This document shows, in pieces, positions 1 to 64,000 of a DNA stretch of 64,000 nt. The stretch covers positions 2,071,042 to 2,135,041 of the forward strand of contig JAMWFC010000055.1 in NCBI GenBank assembly GCA_027475525.1. Reading direction: 5' to 3'. Each line of letters begins with the position of its first letter. The stretch's first letter is position 1. The translations under genes were made by a program, and so were the position numbers. The notes beneath the pieces are model-generated. The model had not been told where the DNA came from. It searched no databases and saw nothing but the letters and a program-made list of their open reading frames with translations. This DNA comes from Macrolepiota albuminosa (Eukaryota; Basidiomycota; Agaricomycetes; Agaricales; Agaricaceae).

Positions 1-310
1 GGGGCTGCTCGTGTCTCGCTCTCTCGATTTGCCGCCAACGAAAATTTGGGATTCACTTCCGTGGAGCACTGAATGCCTCACGCCATCGGGGCCATGCAAG
101 TGTCATCTTTTCAGTGTCGGATGCCGGCGGTCGACGGTGACAAGGGATTCCGCGCTGTCTGTCAGATGTCAGCTTGTTAGGGCGGGCGAGCGAGGGGGAG
201 GAGGGTCGGGGCACTTGGACCTCACGTACCCACGTACGTTTATGAATGTATGTTTTTGAATTTGGGTTAGACGCACTTTGAGTGTGGGTATAACGAAGGA
301 AGGGCCGCGG

Positions 311-464
311 AGAAGCCAAAGAAGGCAAAGGAGTGTCGATTCTCCTGTCGGATGGTCGTCGGGCAACAGATTGCAATTGGGGACATTAGAAGCCAAAGAA
401 GGCAAAGGAGTGTCGATTCTCCTGTCGGATGGTCGTCGGGCAACAGATTGCAATTGGGGACATT
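311..464. repeat. 77-bp tandem duplication
   Basis: Two adjacent copies of a 77-base unit (311-387 and 388-464) that read the same throughout. The unit starts AGAAGCCAAAGAAGG and ends GGGGACATT. It lies about 360 bases upstream of the membrane-protein gene at 820 and directly beside the dispersed repeat at 482. The identity suggests a recent duplication. No function is visible. Confidence 0.9.
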
Positions 465-481
465 GTGAAGGCACTGCTGGC

Positions 482-549
482 GTGGCTTCTATTTCTTGGC
501 TTCTTGCACTTCGAGTTCCACGGGTCTGGATCTGACGTATGACGCATGC
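482..549. repeat. 68-bp dispersed repeat, copy 1
   Basis: This stretch matches 41417-41484 in the same orientation at 64 of 68 positions by eye. All four differences are C/T or G/A changes at CpG sites. The other copy sits at the broken end of the reverse-transcriptase fragment of element G, so the repeat is probably a scrap of a mobile element. A weaker match seems to continue a few bases to the right. Confidence 0.7.
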
Positions 550-819
550 TTGGGTCGGCAAGCTGCATGTGGCCAAGACTTGGGAGACTGGTGGGCGGCT
601 GTGGCGGCGGGAGAGGGCGGGTGAATCGGGGAGTTGCTTGGTGGGTGTGTGTGTGTGACTTTGTGCAGATCGTCGGTGAGTTGTGGGCAGGACAGGAGCT
701 GTTGCGTTGGAGATGAAGTGCTTCTGGGGAGAAGCGCGGGTTGCGGGTGCGGGTCGGCGGCTAAGTCCTCGGAGGACAGCTGCTTTTAACAAGTGGAGTG
801 CAAATGAGTGGGACTGGCA

Positions 820-1623
820 ATGTACACTCCCGTCCCTGTTCTGGTCCTGCTGGCCTTGCTGGCAGGAGCGTTTGGCCTAGTCCCCAGCCCCAACGCGCAG
901 GCCGTCGTCCACACGCTGCTCGTTGCCACCCTCGCTGTGTCCGTTCTCCATCTCCAGGTCCTCGCCGGTGCCCGTCTGCCCATGCTCGCTGTCCCAGGCG
1001 TGCTGCTCGTCTGTGGTATGTCTCCACACGCCATGTGAGCCTCGCCTGACGCCTCTGCAGCGACGCTCTTCTCGTGTGTCCCGCGCTTCTCCCGCATCAC
1101 GCCAATTCTGTTCCTTGTGTCCATTGTCGCCACCCTCGCCACCACCGCCTGTCTCTTCCAGCTGTCACCTGCGTCCCACCCTTCGTCTGAGAAACCCTTC
1201 CCGTCGCCGCGCACCTCCATTCCTCTCGTTCTCCTCCTCTCCGCACAGCTCTCCTACACCTCCCGCCTCCACGCCTCCGGCCCGCCATCCCCGCTTGTCG
1301 TCTCCCTTGTCTCCGTCTCCCACCTCTCCTCCACCGACATCTTCCGCATCCTCGACACCGTCCTCTCCCTTCTCTTTATCTGCGCCACATACTACTATCC
1401 CTGTCCGAATTCTCTTGACAGGTTATCCACTGGGTCCAGGTTATACCACGCCCCAGCAGAGTTCTGCTGGAATTCATCTGTCTCGAACTATCATGTTTTG
1501 GACTACGCCGTATTCCTCGACAATCACTCGCACACGTGCCCCGTGACCTCATCGAGATTGCATTGGATTGTTTCAAGCCTTTGTTTGACTGCAAGTCATG
1601 GAAAAATGTGTTTTTCATGTTAA
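820..1623 (+). CDS. small multi-pass membrane protein, two exons
   Basis: Not recognised as a named family. Exon 1 runs 820-1015 from the first ATG of the frame and intron 1016-1060 (GTATGT...GCAG, 45 bases) joins it in frame to exon 2. The product starts with a hydrophobic run (MYTPVPVLVLLALLAG). Further hydrophobic stretches follow around residues 28-48, 55-66, 75-92, 113-125 and 147-163, which suggests four to six membrane segments or a signal peptide plus several. After the segment ending near base 1400 the sequence becomes hydrophilic and less protein-like, and the frame stops at 1623. The true C-terminus may therefore be spliced differently or truncated. It could be the N-terminal membrane domain of a transporter. 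Coding status rests on the clean intron and the hydrophobicity pattern only. Confidence 0.45.
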
Positions 1624-1934
1624 TGTTTATCTTCGATGGAGTCTTCTCGCTTCTGTTCTTGACCAATCCGTCATCTTGAAAGACTTCAAACAATGTAGTC
1701 AAACCCTCTGCATGCTTTCGCAGCGGCCGGTCATTGCGTGACGCGTTCGCGAGTCATTCATCAAGCCTTGATCGAGCTGCGATTTCAAACAAGGTGTTGC
1801 TTTTAGTTTGCTAGCGTGAGGGATACTGCGGCCACCCATCACCTAGACGCTCGCACAAAGTTTACATGGGAAGATGAGGACATGTGGTTCGCCTTGAGGA
1901 TAGAGTGAGTGTTGGTCTCTGGTAGGGAAACGAT
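1624..1934. other. intergenic stretch, nothing recognised
   Basis: Mixed sequence between the membrane-protein frame and the possible minus-strand coding piece at 1935. No long frame, repeat or RNA gene was seen. Confidence 0.4.
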
Positions 1935-2163
1935 TTAGCCCTCTTGTCTGCAGCGAAGCACGCATTCAATGCACTCGTTATCATATAGGTCGTATCGTAT
2001 AACGGCGACGGGGAAAGCAGAACGCTGAACAACTTTGGACTTCACATGTGTTCCACGTATCCGTCGTATGCGCGCTGGAGGTCTCGTCAGATCTTCAGGG
2101 TGGGCTCGTATACTAGAGAACACGTCTCGTTCGTCTTGCAGATTGGAGACGGCGAAGCGTGGT
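1935..2163 (-). pseudogene. possible host coding piece cut by element A (downstream part)
   Basis: If element A (2168-23400) and one copy of its 4-bp duplication are removed, a minus-strand frame runs from about 23490 across the join and on to a stop at 1935, about 100 codons. The joined stretch begins VQSFRPILNHHLASLMP on the right side and continues RPRFAVSNLQDERD on this side. No family is recognised. It could be a real exon interrupted by A or chance openness. The upstream part is listed at 23405. Confidence 0.3.
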
Positions 2164-2167
2164 CTAG

Positions 2168-2671
2168 TGATACGCCTGTCTCATATCAGAGACAGAGGCT
2201 GAGAAACGACATATATTTTATTCTATTTAAAATGTCGTAAGTCCATACGAGATAGCTGAAAACTGTAAGCTCTCGTAACGGTCGAAAACCGTAGACCGGG
2301 ACACACGCGCACCTCAGGACGCCCACTACCACATCACCAGACCACCCAGCAAGCACCCAAGACGACGAAAGCAATGACAAAACGGCAACACGGCAGGATC
2401 TGATGGCAACGCGATCACGGCCTAAATCACCGAGATCAAAGCCATCAGACGATCGTGACCCGATCATGATCGAAATTCGACACACACCTTGTCATTTCCT
2501 TGACCTTCCACGTATTGCCACTACTCTGGTGACAACGCCACCAACCCCACCGCAGTACTACGACGAAGGCTCCAGGAGAAGAACAGAGGAGGGAGGGAGG
2601 AAACCGAAGCAGGGAGAAGAAGGGAGGAAGGATTAGCCTTGAAAAGGGTGACCACGTGCACCAGGGAACGG
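2168..2671 (+). repeat. 5' LTR of element A, first part
   Basis: Matches 22444-22947 of the 3' LTR except one base (CACGTGC here, CACGCGC there). It stops at ACGG, where element B begins. The same ACGG reappears at 13319-13322 after B, and the intact 3' LTR shows the site with a single copy. This LTR is therefore split by a B insertion with a 4-bp duplication. Confidence 0.93.
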
Positions 2672-3517
2672 TGTAGTACTTGGTGTGAGTATTACTGATA
2701 GTTCTGGGGCTTGATGGTGTAGAAGGTTACTTGCAGTGCACACTGACTTGATGATGAAATTGATATATTTGAAGGCTTTCAATAATCTTCCTGAAAGCAG
2801 AGGGTTCTCAACAAACTCCAGCCTAAGTGATTCACTCCCTGGGAACCACCGAGCCTTTGCCTATCAATTGCCTGTCTATTCTCTACTAAACTTGGGCTAT
2901 TTATACTGTTTTTCTGGTGCACAGACCACTATCTACACATGACTCTTTTGTTGTCAACTCTCCAGCCTCCAGAACATATTTGATAGTCCAATTTCCCTTT
3001 TGGGAGGCATGTTTCGGTGCCACCAGTTCCACCATTCAACTTCTTGTTCCACCATTCCTCCGGATGTCTCTGATTGCCACTTCCCCATTTGCTTCAGCTC
3101 CATTTAGCACGATCCCATTCATAGATCCTTCTTTCCCCTTTTAGCGCTTCCCTGCATTCCATGCTTCTTTTGACATCCCTCCATGCTTCTTTTCCTTTCC
3201 CCTTTCAGTCATGTCAAATCGGGCATTGTCAGATCTGATCTTGATCTAGATCATCACAAATTGATCCCATTTCGTCACTTCTGCCAGCTCCCATGCTTCC
3301 CCTCCCCATTACAGTGGTTGGACTATTGTTGTGTTGATAGCTTGAGCTGGTCCCTGCCCTTTGTTCTGTACTGTCTGTGTATTTATTGGGGTGTTTTTGG
3401 AGATATAATTTGTTGAGACTGCTACCAGGAGGCTTACAGTTTTCAGCCCATAATTAAATGTTTATTTTGACTTCTGGTGCATGTTGTGTCCCTGACTGCT
3501 GGTACAGCGTCGTATCA
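2672..3517 (-). repeat. 3' LTR of element B
   Basis: 846 bases reading TGTAGTACTTGG...CGTCGTATCA on the plus strand, the same as 12473-13318 by eye. A related solo LTR of this family is at 43002-43911. Confidence 0.95.
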
Positions 3518-3530
3518 TCTCCCCCCCACC
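3518..3530 (-). promoter_or_regulatory. polypurine tract of element B
   Basis: On the minus strand the 13 bases just before the 3' LTR read GGTGGGGGGGAGA, the expected plus-strand primer of reverse transcription. It fixes the minus orientation of B. Confidence 0.8.
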
Positions 3531-3730
3531 AAATAAAGACTGTCCTCAGTCATTCACAGTTCCAGATTAGGTTAAGTCCCATTTCTTTGCCATAATGTCA
3601 ACATTTTTGTCTGAACCTCCTGTAATGTTGTGAGGTTTCTTTTGCATGTTTTTGCTGCCTCCCCTGTCGCTCCAAAGGCCATTTAAACCCTCCTTATTGT
3701 CCACCACATCCTCACTTCACCATTCCCCCC

Positions 3731-4999
3731 ATGGCTCCTCCTACTGGTCCTAAAAGACCCCTTGGTCCTGACCCTTATTCTCTCCTTGAAAGCGCCATCA
3801 TCCGGGACAAGGATCAACAAATAAAATCCGTCAAATATATTGCCGCCTTTAGCACTGCTGTCACACGTCTCTGTGAGGAAGCTCTTGCCAAAGAGGCACC
3901 GATTCTAGTATCCCGGCATGTCGGAGCAGCTGAACTTGTGCGTTGTTTCTATTTTTGGAGCTTGTTCCAAATTTAACTTTGTATGCATTGCCCCCAGAAC
4001 TTTGTGGATCACTCCGACTTCCCCCTCATTGCTGAGCAGTCTGGCCTTTACAACATTCTCTACAAGGTCCAGGACCGCATCGAACGTCGACTTGCCCAGA
4101 CTTCTTCCAATATCAAAAATTGGTGTATTTTTGCGGACTCGATTCTTAAATTAATCAATGATCGCCGTGCCGAAGAAGCTGCCAAACAAGCTGCACACGA
4201 AGCCAAAGAGCGCGCTGAGGTCACTCTTTGCTTTGTCCATCACCATTCCCTTCTCACCCTTCCTGTTGCTCCAGACCCGCCGCCGTGAGGATGCCCGCCG
4301 TGCGCGTGACCGTCGCCAGGAGCGTGACAGCGACGTAGAGATGATGAGTGCGTCATCTCCCCGTCCTGTCAAGCGCAAGGCTAACGACGTGAGCTTCCTT
4401 CCATTTCAGAGATTCAAATCGACGAATTGTTCACGCGATTTGCTCATTTTTCGCTTTCTCTCCAGCCCACGCCTGAGGCAGCACCCGACTCCAAGAGGCC
4501 ACGGTTTCAATCCTCTGTCGGTGCGTCTCTTTTTCCTTTCTCACACAAAACCCATTTCATTTTTGCTGTCTTAGCCTCGTACCGTCCCGATGGCTCTTGT
4601 GCACAGACTCTCCTCGACGAAACCGATCGCATTCTAGGCAAGGACGGCAAAGTTTCTCGTACTACGCTTCGCGACTACCTTCAGGTACTCGATGACGCCG
4701 CGTGCCAGCAACTTTTTACGCTGGATCTCGCACAGCAACGCTTCAAGCAACTTGTTGCGCGTCGCGAGGCCGTACGGACCGCCCTTGATAATCAGGCTCT
4801 TTCCGATGCAGAGATCCGCATCGGAGAGCTCCAAGTCGGCTCTCCTTCCAAATCGGTTCGTTCTCTTTAGCTTTCTCTGCTCCGTCTCGCACTCATTCCT
4901 TCTATTTCCCAGCCAGCCGTCGAAAGCCCGGATGTTGAGATCCCTGGGCCGGATTCCAAGGAGGACGAGGTAAATAATGCTATTGAGGCAGCCTTGTAG
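3731..4999 (+). CDS. spliced antisense gene of element B (unknown function)
   Basis: An intact six-exon gene opposite in direction to gag-pol, between pol and the 3' LTR. Exons are 3731-3937, 3998-4219, 4275-4388, 4466-4520, 4575-4855 and 4913-4999, all joined by GT-AG introns that keep the frame, for 321 residues. The ATG is the first in the frame (MAPPTGPKRP). The protein has a helical first part, a strongly charged stretch in exon 3 rich in RR and RD, a possible nuclear signal (PVKRKAND), a second helical part ending near FKQLVARRE, and an acidic tail. A homologue with the same exon plan is in element A. A TTTAAA motif and CT-rich DNA precede the ATG, so transcription may start between the LTR and the gene. 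Role unknown; a regulator of the element or its RNA is one inference. Confidence 0.82.
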
Positions 5000-6129
5000 T
5001 TACACGGTATATTCGTTACTACTACGCTGCCCAATAGACTTAATTTCCTCGCGCAATAACTTGAGTTCGACGCCTTTAATTTGCGTGACGTAGTAGTGAT
5101 GTAAGTCTTCTTGATCGATCATGATCAGCCCTGCTGATCCGATGATCCGAGCCGCCAGCACTTCTTTTCGGCTCGCTATTTTTGTTTCAGCTTCTTCCCG
5201 TCGTTCCGATCACCCGGGGAAGCCTGCTTCTTTTCGCTTCCCCCACCTCGGACCGTCATTCCCACTACTCGGCTCCCTTTTTATCCGATCGTGTGGGGTA
5301 ACTCTTTGTTTTTCCCCCCACACTGACCGCTTGGTGTGCGTCTCCTAGCTTCACTCCCTGTCTCCCTTACTCATCCTCTATTGCCATGGGCGCCTTGCCA
5401 GGGAGACCACCCCTCGTCACACCTCCCACTCAGTTCTCGGTCATTGCCATCAAGTTCTTCCGATCACGCGGAACAACGGAACTTTTGCTCTGTTCCATTA
5501 TCCGGACACGTCTGGGAGATCACAGCTGTCTCAGAACTCTTTCGCCTCCCCTGCACCTCTTCTTATCCCCTTTTACTCGCTTTCGACGTCTTGTGGACGA
5601 CATCTCCTTCAGCTTTTTACGTTTCAACTGTACGTGGACTCCCATCAGTAGATCTGCGGACCGCGCGTTTGATTCTGACTTAGCGCGTTTTCGTGCGCAA
5701 GTCCTCAATTCTTTTGCGCTACTCCGTAGACACAGGGTCTTGTCCCGTAGTTCAACCAATATATTCCTTGCCCTGTTCCCCTTATTCAGAGTCCAGCACT
5801 GGCAAACTTTGACCACACATTTATCCATCCACATGTGCCCAACGTGCCGCCGACAGTACGCGCGACCACGTTACATAAGCAGGTGCACCGACGATTTCAG
5901 CTGACGTCGATGTGACCAGTACGCGGTCACGTTTCCAAGAACGCGCGACTCAGCACGTCAGCAGCGTAACAACGCGTGCTCGTTGTGCCAACCCTCTTCT
6001 CATTCCCACCACTTCTGTCCAAAACCCATGTAGTTGGTTTGTAGCAACTGTACTAGTTATTGTACAATGCCAATACATGTTTTCTGCACTTTCTCCCTCT
6101 AGTTCTGCCAGAACCTAAGGAAGACTGAT
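5000..6129. other. non-coding stretch of element B between antisense gene and pol
   Basis: About 1.1 kb between the tail-to-tail ends of the antisense gene and pol. It is CT-rich on the plus strand with only short shadow frames. It probably holds the 3' ends of both transcripts. No repeat of more than a few bases was noticed. Confidence 0.5.
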
Positions 6130-9100
6130 TTATTCTTCCTGTTCTTCTCCTAAGTGTACACCCCTGAGATAGAGGTCTTCCTCCACTTGTCCTTCCTGTT
6201 TCTCCTCCCTTAACTCTTGTAGTTTAGAGGGAGTAATATCAATCCACTCCTCAATACTGGTAGGCAGAGTGATTTGCTGCCTAGCCTTGTAAGGTATAAC
6301 CCTAAAGGCAGCCACCCTCTCTTGCCACACAGTACCATCCAACTCTGCCACTATGTAGTTCCCTCCTTTAGTCCTAGTCAACACTACCATAGGTCCCCAA
6401 TAGCGAGCAGACATTTTCCCACTTAGAGATTTAGCTGCCACTATATTCCTAACCAGTACTAAGTCTCTTGGCTTGAACTTGTACTCCTTAATAGAAGCTT
6501 CATTTTCTCTTGTGAAGTTCTCTGCCCATCTCAACTTCTCCTTGCTAACTCTAGTCCTCATGTCCTCCACATGCTGGTAGTGCTTTGCCAGTGCTTGAGC
6601 CCTTAAGCCAATTAAGTCTTCTGTAGACACTGGTCCATCAGGCCAGTCTACCAACCAAGTGGCTTCCACTAAGTCCAAGGGTAGTATAGGATGTGCTCCA
6701 GTTACTAAGAAGAATGGGGAACACCCAAATCTCTTTCTAACTGTAATCCTGTCTGCCCACATTACATGCCAAAAGAACCAGTACCACTTGGTTCTGTCTT
6801 CACAGGCTTTATACAAGGCCTGCCTCACATCCCAATGTGGTCTCTCTATCCTCCCATTAGCTCTAGAATTATAGGGAGCAATAGTTATGCCCTGTATCCC
6901 ATACTTCTTAGATAGCCAATGTACCACTTTTGTGAACTGCCCAGCATTATCTGTTACAATGGTGCTTATACAGCCCCATCTACAGATCACTTCTTCAAAC
7001 AACCACTGCCCAATCAACTTGTGGTTATCCTTCTTCAAAGGTCTACCCTCCATCCATGAGGTTAAAGCACACCTCCCATGTACAATATACTTGCACCCAT
7101 TTGAACTTGGTGTCATATGCATGGTATCCAAGTGTATGGTTTCAAATATACTGGGAGTATAGGCTACCACAGGCTGCCTGCATACTGCAACTTTCTGCCT
7201 AACTTGGCAAGCATGACAAGTGTCTATATACCACTTTACATCAGCCTCCATTTCTGGCCACCAAAACCTCTCCTCCAGTAAAGCTTTAGTTGCAAAGGTC
7301 CCTCTGTGACCAAGTGCATCATGAGCAGACTTTAGCATATACATTCTCCTGTCCTTCTCTATGACTAGCTTGTGCTTCCCCTCTTCTCCTCTCTTGTAAA
7401 ACCTTCCCTTGAGATCAAAGAAGAACTGCCTTGCAAATCTAAGAAATTGTCCTTCTTTCACCTCTCTGGGTACCTTTCCAGGATGCCTAAGCCAGTCCTG
7501 TACTAGGGGTAAGAGGTTATCTAAGGATTTCCCCTTCTCAGTTCTCCTCTCTTCCTGGTACTCTTCTACAGTAGAGGCAGAGGGCTTGTCTGGCAGCAAG
7601 AGTGTAGATAAAGTTAAGACTGCTACTGGATTCAGTGTAGTCCCTGCTTTAGTACTCTGCTCTTGTAAGCCTAAGGCTATCCCTTGCTCTCTGTCTCTAC
7701 CCAACCTCACTTCCTCTTGTACATCCTCTGGAGTGACTGCTAACAAGTAGCCTCCTCTTGTATCAATCTCATCCATGAAGTCCTCTAACTTGAGGGGCAC
7801 ATGTTCCTCCCAGCCAGGTACTTTGTTAATCTCATCTGGATACTCAAAGGACATTGGCTTTGGATCATCCAGTAAAGATGAGTCCACAGGAGGATACTCT
7901 TCATCTCCTGGTTGCTTCTCCCTGCGAGATAGACCATCCATACTGAAAGTCTTTCCTGGCACATGCCTCAAGGTGAAGTGATACATAAGTACAGCTTCTA
8001 CCCAGCGCATTATAGTAGCATTAGGTCCTATTCCTGGGTTGCTCAGCATGCCCTTGAGGTATTTAGCATCACTCTCAATGATAAGCTTTCTGCACCCTAG
8101 TAACCAATAACTGCTAACTTGTAATGCCCTCATAAGACCATACAACTCTCTCTTAGGTTGTGAAAACCTAGCCTCCCTCTCATTCAAGGTAATGGACCCC
8201 AGTCTAGCACAAGTCCTCTGTTTTGGATTTGTACTGTCTTCTTGGAAGATCCCAAACCCCACAGCCATCCAAGAAGTGTCTACTGCCAAGATGACAGCAC
8301 CTTCAGACTCATAGTCTATAGGTCTTAGAGCTGCACAACTTGCTAGCCTCCTCTTCATCTCCTTCATGGCCTCCTTCTGTTCTTCTTCCCAGACAAAAGC
8401 CACATCATCCTTAGTGAGCCTATTGATAGGCTCTGAGATCTTGGCATAGTCCTGGATGAACATCCTGAAGGTACCACAAGTTCCCAAGAACTTCCTAACC
8501 TCAGAGACATTGCGGCAGTCTCCCCAACTCATGACCACTGCATATCTCTTTGTCTCTGGCTTGCGCCCCTCATAAGAACACAAGTGACCCACTACAGTGA
8601 TTTCATCTGCACATAGCACAGACTTAGTCCCTGAGAAGGTTCCTCCAGCATACTTGATGCGCTGAACAACTCTATTGACATTGTTCAGGTGCTCCCATAC
8701 AAAGCGCCTAATCCCTTTATTCTCTGCAATAGTCTCATACCCTCCTCCTTCCAACTCATACCTAGTCTCAGGTCCTCTTATTGGAACATCATCAATATAA
8801 GGCCAAGTGACATGAGGTATCTCATCCTGCAAGATATAAGTAACATCATCATGGAAGATGGGAACTGAATTAGTCCATCCCATAGGCAATGTCACCAATC
8901 TCAGAGCTCCATAAGGTGTCTGAAAGGTGGTATAGTCCCTAGACTTAGGGTCCAAAGTCCTTTCATCATATCCAACATAGAGATCACACATCCCACCACA
9001 TGCTCTTCCAGCAAAGTGGTTGGCCAGTTCTTCTGTAGCAGGAGGTACTCCAGAATGAGCTATAGTGACTTTGTTTAGAGGTTCTAAACTGTGCACAAGC

Positions 9101-9864
9101 CTTAGACTTTTCCCATCCTTCTTCAGAACAGCGAACCATTGTGACCTATATGAGGAATTTGACCTCTCATAAACCCCTGCTTCCAACTTCCTCTTAATCT
9201 CCTTGCACAGGTCATTGTACTTCCCAGGAGGTATGGGTCTGTTTTTCAACACCCAAGGCTGGTGAGGTACTACTGGCATAACAACAGGTGGGAAGTATTC
9301 CTCTTTGAACTTCCCCTTCTGACTGTCATTCCATGCAAAGGCCTCATTCTGCTGCATCATCAACTGGTGCAGTAACTTCCTCTCTTCTGGCCACAGAAAC
9401 TCCCCTTCATGTGCTTGGTCAATAATCTGTTTGCACTCCTCTGTGTACCTCCCAGTAGGTCTGAATTCAGGTGGATGTGGACTCAAAGGTGGCATGTCCT
9501 TTAAAGGATCCCCAGTGATATTCCTTTCTATCCTGAACTCCTCTGGTGTAGTACCCAACACAGGTCTAACTTTCTTGGCAACAGGCTTATATTTCCCAAA
9601 CACTTGTACAGTTTCCTCCTGGCTTTTCTCCCCCCCACTCTTTAACTCTTCAGGTAGGTAGCCTAGCTCTCCATTCAGGTAAGCTCCCAGCAACTGCCCT
9701 GTCCTTTCTCCTTCTCTTCCAGTAGCATGGTAAGCAGCCAAGTACACATCTCTGAGTTCTTGCTGCTCAAAACTCTTCTCCTTGACACAGTACCCCTTGA
9801 TCCAGAAACCTTCCTCCTCACTCCCCTCTATCATCACAGCAGCCTCTCCTTGATCTGGGATCAA
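6130..9864 (-). CDS. pol: element B pol: reverse transcriptase, RNase H, integrase
   Basis: About 1244 residues, cytoplasmic replication enzymes of the retrotransposon. The reverse-transcriptase part contains VLKKDGKSLRLVHSLEPLNK and the catalytic box PYIDDVP (YxDD type). RNase H follows (AVDTSWMAVGFGIF, ESDAKYLKGML). The integrase has the zinc-binding HDALGHRG...CHACQ and the catalytic residues in IHLDTMH, TDNAGQF and NGRIERPHWD (D, D, E). Near the C-terminus RYWGPMVVL...VAAFRVIPYK resembles the GPY/F module. The frame is in the -1 register relative to protease and overlaps it by four bases. There is no ATG at the start (TTG), so it is most likely made by a second -1 frameshift. All key residues are present. 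Confidence 0.92.
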   Translation of the reverse strand: MIPDQGEAAVMIEGSEEEGFWIKGYCVKEKSFEQQELRDVYLAAYHATGREGERTGQLLGAYLNGELGYLPEELKSGGEKSQEETVQVFGKYKPVAKKVRPVLGTTPEEFRIERNITGDPLKDMPPLSPHPPEFRPTGRYTEECKQIIDQAHEGEFLWPEERKLLHQLMMQQNEAFAWNDSQKGKFKEEYFPPVVMPVVPHQPWVLKNRPIPPGKYNDLCKEIKRKLEAGVYERSNSSYRSQWFAVLKKDGKSLRLVHSLEPLNKVTIAHSGVPPATEELANHFAGRACGGMCDLYVGYDERTLDPKSRDYTTFQTPYGALRLVTLPMGWTNSVPIFHDDVTYILQDEIPHVTWPYIDDVPIRGPETRYELEGGGYETIAENKGIRRFVWEHLNNVNRVVQRIKYAGGTFSGTKSVLCADEITVVGHLCSYEGRKPETKRYAVVMSWGDCRNVSEVRKFLGTCGTFRMFIQDYAKISEPINRLTKDDVAFVWEEEQKEAMKEMKRRLASCAALRPIDYESEGAVILAVDTSWMAVGFGIFQEDSTNPKQRTCARLGSITLNEREARFSQPKRELYGLMRALQVSSYWLLGCRKLIIESDAKYLKGMLSNPGIGPNATIMRWVEAVLMYHFTLRHVPGKTFSMDGLSRREKQPGDEEYPPVDSSLLDDPKPMSFEYPDEINKVPGWEEHVPLKLEDFMDEIDTRGGYLLAVTPEDVQEEVRLGRDREQGIALGLQEQSTKAGTTLNPVAVLTLSTLLLPDKPSASTVEEYQEERRTEKGKSLDNLLPLVQDWLRHPGKVPREVKEGQFLRFARQFFFDLKGRFYKRGEEGKHKLVIEKDRRMYMLKSAHDALGHRGTFATKALLEERFWWPEMEADVKWYIDTCHACQVRQKVAVCRQPVVAYTPSIFETIHLDTMHMTPSSNGCKYIVHGRCALTSWMEGRPLKKDNHKLIGQWLFEEVICRWGCISTIVTDNAGQFTKVVHWLSKKYGIQGITIAPYNSRANGRIERPHWDVRQALYKACEDRTKWYWFFWHVMWADRITVRKRFGCSPFFLVTGAHPILPLDLVEATWLVDWPDGPVSTEDLIGLRAQALAKHYQHVEDMRTRVSKEKLRWAENFTRENEASIKEYKFKPRDLVLVRNIVAAKSLSGKMSARYWGPMVVLTRTKGGNYIVAELDGTVWQERVAAFRVIPYKARQQITLPTSIEEWIDITPSKLQELREEKQEGQVEEDLYLRGVHLGEEQEE

Positions 9865-10876
9865 CTCCTCAAGGCTGAAGCTTTTCCCAACTCCTCCTTG
9901 TTGCCACCAGGGGGTGCCTTGCCTCTCTCATAAGTTGGCAGTGCAGTCCTCTTCCCAGTATTAGGATCCCTGATAGTGATGATTGCACTACCATCCTTCA
10001 AGTTCTGCACATTACTCTCAGTGGCTGTATCAAATGGCCTCCCCAGTAATACTGTATAGGCAGGTTTCTCAAATATATGCACTTGCAAGTATATTGTGAA
10101 ACCCTCAGCAAACTTGAAGGGCACATTCTTGGCCATCCCCAAAGACTCATTAACCTGCTGATTGGCACTCTCCATGCGCAACCTTATATCAGGATCCCAA
10201 GTCAATCTCAGACTTAATGCCTTGTCCAAAGCCATGCACACAATCTGAGACCCACTGTCCAATATAGCCTCCACCTTAGCTTGGTCATTCACACTAGGGT
10301 ACAGAGACCTCAACACTTGCAAGTCTCTGGCCACATAGACCACTTCTGGCCTATCCCCTGGTGGAAGCTGTTCCAAGAAGGTAGCCACACAGTCCTCATG
10401 AACCACTGATCCCTTTGGAACCCCTTCTTCTTCACTCTGAGAGATATGGTACCCTGGTTGAGGCAAGTCATCTATATTGACCTGGCTCATTACAGAGGCA
10501 CTTCTATCCTCCTGTGCAAAGACCTTGGCAGCTGTCCACTTGGTAGCACCTTCCCTCCTCCTCCAAGTCTTCTCCAGAGCCTCCTGCAAGGCTGGCACCT
10601 TCAACAATTCCCTTGTAGAAATTGTCACCTCATTGTCCAATATTTTGCTGACAATCTCATCTTCCCTTCTCTGCCATACTCTGGGCTGATACAACTCTTT
10701 CTTGTCACTTTGAAATTTTACTATTTTCTCTCCATTGACAGCAGGCACCTGCTCAAAGGGCAGGTTCCCTTTGCCTACTTCTATAACTCCCCTTTGCCTT
10801 TTTAGATCACTCTCAGGTGGTAGTGGTGTCCTCAATTCAGGCTGGACTCTTCCATCTGCCACCATCCTTGAGTTCT
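9861..10876 (-). CDS. pro: element B protease (retropepsin) frame
   Basis: A frame of about 338 residues between gag and pol, in a register different from both. An ATG exists at 10865, but the frame is open back to the gag stop, as expected for entry by -1 frameshifting. The catalytic motif is AILDSGSQIV near the middle, followed by YTVLLGRPFDT, which fits the ILG-type second motif of retropepsins. It would cleave the Gag-Pro-Pol polyprotein. The first 150 residues are basic and proline-rich and not recognised. Confidence 0.88.
9882..9888 (-). promoter_or_regulatory. candidate -1 frameshift site, pro to pol, element B
   Basis: On the minus strand the pro codons read TTG GGA AAA GCT, which contains the canonical slippery heptamer G GGA AAA in the right register. 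The pro stop TGA lies 19 bases further on. After the slip the pol frame reads KSFSLEELIPDQGE, which aligns with the pol start of element A. Confidence 0.6.
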
Positions 10877-12367
10877 CTAAAAACCCTCCTGCTTCTGCTG
10901 GGTGTTCTTCTCATAAGTCTGACTCCTAGTAGTTATCAGACTTGCCACCAAGCTCTGCAGCTCCTCTATCTTCTTCTCTAAATCCTCTTTCTCTTTGGGC
11001 ACTGCCTGCACATATGTAGACACACTAGGCACAACAGTGACTGGCTCTTCAACCCAGCCATAGAAGGCAGCAGCCTTAGGATCCATGATAGCATTGACCC
11101 TCTCTTTGGGAGACACATTAGGTGGACTCCTGGGAATGGGCTCCCCAGAAGGTAGCCTAGGCCTGCCTTCAAAGAGGATGAGCTTGCCTTCTTGGACTTG
11201 AGTCTTGAGATATTCACAGTCATTGGTCCTGTGTCCCAACTCCCAACAGTGATAACAATTTATTCCAGCAGCTGAACTGCTGCCTCCTGGAAACTGAACA
11301 GTCTGCAAAGCCTGAGCAGGCATCCCCAGCCTAGTCTGCAGACCCCCCTGCATAGAAACCTGGCTCTTTGCCTTCCACTCATTGTTCATGGTCTGCATGA
11401 ACCCCCTCAGACTGCTCATCTCCTTCCCCAGAGCCATGACTCCATCCTGGAGGTTAGCTAACCTCCCCTCAGTCTCCAAATCTGGCTCTTGCTTGACCTT
11501 GATCATCCCTGGGACCTTCTCCTGTGGACTGTCATTGTCCCTGAATGAGGTTCCAGAATCAACCAAAATAGCCACCACATTGATGATTTCCTTCAGATCA
11601 TATCTATCATCCTTGTGTCTCCTCCTGGTTATGTCACTATAATGACCATATTTTTGCAAGGCCTGGGCCAGAATAAGTTCCCTGAAGGCTGGGGTGAAGC
11701 ACTTAGTGAACTTCTCAACCAGTGCCCCATTCCCAAGCACCCCCTTCAACTTCTTGGCTTCAGCCCTAAACTTCCTGACCAGTGCATGGATCTCTTCTGT
11801 GTCATTCTGTCCCAACCTTGCATGCTCTCTACAGATCCTGTCAAGTACTGCCACACTCCCCTCATCAGAGATTGCCTCTGGGTAGGAATCTTGGACCTCC
11901 TTGACAAAGACCTCCCAACTTGACTCATCACTAAAACTGTCCAATCCCCTCCACTCACTGTCTGTCTCTGCATCCACATACTCTGTCACCCTCTCCTTTC
12001 TCTCCCCAGCATCATTAATCCCTGCAGCCTTGAAGAGACTCTCCATCTTTCTGAGGAAGCGCCTGACTTCAGTGGGCTGTGTGTGGGTGAACCTAGGTGC
12101 ATCTCTGCTTGTAGACAGAGGCAATTTTTGTCTTGTAACTTCTGGCATTTTTGATAGATTTGTACTTGTAATTTTGATAGTTTTGGATGTTGGCTTTCTG
12201 CTTGATCTCAAGACTTGTTCAGGGTCCCCAACACTATTGAGTGTGGTGGTCTTGCTGCTCCTGGTAGTGGGCTTGTGTGCTTGCTCCCTAGGACTGACCT
12301 TTTGCTTGGGCACTGTCCTCTTTAGCTTCTCTGGGGTTGACCCTCTTGGTGCAAATGAAATCTTGAA
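10877..12367 (-). CDS. gag: element B gag
   Basis: Capsid-nucleocapsid precursor of about 490 codons. The first ATG is at 12148, but the frame is open from 12367. The extra N-terminal part is basic and similar to the corresponding ATG-less part of A (ISFAPRGS here, ISFAPPGS there). The middle is a helical gag region (RDAPRFTHTQPTEVRRFLRK). Near the C-terminus one zinc knuckle is seen: CYHCWELGHRTNDC (CX2CX4HX4C). A short coiled-coil-like end (KEKEDLEKKIEELQ) precedes the stop. It ends at the frameshift site into protease. Non-AUG initiation or a spliced leader would be needed for the extension. Confidence 0.88.
   Translation of the reverse strand, partial: FKISFAPRGSTPEKLKRTVPKQKVSPREQAHKPTTRSSKTTTLNSVGDPEQVLRSSRKPTSKTIKITSTNLSKMPEVTRQKLPLSTSRDAPRFTHTQPTEVRRFLRKMESLFKAAGINDAGERKERVTEYVDAETDSEWRGLDSFSDESSWEVFVKEVQDSYPEAISDEGSVAVLDRICREHARLGQNDTEEIHALVRKFRAEAKKLKGVLGNGALVEKFTKCFTPAFRELILAQALQKYGHYSDITRRRHKDDRYDLKEIINVVAILVDSGTSFRDNDSPQEKVPGMIKVKQEPDLETEGRLANLQDGVMALGKEMSSLRGFMQTMNNEWKAKSQVSMQGGLQTRLGMPAQALQTVQFPGGSSSAAGINCYHCWELGHRTNDCEYLKTQVQEGKLILFEGRPRLPSGEPIPRSPPNVSPKERVNAIMDPKAAAFYGWVEEPVTVVPSVSTYVQAVPKEKEDLEKKIEELQSLVASLITTRSQTYEKNTQQKQEGF
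10880..10886 (-). promoter_or_regulatory. candidate -1 frameshift site, gag to pro, element B
   Basis: The last gag codons are GAG GGT TTT TAG. G GGT TTT is a canonical slippery heptamer and is followed immediately by the stop codon. The equivalent place in element A has G GAT TTT TGA, another heptamer of the known slippery class. The position at the very end of gag and the conservation support use. Confidence 0.7.
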
Positions 12368-12451
12368 TTAAGCTTGAGGTGAACCTGACTTGCTGGTCCA
12401 CAAATGAACTTGATGACAGTGTTTCTTGTTGGTAAACTTTCTAAGCCAAAG

Positions 12452-12470
12452 CCCCTCGCGGTGGGCTCCA
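12452..12470 (-). other. primer-binding site of element B
   Basis: On the minus strand TGGAGCCCACCGCGAGGGG starts two bases after the 5' LTR. It would pair with the 3' end of a tRNA finishing GGTGGGCTCCA. The same 19 bases stand at the equivalent place in element A. I cannot name the tRNA with certainty. Confidence 0.75.
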
Positions 12471-12472
12471 GA

Positions 12473-13318
12473 TGTAGTACTTGGTGTGAGTATTACTGAT
12501 AGTTCTGGGGCTTGATGGTGTAGAAGGTTACTTGCAGTGCACACTGACTTGATGATGAAATTGATATATTTGAAGGCTTTCAATAATCTTCCTGAAAGCA
12601 GAGGGTTCTCAACAAACTCCAGCCTAAGTGATTCACTCCCTGGGAACCACCGAGCCTTTGCCTATCAATTGCCTGTCTATTCTCTACTAAACTTGGGCTA
12701 TTTATACTGTTTTTCTGGTGCACAGACCACTATCTACACATGACTCTTTTGTTGTCAACTCTCCAGCCTCCAGAACATATTTGATAGTCCAATTTCCCTT
12801 TTGGGAGGCATGTTTCGGTGCCACCAGTTCCACCATTCAACTTCTTGTTCCACCATTCCTCCGGATGTCTCTGATTGCCACTTCCCCATTTGCTTCAGCT
12901 CCATTTAGCACGATCCCATTCATAGATCCTTCTTTCCCCTTTTAGCGCTTCCCTGCATTCCATGCTTCTTTTGACATCCCTCCATGCTTCTTTTCCTTTC
13001 CCCTTTCAGTCATGTCAAATCGGGCATTGTCAGATCTGATCTTGATCTAGATCATCACAAATTGATCCCATTTCGTCACTTCTGCCAGCTCCCATGCTTC
13101 CCCTCCCCATTACAGTGGTTGGACTATTGTTGTGTTGATAGCTTGAGCTGGTCCCTGCCCTTTGTTCTGTACTGTCTGTGTATTTATTGGGGTGTTTTTG
13201 GAGATATAATTTGTTGAGACTGCTACCAGGAGGCTTACAGTTTTCAGCCCATAATTAAATGTTTATTTTGACTTCTGGTGCATGTTGTGTCCCTGACTGC
13301 TGGTACAGCGTCGTATCA
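12473..13318 (-). repeat. 5' LTR of element B
   Basis: 846 bases, matching the copy at 2672-3517. On the minus strand it starts TGATACGACGCTG and ends AAGTACTACA, followed by TC and the primer-binding site. Confidence 0.95.
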
Positions 13319-13322
13319 ACGG

Positions 13323-13775
13323 AGGAACCATTAGCCCCAAACCCGGGCTCGGTACCATGCTAACCGACTGCCTGGGCACGGCAAAATCACAGACTGACAA
13401 CGAAACACGCGCAATACGCAATGGTCCGTGCGTAGTGGGAGTGAGTATAAGAAGGGTGGTAATTTGGGGGAGTCGGGCAAGTAATCGACTTGCCACGGCT
13501 CGGAGTCCCCAGGGAGCGGACGTCTTAGGCCTACGAGCGACTAGATTTACTTCGGGTTTTAGTAATAATACTATTTTGACCCATTTCGAGTGTAAACTTT
13601 AAGTTTTTCATTCAAATAAATCAATTAAAAATTATAATCACTTTCTACAAAGTGCGCGCGCGTGTAACGTTGCCCCACGTACTCTGTGAAGTTGGGACAG
13701 TTGAACTACAACAAAGTTTAGTCTAAATTACATTTTGGACTACTTTAAATAAAGTAAACTACCCATTTCGCATCA
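13323..13775 (+). repeat. 5' LTR of element A, second part
   Basis: Continues the 3' LTR copy from 22948 to its end at 23400 with two differences seen (AGACTGACA/AGACCGACA and GGGAGTGAG/GGGAGTGGG). It ends CGCATCA and is followed two bases later by the primer-binding site. Confidence 0.92.
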
Positions 13776-15392
13776 TCTGGAGCCCACCGCGAGGGGGCTT
13801 TTGTTGCACAAACAAACACTTTGTCGGACTTCCATTTGGAGTCCAAAAACCCAAAAAGAAACATTAGTTTCGCACCGCCAGGTTCTTGGCCCGGCACGCC
13901 TAAGGTTACTACACCAAGGGCAAAAACCATTATTTCTCCCAGGAGAAGAGAAACTCGTGCATCCTCCAAGGGCACAGTTGCTAGTCTCCCGGATCCAGAC
14001 GTTGTACTTCGTAAACGAAAACTTCGGACTGAGAAGTACACGCCTACACCACAAACACCTAAGTCTTCATTGCCTGAGCCAACTAAGTTGACCAGCATTA
14101 TGGAGCAACCTATGCGCTATAAAATGCCATTGCCTGAAAGTAGAGATGCACCTAAGTTCAGAAGCAGTGAGCCTGCTGAGGTTCACAGGTTTCTGCAGAG
14201 GATGCAGTCTCTATTCAATCATGCAGGCATTGTGGAGGATGGAGAGAAGAAGAAGAGGTTATTAGAATATGTGGATGCAGAAACTGAGCAGGAATGGAGA
14301 GGTTTCGATAGTTTTGAGGATAGATATCCTTGGGCCACCTTTATAAAGGAGGTTAAGGAATCATACCCTGAAGCTATGGATGAGGCAGGAAGCATGGCAA
14401 ACCTGGATAGGATCTGTAGGGAGCATGCCAGGCTAAGCAGAGGGGATGCCCCTGAGCTGCACTCCTTAATCAGAAAATTCAGGGCTGAAGCCAAAAAGCT
14501 GGACAGTGTTGTAGGGAATGGGGTATTGGTGGATAAGTTTATGGGGTGTTTTACACCTACCCTGGCAGAGTTAGTGGAGGAGAGACTCATCCACAAACAT
14601 GGCCATTACAGGGATCCTGCTCGTAATCGTCACAAAGACAACAAGTATGACTTGTCTGAAGTGATTGCAGTGGTGACAGCCCTAGTAGATGGGACAACTG
14701 TCAGGAAAACTAGGGGAGAGACCACCAACAGGGAGGTGGGTGGAGTAGTAGTGAAAAATGAGGAGGCAGAAGAGAGGATGGCTCATCTGCAAGACTCTAT
14801 GGTCACTATTGGGAAGCAGGTTGGCAGCATCCAAAGTGCTATGCAGGCTCTGCAAAATAGCCAACTGGACATAAGGAATGCCTTCCTAACTACCAAAAGC
14901 CACCATGGAGGGCAAACAGAGAGGCCTGCTCAGGCCATGATGCCAACACCTGGTGGAAGCACATACTGCTTCTACTGTTGGGGAACTGGTCATCGTATAG
15001 CTGAGTGTGAGCAGGTGAAATCAGATGTGCAAAAGGGATGGGTGATACTAGTAGATGGGAGGACTAGAATGCCCAACAGAGCACCTCTACCCAGAGAGCC
15101 CTCCAGTATATCACCACATGATAGGGTGATGAAGTTACATGACTCTCAAGTGGGGTTATACTTTGGCTGGGCTGAGGAAGCTCAAGACATCCCAACCTAC
15201 TCTACTTACACCAATGCTGTGAGAGATACTAGGGATGACATGTTGGAGCGCATCCAGCATGGAGAGGCAGACAGGCTGGGAGAACTGGAAAAAGGCTTTC
15301 AAAGACTGACAGAAGTCATGTCAGTCTTAGTCAACACCAGACATGCTCCTAGTCCTGGGGAAGGGCAACCAGGAGGGTCCAAGGATTTTTGA
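13776..15392 (+). CDS. gag: element A gag
   Basis: The frame is open from inside the LTR edge (13758) through the primer-binding site to the stop at 15390-15392. The first ATG is only at 14100. Upstream of it the translation is basic and conserved with B (SFAP.GS), so the protein may start earlier by non-AUG initiation or a spliced leader. From the ATG it has about 430 residues. The gag helical core starts RDAPKFRSSEPAEVHRFLQ, and there is one zinc knuckle CFYCWGTGHRIAEC (CX2CX4HX4C). The end AAG GAT TTT TGA carries the slippery heptamer G GAT TTT at 15383-15389, from which protease can be reached in the -1 frame. Confidence 0.88.
   Translation, partial: SGAHREGAFVAQTNTLSDFHLESKNPKRNISFAPPGSWPGTPKVTTPRAKTIISPRRRETRASSKGTVASLPDPDVVLRKRKLRTEKYTPTPQTPKSSLPEPTKLTSIMEQPMRYKMPLPESRDAPKFRSSEPAEVHRFLQRMQSLFNHAGIVEDGEKKKRLLEYVDAETEQEWRGFDSFEDRYPWATFIKEVKESYPEAMDEAGSMANLDRICREHARLSRGDAPELHSLIRKFRAEAKKLDSVVGNGVLVDKFMGCFTPTLAELVEERLIHKHGHYRDPARNRHKDNKYDLSEVIAVVTALVDGTTVRKTRGETTNREVGGVVVKNEEAEERMAHLQDSMVTIGKQVGSIQSAMQALQNSQLDIRNAFLTTKSHHGGQTERPAQAMMPTPGGSTYCFYCWGTGHRIAECEQVKSDVQKGWVILVDGRTRMPNRAPLPREPSSISPHDRVMKLHDSQVGLYFGWAEEAQDIPTYSTYTNAVRDTRDDMLERIQHGEADRLGELEKGFQRLTEVMSVLVNTRHAPSPGEGQPGGSKDF
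13778..13796 (+). other. primer-binding site of element A
   Basis: TGGAGCCCACCGCGAGGGG begins two bases after the 5' LTR end and is the same as that of element B although the LTRs differ. The gag reading frame runs open straight through it. Confidence 0.75.
15383..15389 (+). promoter_or_regulatory. candidate -1 frameshift site, gag to pro, element A
   Basis: G GAT TTT in the gag register, directly before the stop TGA. The protease frame overlaps the gag stop and lies in the -1 register. The equivalent site in B is G GGT TTT TAG. Confidence 0.65.
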
Positions 15393-16414
15393 GGAGCTCA
15401 ATGAAGAAAATGGGGGAAGCTCCACCAGGAATACCCACATTGACAGAGAGGCAGCCACAAAATTCCTGGAAAGAAAAGCTAACTTTGAGGATTCCACCCA
15501 AAGTGGCACCCAAGTTGGACTTACCTTTTGAAAAGGTGCCAGCTTTGAATGAGAGGCAGGAGGTACCAGTGCAGGACACTGGTAGGAGTTCCATTCAGGG
15601 AACTAGGAAGGAGTTGGAGAAGATGGTTGAGAAGCTGTGGGAGGTACCAGTGCCACTAACCACCAGAGAACTTCTGGATGTGGCACCTGGTTTGAGGGAG
15701 GTCATGGTACAAAAGTTAGTACCAAAGCCTCCCAGGCCTAAGGAACCCAATATTCCTAGGACAGCTACTCAACACCTGACAGCAGTGGAGAAAGAGCCTA
15801 ACAAGGTAGATGTTAATGATCTACCTATGGCCACCTACTTCATTGCAGATGGAACACAATCTGGCTTGCCTACTGGTGCAGTAGTGCACCAGGATTGTGT
15901 TGCCACTTACTTGGAAAATATCCCAACAGGAGAAAAGCCAGTAGTGGTATATGTAGCTAGGGAGCTGCAGGTTCTGAGATCTCTCAACCCAGTTGTCAAT
16001 CAAAAGGGAAGAGCAGAGGCAATTCTAGATAGTGGATCTCAAATAGTCTGCATGGCTTTAAGGGAGGCTCTCAATCTAGGATTGACTTGGGATCCAGACA
16101 TTAGGCTAAGGATGGAGAGTGCCAATCAGCAAGTGAATGAATCTGTTGGTTTAGCACGTAATGTGCCATTCACTTTTGCAGAAGGGTTTACTATCTATCT
16201 ACAAGTGCACATTTTTGAAAGTCCTGCTTATACTGTCTTATTGGGTCGTCCATTTGACACCTTGACAGAGAGCAACATTCAAAACTTGCAGGATGGCAGT
16301 GCCATCATCACCATTCGAGACCCTAATACAGGTCGTCGAACTGCCCTGCCTACTATTGAAAGAGGCAAAATGCCAAAAGCAGGGGCTGCTAGGGAGAGTG
16401 AAGCAAAATTTTGA
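15389..16414 (+). CDS. pro: element A protease (retropepsin) frame
   Basis: 341 codons in the -1 frame relative to gag, overlapping its stop by four bases. It has the catalytic AILDSGSQIV and the later YTVLLGRPFDT, both shared with element B. The N-terminal 190 residues are proline- and lysine-rich and diverged from B. There is no ATG at the frame start, so it is expected as part of a Gag-Pro fusion. It ends in GCA AAA TTT TGA, where pol opens in the next -1 register. That second junction is not a canonical slippery heptamer here, unlike in B. Confidence 0.87.
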   Translation: MRSSMKKMGEAPPGIPTLTERQPQNSWKEKLTLRIPPKVAPKLDLPFEKVPALNERQEVPVQDTGRSSIQGTRKELEKMVEKLWEVPVPLTTRELLDVAPGLREVMVQKLVPKPPRPKEPNIPRTATQHLTAVEKEPNKVDVNDLPMATYFIADGTQSGLPTGAVVHQDCVATYLENIPTGEKPVVVYVARELQVLRSLNPVVNQKGRAEAILDSGSQIVCMALREALNLGLTWDPDIRLRMESANQQVNESVGLARNVPFTFAEGFTIYLQVHIFESPAYTVLLGRPFDTLTESNIQNLQDGSAIITIRDPNTGRRTALPTIERGKMPKAGAARESEAKF

Positions 16415-19400
16415 GTCTCGAGGAACTGGTTACAGACCAGGGAGAGATTGCAATAAGTCTTGCTGAGACTCAGGAAGGGGAAATTGTGGTGACTGGATAT
16501 TCTAGGGAACATAGTAAATTCAGTCAGGAAGAGTTGAGGGATGTGTACTTGCATGCTTTTACAGCAAGCAAGGGGTGTGAAGAGAAGGAGCAGAAGACAT
16601 TGTCAGCATATTTGAATGGGCATTTAGCTCAAATACCTGACAGTCTTGAGGAGCTGCTAGTACAAGAGGAAAACTTAGAGTCAAAAGCAGGTGTGGGGGA
16701 GACTGCCCAAGTATTTTCTAAGAAATACAAACCTGTGGCTAGAAAAGTTAAGCCTGTACTAGGTACCTCACCTGAGGAGTTTAGAATTGAGAGGTGCATT
16801 ACTGGAGACCCACTGGCAGACATGCCTCAGTTGGATCCCAATCCACCAGAATTCAAACCCACAGGGAGATACACAGCTGAGTGCAAAGAAGTCATTGACC
16901 AAGCCCATGGTGATGGTTTTCTTTGGCCAGAGGAGATGAAGGCAGTACACCACCTTATGATGCTGCAAAACCAGGCTTTTGCATGGGATGATGCTCAAAG
17001 AGGAAGGCTGAAGGAGGAATTCTTCCCTCCAGTAATCATGCCAGTAATACCTCACACCCCTTGGGTGTTGAAAAACATTCCTATTGCACCAGGTCTTAGG
17101 GATAGAATCTGCCAAATGATAAAGCAGAAGATTGAGGCAGGGGTCTATGAACCCTCTAACTCCTCATATCGCTCCCAATGGTTTACAGTATTAAAGAAGG
17201 ATGGTGAAAGCTTGAGGATAGTCCATAGCTTGGAGCCTTTGAATAAAGTGACCATAGCACATTCTGGGTTGCCACCAGCAACTGAAGAATTAGCTAGTCA
17301 CTTCTCAGGCAGGGCTTGTGGAGGAATCTTTGACTTGTATGTAGGATATGATGAGAGAGTACTAGATGTGCGCTCTAGAGATTATACTACATTCCAGACA
17401 CCATTTGGTGCTCTGAGGTTGGTTACCTTACCAATGGGATGGACAAATTCAGTGCCTATCTTCCATGATGATATTACATTCATCTTGAAGGATGAGATAC
17501 CACATGTAACTTGGCCATACATTGATGATGTACCAGTCAGAGGGCCACCTCATAGATATGAGCTACCAGAGGGTGGTTGTGAAGTCATACCAGAGAATCC
17601 AGGCATCAGGAGATTTGTATGGGAACACCTACTCAATGTGAATAGAGTGTTACAAAGAATCAAATATGCAGGAGGGACTTTCTCTGGAAAGAAGTCAGTA
17701 GTATGTGCAGATGAGATTGTGGTTGTTGGCCATAGATGCTCTTATGAAGGGCAGAAGCCAGAGACCAAGAGATTTGCCATAGTAATGGGATGGGGTGACT
17801 GCAGGGATAAACATGAAGTAAAGTCATTCTTAGGGACCTGTGGTACCTTTAGATCCTTTATCAAGGACTATGCTAAGGTAGCAGCACCTATCAATAAGCT
17901 TACTCAGAATAATGTACCTTTTACTTGGGGAGAAGAACAGCGCTCTGCAATGGCACAAATGAAAAAGTTGCTAGCAGAAAGTGCTCCTTTAAAACCCATT
18001 GACTATGAGTCAGGAGGTGCAGTAGTTCTGTCAGTGGATACATCCTGGATGGCAGTGGGTTTTGGAATCTTCCAAGAAGACCCAGACAATCCTAAAATGC
18101 GCACTTGTGCCAAGTTAGGATCTATCACCCTGAATGAGAGAGAAGCTAGATTTTCTCAACCAAAAAGAGAGCTATATGGTCTCATGAGATCTCTGCTAGC
18201 CAACAAGCATTGGCTAGTTGGTTGTAGAAAACTAGTAATAGAGACAGATGCCAAGTATCTTAAAGGGATGCTAGGGAATCCAGGAGTAGGACCCAATGCC
18301 ACTATCATGAGATGGATTGAGAATGTCCTACTCTACCACTTTACCTTAAGGCATGTGCCAGGCAAAACATTCAGTGTGGATGGATTGTCAAGGCGGCCTA
18401 AGCAGCCAGGAGATGAGGAGTACCCACCAGTTGATCCTGAGTTAATGGATGAACCCAAGTCTATGAACTATGAGTATCCAGACAAGATCAATAATGTACC
18501 TGGTTGGGAGGACTGGGAACCTTTGGAACTTGAAGAGTTTGCAGATCAAATTGACACTAGAGGTGGCTATCTAAACATGGTAGCTACTGAAGTATCAGAC
18601 TTTGAGCAAGAACTTTGTAAAGCCAGGTCCCAAGAGCAGGAGCTTAGGGATGGCATCTTGAGTCAAACACCAGGGACAAGCATAAACCCAGTAGCAGTAT
18701 TAGCTATGACCATGCCTCTGTTACCAGTAGAAGACCAAGAAGTCAGAGTAGAGGACACACAAACCTACCTAGAACACAGGAAAGGTAGTGAGGGTGAGGA
18801 CTGGGATAATCTGCTACCCACTGTTCAGAGTTGGTTGCAAGACCCAGGTACAGAACCCAAGAATCTACAAGGCTGGGATCTAGAGAAGTTTAAGAAGTTT
18901 GCTAGGCAATTCTTCTTTGACAAAAAGGGGAGATTGTATAAGCGCTGTCATGAGGAGAAACATAAACTAGTAGTCCAAATTGATAGACGAATGTTCATGC
19001 TTAAATCAGCCCATGATGCCTTAGGACATAGAGGAGCCTATGCTACCAGAATGCTCATACAGGAGCGCTTCTGGTGGCCTGGCATTGAAGGAGATGTACA
19101 GTGGTATGTTGGGACTTGTCACAATTGTCAAATCAGACAAAAGACAGTAGTCAACAGGGAACCAACTGTAACTTATACTCCCTCCATCTTTCAAACAATT
19201 CACATTGATACCATGCACATGACACCAGCTTCCAATGGCTGTAAGCACATAGTACATGGCAGGTGTGCCTTGTCTTCTTGGATGGAAGGTAGACCCCTGA
19301 GGAAGGAAAACCATAAGACCATTGGTCAATGGTTGTTTGAGGATGTGATTTGCCGCTGGGGCTGCATTGCAGAAATCATCACAGATAATGCTGGACAGTT

Positions 19401-20235
19401 CAAGCAGGTCACTGCCTGGTTGGAAAAGAAGTATGGGATTAGAGGCATTACTATCTCTCCTTACAACTCACCAGCCAATGGTAGGATTGAAAGACCTCAT
19501 TGGGATGTCAGGCAAGCTTTGTTCAAAGCCTGTGAGGATTGCACCAAGTGGTTCTGGTTCTTCTACCATGTAATGTGGAGTGACCGTATAGCTATTAGGC
19601 AGAGATTTGGATGCTCACCATACTTCATGGTCACTGGTGCTCATCCTACTCTACCCTTGGATCTAGCAGAGGCCACCTGGCTGGTAGAATTACCAGAAGG
19701 CCCTCTGACTACTGAGGAGTTGGTTGGATATCGTGCTAGAGCTCTGGCCAAGCACTATCAACATGTAGAAGAGATGAGGGAGAGAGTTGGGAAGGCTAAG
19801 CTCCAATGGGCATTGAAGTTTGCAGAAGAGCATAAAAGCTCAATCAAAGACTTCAATTTTAAACCATTGGACTTGGTACTAGTCAAAAACATGACTACTG
19901 AAAGTTCATTCAGTGCTAAGATGTTGCCACGTTTCCATGGGCCTATGGTAGTAATTGCCAAGACTCAGGGTGGTAATTACATTGTAGCGGAACTAGATGG
20001 GTCAGTTTGGCAAGCACGAGTAGCAGCCTTTCGAGTTGTACCTTACAAGGCTCGCAAAAAGCTAATCTTGCCTCAGGGCATAGAGAAGTGGGTGGATATT
20101 ACACCTGCTAAGCTAAAAGAGCTAAGGGAAGAACTACGAAAACCTACAGGGTTAATCACCAAAGACATCTCATTTGGCACAGTAAGGCTCCATGAGCCTA
20201 CTGACCAGGAGTTGGGTCTGCCACAAACTGATTAG
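16411..20235 (+). CDS. pol: element A pol: reverse transcriptase, RNase H, integrase
   Basis: 1274 codons with no internal stop. The reverse transcriptase shows LKKDGESLRIVHSLEPLNK, the FDLYVGYDER block and the catalytic WPYIDDVPVRG. RNase H shows SVDTSWMAVGFGIFQ and ETDAKYLKGML. The integrase shows HDALGHRG...CHNCQ (zinc finger) and IHIDTMH, TDNAGQF and NGRIERPHWD (D, D, E). The C-terminal RFHGPMVVI...VAAFRVVPYK is the GPY/F-like module. No chromodomain was seen in A or B. It overlaps protease by four bases in the -1 register. A may still be able to supply enzyme despite being split in its 5' LTR, but the LTR break probably harms its transcription. Confidence 0.92.
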   Translation: MSLEELVTDQGEIAISLAETQEGEIVVTGYSREHSKFSQEELRDVYLHAFTASKGCEEKEQKTLSAYLNGHLAQIPDSLEELLVQEENLESKAGVGETAQVFSKKYKPVARKVKPVLGTSPEEFRIERCITGDPLADMPQLDPNPPEFKPTGRYTAECKEVIDQAHGDGFLWPEEMKAVHHLMMLQNQAFAWDDAQRGRLKEEFFPPVIMPVIPHTPWVLKNIPIAPGLRDRICQMIKQKIEAGVYEPSNSSYRSQWFTVLKKDGESLRIVHSLEPLNKVTIAHSGLPPATEELASHFSGRACGGIFDLYVGYDERVLDVRSRDYTTFQTPFGALRLVTLPMGWTNSVPIFHDDITFILKDEIPHVTWPYIDDVPVRGPPHRYELPEGGCEVIPENPGIRRFVWEHLLNVNRVLQRIKYAGGTFSGKKSVVCADEIVVVGHRCSYEGQKPETKRFAIVMGWGDCRDKHEVKSFLGTCGTFRSFIKDYAKVAAPINKLTQNNVPFTWGEEQRSAMAQMKKLLAESAPLKPIDYESGGAVVLSVDTSWMAVGFGIFQEDPDNPKMRTCAKLGSITLNEREARFSQPKRELYGLMRSLLANKHWLVGCRKLVIETDAKYLKGMLGNPGVGPNATIMRWIENVLLYHFTLRHVPGKTFSVDGLSRRPKQPGDEEYPPVDPELMDEPKSMNYEYPDKINNVPGWEDWEPLELEEFADQIDTRGGYLNMVATEVSDFEQELCKARSQEQELRDGILSQTPGTSINPVAVLAMTMPLLPVEDQEVRVEDTQTYLEHRKGSEGEDWDNLLPTVQSWLQDPGTEPKNLQGWDLEKFKKFARQFFFDKKGRLYKRCHEEKHKLVVQIDRRMFMLKSAHDALGHRGAYATRMLIQERFWWPGIEGDVQWYVGTCHNCQIRQKTVVNREPTVTYTPSIFQTIHIDTMHMTPASNGCKHIVHGRCALSSWMEGRPLRKENHKTIGQWLFEDVICRWGCIAEIITDNAGQFKQVTAWLEKKYGIRGITISPYNSPANGRIERPHWDVRQALFKACEDCTKWFWFFYHVMWSDRIAIRQRFGCSPYFMVTGAHPTLPLDLAEATWLVELPEGPLTTEELVGYRARALAKHYQHVEEMRERVGKAKLQWALKFAEEHKSSIKDFNFKPLDLVLVKNMTTESSFSAKMLPRFHGPMVVIAKTQGGNYIVAELDGSVWQARVAAFRVVPYKARKKLILPQGIEKWVDITPAKLKELREELRKPTGLITKDISFGTVRLHEPTDQELGLPQTD

Positions 20236-20970
20236 AAATCAAGGAAATGAACTATGATATATTTCAAAAGAAATAATAATGGTTCAGTACTACTTGAAAA
20301 TCTTAACAGTATAAGGCAAAAAGGGGGTTTTGACAGTAGGGAGAGGCACTCAAGCAAGGTGCTAAGCTCAGTCAGGCTGGCTACCACTTGAATACAGAAA
20401 GATTTCTGGATTTAAGTCCATGAACTAATTAAGTTTATTACGGGACATGGGCACAAAAAAGTACCAATGTACGATTTTAAAAACTAAGAAGTTATGGCTT
20501 AATGAGGGTTAGCATATAGGCCTAAAGGCACCGACGTTCTAGTACGAACCTAGTCCGTGAGCTAAGAAAGAGCCGAGCGTTGGCGCAATATGTCAGCACG
20601 CGAGTTCGAAACTGGTCAAGGGACAAAAGTTCTACATAGACGTAGGCGTAACAAGCCAACGCACGAGTTCGAACCCAGCAAAGAACTGAAAACGTTGACT
20701 AAAATAGTAAGCATTCAAGTTCGAAACTGAGGAAAAGGACCAAAATAAAGCATAAGGGGTCAGCGTGTCGAGGGTTCGAGCCCCAGGAGAAGCTAAATAA
20801 ATTCAAAGAGAGAGCGAAACGCGTTATTAAGTCTTAAAAAGGACTTAAGGTTCACGCATGTCGGGCTTTAAGGAATTTATTAAGGTACTACGGATTAGAG
20901 AAGGGGAGGGGGAGTATTATGAGACTACGCTAAGCAAAGACAGAACCTGTGCTTACAACGCGGTGGACGT
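20236..20970 (+). other. non-coding tail of element A with repeated GTTCGA motifs
   Basis: About 735 bases between the ends of pol and the antisense gene. Four GTTCGA(A/G) motifs stand at 20604, 20667, 20719 and 20774, each in a context like CGAGTTCGAAAC or GGGTTCGAGCCCC. They resemble the internal B box of RNA polymerase III genes. A stretch before the first (TTGGCGCAATATG) is loosely A-box-like. No complete tRNA cloverleaf could be drawn. The rest is A-rich and unremarkable. Confidence 0.4.
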
Positions 20971-22240
20971 CTATAGTGCCACGGAGTCTTCGGGGCCGTC
21001 CTGCAGGAGATCCTGAAAGTCAACGTCAGAATCATCGTTACCAGACTGTAAAATAAGCAGTTAATTAACGGAGATAAGCACAGACAGATTGAAAGGACAG
21101 ACCGGCAGAGAGACCTGAAGGGCGTGCAGCAGGGAGCCTGCTTGGTCAACCTCGGAAGGGCCAAGGGTCTTGCTAAGGCGAGCACGACGATCCGCTATGA
21201 GCTTGAAAGTCTGCAGAGAGATGTCGAGTTGGTAGAGCTGGTGCTGTGCAGCCAATTCGACGGCATCGAGATGTTTTTGGAGGTCGGCGTGGGGAATCAC
21301 CTCGTTGTCGTCAGCCAGCTGAACGGACTCGAGAACCTGGTCAACTTCGCAAAGCAGCGCTAGCGCAGCTTCATTTCCAGGGAGGTGATTAGCTACAGGC
21401 AGTTAGCAAAGACCAAGGCAACAAGGTAGCAGAAAACGCACCCAGCGATGGCTGTACTTTCAGCTTTTTTGCCTTCGGTTTGCCCTCGGGCTTGACCTGA
21501 GGAGGAGGAAGAGATAACGTTAGAGTATCCAAACGGCGCACGACTAAGTCAAGCTTGCGAGCTGAGACTTACGTTAGCACGACGTTTGACGGAGCGGGCA
21601 ACTGGCGTACCGAGCATCTCAACGTCTTTGTCCTGAGCTCGGCGCTGTGCCTGTAACGGAAAAGAATGAGGACTAAACAGGGGTCTACGAGCTAGAAAAG
21701 GAGCTTGCCTCCTCACGCTCCCTTCTGAGTTTCTCGCGCTGGCCAGTAGCAATAAGGGCATCCGCGAAAGAAAAGAAGGCCTTGACACCACCGGAATCAT
21801 CAGCGGCGCCACGATCAAGCGCAGGGAGGATCTCGGAGAGGGTCTCACAGAGACCTCTCTGTTCAGAGAGACGACCAAAAGTGCTTTCGTCCGCAAAACG
21901 CTGTGAAAAAGCGTCAGACGAAAGAAGAAAGAGGGGGATAAGGAAAACAGACCCAGCCAGCACCGCCTAAAAACCGGGCACGGTCAGCAGGGGTGCTGGG
22001 AAACGACTTAACCGTCACACAAAGACCCATGGCTGCTTCAGCAAACCACGGGTATTTGAAAACAGAGGTTATGACCTTGTTACTGTCGCGCTTGACAGCG
22101 CGCTGGAACAAGCCATAATAGTCGGTCGGCACGGGCTGGATTGGTAGAGGTGGAGCAGGTGGTTTGGAGGGAGTCGAGATGACGACCTGAGGACGCAACT
22201 TGGCGCCAGATGGTTTGCGTGGAGCAGTAGGGGGAGCCAT
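20971..22240 (-). CDS. spliced antisense gene of element A (unknown function)
   Basis: The counterpart of the gene at 3731-4999 in element B. Exons on the minus strand are 22240-21953, 21900-21709, 21650-21573, 21496-21442, 21392-21115 and 21045-20971. All joins keep the frame and give 321 residues, the same total as in B. The exon 2-3 intron would use a GC donor (GCAAGC); the others are GT-AG. Conserved features with B are MAPPT at the start, an FADESTF/FVDHSDF block followed by EQ.GL, DKDVEM and VKRRAN in exon 3, a 55-base exon 4 rich in K and P, QLYQLDISLQTFKLIADRR in exon 5 and an acidic tail. An in-frame ATG 18 bases upstream and an out-of-frame one at 22268 exist; I chose the ATG matching B. 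Introns survive because the genomic RNA of the element is the opposite strand. Confidence 0.8.
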
Positions 22241-22431
22241 AAGCCTCGCAGATGGCATGATCAGTCATTTTGTACAGTGGCGGCTGTGATCGGGGAAGAG
22301 AAAAATAAGAGGGAAATGCGCGGGAGGTAAAAGAGAGAAAAACTTTTGTGTGAAAAAGTTTCCTGCCGAAGCCAAGAGGAAGTCGAACGCATAGTCAGGT
22401 TGGCGTGCTGACTGGGGGCAGTCAGTAGATG

Positions 22432-22443
22432 GTGTGGGGGAGG
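22432..22443 (+). promoter_or_regulatory. polypurine tract of element A
   Basis: GTGTGGGGGAGG stands directly before the 3' LTR. It is the expected priming tract for plus-strand DNA and agrees with the plus orientation of A. Confidence 0.65.
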
Positions 22444-23400
22444 TGATACGCCTGTCTCATATCAGAGACAGAGGCTGAGAAACGACATATATTTTATTCT
22501 ATTTAAAATGTCGTAAGTCCATACGAGATAGCTGAAAACTGTAAGCTCTCGTAACGGTCGAAAACCGTAGACCGGGACACACGCGCACCTCAGGACGCCC
22601 ACTACCACATCACCAGACCACCCAGCAAGCACCCAAGACGACGAAAGCAATGACAAAACGGCAACACGGCAGGATCTGATGGCAACGCGATCACGGCCTA
22701 AATCACCGAGATCAAAGCCATCAGACGATCGTGACCCGATCATGATCGAAATTCGACACACACCTTGTCATTTCCTTGACCTTCCACGTATTGCCACTAC
22801 TCTGGTGACAACGCCACCAACCCCACCGCAGTACTACGACGAAGGCTCCAGGAGAAGAACAGAGGAGGGAGGGAGGAAACCGAAGCAGGGAGAAGAAGGG
22901 AGGAAGGATTAGCCTTGAAAAGGGTGACCACGCGCACCAGGGAACGGAGGAACCATTAGCCCCAAACCCGGGCTCGGTACCATGCTAACCGACTGCCTGG
23001 GCACGGCAAAATCACAGACCGACAACGAAACACGCGCAATACGCAATGGTCCGTGCGTAGTGGGAGTGGGTATAAGAAGGGTGGTAATTTGGGGGAGTCG
23101 GGCAAGTAATCGACTTGCCACGGCTCGGAGTCCCCAGGGAGCGGACGTCTTAGGCCTACGAGCGACTAGATTTACTTCGGGTTTTAGTAATAATACTATT
23201 TTGACCCATTTCGAGTGTAAACTTTAAGTTTTTCATTCAAATAAATCAATTAAAAATTATAATCACTTTCTACAAAGTGCGCGCGCGTGTAACGTTGCCC
23301 CACGTACTCTGTGAAGTTGGGACAGTTGAACTACAACAAAGTTTAGTCTAAATTACATTTTGGACTACTTTAAATAAAGTAAACTACCCATTTCGCATCA
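22444..23400 (+). repeat. 3' LTR of element A (uninterrupted copy)
   Basis: 957 bases, TG at the start and CA at the end. It directly follows a purine-rich tract and is followed by the CTAG target duplication. It carries the empty form of the site into which B inserted in the 5' LTR. Confidence 0.93.
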
Positions 23401-23404
23401 CTAG

Positions 23405-23653
23405 GATAAGGCATCAAAGAGGCCAGATGATGGTTTAGTATGGGTCTGAATGATTGCACTAGTGGAGAGAAGACAGCTGCACGAGACAGGCCTGGGACTG
23501 GAGGACAACTTGAGCGTCACGCTCGAATAGGAATGAAGCCAGATCTTTCCTGGGAGCAGAGATCGATGCAAAGGAGAGTCGGCGTGCGTCGCTGAGAACA
23601 AGCAAGCGATTCATTTCAGGATTTAGTCCACTATACTCTAGCACGTTTGACAC
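23405..23653 (-). pseudogene. possible host coding piece cut by element A (upstream part)
   Basis: A minus-strand frame starts with ATG at 23653 (a second at 23614 begins MNRLLVLSDARRLSFAS) and runs to about 23460. A second register then continues across the A insertion to 1935. The two registers do not join cleanly here, so either a small intron or frameshift lies near 23455 or one of them is chance. No family recognised. Confidence 0.3.
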
Positions 23654-25280
23654 GATTTTACAAGGCCTTACTGTATTTGTTTTGGTACTAGTGCTGCCAA
23701 CACGTTAACAAGTCATCATATGCATAGCTATCTACCAAATGCTAAAACAAGATGTAATCCGCATATAGCCGCATCCTCTGTTGTGTAAGTTCATAGCAAG
23801 GCCTCAGACAAGTTTTTCGGTGTATCAAACACATCTAGAATATGCCCTCTTGTGGAATGAAGGCGACGATTTGATGAGCAGCCAGGAACCCGAGCGAGGA
23901 GGATCTGACTGGGAGCAAAAGGACCAAGTCGTATATCTTGGAGAAGATGTCAATCGAGATTGGAAAGAAGAAGTTACGAAGTCTCGTCATGTTCACTTGC
24001 TGGCCTGCTGCTCATTTCTTTCTTTTAGGCCATAGTCATTCGACATTCCTTCAGGTACGGTCTGCGATAGAAATAAACACGTCTAGTCGAATTTTTCATG
24101 TTCAACTATTGGAACAATACTATCCCGTCGTCCATGCAAATTGGCATCTCCAGAACACCCTTTTCTTTGTTGTAACAGCCCCTGCCATCCAACCTTCAAG
24201 AACTAACCTTCTTGGCATCAACGTATCTTTTCTTCTTGGATATCCGTACAGCCTGCGTGAGTGGTTGTTGGAACGCCTCCAAAGCCAGAGCTTCTTTGAA
24301 GTCGGTGAGTCAGGCGCTTCCTTTTCAGGTGTCTCTACCAAATACTTGTCACTCTCGCGCTCGTCGAGTCAAACAGGGAATCAGTTCTGTATACATGTGG
24401 TCGTAGTTTCGATGGTCATAGGTCCTAATCGACTTGCATGGTGATCCCGAAGGCCCCATTAGTTGCCTCGCGTTATGAGATAGCTGATACTTCACATGCA
24501 CTCTTCGCCGAAGGGGAGACCACTCACAAAGTAGGTTTTTTTCTCACTGTCTCAGTTATTCACAGTTTCAGGTGATCATTCCCGCATACTCCGTCTTGTG
24601 TGTTACGAAACCAATTTTGCCTTTGGAGTATTTGGTGACGGAGGAAAGCTCTCAGAAGCCGAGTGCATCTAGTGCACTGTCTCCGGCCTTAAACGACATC
24701 AGGGCCCCCATTCTCCATCTCTCCTATCCGATCATTAGCCCATATTCTTCTCGTTTCACGCACCCAAGTTCCTCCCGGCGGGGGTATTCTGGCAGGCAGC
24801 TTGCGAAAGCCGCCCGAGTGGGCGAGTACGACAATTGACAGGGAATAAAATAAATTCAAGAACAGTAAAAATATACGCGCCTTTGTCGAAACCGCCTTAC
24901 CTTGTGCGTCACGTTCTATGGGGGAGGGTTCACTCCGCAAGAGTAAATCTGCATAATCAGTTTACTGGTTCTTGACTGATAGTCTCGATGGTTAGATTCT
25001 GGGATTCCCGTGAATGGAGGTTCGAGAAACGAAGAAAGAGAATCATAAGCAGAAACTTCGAGATCTTAGAAAGACATCTTTCCACGTTTGCAAATGAGAA
25101 TGACATATGTCGCATGCACAGCTCAGCCTTGTCAATTGTGAGAATGGGATGAGAAACCTTCGACATATTTGGATGTGAATCAATGTCGCACAAGATATGA
25201 CAGGTGTGCTCGTGGCAATCGTTCTTTATCATCATCGTCCATCTTGCTTGCAGTTTATCGCTCTATTGCTTATCTTGAAT
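23654..25280. other. flank between element A and the NACHT gene; possible minus-strand exons
   Basis: No clear single gene. On the minus strand a hydrophobic-start frame lies at 24940-24689, and short exon-like pieces lie around 24430-24350 (IRTYDHRNYDHMYTELI) and 24310-24210 (LALEAFQQPLTQAVRIS). These could belong to a multi-exon gene running leftward. The joins I tried did not give a convincing frame. Nothing repeated was seen. Confidence 0.25.
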
Positions 25281-28200
25281 ATGTCTACTACCCAGAACGA
25301 CAAGACCTCAAGGAGGCGACGTTTCATTCAAGGGTTTCGCTCAGTGTTTGCTAAAGGTCGTACTTTATTGCCTCGGGTGGGTGCCTCCAGGGCATCTTCC
25401 CCCGTTTCTCTCTTGGAAAATTCTAACTCTTCTCGCGTGAACAATTTGGAAAATGTCTCTTCAAACCAGGTTTCATCTATCCCGGGCTCCTCAGGTGCTG
25501 GTAAGCACATCCGTCATCATAGCCGCTCAGGCGTCTGAATCTACATTTGAGCTCCCACGCACTTACTTCCGTCGGCTGCTCTACTAAATACCGAAGAAGG
25601 TGCTGTATCTGGTGAGTAATCTTGCATTCCTAACTTTACTGTTGAAGATCACGCACTCCAGGATCTACTGCCGCAGATACTTTGCATCCCACTGCCTCTC
25701 TGACTCCTGAAAATAATAACTGTGAGTAATCAAACAAATAACTGAAGAGACTGCAATAAGTATATCAATTCTATCACAGCCCAAATCACTACTTCTATAT
25801 ATTCAGCAACTGCTTTGTCAAATATGAGAGATGGACTCGGTGAGACCTGTTCATTCATTCCATTCATTGTGTCAAGTCTGAACACTTGAAAGGATCCACG
25901 CCGATGGAGACGCCTACAACTCCCGTAGCATCAGAGACTGGTAAGTGATTAAGATACTAGGCATTTGTATTCATTGTTTCACAAACCAAAGGACCTATCT
26001 CCATCCATCCAGCATCCTCATTTTCCACTGAAGGCAACACAAGTTAGTATTCATTCCATCTCATTAATCTACTGAGGCTTGAACAACCTTCAAAGTGAAT
26101 ATAACTCATGTGGATCCTTCTCAGCCTTCTGCCGATGCAGAAGGAGTTCATCGTAGTAAGTTATCATTATCTGTTCAATAGGTGTCTCTTAATTTTCTTT
26201 CAAACATCTCAGACGAGTTAAGGGATGGGTTAAAACAAGTTTGGAATGGCGTTGAGCTTTTCTTGAAAAAAGCTGAGAAAGTTGTGGGTGGAACCTCTCT
26301 TCAGATTCCTGTTGGCGTGCTCAATTCTCTTATTGAGCTCAAAAATGTGGGTTTGTCTTCCTTTTATTGTGGAACAGTTGTTTCAAAAATCATTATAGGC
26401 TGTTAGTGAGAATAAAAATGATGTGGATGCTTTGATGACCAGAATTAACAATCATTTGGTCGATGTGTGTGATACTCTGGTTAACAGTGATGACAAGAAC
26501 TTGGATTATCTAATTGAAGGCTTTGCTGGGTATGAGCAGTATTGTTTGAACTTTCCAAGGCTAATATCCTACAGCAAACTTTTAAAAAACTTGAAACAAA
26601 TTGATATGATATCGACAAAAGCAACATGGAAGAAACTTTTGGAAAATGAAAAGGACAAGTCAAACATAAATGATATTTTCAAGAACATTGATCAAGAACT
26701 AAATAATTTTCAGGTATGATTAATTGCATATATAATTAAAAGTTTTTAATTGGTGTTTAAGATGAATCTGAATCTGAAAATCGATCAGAATATATCTAAG
26801 TTGGAATCTAAAATTGATGTAAGTTACATGCAAAAAGGCATGCTCTGAATTAACATGAGTTTTAGAAATTGCAACTAAACAGCTGGCCTTGTGCTTATAA
26901 AGCTATGCATGATGTTCATCATGATAATGTACCAACATTATTTCGTCAGTCTTGCACCAAAGGCACACGTGTTGCAATACTTGAACAAATTTCCACTTGG
27001 GTTCAAGATGCAACAGCTCATAGTCCACAGGTCTTTTGGCTCACTGGTCATGCAGGATCAGGAAAGTCTACTATTGCTTATACTATAGCACAAAGATTTG
27101 AAAAGGACAATGATGTATTGGCTACTTTCAAAGCCAGTTTTTTCTGCTCTCGGCAGTTTGAAGAAACAAGACAACAGAAAAATATCATTCCTACTCTTGT
27201 ATATCAGCTAGCTCATTGCTCAATGCTTTTTCTTAAAGCTTTGCCAGCTACAAGCAAGGATTCAGCTAACAAGCAATTGAACAAACAAATGCAAGACCTC
27301 TGGATAGAGCCTTGGAGAAAAGCTCATTCTAGCAGCTCTTTAAATTTACCTCCATATTTAATTGTTATTGATGCCTTGGATGAAATTGATAATCACAAAG
27401 GTCTAGAATTTCTCCAGAAACTGCTTTTGACTATTAAAGAGGGATATTTGCATGGTTTCAAGTTTCTTGTTACAAGCCGACCAGATCCTAAGGTTGAAGC
27501 ATTATGCAAGACCTTTCCACCTGACTCAGTCTGTCATCTTCATCATGTCTCTCACAAGGAGGCTGATACAGATATTATGACATATTTAAATAATGCACTT
27601 CCAGTATTTCAAAACACAAAAGAACTTAGGGAGCTTGGAGATAAAGCCAATGGTCTCTTTATTTATGCTTTCACAGCAGTAAATTACATTTCATCTGGCA
27701 TTCCAGAAGAGCAGCCTATCATCATGAAAAGATTGTTTGACTCTACTAGTGATGCAAAACTCTCAGATTCTTCTGATACAACATTGTTAATTAATAATTT
27801 CTATGATACAATATTATCAGAAGCATTTAGTGGAGGCTCAGAGATGTTTTTTGCTGATCGTCTAGAAATTCTACATACAATTCTTTGTGCAGAAGAGCGC
27901 ATATCTACTTCTGTTGCAGCAGCATTGCATTCTAAAGCTGATACTCAAGATATGAGAGTTTTACAACAGCAAGCTAATGACATTGTTGAAAGGCTCCATG
28001 CTGTGCTCTACAAAAAAGATGACCATATCTTCTGGTATCATGCTTCATTTCCTGACTTTCTTTTATATCAGAAAGAATCTTCTACAATTTCTCTGAGATT
28101 ATTAAACAAATCTTCAAATAATATCAGAAACTTGTCTTATGATGCATCATCTCATCATGCAATTCTTACCTTGCACTGCTTTAAAATTATGATGAAGAAT

Positions 28201-28530
28201 TTGCACTTTGACATGTATAGCATGCCTTCATCATTTCTTTTCGATCATGAATTGACCAATACTAATACATTGGTTGAAGAAAAAATTTCAGCAGTACTTC
28301 AGTATGCTTGTCAGCACTGGGCTGGACACATGTTCAAAGCTGAAACTAACAAATATCAGACACTTCAGTACAACTTGGAAAGATTTCTTGATATTCAAGT
28401 GCTTTTTTGGATAGAAACTATGAAGTTTTTACAATACAGGTCATCAAAAAAATGTCATATTATGCTGCAACAAGTGTATAACAGTATAAAAAAAGTGAAA
28501 TTTTTTAACATAATTCTATTCTATAACTGA
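25281..28530 (+). pseudogene. NACHT-WD40 gene, N-terminal and NACHT half
   Basis: STAND/NLR-type protein of the fungal NACHT-WD40 class, thought to act in non-self recognition or cell death. The ATG at 25281 opens exon 1 (to 25500). Likely exons are then 25552-25611, 25662-25721, 25780-25839, 25893-25940, 25992-26041, 26125-26155, 26213-26346, 26399-26713, 26762-26818 and 26866-28530. The small exons encode a Ser/Thr-rich linker. Exons 8-9 give the helical N-terminal domain (ELRDGLKQVWNGVELFLKK). Exon 11 carries the P-loop GHAGSGKST (from 27046) and Walker B YLIVIDALDEID, then winged-helix-like sequence. The frame stops at 28528, just where related proteins run on into the WD40 part. The next pieces lie one register further on each time, so two frameshifts separate this half from the repeats. 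Exons 6 and 7 are the least certain. Confidence 0.75.
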
Positions 28531-28577
28531 TGCAATGCAAATAGAACAAAGAAAGCAAATCATCTCTTATTCAGAAG

Positions 28578-31500
28578 ATTAATGAAGCTGCCAATTTTGC
28601 TGCCTATTTTTCTGGCAGCCCAGCAAGCTTGTCAACACCACATTTATACATCTCAGCCTTAGCAACATGGCCAGAGGACAGTGTGTTGTCACAAGGATGG
28701 AAGAAGAGATTCTGTAAAATCCCATCAATTATAAGCAATAAAAAACATACACTGTCAAAGATCAATATATTGGAAGAATCAGATGTAATGTGTGTTGCAT
28801 TTTCACCAGATGGCAAGTGTATTGTCTCTGGCTCAAGATATACTCTAAGAGTATGGGATGCCTCTGATAGTGCACAGCTGCAGGAGCTAAATGGCCACAC
28901 TTCTTTTGTCACATCTGTTGCATTTTCACCTGATGGCAAGTGCATTGTCTCTGGCTCAAGAGATAGGTCTGTAAGAATATGGGATGCCTCTAATGGTGCA
29001 CAGCTGCAGGAACTGAATGGCCACACTGATTTTGTCACATCTGTTGCATTTTCACCTAATAGCAAGTGCATTGTCTCTGGCTCAGATGACAAGTCTGTGA
29101 GAATGTGGGATGCTTCTAATGGTGCACAGCTGCAGGAGCTAAATGGCCACACTTCTTCTGTCACATCTGTTGCATTTTCACCTGATGGCAAGTGCATTGC
29201 TTCTGGCTCAGATGACAAGTCTGTGAGAATATGGGATGCCTCTAATGGTGCACAGCTGCAGGAGCTGAATGGCCACACTTTTTATGTCACATCTGTTGCA
29301 TTTTCACCTGATGGCAAGTGCATTGTCTCTGGCTCAAGAGATAGGTCTGTAAGAGTGTGGGATGCCTCCAGTAGTGCACAGCTGCAAGAGCTAAATGGCC
29401 AATTTTCTCCTGTCACATCTGTTGCATTTTCATCTGATAGCAAGTACATTGTCTCTGGCTCATTTGACAACTCTGTGAGAATGTGGGATGCCTCTAATGG
29501 TGCACAACTGCAGGAGCTGAATGGCCACACTGATTATGTCACATCTGTTGCATTTTCACCTGATTGCAAGTGCATTGTTTCTGGTTCAAGGGACAAGTCT
29601 GTGAAGGTGTGGGATGCTTCTCATAGTGCACAGCTGAAAATGTTTAATGGCCACACTTCTTCTGTCAGATCTGTTGCATTTTCATCTGATGGCAAGTGCA
29701 TTGTCTCTGGTTCAAGAGATAGGTCTGTAAGAGTGTGGGATGCCTCTAATGGTGCACAGCTGCAAGAACTAGATGGCCACACTTTTGATGTTGACTCTGT
29801 TGCATTTTCACCTGATAGCAAGTGCATTGTCTCTGGCTCAAGAGATAGGTCTGTAAGGGTGTGGGATGCCTCCAATGGTGCACAGTTGCAAGAGCTAAAT
29901 GGTCACACCTCTTCTGTCTTATCTGTTGCATTTTCACCTGATAGCAAGTACATTGTCTCTGGCTCATTTGACAAATCTGTAAGAATGTGGAATGCCTCTA
30001 ATGGTACACAGCTGCAGGAGCTAAATGGTCACACCTCTTCTGTCTTATCTGTTGCATTTTCACCTGATGGCAAGTGTATTGTTTCTGGCTCAGATGACAA
30101 CTCTGTGAGAATATGGGATGCCTCTAATGGTGCACAGCTGCAGGAGCTAAATGGCCACACTTCTTTTGTCACATCTGTTGCATTTTCACCTGATAGCAAG
30201 TACATTGTCTCTGGCTCAAGAGATAGGTCTGTGAGAATATGGGATGCCTCTAATGGTGCACAGCTGCAGGAGCTAAATGGTCACACTGATCTTGTTGCAT
30301 CTGTTGCATTTTCACTTGATGGCAAGTGCATTGTCTCTGGCTCATGGGATAGGTCTATAAAGGTGTGGGATGCCTGCAACAGTGCACAGTTGCAGGAGCT
30401 AAATAGCCACAATGATTCTGTCACATCTGTTGCATTTTCATCTGATGGCAAGTACATTGTCTCTGGCTCAGATGATCGTTCTGTGAGAGTATGGAAAGCT
30501 TCTAATAGTATACAGATAGAGGAGCTGAATGTCAATACTTCTGAAGTTAAATCTGTTGCATTTTCACTTGATAACAAGTACATTGTCTCTGGCTCAAGTG
30601 ATAGGTCTGTGAAGGTGTGGGATGCCTCTAATGGTGTCCAGCTGCAGGTGCTGAATGGCCATACTTCTACTGTCACATCTGTTGCATTTTCACCTCATAG
30701 CAAGTACATTGTCTCTGGCTCAAGTGATAGGTCCCTGAGAGTGTGGGATGCCTCCAATGGTGCAAAGCTGCAGGAGCTAAATGGCCACACTTCTTCTGTC
30801 ACATCTGTTGCATTTTCATCTGATGGCAAGTGCATTGTCTCTGGCTCAAATGACAACTCTGTGAGAATATGGGATGCCTCTAATGGCACACAGCTGCAGG
30901 AACTGAGTGGCCACACTGATTTTGTCACATCTGTTGCATTTTCACCTGATGGCAAGTGCATTGTCTCTGGCTCAGGTGACAAGTCTGTGAGAATGTGGGA
31001 TGTCTCTAATAGTGCCCAGCTGCAGGAGCTAAATGGCCACACTTCTCTTGTCTCATCTGTTGCATTTTCACCAGATGGCAAGTGCATTGTCTCTGGCTCA
31101 GATGATTGTTCTGTAAGGGTGTGGGATGCCTTCAATGGTGTACAGCTATGGGAGCTGAATGGCCACACTTCTTCTGTTACATCTGTTGGATATGTTTCTA
31201 ATGGCCAGTACATTTGCTCTAAGTCACATAATCAATCTGTGGACCTGTGGAATGCCTCTAATGGTGCACAGATAGATAAGCACACTTTGAAAGTCAGATA
31301 TGTTGCATTTCTACCTGATGACAAGTGCATTTTTTATGGCTCAGATGATCCATCTATAATGATATGGAATGCCTTTACTGATGAACAACTTAATATCTTG
31401 ACAATGGACTATACAGAGTGGATTGTGCAACATGTTACTCAACAAAAACTGATGTGGGTCCCTAAGCACATTTTTGGTGCATTAAACCACTCACGTATTA

Positions 31501-31589
31501 CTCTTATGATCACATGTCATGGCTCTTTTTATGTAAATTTTCCATCTTATGCATTTGGAACAAGATGGACACAGTGCTATACTCCATAA
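28578..31589 (+). pseudogene. NACHT-WD40 gene, WD40-repeat half
   Basis: A frame that picks up the usual linker (ANFAAYFSGSPASLSTPH) and continues with 21 WD40 repeats to a stop at 31587-31589. The missing bridge DAMQIEQRKQIISYSE lies in a third register at 28529-28576, which shows that the two halves were once one protein. An ATG inside the linker is absent, and the first GTG-type start would be 28629. The repeats form ring-shaped propellers that bind ligands in related proteins; here they would make three propellers of seven. The half ends with a tail MDYTEWIVQHVTQQ typical of the family. Unless the frameshifts are sequencing errors or the halves are expressed separately, the gene is inactive. 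Confidence 0.8.
28785..31418 (+). repeat. array of 21 near-identical WD40 repeats (126-bp period)
   Basis: The first repeat is 41 codons (from 28785). Repeats 2-19 are exactly 42 codons each (28908-31175). Repeats 20 and 21 are diverged (39 and 42 codons). The consensus core is VTSVAFSPDGKCIVSGS then RVWDASNGAQLQELNGHT. Differences cluster at a few positions: the two residues after GHT, the second residue of the next repeat, the RDR/DDK/FDN triplet and the I/V/M before W. Such a pattern suggests ongoing repeat exchange with selection at binding positions. Confidence 0.92.
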
Positions 31590-32937
31590 GCTATAGAAGT
31601 GTCTGAATAGTTTTATAGTTTATTTGCTGATATTTTATTGAGATTTTTGATGTCTTTAATAAACAGTCTGTAATATTATTGTTGGAAGCAATTGATTCAA
31701 TATATATATTTGTATGAGCAATGGCCTCCCAGATCTAATAAACCTTCACATCAAAGTATTTGACCTTGCTGTAGCTATCCAAGTTCTTGGTCCGTGCAGT
31801 AGCAGTATTGCTATCATATTTTATATAGAGAAGAAAACTTATACAAATATCTATCTTAGAAAGCTAAGGAAATATCTACATGGCCTGCTTGCTCACTTTA
31901 AATTCTCCAATGTATCCAGTTTATCCTATCAACATGCTGATTCAATTCTGTATTTTTGCTTTCCAGCTTATTAACTTTTTTGCTATCACAAAAATATATG
32001 TCCCTATTCATTTCTTGGAGTAACATTGAAGTTTTAATGTTTTGATACAATTTTGATATGATAAACTTCTTTCAAGAAAGTTTGCATGTGAGCATTTAGA
32101 ATAGATATAGCAATACCTTATTAAGGTTAAAAATATTGCCTTATTTACTTGAGAAGACTAGACACCATTGTTCCTAACACTGAGGCCTCAGCATGGGATG
32201 TGTCATGTCACCTGACACATGCCCTCAACACTGATTGGCCAGACCTGCTCAATCTCTCTGTCATAGTCATAAGATGCACAGGCCTCTTAAACAAATTTTT
32301 CTCTCCACATGTACTAACACATCAATTTCCTTCTCATCTTGTACCTCCCATTGCCTTTCTACACTTTACATTCTCACATATACTATACTTTCCCATCTCA
32401 GATGTACAAGCACTAGATAAATAAAATATACAAACATTCCATCCACACCTCATATATACAAGTACTGATTTCTATAGTACACAGTAAGTAATATATTCCT
32501 CAGTCTTATCAAACAAACTGAGGGGCAATCAAGAAGAGACACCCTACATAAGAAAACTAGAGGAGGGTGGCTTATGAAACTATACAGTGCAATTGAATCC
32601 AATTATACTGGAGAGGTAAGTAGGAAAATAAATAAAGGAGCTTAAGTAACTAGAAAGTAACTGGAACACCACCACCACAAGTGGTGAGTCTATTCCAATA
32701 ATTTCAATGGCACAACAGCTCTGGTGAGTAGGCATAGCAGAATATGAGCTGCACCTAGTTGAGGTTATCTGCCTGCCACTATCATATTGGTTTTCCATTT
32801 GGTATAGATGAGTGTATGAAAGCTGGTTTTGACTCCCAGACAAAGAGACATTTATTTTTCATTCACTATGCCAAGCTGCTTCTGTGCATGTAAGGAAGTT
32901 GTTCCTCCCATCAAAAGAACCTCAACTCCACATTTAC
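31590..32937. other. AT-rich intergenic stretch
   Basis: About 1.35 kb of AT-rich sequence after the WD40 gene and before the poly-T tract of the LINE. It has short frames only, none convincing. It may hold the 3' end of the NACHT-WD40 transcript. No repeat recognised. Confidence 0.5.
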
Positions 32938-35687
32938 TTTTTTTTTTTTTTTTTTTTTGGAGGAGCATTATCTTTCTGAGATAGCATTCAACAGCTAACA
33001 ACAAGCCCTTTTGGGGTTAGCTTATCCTGACTGCTTGCAAGTAGACATCTTGTCCACTTTTGGTCATCCACCCTGAAGAAATGCTTTATGCACACTCCTG
33101 GTGTGGAGTAGTGTGGGATTCTGTGCTAGCTATCAGGTAGGTATCTATCCCTCCGGGAGTTTGGATCATATATACCCACTAAAACCTTAGTTTTCTGGGG
33201 CCAGTCTGTTGGCATTTCATTTTCATCTGGAAGCAGGCATTTCCACATTTTGATCACTAGCCTTAGGTCCACTCTTTTCTTTGTTTGCTTTATGTGTCTT
33301 GTCAGCAGGTGGTTGAGGGTTAGTCTCATGTTCAGCTTCTTTGTCAGGCATTTTATGATTGAGTCTTCAGTCATGTTGGTTCCTTGTCCTTCCTTGCCAT
33401 TTATCACTCTTTTGCATCTCATTGCCTAGATCAAGGTAGCTGCCTCTGTTATCAACAACTTGTACAGTCTAGATTTTCCTTTCTTTGGTTTGCTATTTGT
33501 ATCCTTCCAACTTACTGTTCTGCAGCCTATTATATTTTCTAGGTCTGGTTTGTGCCATGGCAGGGCTGTTCTTTTCCATCAGCTGCCTACTGCTTTCCAC
33601 ACCTCTCCTTGTCCTGAAGCCTTACATCATAGCAGTATGTGGTCCATGGAGTTCTTGCATTGGCATTCTAAGCATGTTGCTCATTTCTCATAGCCTGAGA
33701 TGTTTGTCCAGTATTTTCCCATCTTGTATATGTTGTGGAGGCATCTTCACAGGAATTCCCTGACTGTCCTGGTAAAGTCTGACTGGTGGATTGACTTCCA
33801 GATTCTCTCGTCAGTCATTTTCAATCCTGTTCTTTTGTATATCGCTATTCTAATCATTTCTACATTTTCTTTTGTCCTCCTCCTGTCTAGTTGGTTGTAT
33901 GAGGCTCTCTTTCTTACCCCTTTGTAGAGCAGGGATTGTGAGGTGGAGATCAACTTGGCCCCATATTTCCACCTCCCTGCTCTATATGCATCGTCAGGTT
34001 GTGTTATTTTTGGTCTTTCTATTCCTTCCTTAGCTAGTTTGTTAGCTTTTTCATTACTTTCTTCTCCACTGTGTCCTTTGACCCATTCAAACCAGGTTGG
34101 GCCTTGTCTGTTCTCAATCTTGTCTCTGACATATCTCAGTCTTGGTCTGTTTTTGATGCCTAGCCACCCCATGTCGTTCCATTTGTTCATGTGTTTTGCA
34201 AGGCCTTCTATGGCATATTTTGAGTTGCTTCTGATATGTAGTATTCCTTTTTTTTCTGTGGCCATGGCTCATTGGATAGCATAGATTTCCTCCATTTGAT
34301 TTGATTGTGTTAAGTCTGGCATACTTGCGCTTATGTTTCTTTCATCGTTCTCTTTGAACCACACTCTGCTACCTGCTTCTGCATCTTCTTCTCCATTTCT
34401 ATTACATGATCTGTCTGTGTAGATGGTTGTCAGGTTGTGCAGGCCCTGAGTTGGCTCAGTTCAGTTGCCTGCTTGCATGTCTGACATGTCTTTCTCTATA
34501 AATATTTAGACAGCATTTCTGATGTGTTTAGCCTTGGGCTTGCTCTGATATTTAGACACTCCTGTGTTATTTGGTTCTGTTCTTTCTCTCCCATCCTCTC
34601 TCTCTGCCCCTGGCCTCCATTTTACTCCCAGTTTCATTATTTGCTGGCCAATGAATACTGTGCAGGATTCCAGTATTGAGCAGCCTAGTTTCTCATCTTC
34701 TTTACAGAAGTCGCATCTGCAGAAGTCACTTTGCATATAGTTTCCACTGAATAATCTGATTACCATTTTGCAAGCATCACCCACTGTTGCTATTCCGTGG
34801 GTCTCTCTTAGGTGTTTTTCTTTCTTAGTGTTGTCTTCCTTTCTTACACCAGTCATTAGTCCAGGGTGGTGCCACATTGGCATCTCCATCTTTGCTCTAT
34901 TGGACAGGTTGTGGTCCCACACCTCTATTCCATTCTTTTTCCCCGCTCTGAACATTTGTCACAGGTCTTTCAGGAGGGTTGATGCTCCTCTTGTCCTAGC
35001 TTTTCAGGTTTGTAGGACCTGGTTTTGGGCCTCTGTTGCATCCTTTATTTTGTCTGTTGATCTTGCCTTACATCTTGCTAGTTCATCTGCTATATAGGCC
35101 CAGGCTGGCCTGTCCTGCTCCAGTTTCATGTAATCTCTTAACCAGGATAAGTATATGACTTCATTCCTGCTTCTTATGTCAAGGAGGCTTCTTCTGCCTC
35201 TTTCTATTGGGTCATACAGAGTTTCTATTCTAACCATGGGCGTTTTATTGTCCCACATGTATTGTTGTATCAGTTTGTCCAGTCTTCTTTCCATTTTCTT
35301 TGGCATTCCCTGTACTTTAGTGAAATAGAAGGCTATTCCTCCCACAAACATGTTCACAATGTGTCAGCAACCCCATTGTCTTAGCACCTTTTCTACTTTC
35401 TCCTGTACTGGGCCCCACAGGTTACTTTGTTCTATGCCGTTTCCAACCCAGCATCCCAGGATCTGTGCCATTTCTCCTTCTCTTGCTATATGGATGCCAT
35501 CTTTAATCTCATTTCCTACATCCTCAGGGTAGACTCATCTCTTTTCTCTTATTTTTTTTCTATAGGTTATCAGGCCAATGGGTATGATTTCTGTTTTCTC
35601 AATATCAAACTTTGCCTCTGATGTCTTACACCATCTGTCTAGGACTTCTTCCAATTCATTGAATCCATCCTCCTTTGACAAGAAGAC
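32938..35687 (-). mobile_element. 5'-truncated non-LTR retrotransposon (LINE) with RNase H
   Basis: A run of 21 T at 32938-32958 on the plus strand is the poly(A) tail of a minus-strand element. Upstream in sense direction are decayed coding pieces: the end of a reverse transcriptase (FDIEKTEIIPIGLITYR near 35560), the following thumb region (IQQYMWDNKTPMVRIETLYD, 35357-35004), a middle piece (34955-34506), an RNase H domain (34330-33747) and a C-terminal cysteine-poor tail (33422-33126). RNase H has lost acidic residues (IRSNSKYAI, NEKANKLA instead of the usual D). Several stops and register changes show it is dead. The catalytic half of the reverse transcriptase is absent at the 35687 end, which abuts LTR E3. 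The layout fits fungal Tad-like elements. Confidence 0.82.
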
Positions 35688-36147
35688 TGTAGTCACACGG
35701 CTTGCAGAGAGAGATCCAAAGTGTATTAGAGTCCTGGCAGAGGGAGATCCAAAGAGAACAAGTCTAGGGATTCCCTATGCCAGGTTGGATGCTTCTGGGG
35801 CTTCTGAAGCATGGGAAACAACTGTACAGTACAACAAAACCTTAAAACTTGAAAATTCCCTACATAAACAACCGTACAAACAAGGCAGGAAAACTTTGGA
35901 CTTTGAAAGTCAAGAAGGCAAACTCCAGCTTATATAAGCAGTCTGGAGCAGTGCTGAAGGGCCCACACTTGTCTGAGTAATAGCTAAAGAACCAGAGCAC
36001 CTCAAAGGTTGAGAATAGTACTAACAGATAGTGTTGAGAGAATGGAAACAGCAAAATGAGAGAATGATAGGAGAAATAAGGAAATGAATGAAAGGAGAGT
36101 GAAGGAATAAAGAGTGAAAGAAGAAAGGAATGAGGAGTCCCCTGACA
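35688..36147 (-). repeat. LTR E3, truncated copy of LTR family E
   Basis: Reads as the reverse complement of the E1 (38742) and E2 (52725) LTRs, ending GGGGAGTCCCTGACA-like at 36147 in plus orientation. It lacks about 26 bases at its left end, where the LINE begins, and has an internal deletion of about 32 bases. No target duplication is visible. It interrupts the integrase-like relic to its right. Confidence 0.75.
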
Positions 36148-37080
36148 CTATGACTCTGCATATGACTAACTGTAAGGTGTTCTGGAGACCATAAAGAAGA
36201 GTAGTCTCTGAACTGCAATCAGTAGAGAGTTGGAGAGGAATACCTAGACAGGAAAAGCAATAAGCCTGGCAACCTAGTATTAGAAGAAAAACAAAGGCCC
36301 ACCTCCATATTGTTCAACACAACAGAGAAACAGGTACCCAATGGTTTGGATATGACAGTTACTTGGAGCAATGTCAGCAAACAACCAGAATCCAGTAGCT
36401 TCATCTACAAAGCCATAGATAGGAAAGCCAATCTTATAGAGCTTGTTGTGTCCATTGCACAACCAATACTCATGGATACTCAGCAGGACCTTGGGATGTC
36501 AAACAATTTTTTGTGCCGAGGGGTTCCACATCTGAAAACCTTCAGGATTATGGATTTGCATGGTCTTGTGTACAAATACACAAGGGAGATGTTGGGCTTG
36601 GCATGCTGCAATGTGATGATGGATAGTCCAAGGTCCAGCATGACTTCCAGAGTCAAGTTGTTCCAAAACAAGCTGCTCAGCATCGTGTTGACCTTTGTTC
36701 CTGAGGTTTTTTCCACCTCCCACAAACTCATTGTGACTCCAAGCATGCTTGATGGAGCTGGTGCTAATTGTAGCCACCTGTTAACTAAATATAGCAAACA
36801 TCAAACAGATTGGTGATTTACCTCAGATGTATATCATGATTATGGGCAAGAATTTGAGAAATTTGTTCATTAGAGTCCATGAGTTCTTTGTGATACCCCT
36901 TCAGAGCAGCAACAAGTTATAGATTATCCTTCTTGACTGCATGGAATCTCATGAGGGCAACATAAGTAGAATCAAGTCTAGAATCTGACCTTTGTCGCCA
37001 TGCTGATTCTTCCCTGATGGATTGGAGTTCTGAGTGCTAGACATGGCTAAAAGATTGGTGCAGTCCTGGTTATTCTGTTA
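36148..37080 (-). pseudogene. DDE integrase-like gene relic
   Basis: Minus-strand pieces of a basidiomycete multi-copy protein with an RNase H-fold integrase core. Pieces are MSSTQNSNPSGKNQ-like start near 37040, LMDSNEQISQILAHNHDIHLR near 36840, then 36777-36499 (VLEQLDSGSHAGPWTIHHHI and NPEGFQMWNPSAQKI), then GHNKLYKIGFPIYGFVDEAT (36460-36400) and IPLQLSTDCSSETT (36240-36190). The second catalytic aspartate (TDC) is present. The first appears changed (NGHNKL where related proteins have DGH). The C-terminal part with the glutamate is missing because LTR E3 cuts in at 36147. Stops and register shifts occur between pieces; some may be introns. Confidence 0.6.
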
Positions 37081-37507
37081 AATATTTAAAAGGTCTCATA
37101 CTGAGCCACATGACAATTAACTTACAAGTACTGCCATGCATTAGAAACATGTTGGGCTTGCCATGCTGAATTACACTGAGTAAGGACATGTAAACAAGCT
37201 CAAGGAGAAAATTAGCTTATCAACTAATGGGTCCTCATGGTGTTTCAATTTCTTGGATCATATATGCATGCCTGTGAAGGTGAGTACTGGACTCAGATAC
37301 ACCCTGTTGTTGTTGCATGTATAAAGTGTAAACGTTGGTTAATAGATAAATATTACATTAATATAAGACTTGCCTTGACCAAACCCACACGTTATTCACG
37401 TTATTAAGCTGAACACATTGTACTGCAATGAAAAGCATATGGAACATTCTTGGAGATATGATCAATCATATAAGACCTATTAAAGCATATTCATATTTAA
37501 GCAACTA

Positions 37508-40300
37508 CTACGACCATATGTCTACTCGTTGTAATAGATGCACCTTCTCCATCTGGTGAAAACACACACTTGGCTCTCTGAGGTGTATCAAGAGCCAAAA
37601 CTTTAGTATAGGTTTTGTGTGGCATAATTGCACTTTACCTCTTTTTCCACTGAAGTTTTTGTTGTCCATCCATGCACAATACACTGATAGATTGTAAGAC
37701 ATGTCAAACTACTCAAATTTGAGAAAACATATAAAATGTGGAAGATAGATTTGGAGTCTGCGAAGATGGATTCCATGCAGGACTAGAATACAGGCTCGAT
37801 GCAGAAGAAAGAGGAGTTGAAGCTGTTAAAGATGTAGATGACAGAGGTATATTGAGTCCAGCCAATAAAGCAATATTGAGAGGTGGTGGCTCAATGTATT
37901 CCCAACCGGCCTCTGCATTTTCAGGGATCAACAGTTTCATATTTTGGTCATGACTGAGGAGGATCATTATACATAAAAGACTTGTTCAGGATAGTTTAAA
38001 CTTAACAGTAAGCCAAATTTCAAAGATGAAGGGGTTCTTGATGCAGAGTGGCATTAAGTTCTACTAGAATGTCGTTACTCTGCAATGGCACTTTGATTAT
38101 TCCCTCATAATTTTTGAGGTGATGGGAACCAATGACTTGAACGTAACATCTCACAAAATGGCAATTCTGAATTTTTGCAAGTTGAAAGGGTTGGCTATTG
38201 ATCTTATTGTCAGCGGAGAGGCCATGCATAATAACTATAACTCACTCAATCAATGGATTGACTTCATTCCTACTGTGAGATACTGGCATCAGTTTGGCCA
38301 TGTGAGCATCCAGAATAACTGGACTATGAAAGAAGTTGACTGAGTCCATGGGTGCTTCAATCTAAAAAAGCAATCCATCAACCCACTGTTTGAACAATTT
38401 GAACAAGAAAAAAAATTCCACACCTGCAGTGCAGCACAATCATCATATATTGAAACTGTGTCTCCATCTATTGACATCACCCAACCAGTGAAACCCTGTT
38501 GTTGCCCTAATGCTACAATCACATGGTCTCCAACAGTTATCCTCTTTTGTAGATGTTTGACCAGTACTAATAAGTGTACATTTTGGTTGTTGACATCCAT
38601 TATTGCTATTCTCCCCATAACACTGCACACCACACCAATAGCTCCTTGAGTGTCTCCATCTGTGATCTTCACATTGTCTCTAGCACATAAAAGCTGAGCA
38701 CCTATTCTTTGCAAAGTGTGTTCAAAACATTCTACAGGTATTGTCAGGGGACTCCTCATTTCTTCCTTCTCTCACTCCTTATCTCTTCACTCTCCTTCCA
38801 TTCATTCTCTTATTTCTTCTGACATTATTTCATTTCACTGTTTCTATTCTTTCAACACTATCTGTTAGTACTACTCTCAGCCCTTGAGATGCTCTGGTTC
38901 TTTAGCCACCATTCAGACAAGTGTGGGCCCACTCAGCACCACTTCCAGACCGCTTATATAAGCCAGAGTTTGCCAGAGTTTGCCCCTTATTTGTACAAGT
39001 GTTTGTGTAGGCAATTTTCGAGTTTTTAAGGTTTTGTTGTACTGTACAGTTGTTTCCCACGCTTCAGAGGCCCCAGAAGCGTCCAACTTGGCATAGGGAA
39101 TCCCTAGACTTGTTCTCTTTGGATCTCCCTCTGCCAGGTGAGTAGCTACCTTGATATTGTTAGTATATATTCTAATACACTTTGGATCTTCCTCTGCCAG
39201 CTGTGTGACTGAGCCACAGCCTCTAGAGGTCACCCTTACAGGTATGATCTGCAAGTTCTTGAAATGCGCAATCTTGGCTGAGGTCGGGATGGCTTCTTCA
39301 GGTTGAAATTCATCAGTAAATAAGTGTAGATACCCATCCAAATATGTCTGCCCATGAAATCTCCACTCTCCTGAAGATAGCATGTGAACGGATTGATCTC
39401 CATAAGTTGCCTTGATCTCAGCAAGGTCAAGTAAAGCTGCGTCAGGGCGGCATAGTCAATAAGATTGTGAAATAGATGACTTAACAGTGATACATTTCTG
39501 CTTTGTAAGGCGTAAATGATTGTTCAAATGGGGGACAATATAAACTTTGGCCTCAAAGTCATAATAATCTGCAATATAGGCCAAGTCTCTGTTAAAAGGC
39601 CGCTGTATTAATCTCACCCAAGATCCACTCAAGGGAATGAAGAGCTTCTGTTCTCTGAGGTATGACAGCCAATCCGATGAGTCAATTGAGTGAGCCTGCC
39701 ACCAGTAAATGTCAGAAATGCCTCTGCAAAGATCCTGTACATTTTGTAGTCTCAAAGCCTCAACCACTATACAACCTGGTCATGAAATAGAGCTGATAAT
39801 TGATTTGACATCCCAAGTGCCATTGCAAATAACTTTTTCCATGAGGATAAATGTAGCGGTTTCCTCAGTTCCTGGCTGAAGAGAAGGAATATAAGAATAA
39901 AATAGAACAGAAAAGAAGGCATACTTTTATGGAGACTCTCCAGAGTCCTGTCGCTCCATCAAAAGGTAAAATGTGACTTTGATAAGGTGCTTCAACAGAC
40001 AAAAGTTGTTGGCTGTGAGAGTGGGCACAAGCACAAGCAAGTATAGCATTCTATTCCATATCACTGTCCAATCTAATCTGTTTGATGGCAAGTAAGTGAT
40101 GGGAAAGATTTTGGTCCAATGCAACAGGCCTACTATCTTCAATAAAGTCATCTGTAGTCCATGCATTGTCAGCTATAGGTATATGGAGTATCTGTATGAA
40201 CTATCATTGTCATCTCCTTTGTCCACATTGAGATCTTCATCATCAGCTTGAGCCTCGATATCTAGAAAGAGATTCTGCCAAGTGCAATAATTATCAGTTG
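37508..40300 (-). pseudogene. Spt5-like (NGN-KOW) gene relic, split by LTR E1
   Basis: Decayed relative of the transcription elongation factor Spt5, read on the minus strand. An acidic N-terminus (IEAQADDEDLNVDKGDDND) is near 40230. The NGN-like part is at 39767-39456 (VEALRLQNVQDLCRGISD), followed by a KOW-type stretch SWVRLIQRPFNRDLAYIADY. Sequence up to 39241 (FQPEEAIPTSAKIAHFKNLQ) is interrupted by LTR E1 and resumes at 38741 with a second KOW stretch (VGDHVIVALGQQQGFTGWV). Further KOW-like sequence (QVIGSHHLKNYEGIIKV) is at 38229-38020, and a Pro/Ser tail PAWNPSSQTP at 37967-37713. Registers differ between pieces, so it is probably inactive even without E1. True Spt5 is essential, so this is likely an extra copy. 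Confidence 0.65.
38742..39240 (+). repeat. solo LTR E1 inside the Spt5-like relic
   Basis: 499 bases, TGTCAGGGGACTCC...CACCCTTACA, with a perfect 5-bp duplication GGTAT on both sides (38737-38741 and 39241-39245). The minus-strand reading of the Spt5-like gene continues from one side to the other. E2 at 52725 and E3 at 35688 are further copies. Confidence 0.88.
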
Positions 40301-40564
40301 TGTCACCCACTCAATACTTCATACATACCTCATATTTAAACCTTTTCTTCAGTCACACACCTTTATTCCTATTTTCATTACCTTCAAACATGAGTTGTAG
40401 TTCTAAGTCATGTTCTCGTTATCATTACCTCCAAACATAAGTCTGCTATTCTAAGTGGTATGTTTTCATTAAAAGTCTAAAGACAGAACATGACACAAAT
40501 GTTTTGTTACTATGTAATTAAACAGAAATAATCAATATAAAGAAGATAAAGATAACATGCAGTT

Positions 40565-40685
40565 CAATGGAAAGACATATGAAAGAACTTTGAAATGCAA
40601 ATAATGTCCTTATAACCGACCCCTCAACTTTAGGGCAACCTTCTGAGTATCAAGCTGGTCATGTGCATGAGATCATATGCAGCTG
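40565..40685. repeat. imperfect direct repeat, copy 1
   Basis: Similar to 41096-41215 in the same direction: CAATGGAAAGACATATGAAAG here, CAATGGAGAGACATACGAAAG there, and both share AACTTTAGGGCAACCTTCTG and the following GTCATGT. The minisatellite lies between the copies. Confidence 0.6.
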
Positions 40686-40945
40686 GAATCATGTGCAAAG
40701 AGTCATGTGCGCAGGATCATGTGCAGCTGGGATCATGTGCTGGGGATCATGTGTGCAGGATCATGTATGTGGGGTCATATGCATGGGATCATGTGCTGGG
40801 GCCATGTGCATGGGATCATGTCTGGCTAGGATCATGTGTGGTGGGTCATGTGTATGGGATCATGTGCAGCCAGGATCATGTGCTGGGGATCATGTGTGTG
40901 GGATCATGTGCATGGGATCATGTGTGCCTGGAACCATGTGCATCC
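40655..40945. repeat. minisatellite of ATCATGTGC units
   Basis: About 290 bases of irregular units of 12-20 bases built on GGATCATGTG followed by CATG, CTGG or CAGC. Several plus-strand frames are open through it, but their translations (IMCMGSC-type) are products of the repeat and not believable proteins. Confidence 0.8.
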
Positions 40946-41095
40946 ACTTGACAGAACATGACAAAAGGCTGGTTAATATATTACTAAGAAGCCATTCACC
41001 TATGCTAGAAGTGCTAGCTAAGGACATATCCGTAATGATACACCTCAATAGACCATTAATAAATGGAACCGTCATAAGTTAACTATGCCAAACTG

Positions 41096-41215
41096 TTCAA
41101 TGGAGAGACATACGAAAGGACATGTAAGTCAATGATGTCTATATAACCAACCCATTAACTTTAGGGCAACCTTCTGAGTATCAAACTGGTCATGTTCATC
41201 TGGAGTCATGTGCAC
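41096..41215. repeat. imperfect direct repeat, copy 2
   Basis: Second copy of the stretch at 40565-40685, with scattered substitutions. It ends in a single GTCATG unit instead of the long minisatellite. The simplest reading is that one unit at copy 1 expanded into the minisatellite. Confidence 0.55.
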
Positions 41216-41416
41216 CCAGGAAATCCCATTGATTTCAAAGGCTGTCAACATGCTGAATGGTGCCATACAAATCAATTTAAATTAACGTACTATTTACTGC
41301 ACTTGTCACAGGTATATAAGGTTTAATGGTAATGGGGTGCCAGATACCCCAGTCACTCCTCAAAATGACTGATCCGCTAAGCTTCTATAATTTGACCCTA
41401 GAGGGCAATGATAGGT

Positions 41417-41484
41417 GTGGCTTCTATTTCTTGGCTTCTTGCACTTCGAGTTCCATGGGTCTGGATCTGACATATGATGCACGC
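41417..41484. repeat. 68-bp dispersed repeat, copy 2
   Basis: Matches 482-549 except for four CpG-type transitions. It directly adjoins the broken end of the reverse-transcriptase piece of element G. The 200 bases to its left (41216-41416) show nothing recognisable. Confidence 0.7.
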
Positions 41485-41485
41485 A

Positions 41486-41971
41486 TTCCTTAGGTCAACC
41501 AGAAAATATCATTCATCATGGTCTGGAAGGTGGCAGGGCTATTTGTGAGGCCAAAGAACATTACCAGAGGTTCAAAGAGTCAACAATTTGTTTGGAATGC
41601 TGCCTTCCACTCATCACCTTCTTTGATGCACACATTGTTGTAGCCCCAGCAGACATCCAACTTGGTGAAGTAGCGTGCATCTTGGAGGTTGTTGACAAGT
41701 TCTGAAATGAGTGGTAAGGGGTAGCAATTCTTCATGGTCATTGCATTCAAGACTCGGTAGTCCTGAACCAGATGTAGAGATCCATCCTTCTTCTTAATAA
41801 AGAAGACTAGAGAGGCCATCAGAGACTTTGAGGAACAGATGCGACCAGAGTTTAAATTCTCCTGCAAAAAGGCATCAAGCTCATTCTGTTCTCTGGGAGA
41901 GAGAGGATAGACCTTGCAGCTAGAGGGCTCAGCATTGGGTGTAAGCTCAATTGCATGGTCCCACTGCTTAC
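41486..41971 (-). pseudogene. element G reverse transcriptase, N-terminal part
   Basis: Continues the coding of G after the nested block. It shows YPLSPREQNELDAFLQENL, the KKKDGSLHLVQDYRVLNAMT block and YFTKLDVCWGYNNVCIKEGD (LD.. motif A with R changed to C). After an in-frame TGA it shows LFEPLVMFFGLTNSPATFQ. It breaks off at NDIF, just before the YxDD box, where the 68-bp dispersed repeat begins. Confidence 0.85.
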
Positions 41972-42577
41972 TGTCATGACACCTCCTACTCAGAACCATC
42001 CTGAGGCATCCCCAGATCTCCATCTGGGGCCCCTCCTCCAACCCCACGACACCACCTCCATCACAACCACCAATACTGCCATCACGAGCATCAAGGCCTG
42101 CCATCACACAGTACCCCTGACAGCCCCCACATCATGGACCCCAGTACTACCTGACAGCCCAACCACCACCCCACAATCAACAATCGGATCATGCCATTCA
42201 ACCTGGCCATCACGCATCATGCATCACAGCTCACCTCCACACCAATTGATTGTGCACACTACATGTGTGATCCCCAGTATACAGTCCCCTTCTATTACTC
42301 AATGCTCCTCGGAACTTGTCCCAGACATCCTGGAACCCCATAGTACTTATAGAGTAGCCCCCTCCTTGTATTCACTAGTCTTGATATTACATTGATTGTT
42401 TGCGTGCACTTTAATTGACTGGTACGCACTGACTGGCACGCTTACCTTATTTGCATGCCCTTAAGATTGGTACACACTTTGTGACTTACACTTTACTAAC
42501 TGGGTCTCATCCTAGAACCTCTGGTTCTTGACTCAACTTTAATCCTTTAATTCTTTTGACTTTATCCAATCCCCAGA

Positions 42578-42827
42578 TGTAAGAATTTACCGTCTTACTC
42601 ACACAAGACACAGAATCTGCCAAATCAGTAGATTTCTCTGTACGTAGTGTAAGTCAAAAGTATCTACCCAAATACGAGTAAATACAGTATAATTTATAGG
42701 TAAATTAATTGGGGAAATAATTACTATTGTAATTATTTCCTCTAATACGATATTATTCCAACACCCCTAAGGGTGCGGTGTCAGGTAAGATAATGAATAG
42801 GGACCTCGAAGAGGTCCCCCTGCTACA
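42578..42827 (-). repeat. 3' LTR of element C
   Basis: 250 bases, TGTAAGAATTTACC...CTGCTACA on the plus strand. Six transitions separate it from the 57027 copy. The minus-strand purine tract lies immediately to its right. Confidence 0.93.
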
Positions 42828-42840
42828 CACCCCCCTTTCA
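42828..42840 (-). promoter_or_regulatory. polypurine tract of element C
   Basis: The minus strand reads TGAAAGGGGGGTG up to the 3' LTR, which fixes the orientation of C. Confidence 0.75.
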
Positions 42841-42884
42841 GACCGTTGTACGGTCTGCAATGCTCGACTCTGTGGCCAACGATA

Positions 42885-45800
42885 TCACTCCATAGTGGAT
42901 GCAATAGGCGACACAACTGGCTCCTGCGGGCTAGATGGGTAGTTCTCCAGCTGGGGGGACTGCATGCGCTCATTGACCGACAGTGGCCTTGAGGGCGGCG
43001 CTGTAGTACTTGATGGCAAGTATTACTGTAGTTCTGGGGCTTATTGGTAACTCAGAAAGTTCTCTCTAATCCACCCTGTTGCTTGCTGATTGCTTGAGGT
43101 AATGAGGTGCTTCACAGAATATTAAATACTCTGGTGGGCAGTAGAAGGTTCTCAGTCAACTCCAGCCTAAGCAGTTCACTCCCTGGGAACTGCCGAGCCT
43201 TTGTTTTCCAATAGACTTCCAAGAAGAGGTTCAATAAACTCTAGCCTAGGTGATTCACTCCCTGGGAACCACTGAGCCTTTGCCTATCAAATGCCTGTCT
43301 ATTCCCTACTAAACTTGGGCTATTTATACTGTTTTTCTAGTGCACAGACCACTATCTACACCTGACTCTTTGTTGTCAACTCTTCAGCCTCCAAAACATA
43401 TTTGATAGTCCAATTTCCCTTTTGGGAAGCCTGTTTCAGTGCCACCAGTTCCACCATTCCTCCAGATGTCTCTGATTGCCACTTCCCCATTTGCTTGAGC
43501 TCCATTTAGCACGATCCCATTCATAGATCCTTCTTTCTCCTTTTAGCGCTTCCCTGCATTCCATGCTTCTTCTGACATCCCTCCATGCTTCTTTTCTTTC
43601 CCCTTTCAGTCCTGTCATTGTCAGATCTGATCTTTGATCCAGATCACCACAATTTGATCCCATTTCGTCACTTCTGCCAGCTCCCATGCTTCCCCTCCCC
43701 ATTACAGTGGTTGGACTATTATTGAGTTGATAGCTTGAGCTGGTCCCTCCCCTTTGTTCTGTACTGTCTGTGTATTTATTGGGGTGTTTTTGGAGATATG
43801 ATTTATTGAGACTGCTACCAGGAGGCTTACAGTTTTCAGCCTTATGATTAAATGTTTATTTTGACTTCTGGTGCATGTTGTGTCCCTGACTGCTGGTACA
43901 GCGTCGTATCAGCGCCGAAGCCGGTGGTCTTGCTGGCACGTCGGGCTCCCGTGCTGGACCAGCGCCTGCGGTCGGACAACTCGTGGGCAGGGGTCCATGT
44001 TGCTCCTGCCTCTTCCATAGATGATGCACGTTGGGGTCTGACTCAATGTAATAATGCAGCCCATGGTTGGCGTAAAACCGACGCTGCTTGTCCTCCTCTT
44101 TTGCCAATAATACCCAAAGGCGGTAAACGTCTTTGGTGGTTGGTGTTCTCCAACCATCCCAGTCTGGTATAGCAGCCGGTACCCCATAACGATGCATTCG
44201 GACATGACATTCATTGTCAACATGAACGTATCGCAGCATGGCCGGACTAAGATGGAAAAATTGGTGTTTGAGGAACACCACCCCATACATATACGCATGG
44301 TCAGCCCACTCCAGGGGGATGCAGTTGTGAAGCATCACCCGAATCACATCATCTTCCATAATGGTGCTCGCTGCCTCGTCTGGGAAGATGGGCGTCATGA
44401 TGGACACAGTAGTCCAAGGAGCTGGAACAAATGGATCGTTGGAATGGGCCGCATTGAAATCTTGTACCGCCTCACGATAAAATCCTGGCTTGGCCAACAC
44501 CAGCGCTATTTGCTGGGCAAACAACGAGCGAGCCTTGCTCTGGGAGGACAAGGACCTAATCAGGGCATGGCCAAAAATGGTCCTCCAGTGCATGCGATAT
44601 GCGGTGTCAAATGTGATCCTGGGGATGGCATTAGGCATGCCTGGGTGCCCAAAGTACAGTGCATTCTGGGCCCATTTCTCCAGGTCCAGAGTCTTCTCAA
44701 TCTGCTCAAAACTGACACCTGCAAGTGTTGTATTTCGGTGGCTCCCCCACTCCTTTGCATGCACTATCCTGTCCGGGACAGGAAGGGACATCATCCTCAT
44801 CACCGCCGAACGTGCTTCAAATGGGGGGTCCACCTGGTTGTACTCACTATGGTTCAAGACCATCTTCATGGTCTTGTCACGTGCACTGACGTCGCAGGCA
44901 TCACTCACATGGCAGAACTCTCGATACAAGTGATAACCGGCAATCCTGTCGTTGGCTGGCACATAACAATTACAAACTAGTTCCACCAGCTTGCGTAGTT
45001 GGAGGGGATTCATGGGGAACCCTCTAGGCACGACCTTACTGAGGGCTCCTTTTGCGCCACCATACCCACTCACATGGCTCAACTCGTGGGCATAGGCATG
45101 TTGAGTCTCCATTCCCACATACACGGTATTATTCGTGGACGAATAATAAAAATGCTGGTCCAACCCTCTATTGAAAAAGGAGTTAAGTCGTTCCACTGTG
45201 TGGTCCACAAATATTCAAACACCGAGACTCAAGGAAATAATCCCCGTAGCTTCCTCAGCTTGTCTCTGCTTGTTCTGTTTGAACTCAGCCTGTTTGTTCT
45301 TCCTCTGCTTATTCTTCTTCATATTGCGGGTGACCCGCACTCCCCGCACATGCTTCAACTCCTCCTTGTCAGGAGTGGCCTCATTTGAACTGATATAGTT
45401 TGCATCCTTGTCTTCACTATCCCCGTGGGGATAGGCTACCTTTGCTTCTCCTGCAACAACCATTGGTGCCCCTAAAGGCACCACATTCTCTGCCTCATTC
45501 TCTGTTTGAGGGTCGGCATCCAGCCACTTCTCCAGGTAGCTTTCCGCTGGCGGTTCAAACTCTACCGGGGGCTGGAACCTCAAAACTCCTCCTGGCGCTC
45601 CTTGTGGCACATCTGCTGCAAATGTTACCATTTGCATCAAAAATTCATCCACCTGCTTCACTGCCCTATCTTTCCTCTTCAGCGCTGGCATCGAAGATAC
45701 CGCACTCCTCACCGAACCTTGTCTGGACAATTCCGACAACGTTGACAGACCACTCTCTCTCTCTATCCGCTGCTCCAATGGCAGTACCCCCATTACTCTA

Positions 45801-46523
45801 CCTTCACAAGGTCGAGCACTATCCTCTGCCCGTGGTTGATCTGCCCAAGTTCTCTTCAGTTCTGATTCCAGGGCAGATTTGGGCATGGCTGCCCGATGTT
45901 TCAGCGCCTTGTTAAAAGTTGCAATGGTATTATGCTGCCGCCCTTGCAGCAGTGCTATCTCGTCTAACAGCCCAGTGACCACTACTTGGGCCACTGTATC
46001 TCGAAGGAACTCAGTCTCAGGCGGCACGTGGTGACCCACCTGTAACAACCATCTCCACAACGCCTCTGCATGTGGCTCATCATGCCACTGATCCCTTTCT
46101 GACATCCGTTCCTTCCCTTTTCCTTTATCCTGAGTTGTCTCCTGCTCAGGAGACTGCTGCCTTGCCTCTCGATGCGACCCTTCCGGTGGGCCTCATCTGC
46201 TTGATCTCTGATCCTCCTGCAACCTCTCCTGGAGGGATCCCCAAGGTACCTCTCTATTATATTGCACCTTACATCGTCCTTCTACCAGAGGCAAACTCTC
46301 TTTTCTTGGTCTACTCGCTCTTGCTTTCCCATCAACCTCCATAGGCTGATGAGTTCCTCCACTCTGCGTCTGGCCTTGTGCCATTCCTCCCATTGAAACT
46401 CCCCATACCCCCTTGTTGCAGCTGCGGCATTTGCTGCTGTTTTCTCAACTCTCCCCCACCACCAGAGCTCCATAAGCTCTGGTTATCTCTCGAGTAGCGT
46501 TGGTCCTGGTGTGACGAAGACAT
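42885..46523 (-). pseudogene. third long frame of element C, downstream of pol (unknown protein)
   Basis: A frame of about 908 codons in the env-like position, same strand as pol. It opens with ATG at 46523 (MSSSHQDQRYSRDNQS), shifts register once around 46330-46390, and continues from GTHQPMEVDGKARAS. In-frame TGA codons stand at 46195-46193 and 45217-45215, where the neighbours make CGA (Arg) the likely ancestor. Solo LTR B2 (43002-43911) interrupts it near the end. Beyond the LTR the same register continues to a stop at 42885. The first 300 residues are charged and Pro/Ser-rich with a lysine-rich cluster (RNMKKNKQRKNKQ). The rest is compact and globular-looking, with aromatic and histidine-rich parts (YHLYREFCHVSDACDVSARD, HAYAHELSHVSGYGG). 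HELSH recalls HExxH metalloproteases, but one such match is weak evidence. No transmembrane segment was seen, so an envelope is unlikely. Confidence 0.7.
43002..43911 (-). repeat. solo LTR B2 (family of element B)
   Basis: 910 bases, TGTAGTACTTGATGG...GTCGTATCA, same family and orientation as the LTRs of B, with a 4-bp duplication GCGC (42998-43001 and 43912-43915). It is longer than B's LTR because a segment of about 60-70 bases around the motif TTCACTCCCTGGGAAC occurs twice (near 43170 and 43255). It cuts the third frame of C. Confidence 0.9.
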
Positions 46524-46633
46524 AGCTGTGAGGTGTACAAACAATTGAATGACAAGACGAAAATTCCAAGTCAGCCGCAACACCAACTTTGCTTACATCA
46601 GCACTTCCCCATTTGGCCGGCAATCCACCACAT

Positions 46634-48307
46634 TCACATGGCTCCCTGAGCCCTGTCCTTCCTCGGCAGCTGTGCAGGGCGCTTCACACCATGCAACTCC
46701 AAATACCGATCCAAGGCGGCCGACTTGGCACACACCTGATGCGGCTCCCATGTTGTATCACCCAGACTCCACCATACCTCATACTCCAGACCCCCAGCCT
46801 TGTTCCACCAATGGCCTACCAGGTCCTTGACAAACCACTCCTGATCATTCTTCGCCCCAAAGTCATAAGCTTTTGGGACCACCCGTCCGGGGAACAATGC
46901 ATCATCATTCGGCCTGAAGGGTCAAAGAAGTGATACATGGAACTTCGGTACAATACATCGTGCCTGTAGCACCATAGGCAACTCCAGTACATAGTTTGAT
47001 GTCCTTGGCTCAGCCTGTGTGACTTTATACGGCCCAATATACTTCAGGCATAGCTTGCTCGCCCTGTCCTTGGGTAGGTTCAAATTTTGCGTTGATAGAT
47101 ATACCAGCGCTCCTACGGCCAACGATGGCTCCTCTGGTTGCCTCTTATTTGCGTACTTCGATTGAAACACGCGTGCTTCAATGATCACATCATGCGCGTT
47201 TGCTAAATTCTCCAGGGCAGTCCACGCAAAGTCTTTAACTCTCTTATGCACCACTGCATTGGCACGCAACTCCTGAAGCATGGATGGCATGAACCCCCCA
47301 TTCAACTCAAATGGGGCATACCCTGTTGTCTCTGACACACTAGCATTTATCACAAACTCTGTCAGGGGTACTCGATCTACCCAGTCCCGCTGGTCTGGGC
47401 ACATGACCATGCACAATATCTGTGCCACATTACGGTTTGCTCCCTCCATCTGTTCATCCGTCTGTGGATGGAACAATGTTGACATTAGCAGCTTTGCTCC
47501 CATCATCACATGAAGCTCCCGCCACCACTTCGATGTGAACTTTGAATCCCGATCACTGACGATTGAGCTAGGCAACCCGTGCAACCGCACGATTTCCTTC
47601 AAGTAAATCCATGAAAGCTCCGAGGCCTTCATTGTGGTGCACACTGGTATCAAGTGTACCATACTCGTCATCCTACATATTACTACCCACAAGTAGTTGA
47701 ACCCCTTGGACTCAGGAAATGGGCCAACAAAGTCCATCCCAATGGAATCCCATGGCTTTGTGGGTACAGGCAGTGAATGCAGCTTGCCAGCCGGTTTAGG
47801 GTTGGCCCCTTTTGCCCATTGGCACAACTCGCAAGTTGTGCAGAACACGAGTACATCTGCATGCATCTTTGACCACCAATACCAATGTCGCATATATTCT
47901 AGTGTTTTCTGCGACCCAAAATGCCCAACTACCCCATGTGCCTGATTGATCACTTTTGTGATCAATGCGTGCTGCCGGGGCAAGCAAAGAACCTGCTGGC
48001 CACTAGCGCTAGCAGTGTAGATCAGTTCCTGATGCACTGAAAAACTAGGGTGATCTTTGGGCCACGCCAACACCTCTGTACACAACCTATCCTCTGAATA
48101 CCCTAGTAGCACTGCCTTTTGAAACTCAGATCGATGATAGTCTTGAGGGGCAAGCTTTGTCTCCACAGGTGCACGTAGTGCGTCTGCCAACTGCATATCC
48201 CCATTGCCTGCCTCCACAGTGCTTCCACTGGAGCCTACCCCAGCCCCAGCACCTACGGCCTTGAGTCGTTCTGCCTCATTGTTGCGTGCCTCCTGTCGCT
48301 CTTGCAA
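46634..48307 (-). pseudogene. element C integrase and chromodomain
   Basis: Zinc-binding part HALITKVINQAHGVVGHFG...CTTCELCQ, catalytic core GMDFVGPFPES, SDRDSKF and DEQMEGANRNV (D, D, E kept), then a GPY-type module (KYIGPYKVTQ). After FHVSLL an in-frame TGA at 46922-46924 replaces a probable CGA, and the same register continues into a chromodomain (EWFVKDLVGHWW, YEVWWSLGDTTWEP). Chromodomains of such elements usually steer integration to heterochromatin. Upstream, the frame connects to RNase H across three more TGA codons between 48464 and 48330, each in a place where CGA fits (DI*AMQV*EHQRSKR). Confidence 0.88.
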
Positions 48308-48463
48308 CCGCTTACTGCGCTGATGCTCTCAAACCTGCATGGCTCAAATGTCTACCACATGATCCTTAATCTCCCAATACTGTTGGTAAAGAATGTCTTC
48401 CCCTTCTGGGTCAATACGTATATCCGCATTGACATAGTGATGAGCCTCATGGGCTTTATCCTG

Positions 48464-49577
48464 TCAGTCACTCTCAAAGTAGCGCGACAAACAATCCGCT
48501 ACCTTGTTAAGCTCCCCTTTGACATAAGTTATGTCAAACTTGTACCGCGACATACAATCAATCCATCGCCGCTGACATGGTGATAAATTTGCCTGAGTCT
48601 TGAAGAACTCAAGAGCTTTGTGGTCGGTTATGATATGAATATCATACCCCATCAACTTGTCCTCCCATTTCAGGAGGGCCTCCAATATAGCCAAGGTCTC
48701 CAACTCATGCACCGCGTAATTCTGCTGCGCATTTGTGAATTTCTTTGACATGAAACCGGCCAGGCAGCAAGTTTGCCAGGACTGTCCCTGTCCATACATT
48801 GCTCCCACTCCCGTCTTTGATGCATCACAAATGAGCCATATTGGTTCATCTCGTCGCGGATCAATGGGATGTATGATCAGCGTGCAATCACATATCCTTT
48901 TAATCATGTCAAAGCAGCGTTGGTGCAGTGGCTGCCATACAAATGGCACCTCATTTTGTGTGATGGCCATCATCGGCCCCGTGTATGTCGTGACATCCAG
49001 CAGAAACGTTGATATGTAGTTTACCAGCCCAACAAAGCATTGCACATCGTTATAGTTTTGGGGTGTCCACCAGTCATGAATCTGATCCAATTTATCCTGG
49101 TCAGGATGAATACCTTCATCATCAATAACGTGTCCCAGACAGTCCACCTGGTCCGCATATAACTCGCACTTCTTCCATTTCAAGTACAATAGGTTCAAAC
49201 GTAAGCGCTCGAACACAACACGGAGATTCACCTATCTGCATTATGTTGCTTACATATGTGCCAGTAATTGATAAAAACACGGTCTTCCTGACATCACTTT
49301 CCCGTATTCAGACCTGTTCGTATGCATCTGTCAGATTGATTTTTGACCTGACTTTTGCCCACGCCACATCTTCACAAATCACTTCCTGATCAGGAAGCGG
49401 GGTTACATCCTTAATGGTGTTATCGTTGCGCTGGCGTGCATCCAGTGCCGTGCGTAACATCCCATCCTTCTTTGGAATGCACAACAATGGCACAGCCTGC
49501 GATGCAGGTCTCGCCTCCCACCACCGTGCCCTGAGGTAACAGTTCGTTTTATCCCGCAACTGTTGCTGTAGGGCCAT
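48464..49577 (-). pseudogene. element C reverse transcriptase (core deleted) and RNase H
   Basis: The start (PLLCIPKKDGMLRTALDAR and KINLTDAYEQV) is followed by a short stretch to ITGTYVSNIMQIG. The next sequence is already FERLRLNLLYLKWKKCELYA. The intervening part with PATFQ and the YxDD active site, normally 45-50 residues, is missing around 49235. The thumb and RNase H follow (GHVIDDEGIHPD, WLICDASKTGVGAMYG, HELETLAILEALLKW, ITDHKALEFFK). With the catalytic box gone it cannot reverse-transcribe. Confidence 0.87.
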
Positions 49578-49604
49578 GGAGCAACATGGTAGATGGTACT
49601 TGTA

Positions 49605-50489
49605 CTATTTTGTATCATCGATTAGGTTAATTTCATGGTTAACCTCACGCCATGGTGGCAGCTCCTCCTTAGTGCCATTAACCATATCTGCAAACTCATC
49701 CTGCCACTGCTGGCAAAGCTCCGGAATATCATCTCGGGACAACCCAGTTGCCCTGACCTTGCCTTTGTCCTTGGTTTGTGGCAGGTTGTTTAGCCACTTC
49801 CCCCTACTGCCCACTACCTGGGTAGTAGCATATTTCTCCCGAAGTGCTTGCAACCTCTCCTCACTGTTGTCTGGCACCTGTAGACGGTTCGGTATCTCCT
49901 TCCTTACTCGTTGCACTGAAATCGACACCCCGTCAACCTGGACCTCCTCCGGACAGGATATCCCTTCATCTCTTGCCTGCCGATAGACCTCGGTCTGCCA
50001 AATCCATGGTCGACCTTCCCAGGCACGCATAGATGCCACTAGCTCATTCCATTCTCTAGGCATTCACAGATCAAAAGCCCAATTGAACGCTGGCAGAGGT
50101 ACCAGCCGGTCCCATGTGGATCGGTGCAAATGGTCGCTACACGCTACATCATCTCCCCATTCCCCATTCAATGGGTCCATCGGACGTTCCTCACAAACCA
50201 GCTCTTCAACCTTCACCTTCAACAATGTAGGTTAGCACTCCCTTCTGACAGGCCGCTTTTGCGGCCGAGTTGGCCAAGTGCAATGCACATTCTGACCACC
50301 CACCGCACCTGCGGTGGGTTCTTCCCCTTGCACACTCTCATACCTAGCCCATTCTTCCTTGGACATCAGGATCGCTCCACACTCCTCAGGTAAGCCTCTG
50401 ATAGGGTTTACCTCCTCTGGCTCATCCTCCACGGTAGCCGGTGATGACGCCAACTGTGGTTGGGTGTGCTGGACGTATACGCAATACAA
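49605..50489 (-). pseudogene. element C pol linker before reverse transcriptase
   Basis: Charged sequence preceding the reverse transcriptase in two registers (50489-50232 and 50063-49605). It ends FADMVNGTKEELPPWREVNH, which is the standard lead-in of gypsy reverse transcriptases. No catalytic motif. A register shift lies between the pieces around 50100-50230. Confidence 0.7.
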
Positions 50490-50519
50490 CGCCGTCTCCA
50501 GCGCCTGGCGTACGGGTTT

Positions 50520-51460
50520 GTGAGGAGTCCCGGCAGGGTCCCGGTGTGCTCGAGCAGAGGTGATGGGGTGATGCGCTAGACGATAGCGCCTCGGGTGCTA
50601 CCTAGCAAGTGGTAAGCGTCGTAGTTTAGGAGAAGTTATAGAGAAAGAAACGAATAGCGCAGCGTAGTGTGCCCGTAGGTGGCACCGTAAACGACGAAGA
50701 CGAGATAGACGAAGCTAGCGCCGAACTTGGTGACAAAGTCAGGCAACGCTAGCGCGATTTGAACGCTAAGTGTAACTGGGTGCTCAAGAGGTTACGATTC
50801 GTTGTTATATACATGGCAAGTAGCTAGTTTTTATACTATGTGCTACATTATTTCCAAAATAAGTCCATTGACGGCGCTACCAATTAGCGCCTCTCTTCGT
50901 GGCTGTAGCTAATGGCCACCTGTCAATGGCAACCTGCAGCACATGGGTGACGGCGACCAACGGCGACTCGAAAACTACTTAGAAGTGGTACGAGTTTGCT
51001 CACTTTTTGATGTAATTTAATTGGCCATGCCATCCCGGGGTATGGTCGGGGAATCCTCGACAGACGCCGTGAGCGCTAATTCCGGCGCTAAACATTGTAC
51101 CATCTTTTGATAGATTTAAATGTCGGGTCTGCGTGTATCCTGTCTCGTCGTCATTGATTCTTTTAGACTTCTGATTGAGGTGCCTCGGTGATTGACAGCG
51201 CCAATTGCTAACTCCTTTCAGTACTGATCGGGGTTTGGTCAGAGTCACCTTCCGCCGTTGTGCTAGCGCTATGAGTTCTGAGTCTTCTTGGTCTTCAAAG
51301 TAACTGAGTGGAGGGCCATAGAGCGCCCGCACTAGGGCTGCTCTGTACCCAATGCTGGTCGCTGGAGTCTCTAGTGTGTCAAGTGTTGGTCGGCCTATAA
51401 TGTCCCTTGATGCGCTCAGTCCGAGTAGAAGCCTATCACCGGTCGCGCCCCCGGGCATAG
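50520..51460. other. unexplained 0.95-kb stretch between protease and pol linker of C
   Basis: The sequence is rich in TAGCGC/GCTAGCGC and is unlike gag-pol. A minus-strand frame at 51509-51000 reads through part of it (RAALVRALYGPPLSYFEDQE) without known similarity. It may be a further insertion (LTR-like, since TGAGGAG stands at the left edge), but I found no convincing target duplication or partner copy in the window. Confidence 0.4.
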
Positions 51461-51892
51461 TCAATCGTTGCCCACCACTTGCTTCCTCTCCATCATGCGT
51501 TGGCGGCAAACTCTCTCTCCAGCTTCCTCCACTGTGACCCGCACTGCCAGAATCTTGGTACCCGCTACAATAACTTTGTTATTGCAGAAATCAAGTACCA
51601 CCTGGTGCTTGTGCATGTACGGCGTCTCTACAATCATGTCGTACCAGTCAAAATTTGCCACATCCATGTATTCAACACTTGTTGACCCCGGGACGGATAG
51701 CTCAAGGTTTGCTCCAAACTGTACTGCAGCGTGACTGCCCATAGTACCCAGTTGCAGAGTTATGGGCCGCTCCAGCTGATGCACCGCCAAGTCATGGACC
51801 TGACAAAACTGGGGCATTACTCCTGTGGTGGTACTTCCCAAATCCCACAAAGTCCATGCTTCGTGACCTCCTACCTTGACGTAGGTAGCCAA
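51461..51892 (-). pseudogene. element C protease domain, active site altered
   Basis: Retropepsin-like domain. WTLWDLGSTTTGVMPQF stands where related elements have D-S-G-S; the codon TTG can come from TCG by one C-to-T change. Later DWYDMIVETPYMHKHQ matches the DvIiGmpfL-type block. Loss of the DSG triad residue suggests loss of activity. Confidence 0.75.
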
Positions 51893-51934
51893 ACATTCCT
51901 TATCCTCATGTCACAGTAGCGGCCAGGTCAGCTT

Positions 51935-52046
51935 GCATGCTGCCTTCTGAAGTTTCACTTTGTGAACCTTCACTCAACCCACACCCAGCTGCATGCTGCC
52001 TTCTGAAGTTTCACTTTGTGAACCTTCACTCAACCCACGCCCAGCT
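51935..52046. repeat. 56-bp tandem duplication in element C
   Basis: Two adjacent copies starting GCATGCTGCCTTCTG (51935 and 51991) with one difference seen. Because 56 is not a multiple of three, it disrupts the gag-protease reading register. Confidence 0.85.
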
Positions 52047-52612
52047 GCATGCTTTCCTCATCCTCAGGAACGTCTGTTAACGCCATCAAGAACTCTTGTT
52101 CTGTGGAACTAGCATAGAGCTCTGAGTCATACACATCCACTTCCACATACTCATCCCCATCGATCATCACTGTCTCTACCTCGTTGTCAACTGGACCCTC
52201 ATCGCCAGACCGGGAGCTCTCATCCTCCTCCTCCATGTCCGGCTCCTCATCTGCGTCATTCGCAGACTCCTCTGCCTCAGTGTGCGCTGCGCATACATAT
52301 GCTTGTTGTGGTTTACCCACTATTTGCCCCTTTCTTGGGCAAGTGCTCGCAAAATGTCCTTTCTCACTGCACGCATAGCACGTCACTATGCATTTTTCAC
52401 CCGACCCACCCAGGGCTGGTCCCCGCTCTTTACGTGGGTCACGATTAACCTCAGGTTTTGGTGGGTTGCAGCCGTGCTCCTCAGCCACAATTTTTGGCTC
52501 AATCAGCTTAGGACAATGAGGCCCCAACAATGTTCATCTCAATACGAACCTAGAGTTTCAGTTACGTTCCATGTCTGCTTTCCTAACCAGGAAAGTGCCT
52601 ATCATTCGTGAC
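52030..52612 (-). pseudogene. element C gag C-terminal part with zinc knuckle
   Basis: Continues gag after LTR H2 (GTFLVRKADMERN, with a TGA after it) and reads into a frame from 52530 with CYACSEKGHFASTC (CX2CX4HX4C). An acidic segment follows, then MIDGDEYVEVDVYDSELYA, which aligns with the end of D's gag (IDGNDYIAVDVYDSDYYA). Confidence 0.82.
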
Positions 52613-52724
52613 TGTCAGGTTCTGCTGAGTCAGGGGCTTTCCAGGAAAGCAATCGCCCTTACAATGCGGACTTGACCTACAGATACTCGGGTGTCTGGAA
52701 CTCCAGGACTAGGACTCCGGGGTT

Positions 52725-53242
52725 TGTCAGGGGACCCCTCATTCCTTTCTTCTTTCACTCCTTATTTCTTCACTCTCCTTTCATTCACTTCCTTATTTCT
52801 TCTACCATTCTCTCATTTTGCTGTTACTACTTCTTCAACACTATCTGTTGGTACTATTCTCAATCTTTGAGGTGCTCTGGTTCTTTAGCTATCACTCAGA
52901 CAAGTGTGGGCCCTTCAGCACCGCTCCAGGCTGCTTAGATAAGCCGGAGTTTGCCTTTCTGACTTCTAAAGTCCGGAGTTTTCCTCCCTTGTTTGCACAC
53001 TTGTTTGGTTAGTCAATTTTCGAGTTTTTAAGGTTTTGTTGTACTGTACAGTTGTTTCCCACGCTTCAGAGGCCCCAGAAGCGTCCAACCTGGCATAGGG
53101 AATCCCCAGACTTGTTCTCTTTGGATCTCCCTCTGCCAGGTGAGTAGCTACCTTGATATTGTCAGTATATATTCTAATACACTTTGGATCTCCCTCTGCC
53201 AGCTGTGTGACTGAGCCACAGCCTCTAGAGGTCGCCCTTACA
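52725..53242 (+). repeat. solo LTR E2 inside H2
   Basis: 518 bases, TGTCAGGGGACCCC...GCCCTTACA, similar to E1 at 38742, with a perfect 5-bp duplication GGGTT (52720-52724 and 53243-53247). Confidence 0.88.
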
Positions 53243-53497
53243 GGGTTCAAGACATGGACAAGGGTAATCCCAGGAGAGGGGACTTGGTCCGGGGGTTTTG
53301 GGTTTTGGGTGGCTGAGGATAGGAAGGGGGTTGAGTCGTGAACCGGGGGTTCTAAGACGAGACCGGGTTAACAAATTAAAAGTCGCAAAGTGCGTACCAA
53401 ACTTAGAGCACGTGGTTATTCAAGCATGCCAGTCAATGCGTACCAGTCAAGCAGAGGGCACGCAACAATTCAAGTAACCAAGTTAATGCAGTGTAAT

Positions 53498-54362
53498 TGT
53501 CAGGTTCCGCTGACGACGGGGGCCTCCGGGGCAAGCGGGTCCTTACTAGGCGGACTCAAAGTCTACGGAGAGTCTCCGGGTGAGTTCCGGAGTTTTGGAT
53601 AGGGCGCGGGGTGGTTACAGAGCGCCGGAGTTCGTAGGAGAAGGTAGAGCAGGATCCCGGGCTAAGTCCGGAATACAGCGGGGGTGGGCGGAGCCTTGTT
53701 AGGGCAGAGGGGTGATCGGAGGGAGAGACTGAGACTGGGAGACTGAGACGGGAACCGGGAGACTAAGTTAGAATTGAAGTGAGACTTTTTAAAGGGCCGG
53801 GAGACTTGAGAGAGTAAGACAGATAGATTGAGGCAAGTACAAAATAGACAAGAGAGTATAGAGATGAGTTTATAGCAATATCAAGACTACCGTAACGTAC
53901 TACGAGCTGCGGGTTAAGTACCAGGTGCCAGCTGAGCTCCGGCCCCCTAGGTAAGGTCCATACCCCCTTCCATGTGGTGTGTCCCGTGCGGCGTATTGTC
54001 CGGGTGTCAGTCCTCTGCGGTCGTGTAGTCCCGGGGGGCGTAGATGGGTTGTGGTGTATTGCCCGGGTTCGGGAGTGGCGCCGGGAGGGCGGCGTCAAGT
54101 GGGGGCGGCCTCCGGCATGATCGATCAAGGCTTGGGGCGGCGTCCGGGGCACGTGGCGCGTTGGCGGGGCTTCGGGCCTTATCTGGGGGTTGGGCATCGG
54201 GTTGGGCCGGGTCGGCCCTGGTCGGGGTGGCATCGGATCTAGTCGGCCTTGTCCCGATGTGTTCCGGGGGCGCGCTGGGGAGTTGGGTCTCAAAGGAGGG
54301 GTTCCAGGCAGGACTTACTGGGGGGTAGGGGGGTCGGGGTGGCGTAGGCGTGGCTCGTGACA
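53498..54362 (+). repeat. solo LTR H3 inside H2
   Basis: 865 bases, starting TGTCAGGTTCCGCTGACG and ending GCTCGTGACA, with a perfect 5-bp duplication GTAAT (53493-53497 and 54363-54367). It is a GC-rich, diverged member of the same family as its host LTR, with similar ends and an internal ATATCAAGACTA motif. Confidence 0.82.
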
Positions 54363-54701
54363 GTAATATCAAGACTAACAAATACAATGGGGAACTATGC
54401 TATAAGTACTACAGGACCAGGTCTTGGGGTTCCGGGATGTCTGGGATGGGTTCTGGGGGTCATTGAGTAGTGGGCAGGGACTGTATACCTGGATCGCGTG
54501 TGTGGGGCGCGTGATCAATTGGCACGGAGGGAGCTGTGATGCATAATGCATGTGATCCGATCATTGATCGGGGCTGGTGGCGGCTGATGGCGGTCCTTGA
54601 TGCGCATGATGGCGGGGTGTGTCCTGTGGGGTTGGAGGGAGGGTCCCGGATGGTGTTCCGGGGGTGTCCCAGGATGGGTCCGGAGGGGAGGGGTCGTGAC
54701 A

Positions 54702-56915
54702 GTGACTGGTGCATCTCCATCGGCCCTGCAGCCTTCACTTGCGAGCTATGCAGATCAAAGTGGCGTGCCATCTTCAACGCCTGTTTGTAACGTATGGCAT
54801 GCGCTACAAATTCCTCAACCTCATTTATTTCTGGAGATAATCTGTCATCCCAGATTAGCACTTGTCTCATCTCTGCAGGAATGCCCTTAAGGAAGGTCTC
54901 ACACACTGTCCATGCGTCAGGATAAATGGCCATGTTTTGAGCATGGTCAACAAGGGTATCATAGAACCCTTGTACTCCGAGGGCCTCAGTGTACACTGCA
55001 GAGTAGAACGCCTCTCATGCATCCTGCATTGTGGATGCACTTACAAATCGATTGTACCATTCAAGGATCACATCCTTGAATGTCCACTGCTGCCTCGCCT
55101 GATTTAAGTGGAGGACGTGATGATGAAACCACCTCTTTGCTGGACCTTCCAGAAACTTGGGCAGCACAAATATTCGTTCCTTGTCCATACAATCTCCACT
55201 GTACAGGCATGCTGCCAGATGGTAGCATACATTCATGGTCCAGTCCTCAAGCTCGCTGAACTTTGTTCCCCCCTTATAGGGCAGAATATGCTTTGGATCA
55301 GCCCTCCGTGGTTCGATCCCTTTGGGTAATCGCAAAGCAATCCTGACTGTGTCATCGATTATGCTCACTAGTTGTTGATGCATGATATCAGTGTAGGCTC
55401 TGATGGCCTCATTCATCCCAGATGTCTTGTTGTGTCCCTCCATGGGGACAAACGTCAAAAAAGCCCACACAGACCGAGTCCTCAGTCCCCTGGGGCTGTG
55501 AGACCTTTTGTCCCGAGGGCCCTGCCCTCCATTCTGTCTATCCAGCCCCAATCCCCATGGCTCCTCTTGACTGCTGATATTGCTCCCATGCTTATTTCGA
55601 TGACTGGTCTGCGTACGTTCCACAAATTCTTGCCTCATTTCATCAATGGGTTGGGGCCCATTGAAACTGATTCTCTGATCATCAATACGAGAGTAGCCTT
55701 GCCCCTGTAAATCTTGGATCCACATTCTTTGGAATGCGACTCGGTCCTGAAATGTGTTGGCAAGTGGTACCCTTGCCGGCACCACTGGTTCCTCCACTTC
55801 TTGTTTCACCCAAGGTGACAATACTTCTTCTGGTACTGTTTCCAGCGGTACATGTGTAGCCGGTCTGGAGGTCACCGTCTCAGCCATGGACATAGCTGTA
55901 GTTTGGTACCCTACAAACCTCTGTTGCCTCTGCCCAGCTGCTACTCGTGTCTGGTATTGCTCCAGAGTCTCCCCTGCCTGTTGAGGAGCAAAAATGTTGC
56001 TAAAAGCCTCCTCAATGTGAGGTGAACTCCCTCTCCCTGCAGGAATCATAGGAATTAACTCTGCATCCGCTGGGGTGGATGCAGCAGACCCTTGGCAACT
56101 TTTACGATCAAGGTAGGTTTGAGCTTCCAGTTCCAGGATCTGTATATATGCCAAAATATACTCATCTGTTCCCCCTCAGGAAATGCATCACCTCTAGCCT
56201 CTATCAACTGCATGTGCTTGTTCACATACGGCTTCAACCTAGCCCTCGTCAACAATTTACTTATCTCTGGGAACCTTGCCCAAAGCATAGCTATTTGAAC
56301 GTTGAGGGTCGCTTCATAACGTCCATTCTTGTCTTTATCAGACATATCATCAACCACTGTGGGCTGATGTCTTTTTGTCCCCGTAGTCTGCACTGGTGCT
56401 ACTGGCCGCTGCCCTCCAGGTCGTCGACTCAATGGCGTCGATTCTGGTATATTCCTCCATGGTGTCTCATGGAGAGCTTCCTCTCGTCTACCTTCCAAAC
56501 TTGTCCAAGCCTCTCCTGCCGTTGCAGGAGCCCCTGCCCTAAAAGGAGATGGTTTTTTTCCTTTGTGTGTGGCCACACCCATGCCCAACGTCCTTAATCC
56601 CGAGAATCGCACCGGTGCCCTTTGAGGTACCTGTATGATCAGCGGTGTCTCACTAGCCACCCCAACCTCCCTTCCAACTCTACGCTGGATTGGACGTCTC
56701 TGCTCTGTCATGAGCAAACTCCCCAGCATGTCTGTTCGGGCTGGGGTCAGCTCGACCTCAGCCTCCTCCCAATTTGCCACCTGCTGATCGTGAGTGTGTG
56801 CTGCCACTGGTGTGGCATTCTTGTCCTTCTGCACCAGGGCAACATTGTCGTTCCATTCTGGTGGCAAAGGTTCATGATCCATTCCACTGTTAATCAGCTT
56901 GCGTTTGGCGCTCAA
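54702..56915 (-). pseudogene. element C gag, N-terminal and central part
   Basis: Starts near 56915 (MSAKRKLINSGMDHEPLPPE). A register shift lies around 56150-56200, because the match to D's gag jumps from one frame to the next (EGEQMS, then ILELEAQTYLDRKSCQGSA). The central gag fold is at 55600-54750 with FSELEDWTMNVCYHLAACLY and WFHHHVLHLNQARQQWTFKD. It passes a TGA at 55017-55015 where D has CGC/CGA-type Arg (MQEARDAF), then FYDTLVDHAQNMAIYPD. LTR H2 enters after MEMHQS. Confidence 0.85.
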
Positions 56916-57026
56916 GAAGCTTGATGGTTGATGTCACTGTCAATCGAGATTCTAGAGCTAAGTTCTAGAATGTATAGTTCTTGTATGTTCATGTACAGGT
57001 TATTGTCATTTGACAATTCAAAAAAG

Positions 57027-57276
57027 TGTAAGAATTTACCGTCTTACTCACACAAGACACAGAATCTGCCAAATCGGTAGATTTCTCTGTATGTAGTGTA
57101 AGTCAAAAGTATCTACCCAAATACGAGTAAATACAGTATAATTTATAGGTAAATTAATTGGGGAAATAATTACTATTGTAATTATTTCCTCTAATACAAT
57201 ATTATTCCAACACCTCTAAGGGTGCAGTGTCAGGTAAGATAATGAATAGGGACCTCGAAGAGGTCCTCCTGCTACA
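57027..57276 (-). repeat. 5' LTR of element C
   Basis: 250 bases matching 42578-42827 except for six transitions. On the minus strand the sequence after it is CTTTTTTGAATTGTC, the place of the primer-binding site; I do not recognise a tRNA match. A short inverted repeat TTGTCA/TGACAA follows there. Confidence 0.93.
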
Positions 57277-57402
57277 CCAGACTAAGTCCCTTCCCTCAGG
57301 AGTCCCCTGTTTGAGTTCCAGATATCCGAGTATGCATAGATCAAGTCCACTTCATAAGGGCATTGCTTTCCCAGAAAGCCCCTGACTCAGCGGAACCTGA
57401 CA

Positions 57403-58246
57403 CTTATGCTCTGGCAGGGAGTCAAATGATGCCTTAGAGAAAACATCCTCAAAGTCTTGCAAGTGATGAGGAACTGCATCTTGGAATGACTTAGGAGCAA
57501 AGTTGGCAGCAAATGCCTGAGCTAGCCACTGGGAAGTAGTTTGGCTAGCTCTAATCTCTGCTACAGTTGGTGGAGGTCATAATGTAGTTGCATAAATCCT
57601 ATCACCTGTCTTGATAGCCTTGTCTGGAGACCTCTGGGTCAGAGGCACACCCAAATTCATCCTTGCATCCATCTTCCATCTGGGCTTCACTCAATACACC
57701 TCAAATGTCCTCATAGAGGGCCTCTCTATAAGGAAATGCCAAGGGAGGAGGATTCAGTAGGTTGAGATCAGTGAAGGGGAAGTGTCCAACTTGGCAAGCC
57801 CAGATAGCAGCATGCTCATGGACTGACTCTCTATGCTCCTCTCTAATTTCCTTGGCACATGTGGAACACCATCAAGAGCAGCAGCTCATGCTCACCTTAC
57901 TCTTGGCCTAGTCAATCTCAGGATTGTTATCATGCAGCCAGAAGAACCCAAGTATTATGTCCTGCTTTCCTAGGCTGGTGACTGCAAAGACAGCACACTT
58001 GGAATGAGTCTGATAACAAAGGACTAAATCCACCACTGAGCAGATGGATCCAGCTTCATTGAACGTACTGTCAATGTTATAGACCAGAATAGGGTGAGAG
58101 AGGGGTTGGGTAGTAAGCTGGTGTTGTTCCACATAATTAGTGTCTAGGAAGAGTCCAGTAGCACCACTGTCCAAGAGAGCTATGATGCTTTGAGTCTGCT
58201 GAGTCAGCAAGGAAGGCATCATTACCAAGCTGGGACACGTGGTCAT
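57403..58246 (-). pseudogene. element G protease and linker
   Basis: A retropepsin frame from 58246 to 57908 with IIALLDSGATGLFLD (active DSG) and QDIILGFFWLHDNNPEID. After this stop the coding continues in shifted registers to FEDVFSKASFDSLPEHK at 57403, where LTR H1 entered. Confidence 0.82.
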
Positions 58247-58619
58247 TGGACAGGAGAAGGAGGAGAGGAGGTCTTAGCTGAGGCTTGGACCATGGGGGTA
58301 TTTTGTACATTGGAGGGGGTGCTTACAGTTTCAGTCAGAGAATCAGGAACAGGAAGTGATACATTAGAAGATTCTACTGATAGACATGTGCAGAGGCATA
58401 CAACTCATCCATTGCTCTATTGAAAACCCTCTCCTGCAAAACCAAAGAACCCATCCAATGGTTCTGCTACAGCTTCCACAGGACCCAAGGACTCCTCCAA
58501 AGGTTTTGTTTCAGTCTGTACATCTGGGGAGGGGTTTCCTTGAACATCTCAGGCAGCAAGGAGCTGGAGAAGAAGCTCTTCCTGCTCTAAAGCTGAGAGA
58601 TAACACACCTCCAACCCCT

Positions 58620-59700
58620 GGAGACAATATTGAGCAAAGTGACCAGGCTTTCCACAGCAACGGCAGAGGAGAGGAAGGGAGGAATGTTGACAAGAGGCAT
58701 CAACATCCATAGGTACCCCAAGAGGGAGGGGATGTGCTGCAGGTGCCTGAGCTGGGGGTGGAGCGCAAAATGAAAGGGAGGGCTAGATGGGATGACGAGC
58801 AGAAAAAGATGCCTATGAGGTGAAGCGAGGGGTGGTTCCATGGTGGAGCTCACGTCATAACTCCATGAGCTGCCACTGATCACATGCTATCTGATACCAG
58901 GTCTCAATACTCATGTTGTCAGGTTCCAATCCGTCCGTCTTGGAAACTTTCTTCTTCCTTCTCTTCTCAGCCTTCCATTCTCTCTTCTCTGACTCCTCAT
59001 CCAAACCCTCTGACTCTTCTTCAATTTCCGGCATTACAATTGGAACCCTTACATTGTTAATACTCAACATGTTGAACTCTGCCAACAACCATTTCATCTG
59101 GTTCTCAATTGTCGGTGGATTCATTGTCCTCTCATTTTCTGTCAGCACTTTCCTACTAATTCTCAACCTTAGGTCATCTGGAATCCCTTGATAGAAGCAC
59201 CAGTTAAGATTGTGTTCCATAATATGCCTTGGTTCTTGAGTCAAAGGAACCGTAAGCCATTTAAACTGCCTGTAGTACTCCCCCACTTTGTGTTTTGAGG
59301 TAATATTCCCCTCCATTCCATGTTTCATTGTCCAAGCCCAAAACAACTCCAGATTAGCCACTGGCATCAAATCATTCATGCCATACAAGTCTATCGTCAT
59401 GTCCTTAATGCCACCCAATCATCACTATCAACTCCAGCATATTCTCTATCACTCTCTTCACTCTTCTTGAACAGTAACGGAATACATAACCAGGAAGTTG
59501 CAAATGAACAACCCTTGCTCTGTCCACATGTTGTTCCAACAAATCCAAAAAATCCTGCACCTGATCACCATCAAAGTACGGTGCATGCCTGTCATGTGGT
59601 GCTGGCATAGGAACGGCGTTACTACATCCTCCTCCTCCAGAAGAAGTTTGAGTACCCAAGGATGTACATCCCCCACTCCCCAAAGAAGTTTGAACACCCA
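58620..59700 (-). pseudogene. element G gag
   Basis: Pieces at 59683-59405 (APYFDGDQVQDFLDLLEQHV) and 59418-58855 (YYRQFKWLTVPLTQEPRHIM) give a gag capsid region. A zinc knuckle CRCCGKPGHFAQYC (CX2CX4HX4C) is at about 58627-58668. There are register shifts between pieces. It differs from the gags of C/D and of A/B, so three gag lineages are present in the window. Confidence 0.8.
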
Positions 59701-60680
59701 GATAATATCTGGCTCAATGCTTCTGATCTCTCCTCCATTATTCCTGACTAGACTCTTCCTTCTACGTCAATGTCGATCCAATACACCATTATACACCCCC
59801 TGTCTCAGTCACCAATCTGTGGACGTGGGATGGAGTACCTGATGGATTGACTGCAAAGAAGAAAGAGGCAGTAATGGAGAGTAACGGTAGAAGTTGTTAA
59901 GGATTGGGAAATGTGATGAAGCAGCATAGTCGTGAAGCAATGTTCATTGTGACATTGCAAAAGTTTGTAGGCTAAAGTCAAGCGGATTCCAGTAAGATTA
60001 AGAAAAGTCCAGTAATAATAGACACCAGAAAAGAGAGTAATGGAAGCTTCATCTTAATATAAGATGAGCTCAGCAAGACTGAGCGATGTGGTCAACAGTA
60101 TCAAGGTGAATGAGAAATCGAGAAGCTGAGAAACCAAAATGGAAGCAGAGATGCCGGAATGACTGATCAATTCGATGACAGAGCCAAGACAGACAAGAAT
60201 GAAGCTGAGACTAAGAAGCAAGATCACTAAGAAGCCAAGAGAAACTGAGTACGCTGCCGAAGACAGCAAACATGTGGTGTTTGATGTCAGATCAGATGTC
60301 AACAAAGACAGAACAAAGCTGAGCAAGACAATGACCAGACCAGACAATGACAAGACAAAATTACAAGATGTGCAAAACAAGCAGAGCTCAAGACCAGAAA
60401 ATGTGGGGTGTGAAAACCTGTCTATTTGTATGTTTTTCTTTTCTTTTATACTAATTTTACATGTTCTCAAAATCTTTGATCTTCTCCAGAATCTCCTGTC
60501 ATTGTTGATCTTTCCTGGATTTTGTTTTTGACTGTTGGTTGGTCTCATAATGTCCAAACCTTATTTCTTCTCCTTTTTTGATCATCCAATCATCTTTCAG
60601 ATTACTTTTCAGTCCTTTGTATTCTTATCCCATCCATCCCTTCCCATTATTTCTCTCGTGTTTCATGGTACCACATATAA
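59701..60680. other. probable leader/LTR region of element G and spacer
   Basis: No believable gene. On the minus strand TGGTGACTGAGACAG near 59820, directly after CCACGTCCACAGAT, could be the primer-binding site of G, with its LTR to the right. The right LTR edge could not be placed. A long minus frame at 60557-60054 is hydrophobic but arises from a purine-rich plus strand. Confidence 0.3.
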
Positions 60681-60852
60681 TGTAATGGAGTCACACTTGT
60701 TGCTAGTGTCAACGACGCTATAATCATTCATTAGAGTATTACATAAGACAACATCTTGTATTCACGCTAGTTCTAGTCAATCCAATACTGCGGTCTGATT
60801 CAGCACTGTGTGATACACACAAGATAGTTCTAGCTTGTAACCACCGGCTACA
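60681..60852 (+). repeat. possible 5' LTR of element D
   Basis: A 172-base stretch starting TGTAATGGAG and ending CCGGCTACA, just before TTTTTTTGAATC, which resembles the sequence after C's 5' LTR (CTTTTTTGAATTG). The partner LTR is outside the window, so the borders are tentative. Confidence 0.3.
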
Positions 60853-60962
60853 TTTTTTTGAATCTTCTGCTATCGGCTTTAGACTTTAGGCTTGTTACCG
60901 CCTAGGCAACTCTCATCAAACCCTCTCGATTTCTGTTGGCATCACATCAAAAACGTGCTTCC

Positions 60963-63900
60963 ATGACTGGCTCTCCTGATCTGGACCCTCCTTTCCCAGC
61001 TGCAGACACAGGTGACCCACCTGTGCTTCAAGCTGTGAAGACGCAATCTGCATCTGCATACCAACCCCTGCCAAAGCGGGACAAAAAGATATCTCACAAT
61101 GTTAGTGCGAGCTTTGGAATGCCTGGTGGGCTATCCGTATCACAGATGATGTCCATTGTACAGCCTGGTGGTAAACCAGGAGAGAGATCCACGGTTTCAG
61201 GAGTGTTACTGCCAGCAAGCCAAATGCCTTCATTGATGTACCCGGTATTGCCTGAGAGCTTATCAGCTCAGTCCGAGGGTCAACCAGACCTTACCCAGTA
61301 CTTGGAAATAGTACAAGGCAGCGCGTTTGCACATAGTACTCCATTCCAGACTGCACCGACTGAACGACATTTGAAGTATGTGGCAGATGTTGCCACTGAA
61401 CCAGGACCGTTGTCGTTGATGACACAAGGACAGAAGCAAGGACCAGCAATAGTGGTCAGTGGGGAGGATGATGAGGTTGTGAGGTTGGAAAAGGCATTGT
61501 CAGTGCCTGGAATTCCAGAGTTGCACAGAAGGGCTGGCAAACAGCCACAGGTGAGGCATGAAGGCCTCAGGAGAGTTCTGGACTTAGAGTCCGAGCTGGA
61601 ATCCTCAGATGATGAGAAAAGCAAAAGGTCGCATTTGACCCTGTCTATCCAGCTACAGCTGGTGTTGGACCAATATTCATTGGTTGCGAAGGAATTGACG
61701 CAAAAGCGTCTGCAGCTTTATATAGTGAAGCATCTACAGTTATTGGCTGCTAGGAGCCATGATGTACCCCGTGCAGATTCGACTGAATATATTGAATTAT
61801 TTGTGCGTATCTTCGAACTCAAAGTGGTGGAATACCTTAAGCACAAAGCAGCGCAAGGGTCAGCAGTCTCAACAGCCACTCCAGCCAACTCAGTGGAATG
61901 CGAGATGAGTGTGTGCCAACGAGCACCATTAATCGCAGACGCAATGGAATTGCTCAATGCGCCTCATCAGGCCAATGAGTCTTAGCAAGACTACGTTAGG
62001 CATCAGAACGCCGCAAACCGTCAACACATTGTCAGCGGAGTGCCTCAGCAGGCATTGTCTGAAGTAGAGACTGTGACAACAACTCTGGCAGAGCCAGAGG
62101 CACTACTTGCAGTGCAGGAGGTTAAGACACCTCAAAAGCAAGTCACTATCAAGGAAGAGGTGGACAAAGTCCACATTCTTGAGGAACAAACACAACCACG
62201 ATACATAGTGCAATACATCCACCTAGTGGACAACTGGAATGAATGCATCAATTACCAAAGGATATGCAACCAGGACTTGTGCAATCATGGTAAGTCATTG
62301 ATTGATGACCAGGGGGTAGTCTTTGAAGGGTGCAAGGGTGTAACGCCTGTCAATGACATGTGGCAACAATTTGCAGCTCGAACTGCTGAACTGGACAGAG
62401 ATCTGGGTGGTAGTGATGATAGTAGTGATCACTATGAGAGGAGGGAGCCAAATCGTCGCAATAACAATGGTGGAGATTGTGATCGTAGAAATAACGATCG
62501 AGACAATAATAGTTGTCATAATGGTGGCAGGCAGGCTGGTGGATTACCAGCAGAGCAAAAAGTGAGGCAACAGCCCACCCCACAGCTGGAAAGAACAGCC
62601 AATGAACACCTGTTTTGCAGTCCCCAGGCCTTTTTGATGCTCGCACCTCATGAATTGCGTGAAACTACGCCTGGAATGAATGAGGCGGTCAGGATCCATA
62701 TGGATCATATGCATGACCATTTCACTCATCTGGTGGATGACTCCCTTGGAGTCAGGTTTAAGTTCTCTGCTGGGGTAAGTCTGCACAAATCCAATGGTAA
62801 GCACATATGTGCGTATGCCGGAGGGCATAGGTTCTTCCAGTTGGAAGACTGGGCCATGGACGTCTGCTACCACCTGGCAGCCTGCTGCTATGGTGGAGAT
62901 GACATGGACCAGGAGAGGATATTTGTGCTACATGAATTTATGGAGGGAGAGGTGCAGAATTGGTTCCATCGCCATGTCCTCCACATTAATCGTGACAAAC
63001 CACATTGGACATTTAAAGAGGTCCTGATAGGACTGTATAATCGGTTCGTTAACGCTGCTACGATGCAGGAAGCTCGCGATGCCTTTAGAAAGGCAGTGTA
63101 TGACGCTAAGACTGGCATCCAGACATTTTACGATGACCTGGTGGGTCATGCACAGAATATGGTTGTCTATCCAGACAAATACACCATTTGCGAGACATTC
63201 CTAGATGGAATACCCGCAGACATGAGGAGAGTGTTAATATGTGATGACAATTTGTCTCCGGAGGTCAATACTGTGACCAAATTCTTGGCATATGCCATTT
63301 GTTATCAGCAGTCAACATGGCCTGTGAACTATTATGAGCAGTGTAGTTCATGCCAAGAAACCGTGAACCATCAGGCAGTGAAGGTGGGGACCTTCCTGGC
63401 CAAATGGACAGAGATGGAGAACAATTGCAATCTGCAATTTGTTGTCTGCAAGACAATCCCTGGAGGCCAACGGCCTTGATCAAAGCCTGCTGGACAATTT
63501 CCAGCAAAGGATAGTCGACCCTTTTTAGGTCAAAACCAAGTAGCAGCAAGAGGGGTAGTAGCACCTGCAGTGCGTATGGCAAGCAAACCCACTGGGGCTC
63601 CAGGAGTGGCCCAGAGAAGGCCTGTTGGAGACCCTTCAGCATGCTACAACTGTGGCAGGAGCAGGCATTTTGCTAAGGAATGTCCCACCCTGTCTAAGGC
63701 ACACATCCAAGCAGCCCATATGGCTGCAGCACCTAGCAATGTTGTCAGTGACGACAAGGACGATGAGATCATCAAAGAAGTGGAGGAAGAGCTGCAAGTA
63801 GAGGCTGATGGGTCAGAAGTAGATGACGCCAAGAGCATCCAGATTGATGGCAATGACTACATTGCAGTGGACGTGTACGACAGCGACTATTATGCTCATG

Positions 63901-64000
63901 AGGACGAGGAAGAACACCTGTTTGCACTGACTGAGTGCCGTGGAGATCAGCGCGTCCAAATGAGACGTGTAACCCTGCAGAAGGCAACGAATAAGTTGCA
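60963..64000 (+). pseudogene. element D gag (runs off the window)
   Basis: The ATG at 60963 starts MTGSPDLDPPFPAADTG. One register runs to the window end, broken by TAG at 61983 and TGA at 63477. The gag core (FFQLEDWAMDVCYHLAAC, FHRHVLHINRDKPHWTFKE, FYDDLVGHAQNMVVYPD) is clearly related to that of C. A zinc knuckle CYNCGRSRHFAKEC is at 63642, followed by an acidic part and VDVYDSDYYAHEDEEE. D belongs to the same lineage as C, in plus orientation. The stops may make this copy inactive, or the first may be a readthrough site; the CGA-to-TGA pattern of C is less marked here. Confidence 0.82.

Follow-up and report, generated by a model that had tools for sequence, protein, structure and literature searches.

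A conserved antisense gene, putatively spliced in two exclusive ways, in Ty3/gypsy retrotransposons of Macrolepiota albuminosa

Introduction

LTR retrotransposons of plants, and one element of a fungus, have for years been known to carry antisense accessory genes of unknown function. The fungal example is brtn, the antisense gene of the Boty-like gypsy elements of Botrytis cinerea (Zhao et al. 2011, Virology 417:248, as cited in PMC7264820, PMC8365987, PMC4227169). According to the passages cited here, the plant examples include GENE23 of maize Grande, which is nuclear and has its own promoter, and the antisense ORFs with a TRP28 domain of Retand elements (PMC7264820, PMC11963269). Two further systems, as described in the cited passages, are HBZ of HTLV-1, a spliced antisense gene near the 3' LTR with a nuclear product whose spliced and unspliced forms differ at the N-terminus (PMC10186651), and the VANC anti-silencing proteins of Arabidopsis VANDAL transposons, in which proteins and noncoding targets diverge together (PMC5735166, PMC10398659).

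Here we describe an antisense gene carried by two Ty3/gypsy elements, A and B, in a 64,000-nucleotide stretch of Macrolepiota albuminosa DNA (assembly GCA_027475525.1, contig JAMWFC010000055.1, positions 2,071,042 to 2,135,041 of the forward strand; hereafter the window). Judged by descriptions in citing papers, it resembles brtn in being an extra antisense gene of a fungal Ty3/gypsy element, whereas the Boty host is an ascomycete, the Boty product has a chromodomain, and the citing passages do not mention for brtn the multi-intron structure and isoforms predicted for the A/B gene (PMC7264820, PMC8365987, PMC4227169). Because brtn is known in Boty-like elements, an antisense gene in a fungal gypsy element is not a first, and the original prediction, which knew of none like this in fungal gypsy elements, erred on that point (PMC7264820, PMC8365987). 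Our search of titles and abstract openings, in which NLS/NES switches were not targeted and outside which most subscription papers lay, found no published description of the A/B antisense gene family. Grande and Retand hosts are plants, and unlike the Retand ORFs the A/B proteins gave no match to the TRP28 domain (PF04195, E up to 1, isoforms X and Y of both elements, as defined below); introns and isoforms, predicted for the A/B gene, go unmentioned for GENE23 and the Retand ORFs in the cited passages (PMC7264820, PMC11963269). The best structural parallel among the partial descriptions that we compared is HBZ: like it and the APH proteins of HTLV-2 to 4, the A/B gene is antisense, near the 3' LTR and predicted to be spliced, whereas HBZ and APH come from vertebrate retroviruses and the A/B gene combines five introns and a putative internal, mutually exclusive choice with the lack of a bZIP (no Pfam match in isoforms X and Y of A and B). 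VANC, as far as the cited reports describe it, is likewise an element-encoded accessory protein, and its divergence along with its targets is comparable with the gene/LTR module found here; VANDALs are DNA transposons, however, and binding and demethylation have been shown for VANC, whereas A and B are known from sequence alone. By analogy, VANC may serve as a working model for the antisense protein.

Results

Elements A and B in the window

Annotation of the window revealed one Ty3/gypsy element inside the other, with B sitting inside the 5' LTR of A.

2168..23400, plus strand: element A, split by B, delimited by LTRs and target duplication
2168-2671 and 13323-13775 (5'), 22444-23400 (3'): LTRs of A
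2164-2167 and 23401-23404: target duplication CTAG of A
13821-15392, 15389-16414 and 16411-20235, plus strand: gag, protease ORF and pol of A, the homogeneous core
2672..13318, minus strand: element B, Ty3/gypsy, delimited by LTRs and target duplication
2672-3517 (3') and 12473-13318 (5'): LTRs of B, an identical pair
2668-2671 and 13319-13322: target duplication ACGG of B
10877-12313, 9861-10865 and 6130-9864, minus strand: gag, protease ORF and pol of B

Both elements show the traits of Ty3/gypsy carriers, namely LTRs, gag, protease, the order RT-RNaseH-integrase and a target duplication, with Pfam matches to protease, RNaseH and integrase zinc-binding domains, that of the A protease lying below its cut-off. 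Pfam RVT_1 gave no match in either pol at E up to 1, and the RT of both was recognised by eye from its YIDD motif (PYIDDVP); an RT with YIDD and no RVT_1 match, as in A (16411-20235) and B (6130-9864), is a putatively divergent RT clade. Neighbouring ORFs of A overlap by four bases (gag and protease at 15389-15392, protease and pol at 16411-16414), as do protease and pol of B at 9861-9864, for which frameshift or stop-restart expression is possible. Elsewhere in the window we observed a B-type LTR piece (43231-43911, 91% identical to the B LTR) with another gypsy element nearby (46922-49231), and, at 26869-31589, a NACHT/NPHP3-type STAND ORF followed by a WD40 ORF with 126-base repeats. The 19 registered copies of this repeat are mostly 78-92% alike, with one at 62%, and from this high likeness they were probably homogenised recently.

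Structure of the antisense gene

The original prediction had assigned to both elements an intact six-exon gene, antisense to pol and located between it and the 3' LTR, and this was borne out, both versions translating without a stop.

3518..3730, plus strand: leader sequence of B, from the 3' LTR border (polypurine tract) to the start codon
3731-3937, plus strand: B exon 1
3998-4219, plus strand: B exon 2
4275-4388, plus strand: B exon 3 in isoform X; stops at 4347 in isoform Y
4466-4520, plus strand: B exon 4 in isoform X; 4410-4520 in isoform Y
4575-4855, plus strand: B exon 5, mostly helix in the predicted model
4913-4999, plus strand: B exon 6, including the stop
22240-21953, minus strand: A exon 1
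21900-21709, minus strand: A exon 2
21650-21573, minus strand: A exon 3 in isoform X; stops at 21611 in isoform Y
21496-21442, minus strand: A exon 4 in isoform X; 21561-21442 in isoform Y
21392-21103, minus strand: A exon 5 with the conserved donor; 21392-21115 with the originally predicted donor
21045-20971, minus strand: A exon 6, including the stop

The B gene has, as isoform X, five GT-AG introns and 321 codons. Exon phases (0,0,0,1,0) and the 55-base exon 4 are common to A and B, as had been claimed, and exon lengths are 207/222/114/55/281/87 in B and 288/192/78/55/278/75 in A, the latter with the originally predicted exon-5 donor. The count of 321 codons in both elements holds for that A donor and fails as a sign of conservation, exon lengths being different and A encoding 325 aa with the conserved donor. 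Many relatives have GTAYGT or GTGAGT at this conserved donor, which lies 12 bases downstream of the one first chosen, and the stretch ahead of it differs among them by synonymous changes; from its conservation 12 bases further on, exon 5 of A therefore spans 21392-21103 and the protein has 325 aa. Both isoforms are open in both elements of the window, with 321 and 326 aa in B and 325 and 334 aa in A. The start codon lies 213 bases from the inner 3' LTR border in B and 203 bases in A, where its choice is uncertain, another in-frame ATG lying 12 bases upstream. The B leader has TTTAAA 49 bases ahead of the ATG, and we presume that an antisense promoter of B lies in the leader (3518..3730) and the adjoining LTR. 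Intron 2 of A (21708-21651) has a GC donor, with GT in the other 30 aligned A-type rows, and intron 5 of one further copy (L022) is 179 bases long because part of exon 5 and its donor are duplicated in tandem.

Evaluating the translations further, we found the A and B proteins to be well diverged yet homologous, as predicted, with 30-32% identity over 282-287 aa (about 31% over 285 aa; best BLASTP E 2e-33, hhalign probability 99.5). Pfam searches with isoforms X and Y of A and B returned nothing above cut-off, and a PDB profile search gave nothing below E 0.1. A structure model of exon 5, built from two sequences (mean pLDDT 77), contains a long predicted helix and had no significant match in the PDB.

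Copies across the genome and selection on the protein

Searches of the 100 Mb host genome revealed at least 46 matches to the B gene and at least 44 to the A gene, which after merging of neighbouring pieces by hand gave at least 40 B and at least 40 A non-overlapping loci, at least 80 altogether; all these counts are lower bounds, with 40 candidates scored per search. We fetched 51 loci, including the window's own two (L001 and L009), and aligned the 44 that each spanned enough of the gene (13 B-type, 31 A-type). A pol match was likewise present at 44 of the 51 fetched loci, and in all 44 of these the gene ran against pol and lay past its 3' end; the seven loci without a pol match comprised five fetched without flanks, plus L004 and L034, and LTRs were checked in full for A and B of the window. 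Five loci on five contigs (L015-L019) have identical antisense proteins and equal match scores with differing flanks, which we read as the very recent amplification of a family whose gene is intact.

All 13 B-type copies differ in exon length solely by multiples of three, all 65 of their introns are GT-AG and vary in length by single bases, and 12 of the 13 are free of internal stops. The family has about 40 loci, and the 13 copies read, with the eight best matches among them, are therefore its better-kept part; stop-bearing pieces were found at several of the other B-type loci. Among the 31 aligned A-type copies, 22 are open from their own start to stop, the other nine having stops, frameshifts or lost ends. 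Pairwise omega, computed over pairs with dS of 0.05-1.5 and with 13 A-type copies excluded beforehand (the nine decayed ones and four whose start did not align to that of A), had a median of 0.17 in B (71 pairs) and 0.12 in A (115 pairs), and in 18 A-type copies was 0.11 for the antisense gene and 0.09 for the pol tail. Exons 1, 2 and 5 gave pN/pS of 0.19-0.29 in the gene frame. The claim of a conserved protein-coding gene under long-term selection was thus upheld by the dN/dS between copies that had been set beforehand as its test, with values not near 1 and broken frames not in most of the copies read. Judged by these codon patterns, the antisense strand is the carrier of an intron-bearing protein gene that the elements keep under constraint about as strong as that on the pol tail. 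Divergence of the B introns is lower than dS, which may stem from CpG-context transitions together with low-complexity introns.

The view that introns of an antisense gene can persist through retrotransposition, because the genomic RNA is sense, is supported; a genome search with one 90-base B exon 4/5 junction as query found no spliced cDNA copy. A sense-strand overlapping gene was rejected, no sense frame of exons 1, 2 and 5 being open in all kept copies: these frames were open in 0-2 copies save for A exon 2 (9 and 11 of 18), and since the copies had been picked as open in the gene frame, openness alone is a biased measure. One sense frame per exon reached pN/pS of 0.29-0.38, above the gene frame each time, as expected where its codon positions mirror those of the gene. 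An ORF in the B spacer (5386-5904) was likewise rejected as a further antisense gene, since most of it is missing at 4 of the 8 B-type loci with flanks.

Two overlapping introns and two predicted isoforms

Comparison of the introns among copies revealed intron 3 of A to be as conserved as the exons (mean pairwise identity 0.77, with 0.51-0.58 in the other introns), and in both elements a second, predicted intron overlaps it.

4389-4465, plus strand: B intron 3, isoform X, overlapped by the isoform-Y intron
4348..4409, plus strand: B alternative intron, isoform Y, with donor GTGCGT, branch site CTAAC at 4381-4385 and acceptor AG at 4408-4409
4410-4465, plus strand: B segment Y, coding in isoform Y only; KIQIDELFTRFAHFSLSLQ
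21572-21497, minus strand: A intron 3, isoform X, overlapped by the isoform-Y intron
21562..21610, minus strand: A alternative intron, isoform Y, of 49 bases, with donor GTACGC and branch site CTAAC from 21577 downward
21561-21497, minus strand: A segment Y; ARKLDLVVRRLDTLTLSLPPPQ with a split codon

The frame of segment Y continues into exon 4 and stays open in 20 of the 22 distinct A sequences and in 8 of the 10 from B. In this frame pN/pS was 0.28 in A and 0.09 in B, values that none of 500 column shuffles in either family matched, whereas the lowest control intron frame was reached by 12 of 200 shuffles. The splice sites of the alternative intron are conserved in the two families (26 A rows, with L031 omitted, and 13 B rows): a phase-matching inner donor GT in exon 3 is found in 26/26 A and 13/13 B, the inner acceptor AG in 26/26 and 12/13, and an inner branch site CTAAY, which falls within the codons of a KRRAN or KRKAN motif, in 25/26 and 13/13. 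Variation at the 102 fourfold sites of A is lowest at the donor T and the branch-site T, each unchanged in 24 copies, with one other site equally low and a median entropy of 1.31 bits overall; the same test in B was uninformative, many sites being invariant.

The isoform-X donor reads GTGAG in 13/13 B copies and GTAAG, GTGAG or GTAGG in 22/26 A copies (20 of them GTAAG), and is lost (ATAAG) in the other 4/26, two of which are otherwise open. The core of segment X, the part that the alternative intron takes out, is coding in A (pN/pS 0.43, with 1 of 500 shuffles as low) and without coding signal in B (0.66, 284 of 500). In some lineages, therefore, Y may predominate or be the sole form, given that B shows no such signal and four A copies have lost the donor. 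The branch site of the Y intron abuts the X-intron donor in A and lies three bases from it in B; because the introns overlap and the branch site of one stands against the donor of the other, the two splicing events would be mutually exclusive. We take it as strongly indicated by these conserved signals that the pre-mRNA of the antisense gene can be spliced in two mutually exclusive ways. The five introns originally described thus remain valid as the structure of isoform X, with the correction that intron 3 is itself coding in the second predicted isoform.

Applying the bipartite NLS rule and the class-1a NES rule to the isoforms, we found the bipartite NLS pattern in isoform X of 18/26 A and 10/13 B copies and in isoform Y of 0/39. 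In 26/26 A and 13/13 B copies, segment Y is hydrophobic at the four places that a class-1a NES calls for (positions 7, 11, 14 and 16), and this NES-like placing is the same in A and B although their Y segments share little sequence. Among shuffled Y peptides, 1-2% had hydrophobics at those places and 12-18% an NES-like pattern anywhere, and an amphipathic helix of other purpose would look like the same pattern.

A uniform gag-pol core with diverse 3' modules

Among the fetched loci, 11 contain over 300 bases of the protease-RT stretch, where they match A at 94.8-98.1% identity; RT-to-integrase of A-type loci is 91-97% identical to that of A, whereas the antisense gene is 68-80% identical. Averaged over every pairing of 21 copies, identity is 0.94 in the pol tail, 0.73-0.77 in the exons, 0.66 in the spacer, 0.54-0.58 in the LTR and 0.52 in the leader, single pairs being close throughout. 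Genome-wide, among the scored matches, gag is mostly 94-99% identical to that of A (four long matches at 89-91%) and long pol matches are 91-98% identical. For the 153 pairs formed by 18 copies, dS has a median of 0.19 in the pol tail and of 1.28 in the antisense gene, and in 144 of these pairs the gene value is saturated or exceeds three times that of pol. Low pol dS and high gene dS hardly fit one history, and recombination must therefore have brought differing 3' parts onto a single core.

The antisense gene itself is a mosaic, with exon distances correlated for 1 versus 2 (rho 0.80) and 5 versus 6 (rho 0.46) and uncorrelated for 1 versus 5 (rho -0.11). One pair of copies (L030 and L015) is 92-97% identical in exons 4-6, 66-67% in exons 1-2 and 95% in the pol tail, a jump that marks a break by recombination within the gene. 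Exon 1 varies with the adjoining LTR (rho 0.48, p 0.001) whereas exon 5 does not (0.06), and pol is weakly correlated with the LTR (rho 0.31, p 0.02) and with exon 1 (0.24, p 0.05); nearness on the DNA alone may explain the link between exon 1 and the LTR. The antisense gene, with its leader and LTR, acts like an exchangeable module placed on a shared gag-pol core. This decoupling of the antisense gene and LTR from gag-pol goes beyond the original prediction, as does the putative second isoform.

Discussion

On balance we lean towards a joint explanation in which a selected antisense protein gene, two exclusive isoforms, a nuclear regulator needed by the element and an exchangeable module belong together; transcription, splicing, localisation and the regulatory role of the gene are what we infer from the sequence patterns. 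Isoform X would keep the basic segment that completes a bipartite NLS-like motif, and isoform Y would swap it for an amphipathic, leucine-rich segment fitting a class-1a NES, such that the isoform ratio would set the nuclear share of the protein. Shuttling proteins of the Rev/Rex type, from complex retroviruses, hold an NLS and a leucine-rich NES in one regulatory protein; the A/B signals resemble theirs as NLS-like and NES-like sequence patterns and differ in lying in alternative isoforms of a gene that is antisense. The element itself may depend on the product as a regulator that acts inside the nucleus, on the element's own LTR, its chromatin or its RNA, with a transactivator, an anti-silencing factor or an RNA-export factor as candidate activities. 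Module behaviour of this kind is expected if the protein fits its own LTR or leader and fresh combinations are favoured, for example by escaping host silencing. Close copies differ by many CpG-context transitions (for example 43/53, 27/37 and 41/81, with 67/265 and 6/23 the lowest of 14 pairs, as counts without chance expectation), which hints at methylation as a pressure that the antisense protein may meet.

A copy should spread no less readily after losing a repressor that only limits itself, and the pol-like constraint therefore favours a factor that helps transposition. The same constraint bears on the idea of a negative autoregulator of the HBZ kind, which would repress sense transcription from its own LTR and limit copy number, the modules then forming immunity groups from which rare ones escape and whose diversity is kept. 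Place and orientation match HBZ, itself antisense, spliced and nuclear in the passages cited (PMC10186651), and basic NLS-like clusters and diverse modules on a uniform core would suit such a role; near-pol constraint, however, is unexpected if gene loss freed a copy from self-limitation, and Pfam revealed no bZIP or other DNA-binding domain, so that we hold this reading to be a minority possibility. Pol-like constraint, NLS-like clusters and the long predicted helix of exon 5 would also fit a structural or particle accessory protein, acting for example in nuclear entry of the preintegration complex or as an integration tether and not as a regulator of expression. Such a protein should vary with gag-pol, yet pol and gene distances show weak correlation (rho 0.12-0.24), many gene types are found on one core, and opposite-strand expression sets the gene apart from particle genes; we regard it as rather unlikely.

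Far less probable are two readings that deny the gene a selected protein of the element's own. Antisense RNA regulation has been proposed for such regions (PMC7264820, in the passage cited), and the transcript might work as double-stranded RNA, in silencing or as a lncRNA with an incidental ORF; codon-level selection in each exon tested and exon lengths that change in multiples of three mean, however, that the protein is selected. We therefore reject antisense RNA without protein function, leaving it a very slim chance, an added RNA effect beside the protein being still compatible. Introns are unusual in element genes, as a recently captured host gene would explain, but two families that are 31% identical share the gene and its intron positions, at the same place in 44/44 loci with a pol match, and recent capture or chance homology is accordingly the most improbable of the readings.

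Returning to the nuclear regulator needed by the element, a more specific and tentative form, to which we give a limited chance, would be a swappable control module of LTR, leader and antisense gene, whose imported and exported isoforms, selected through the two exclusive overlapping introns, act on their own module alone. If true, the modules would define compatibility groups among elements of one gag-pol core, like the immunity regions of temperate phages. Because one genome holds dozens of divergent copies, many of them intact, selection, splicing signals and modularity can be measured here. The uniform gag-pol core set against diverse antisense-gene/LTR modules is a pointer to what the protein may be matched to, and the conserved isoform switch, as predicted, offers a concrete handle on the function of the antisense gene.
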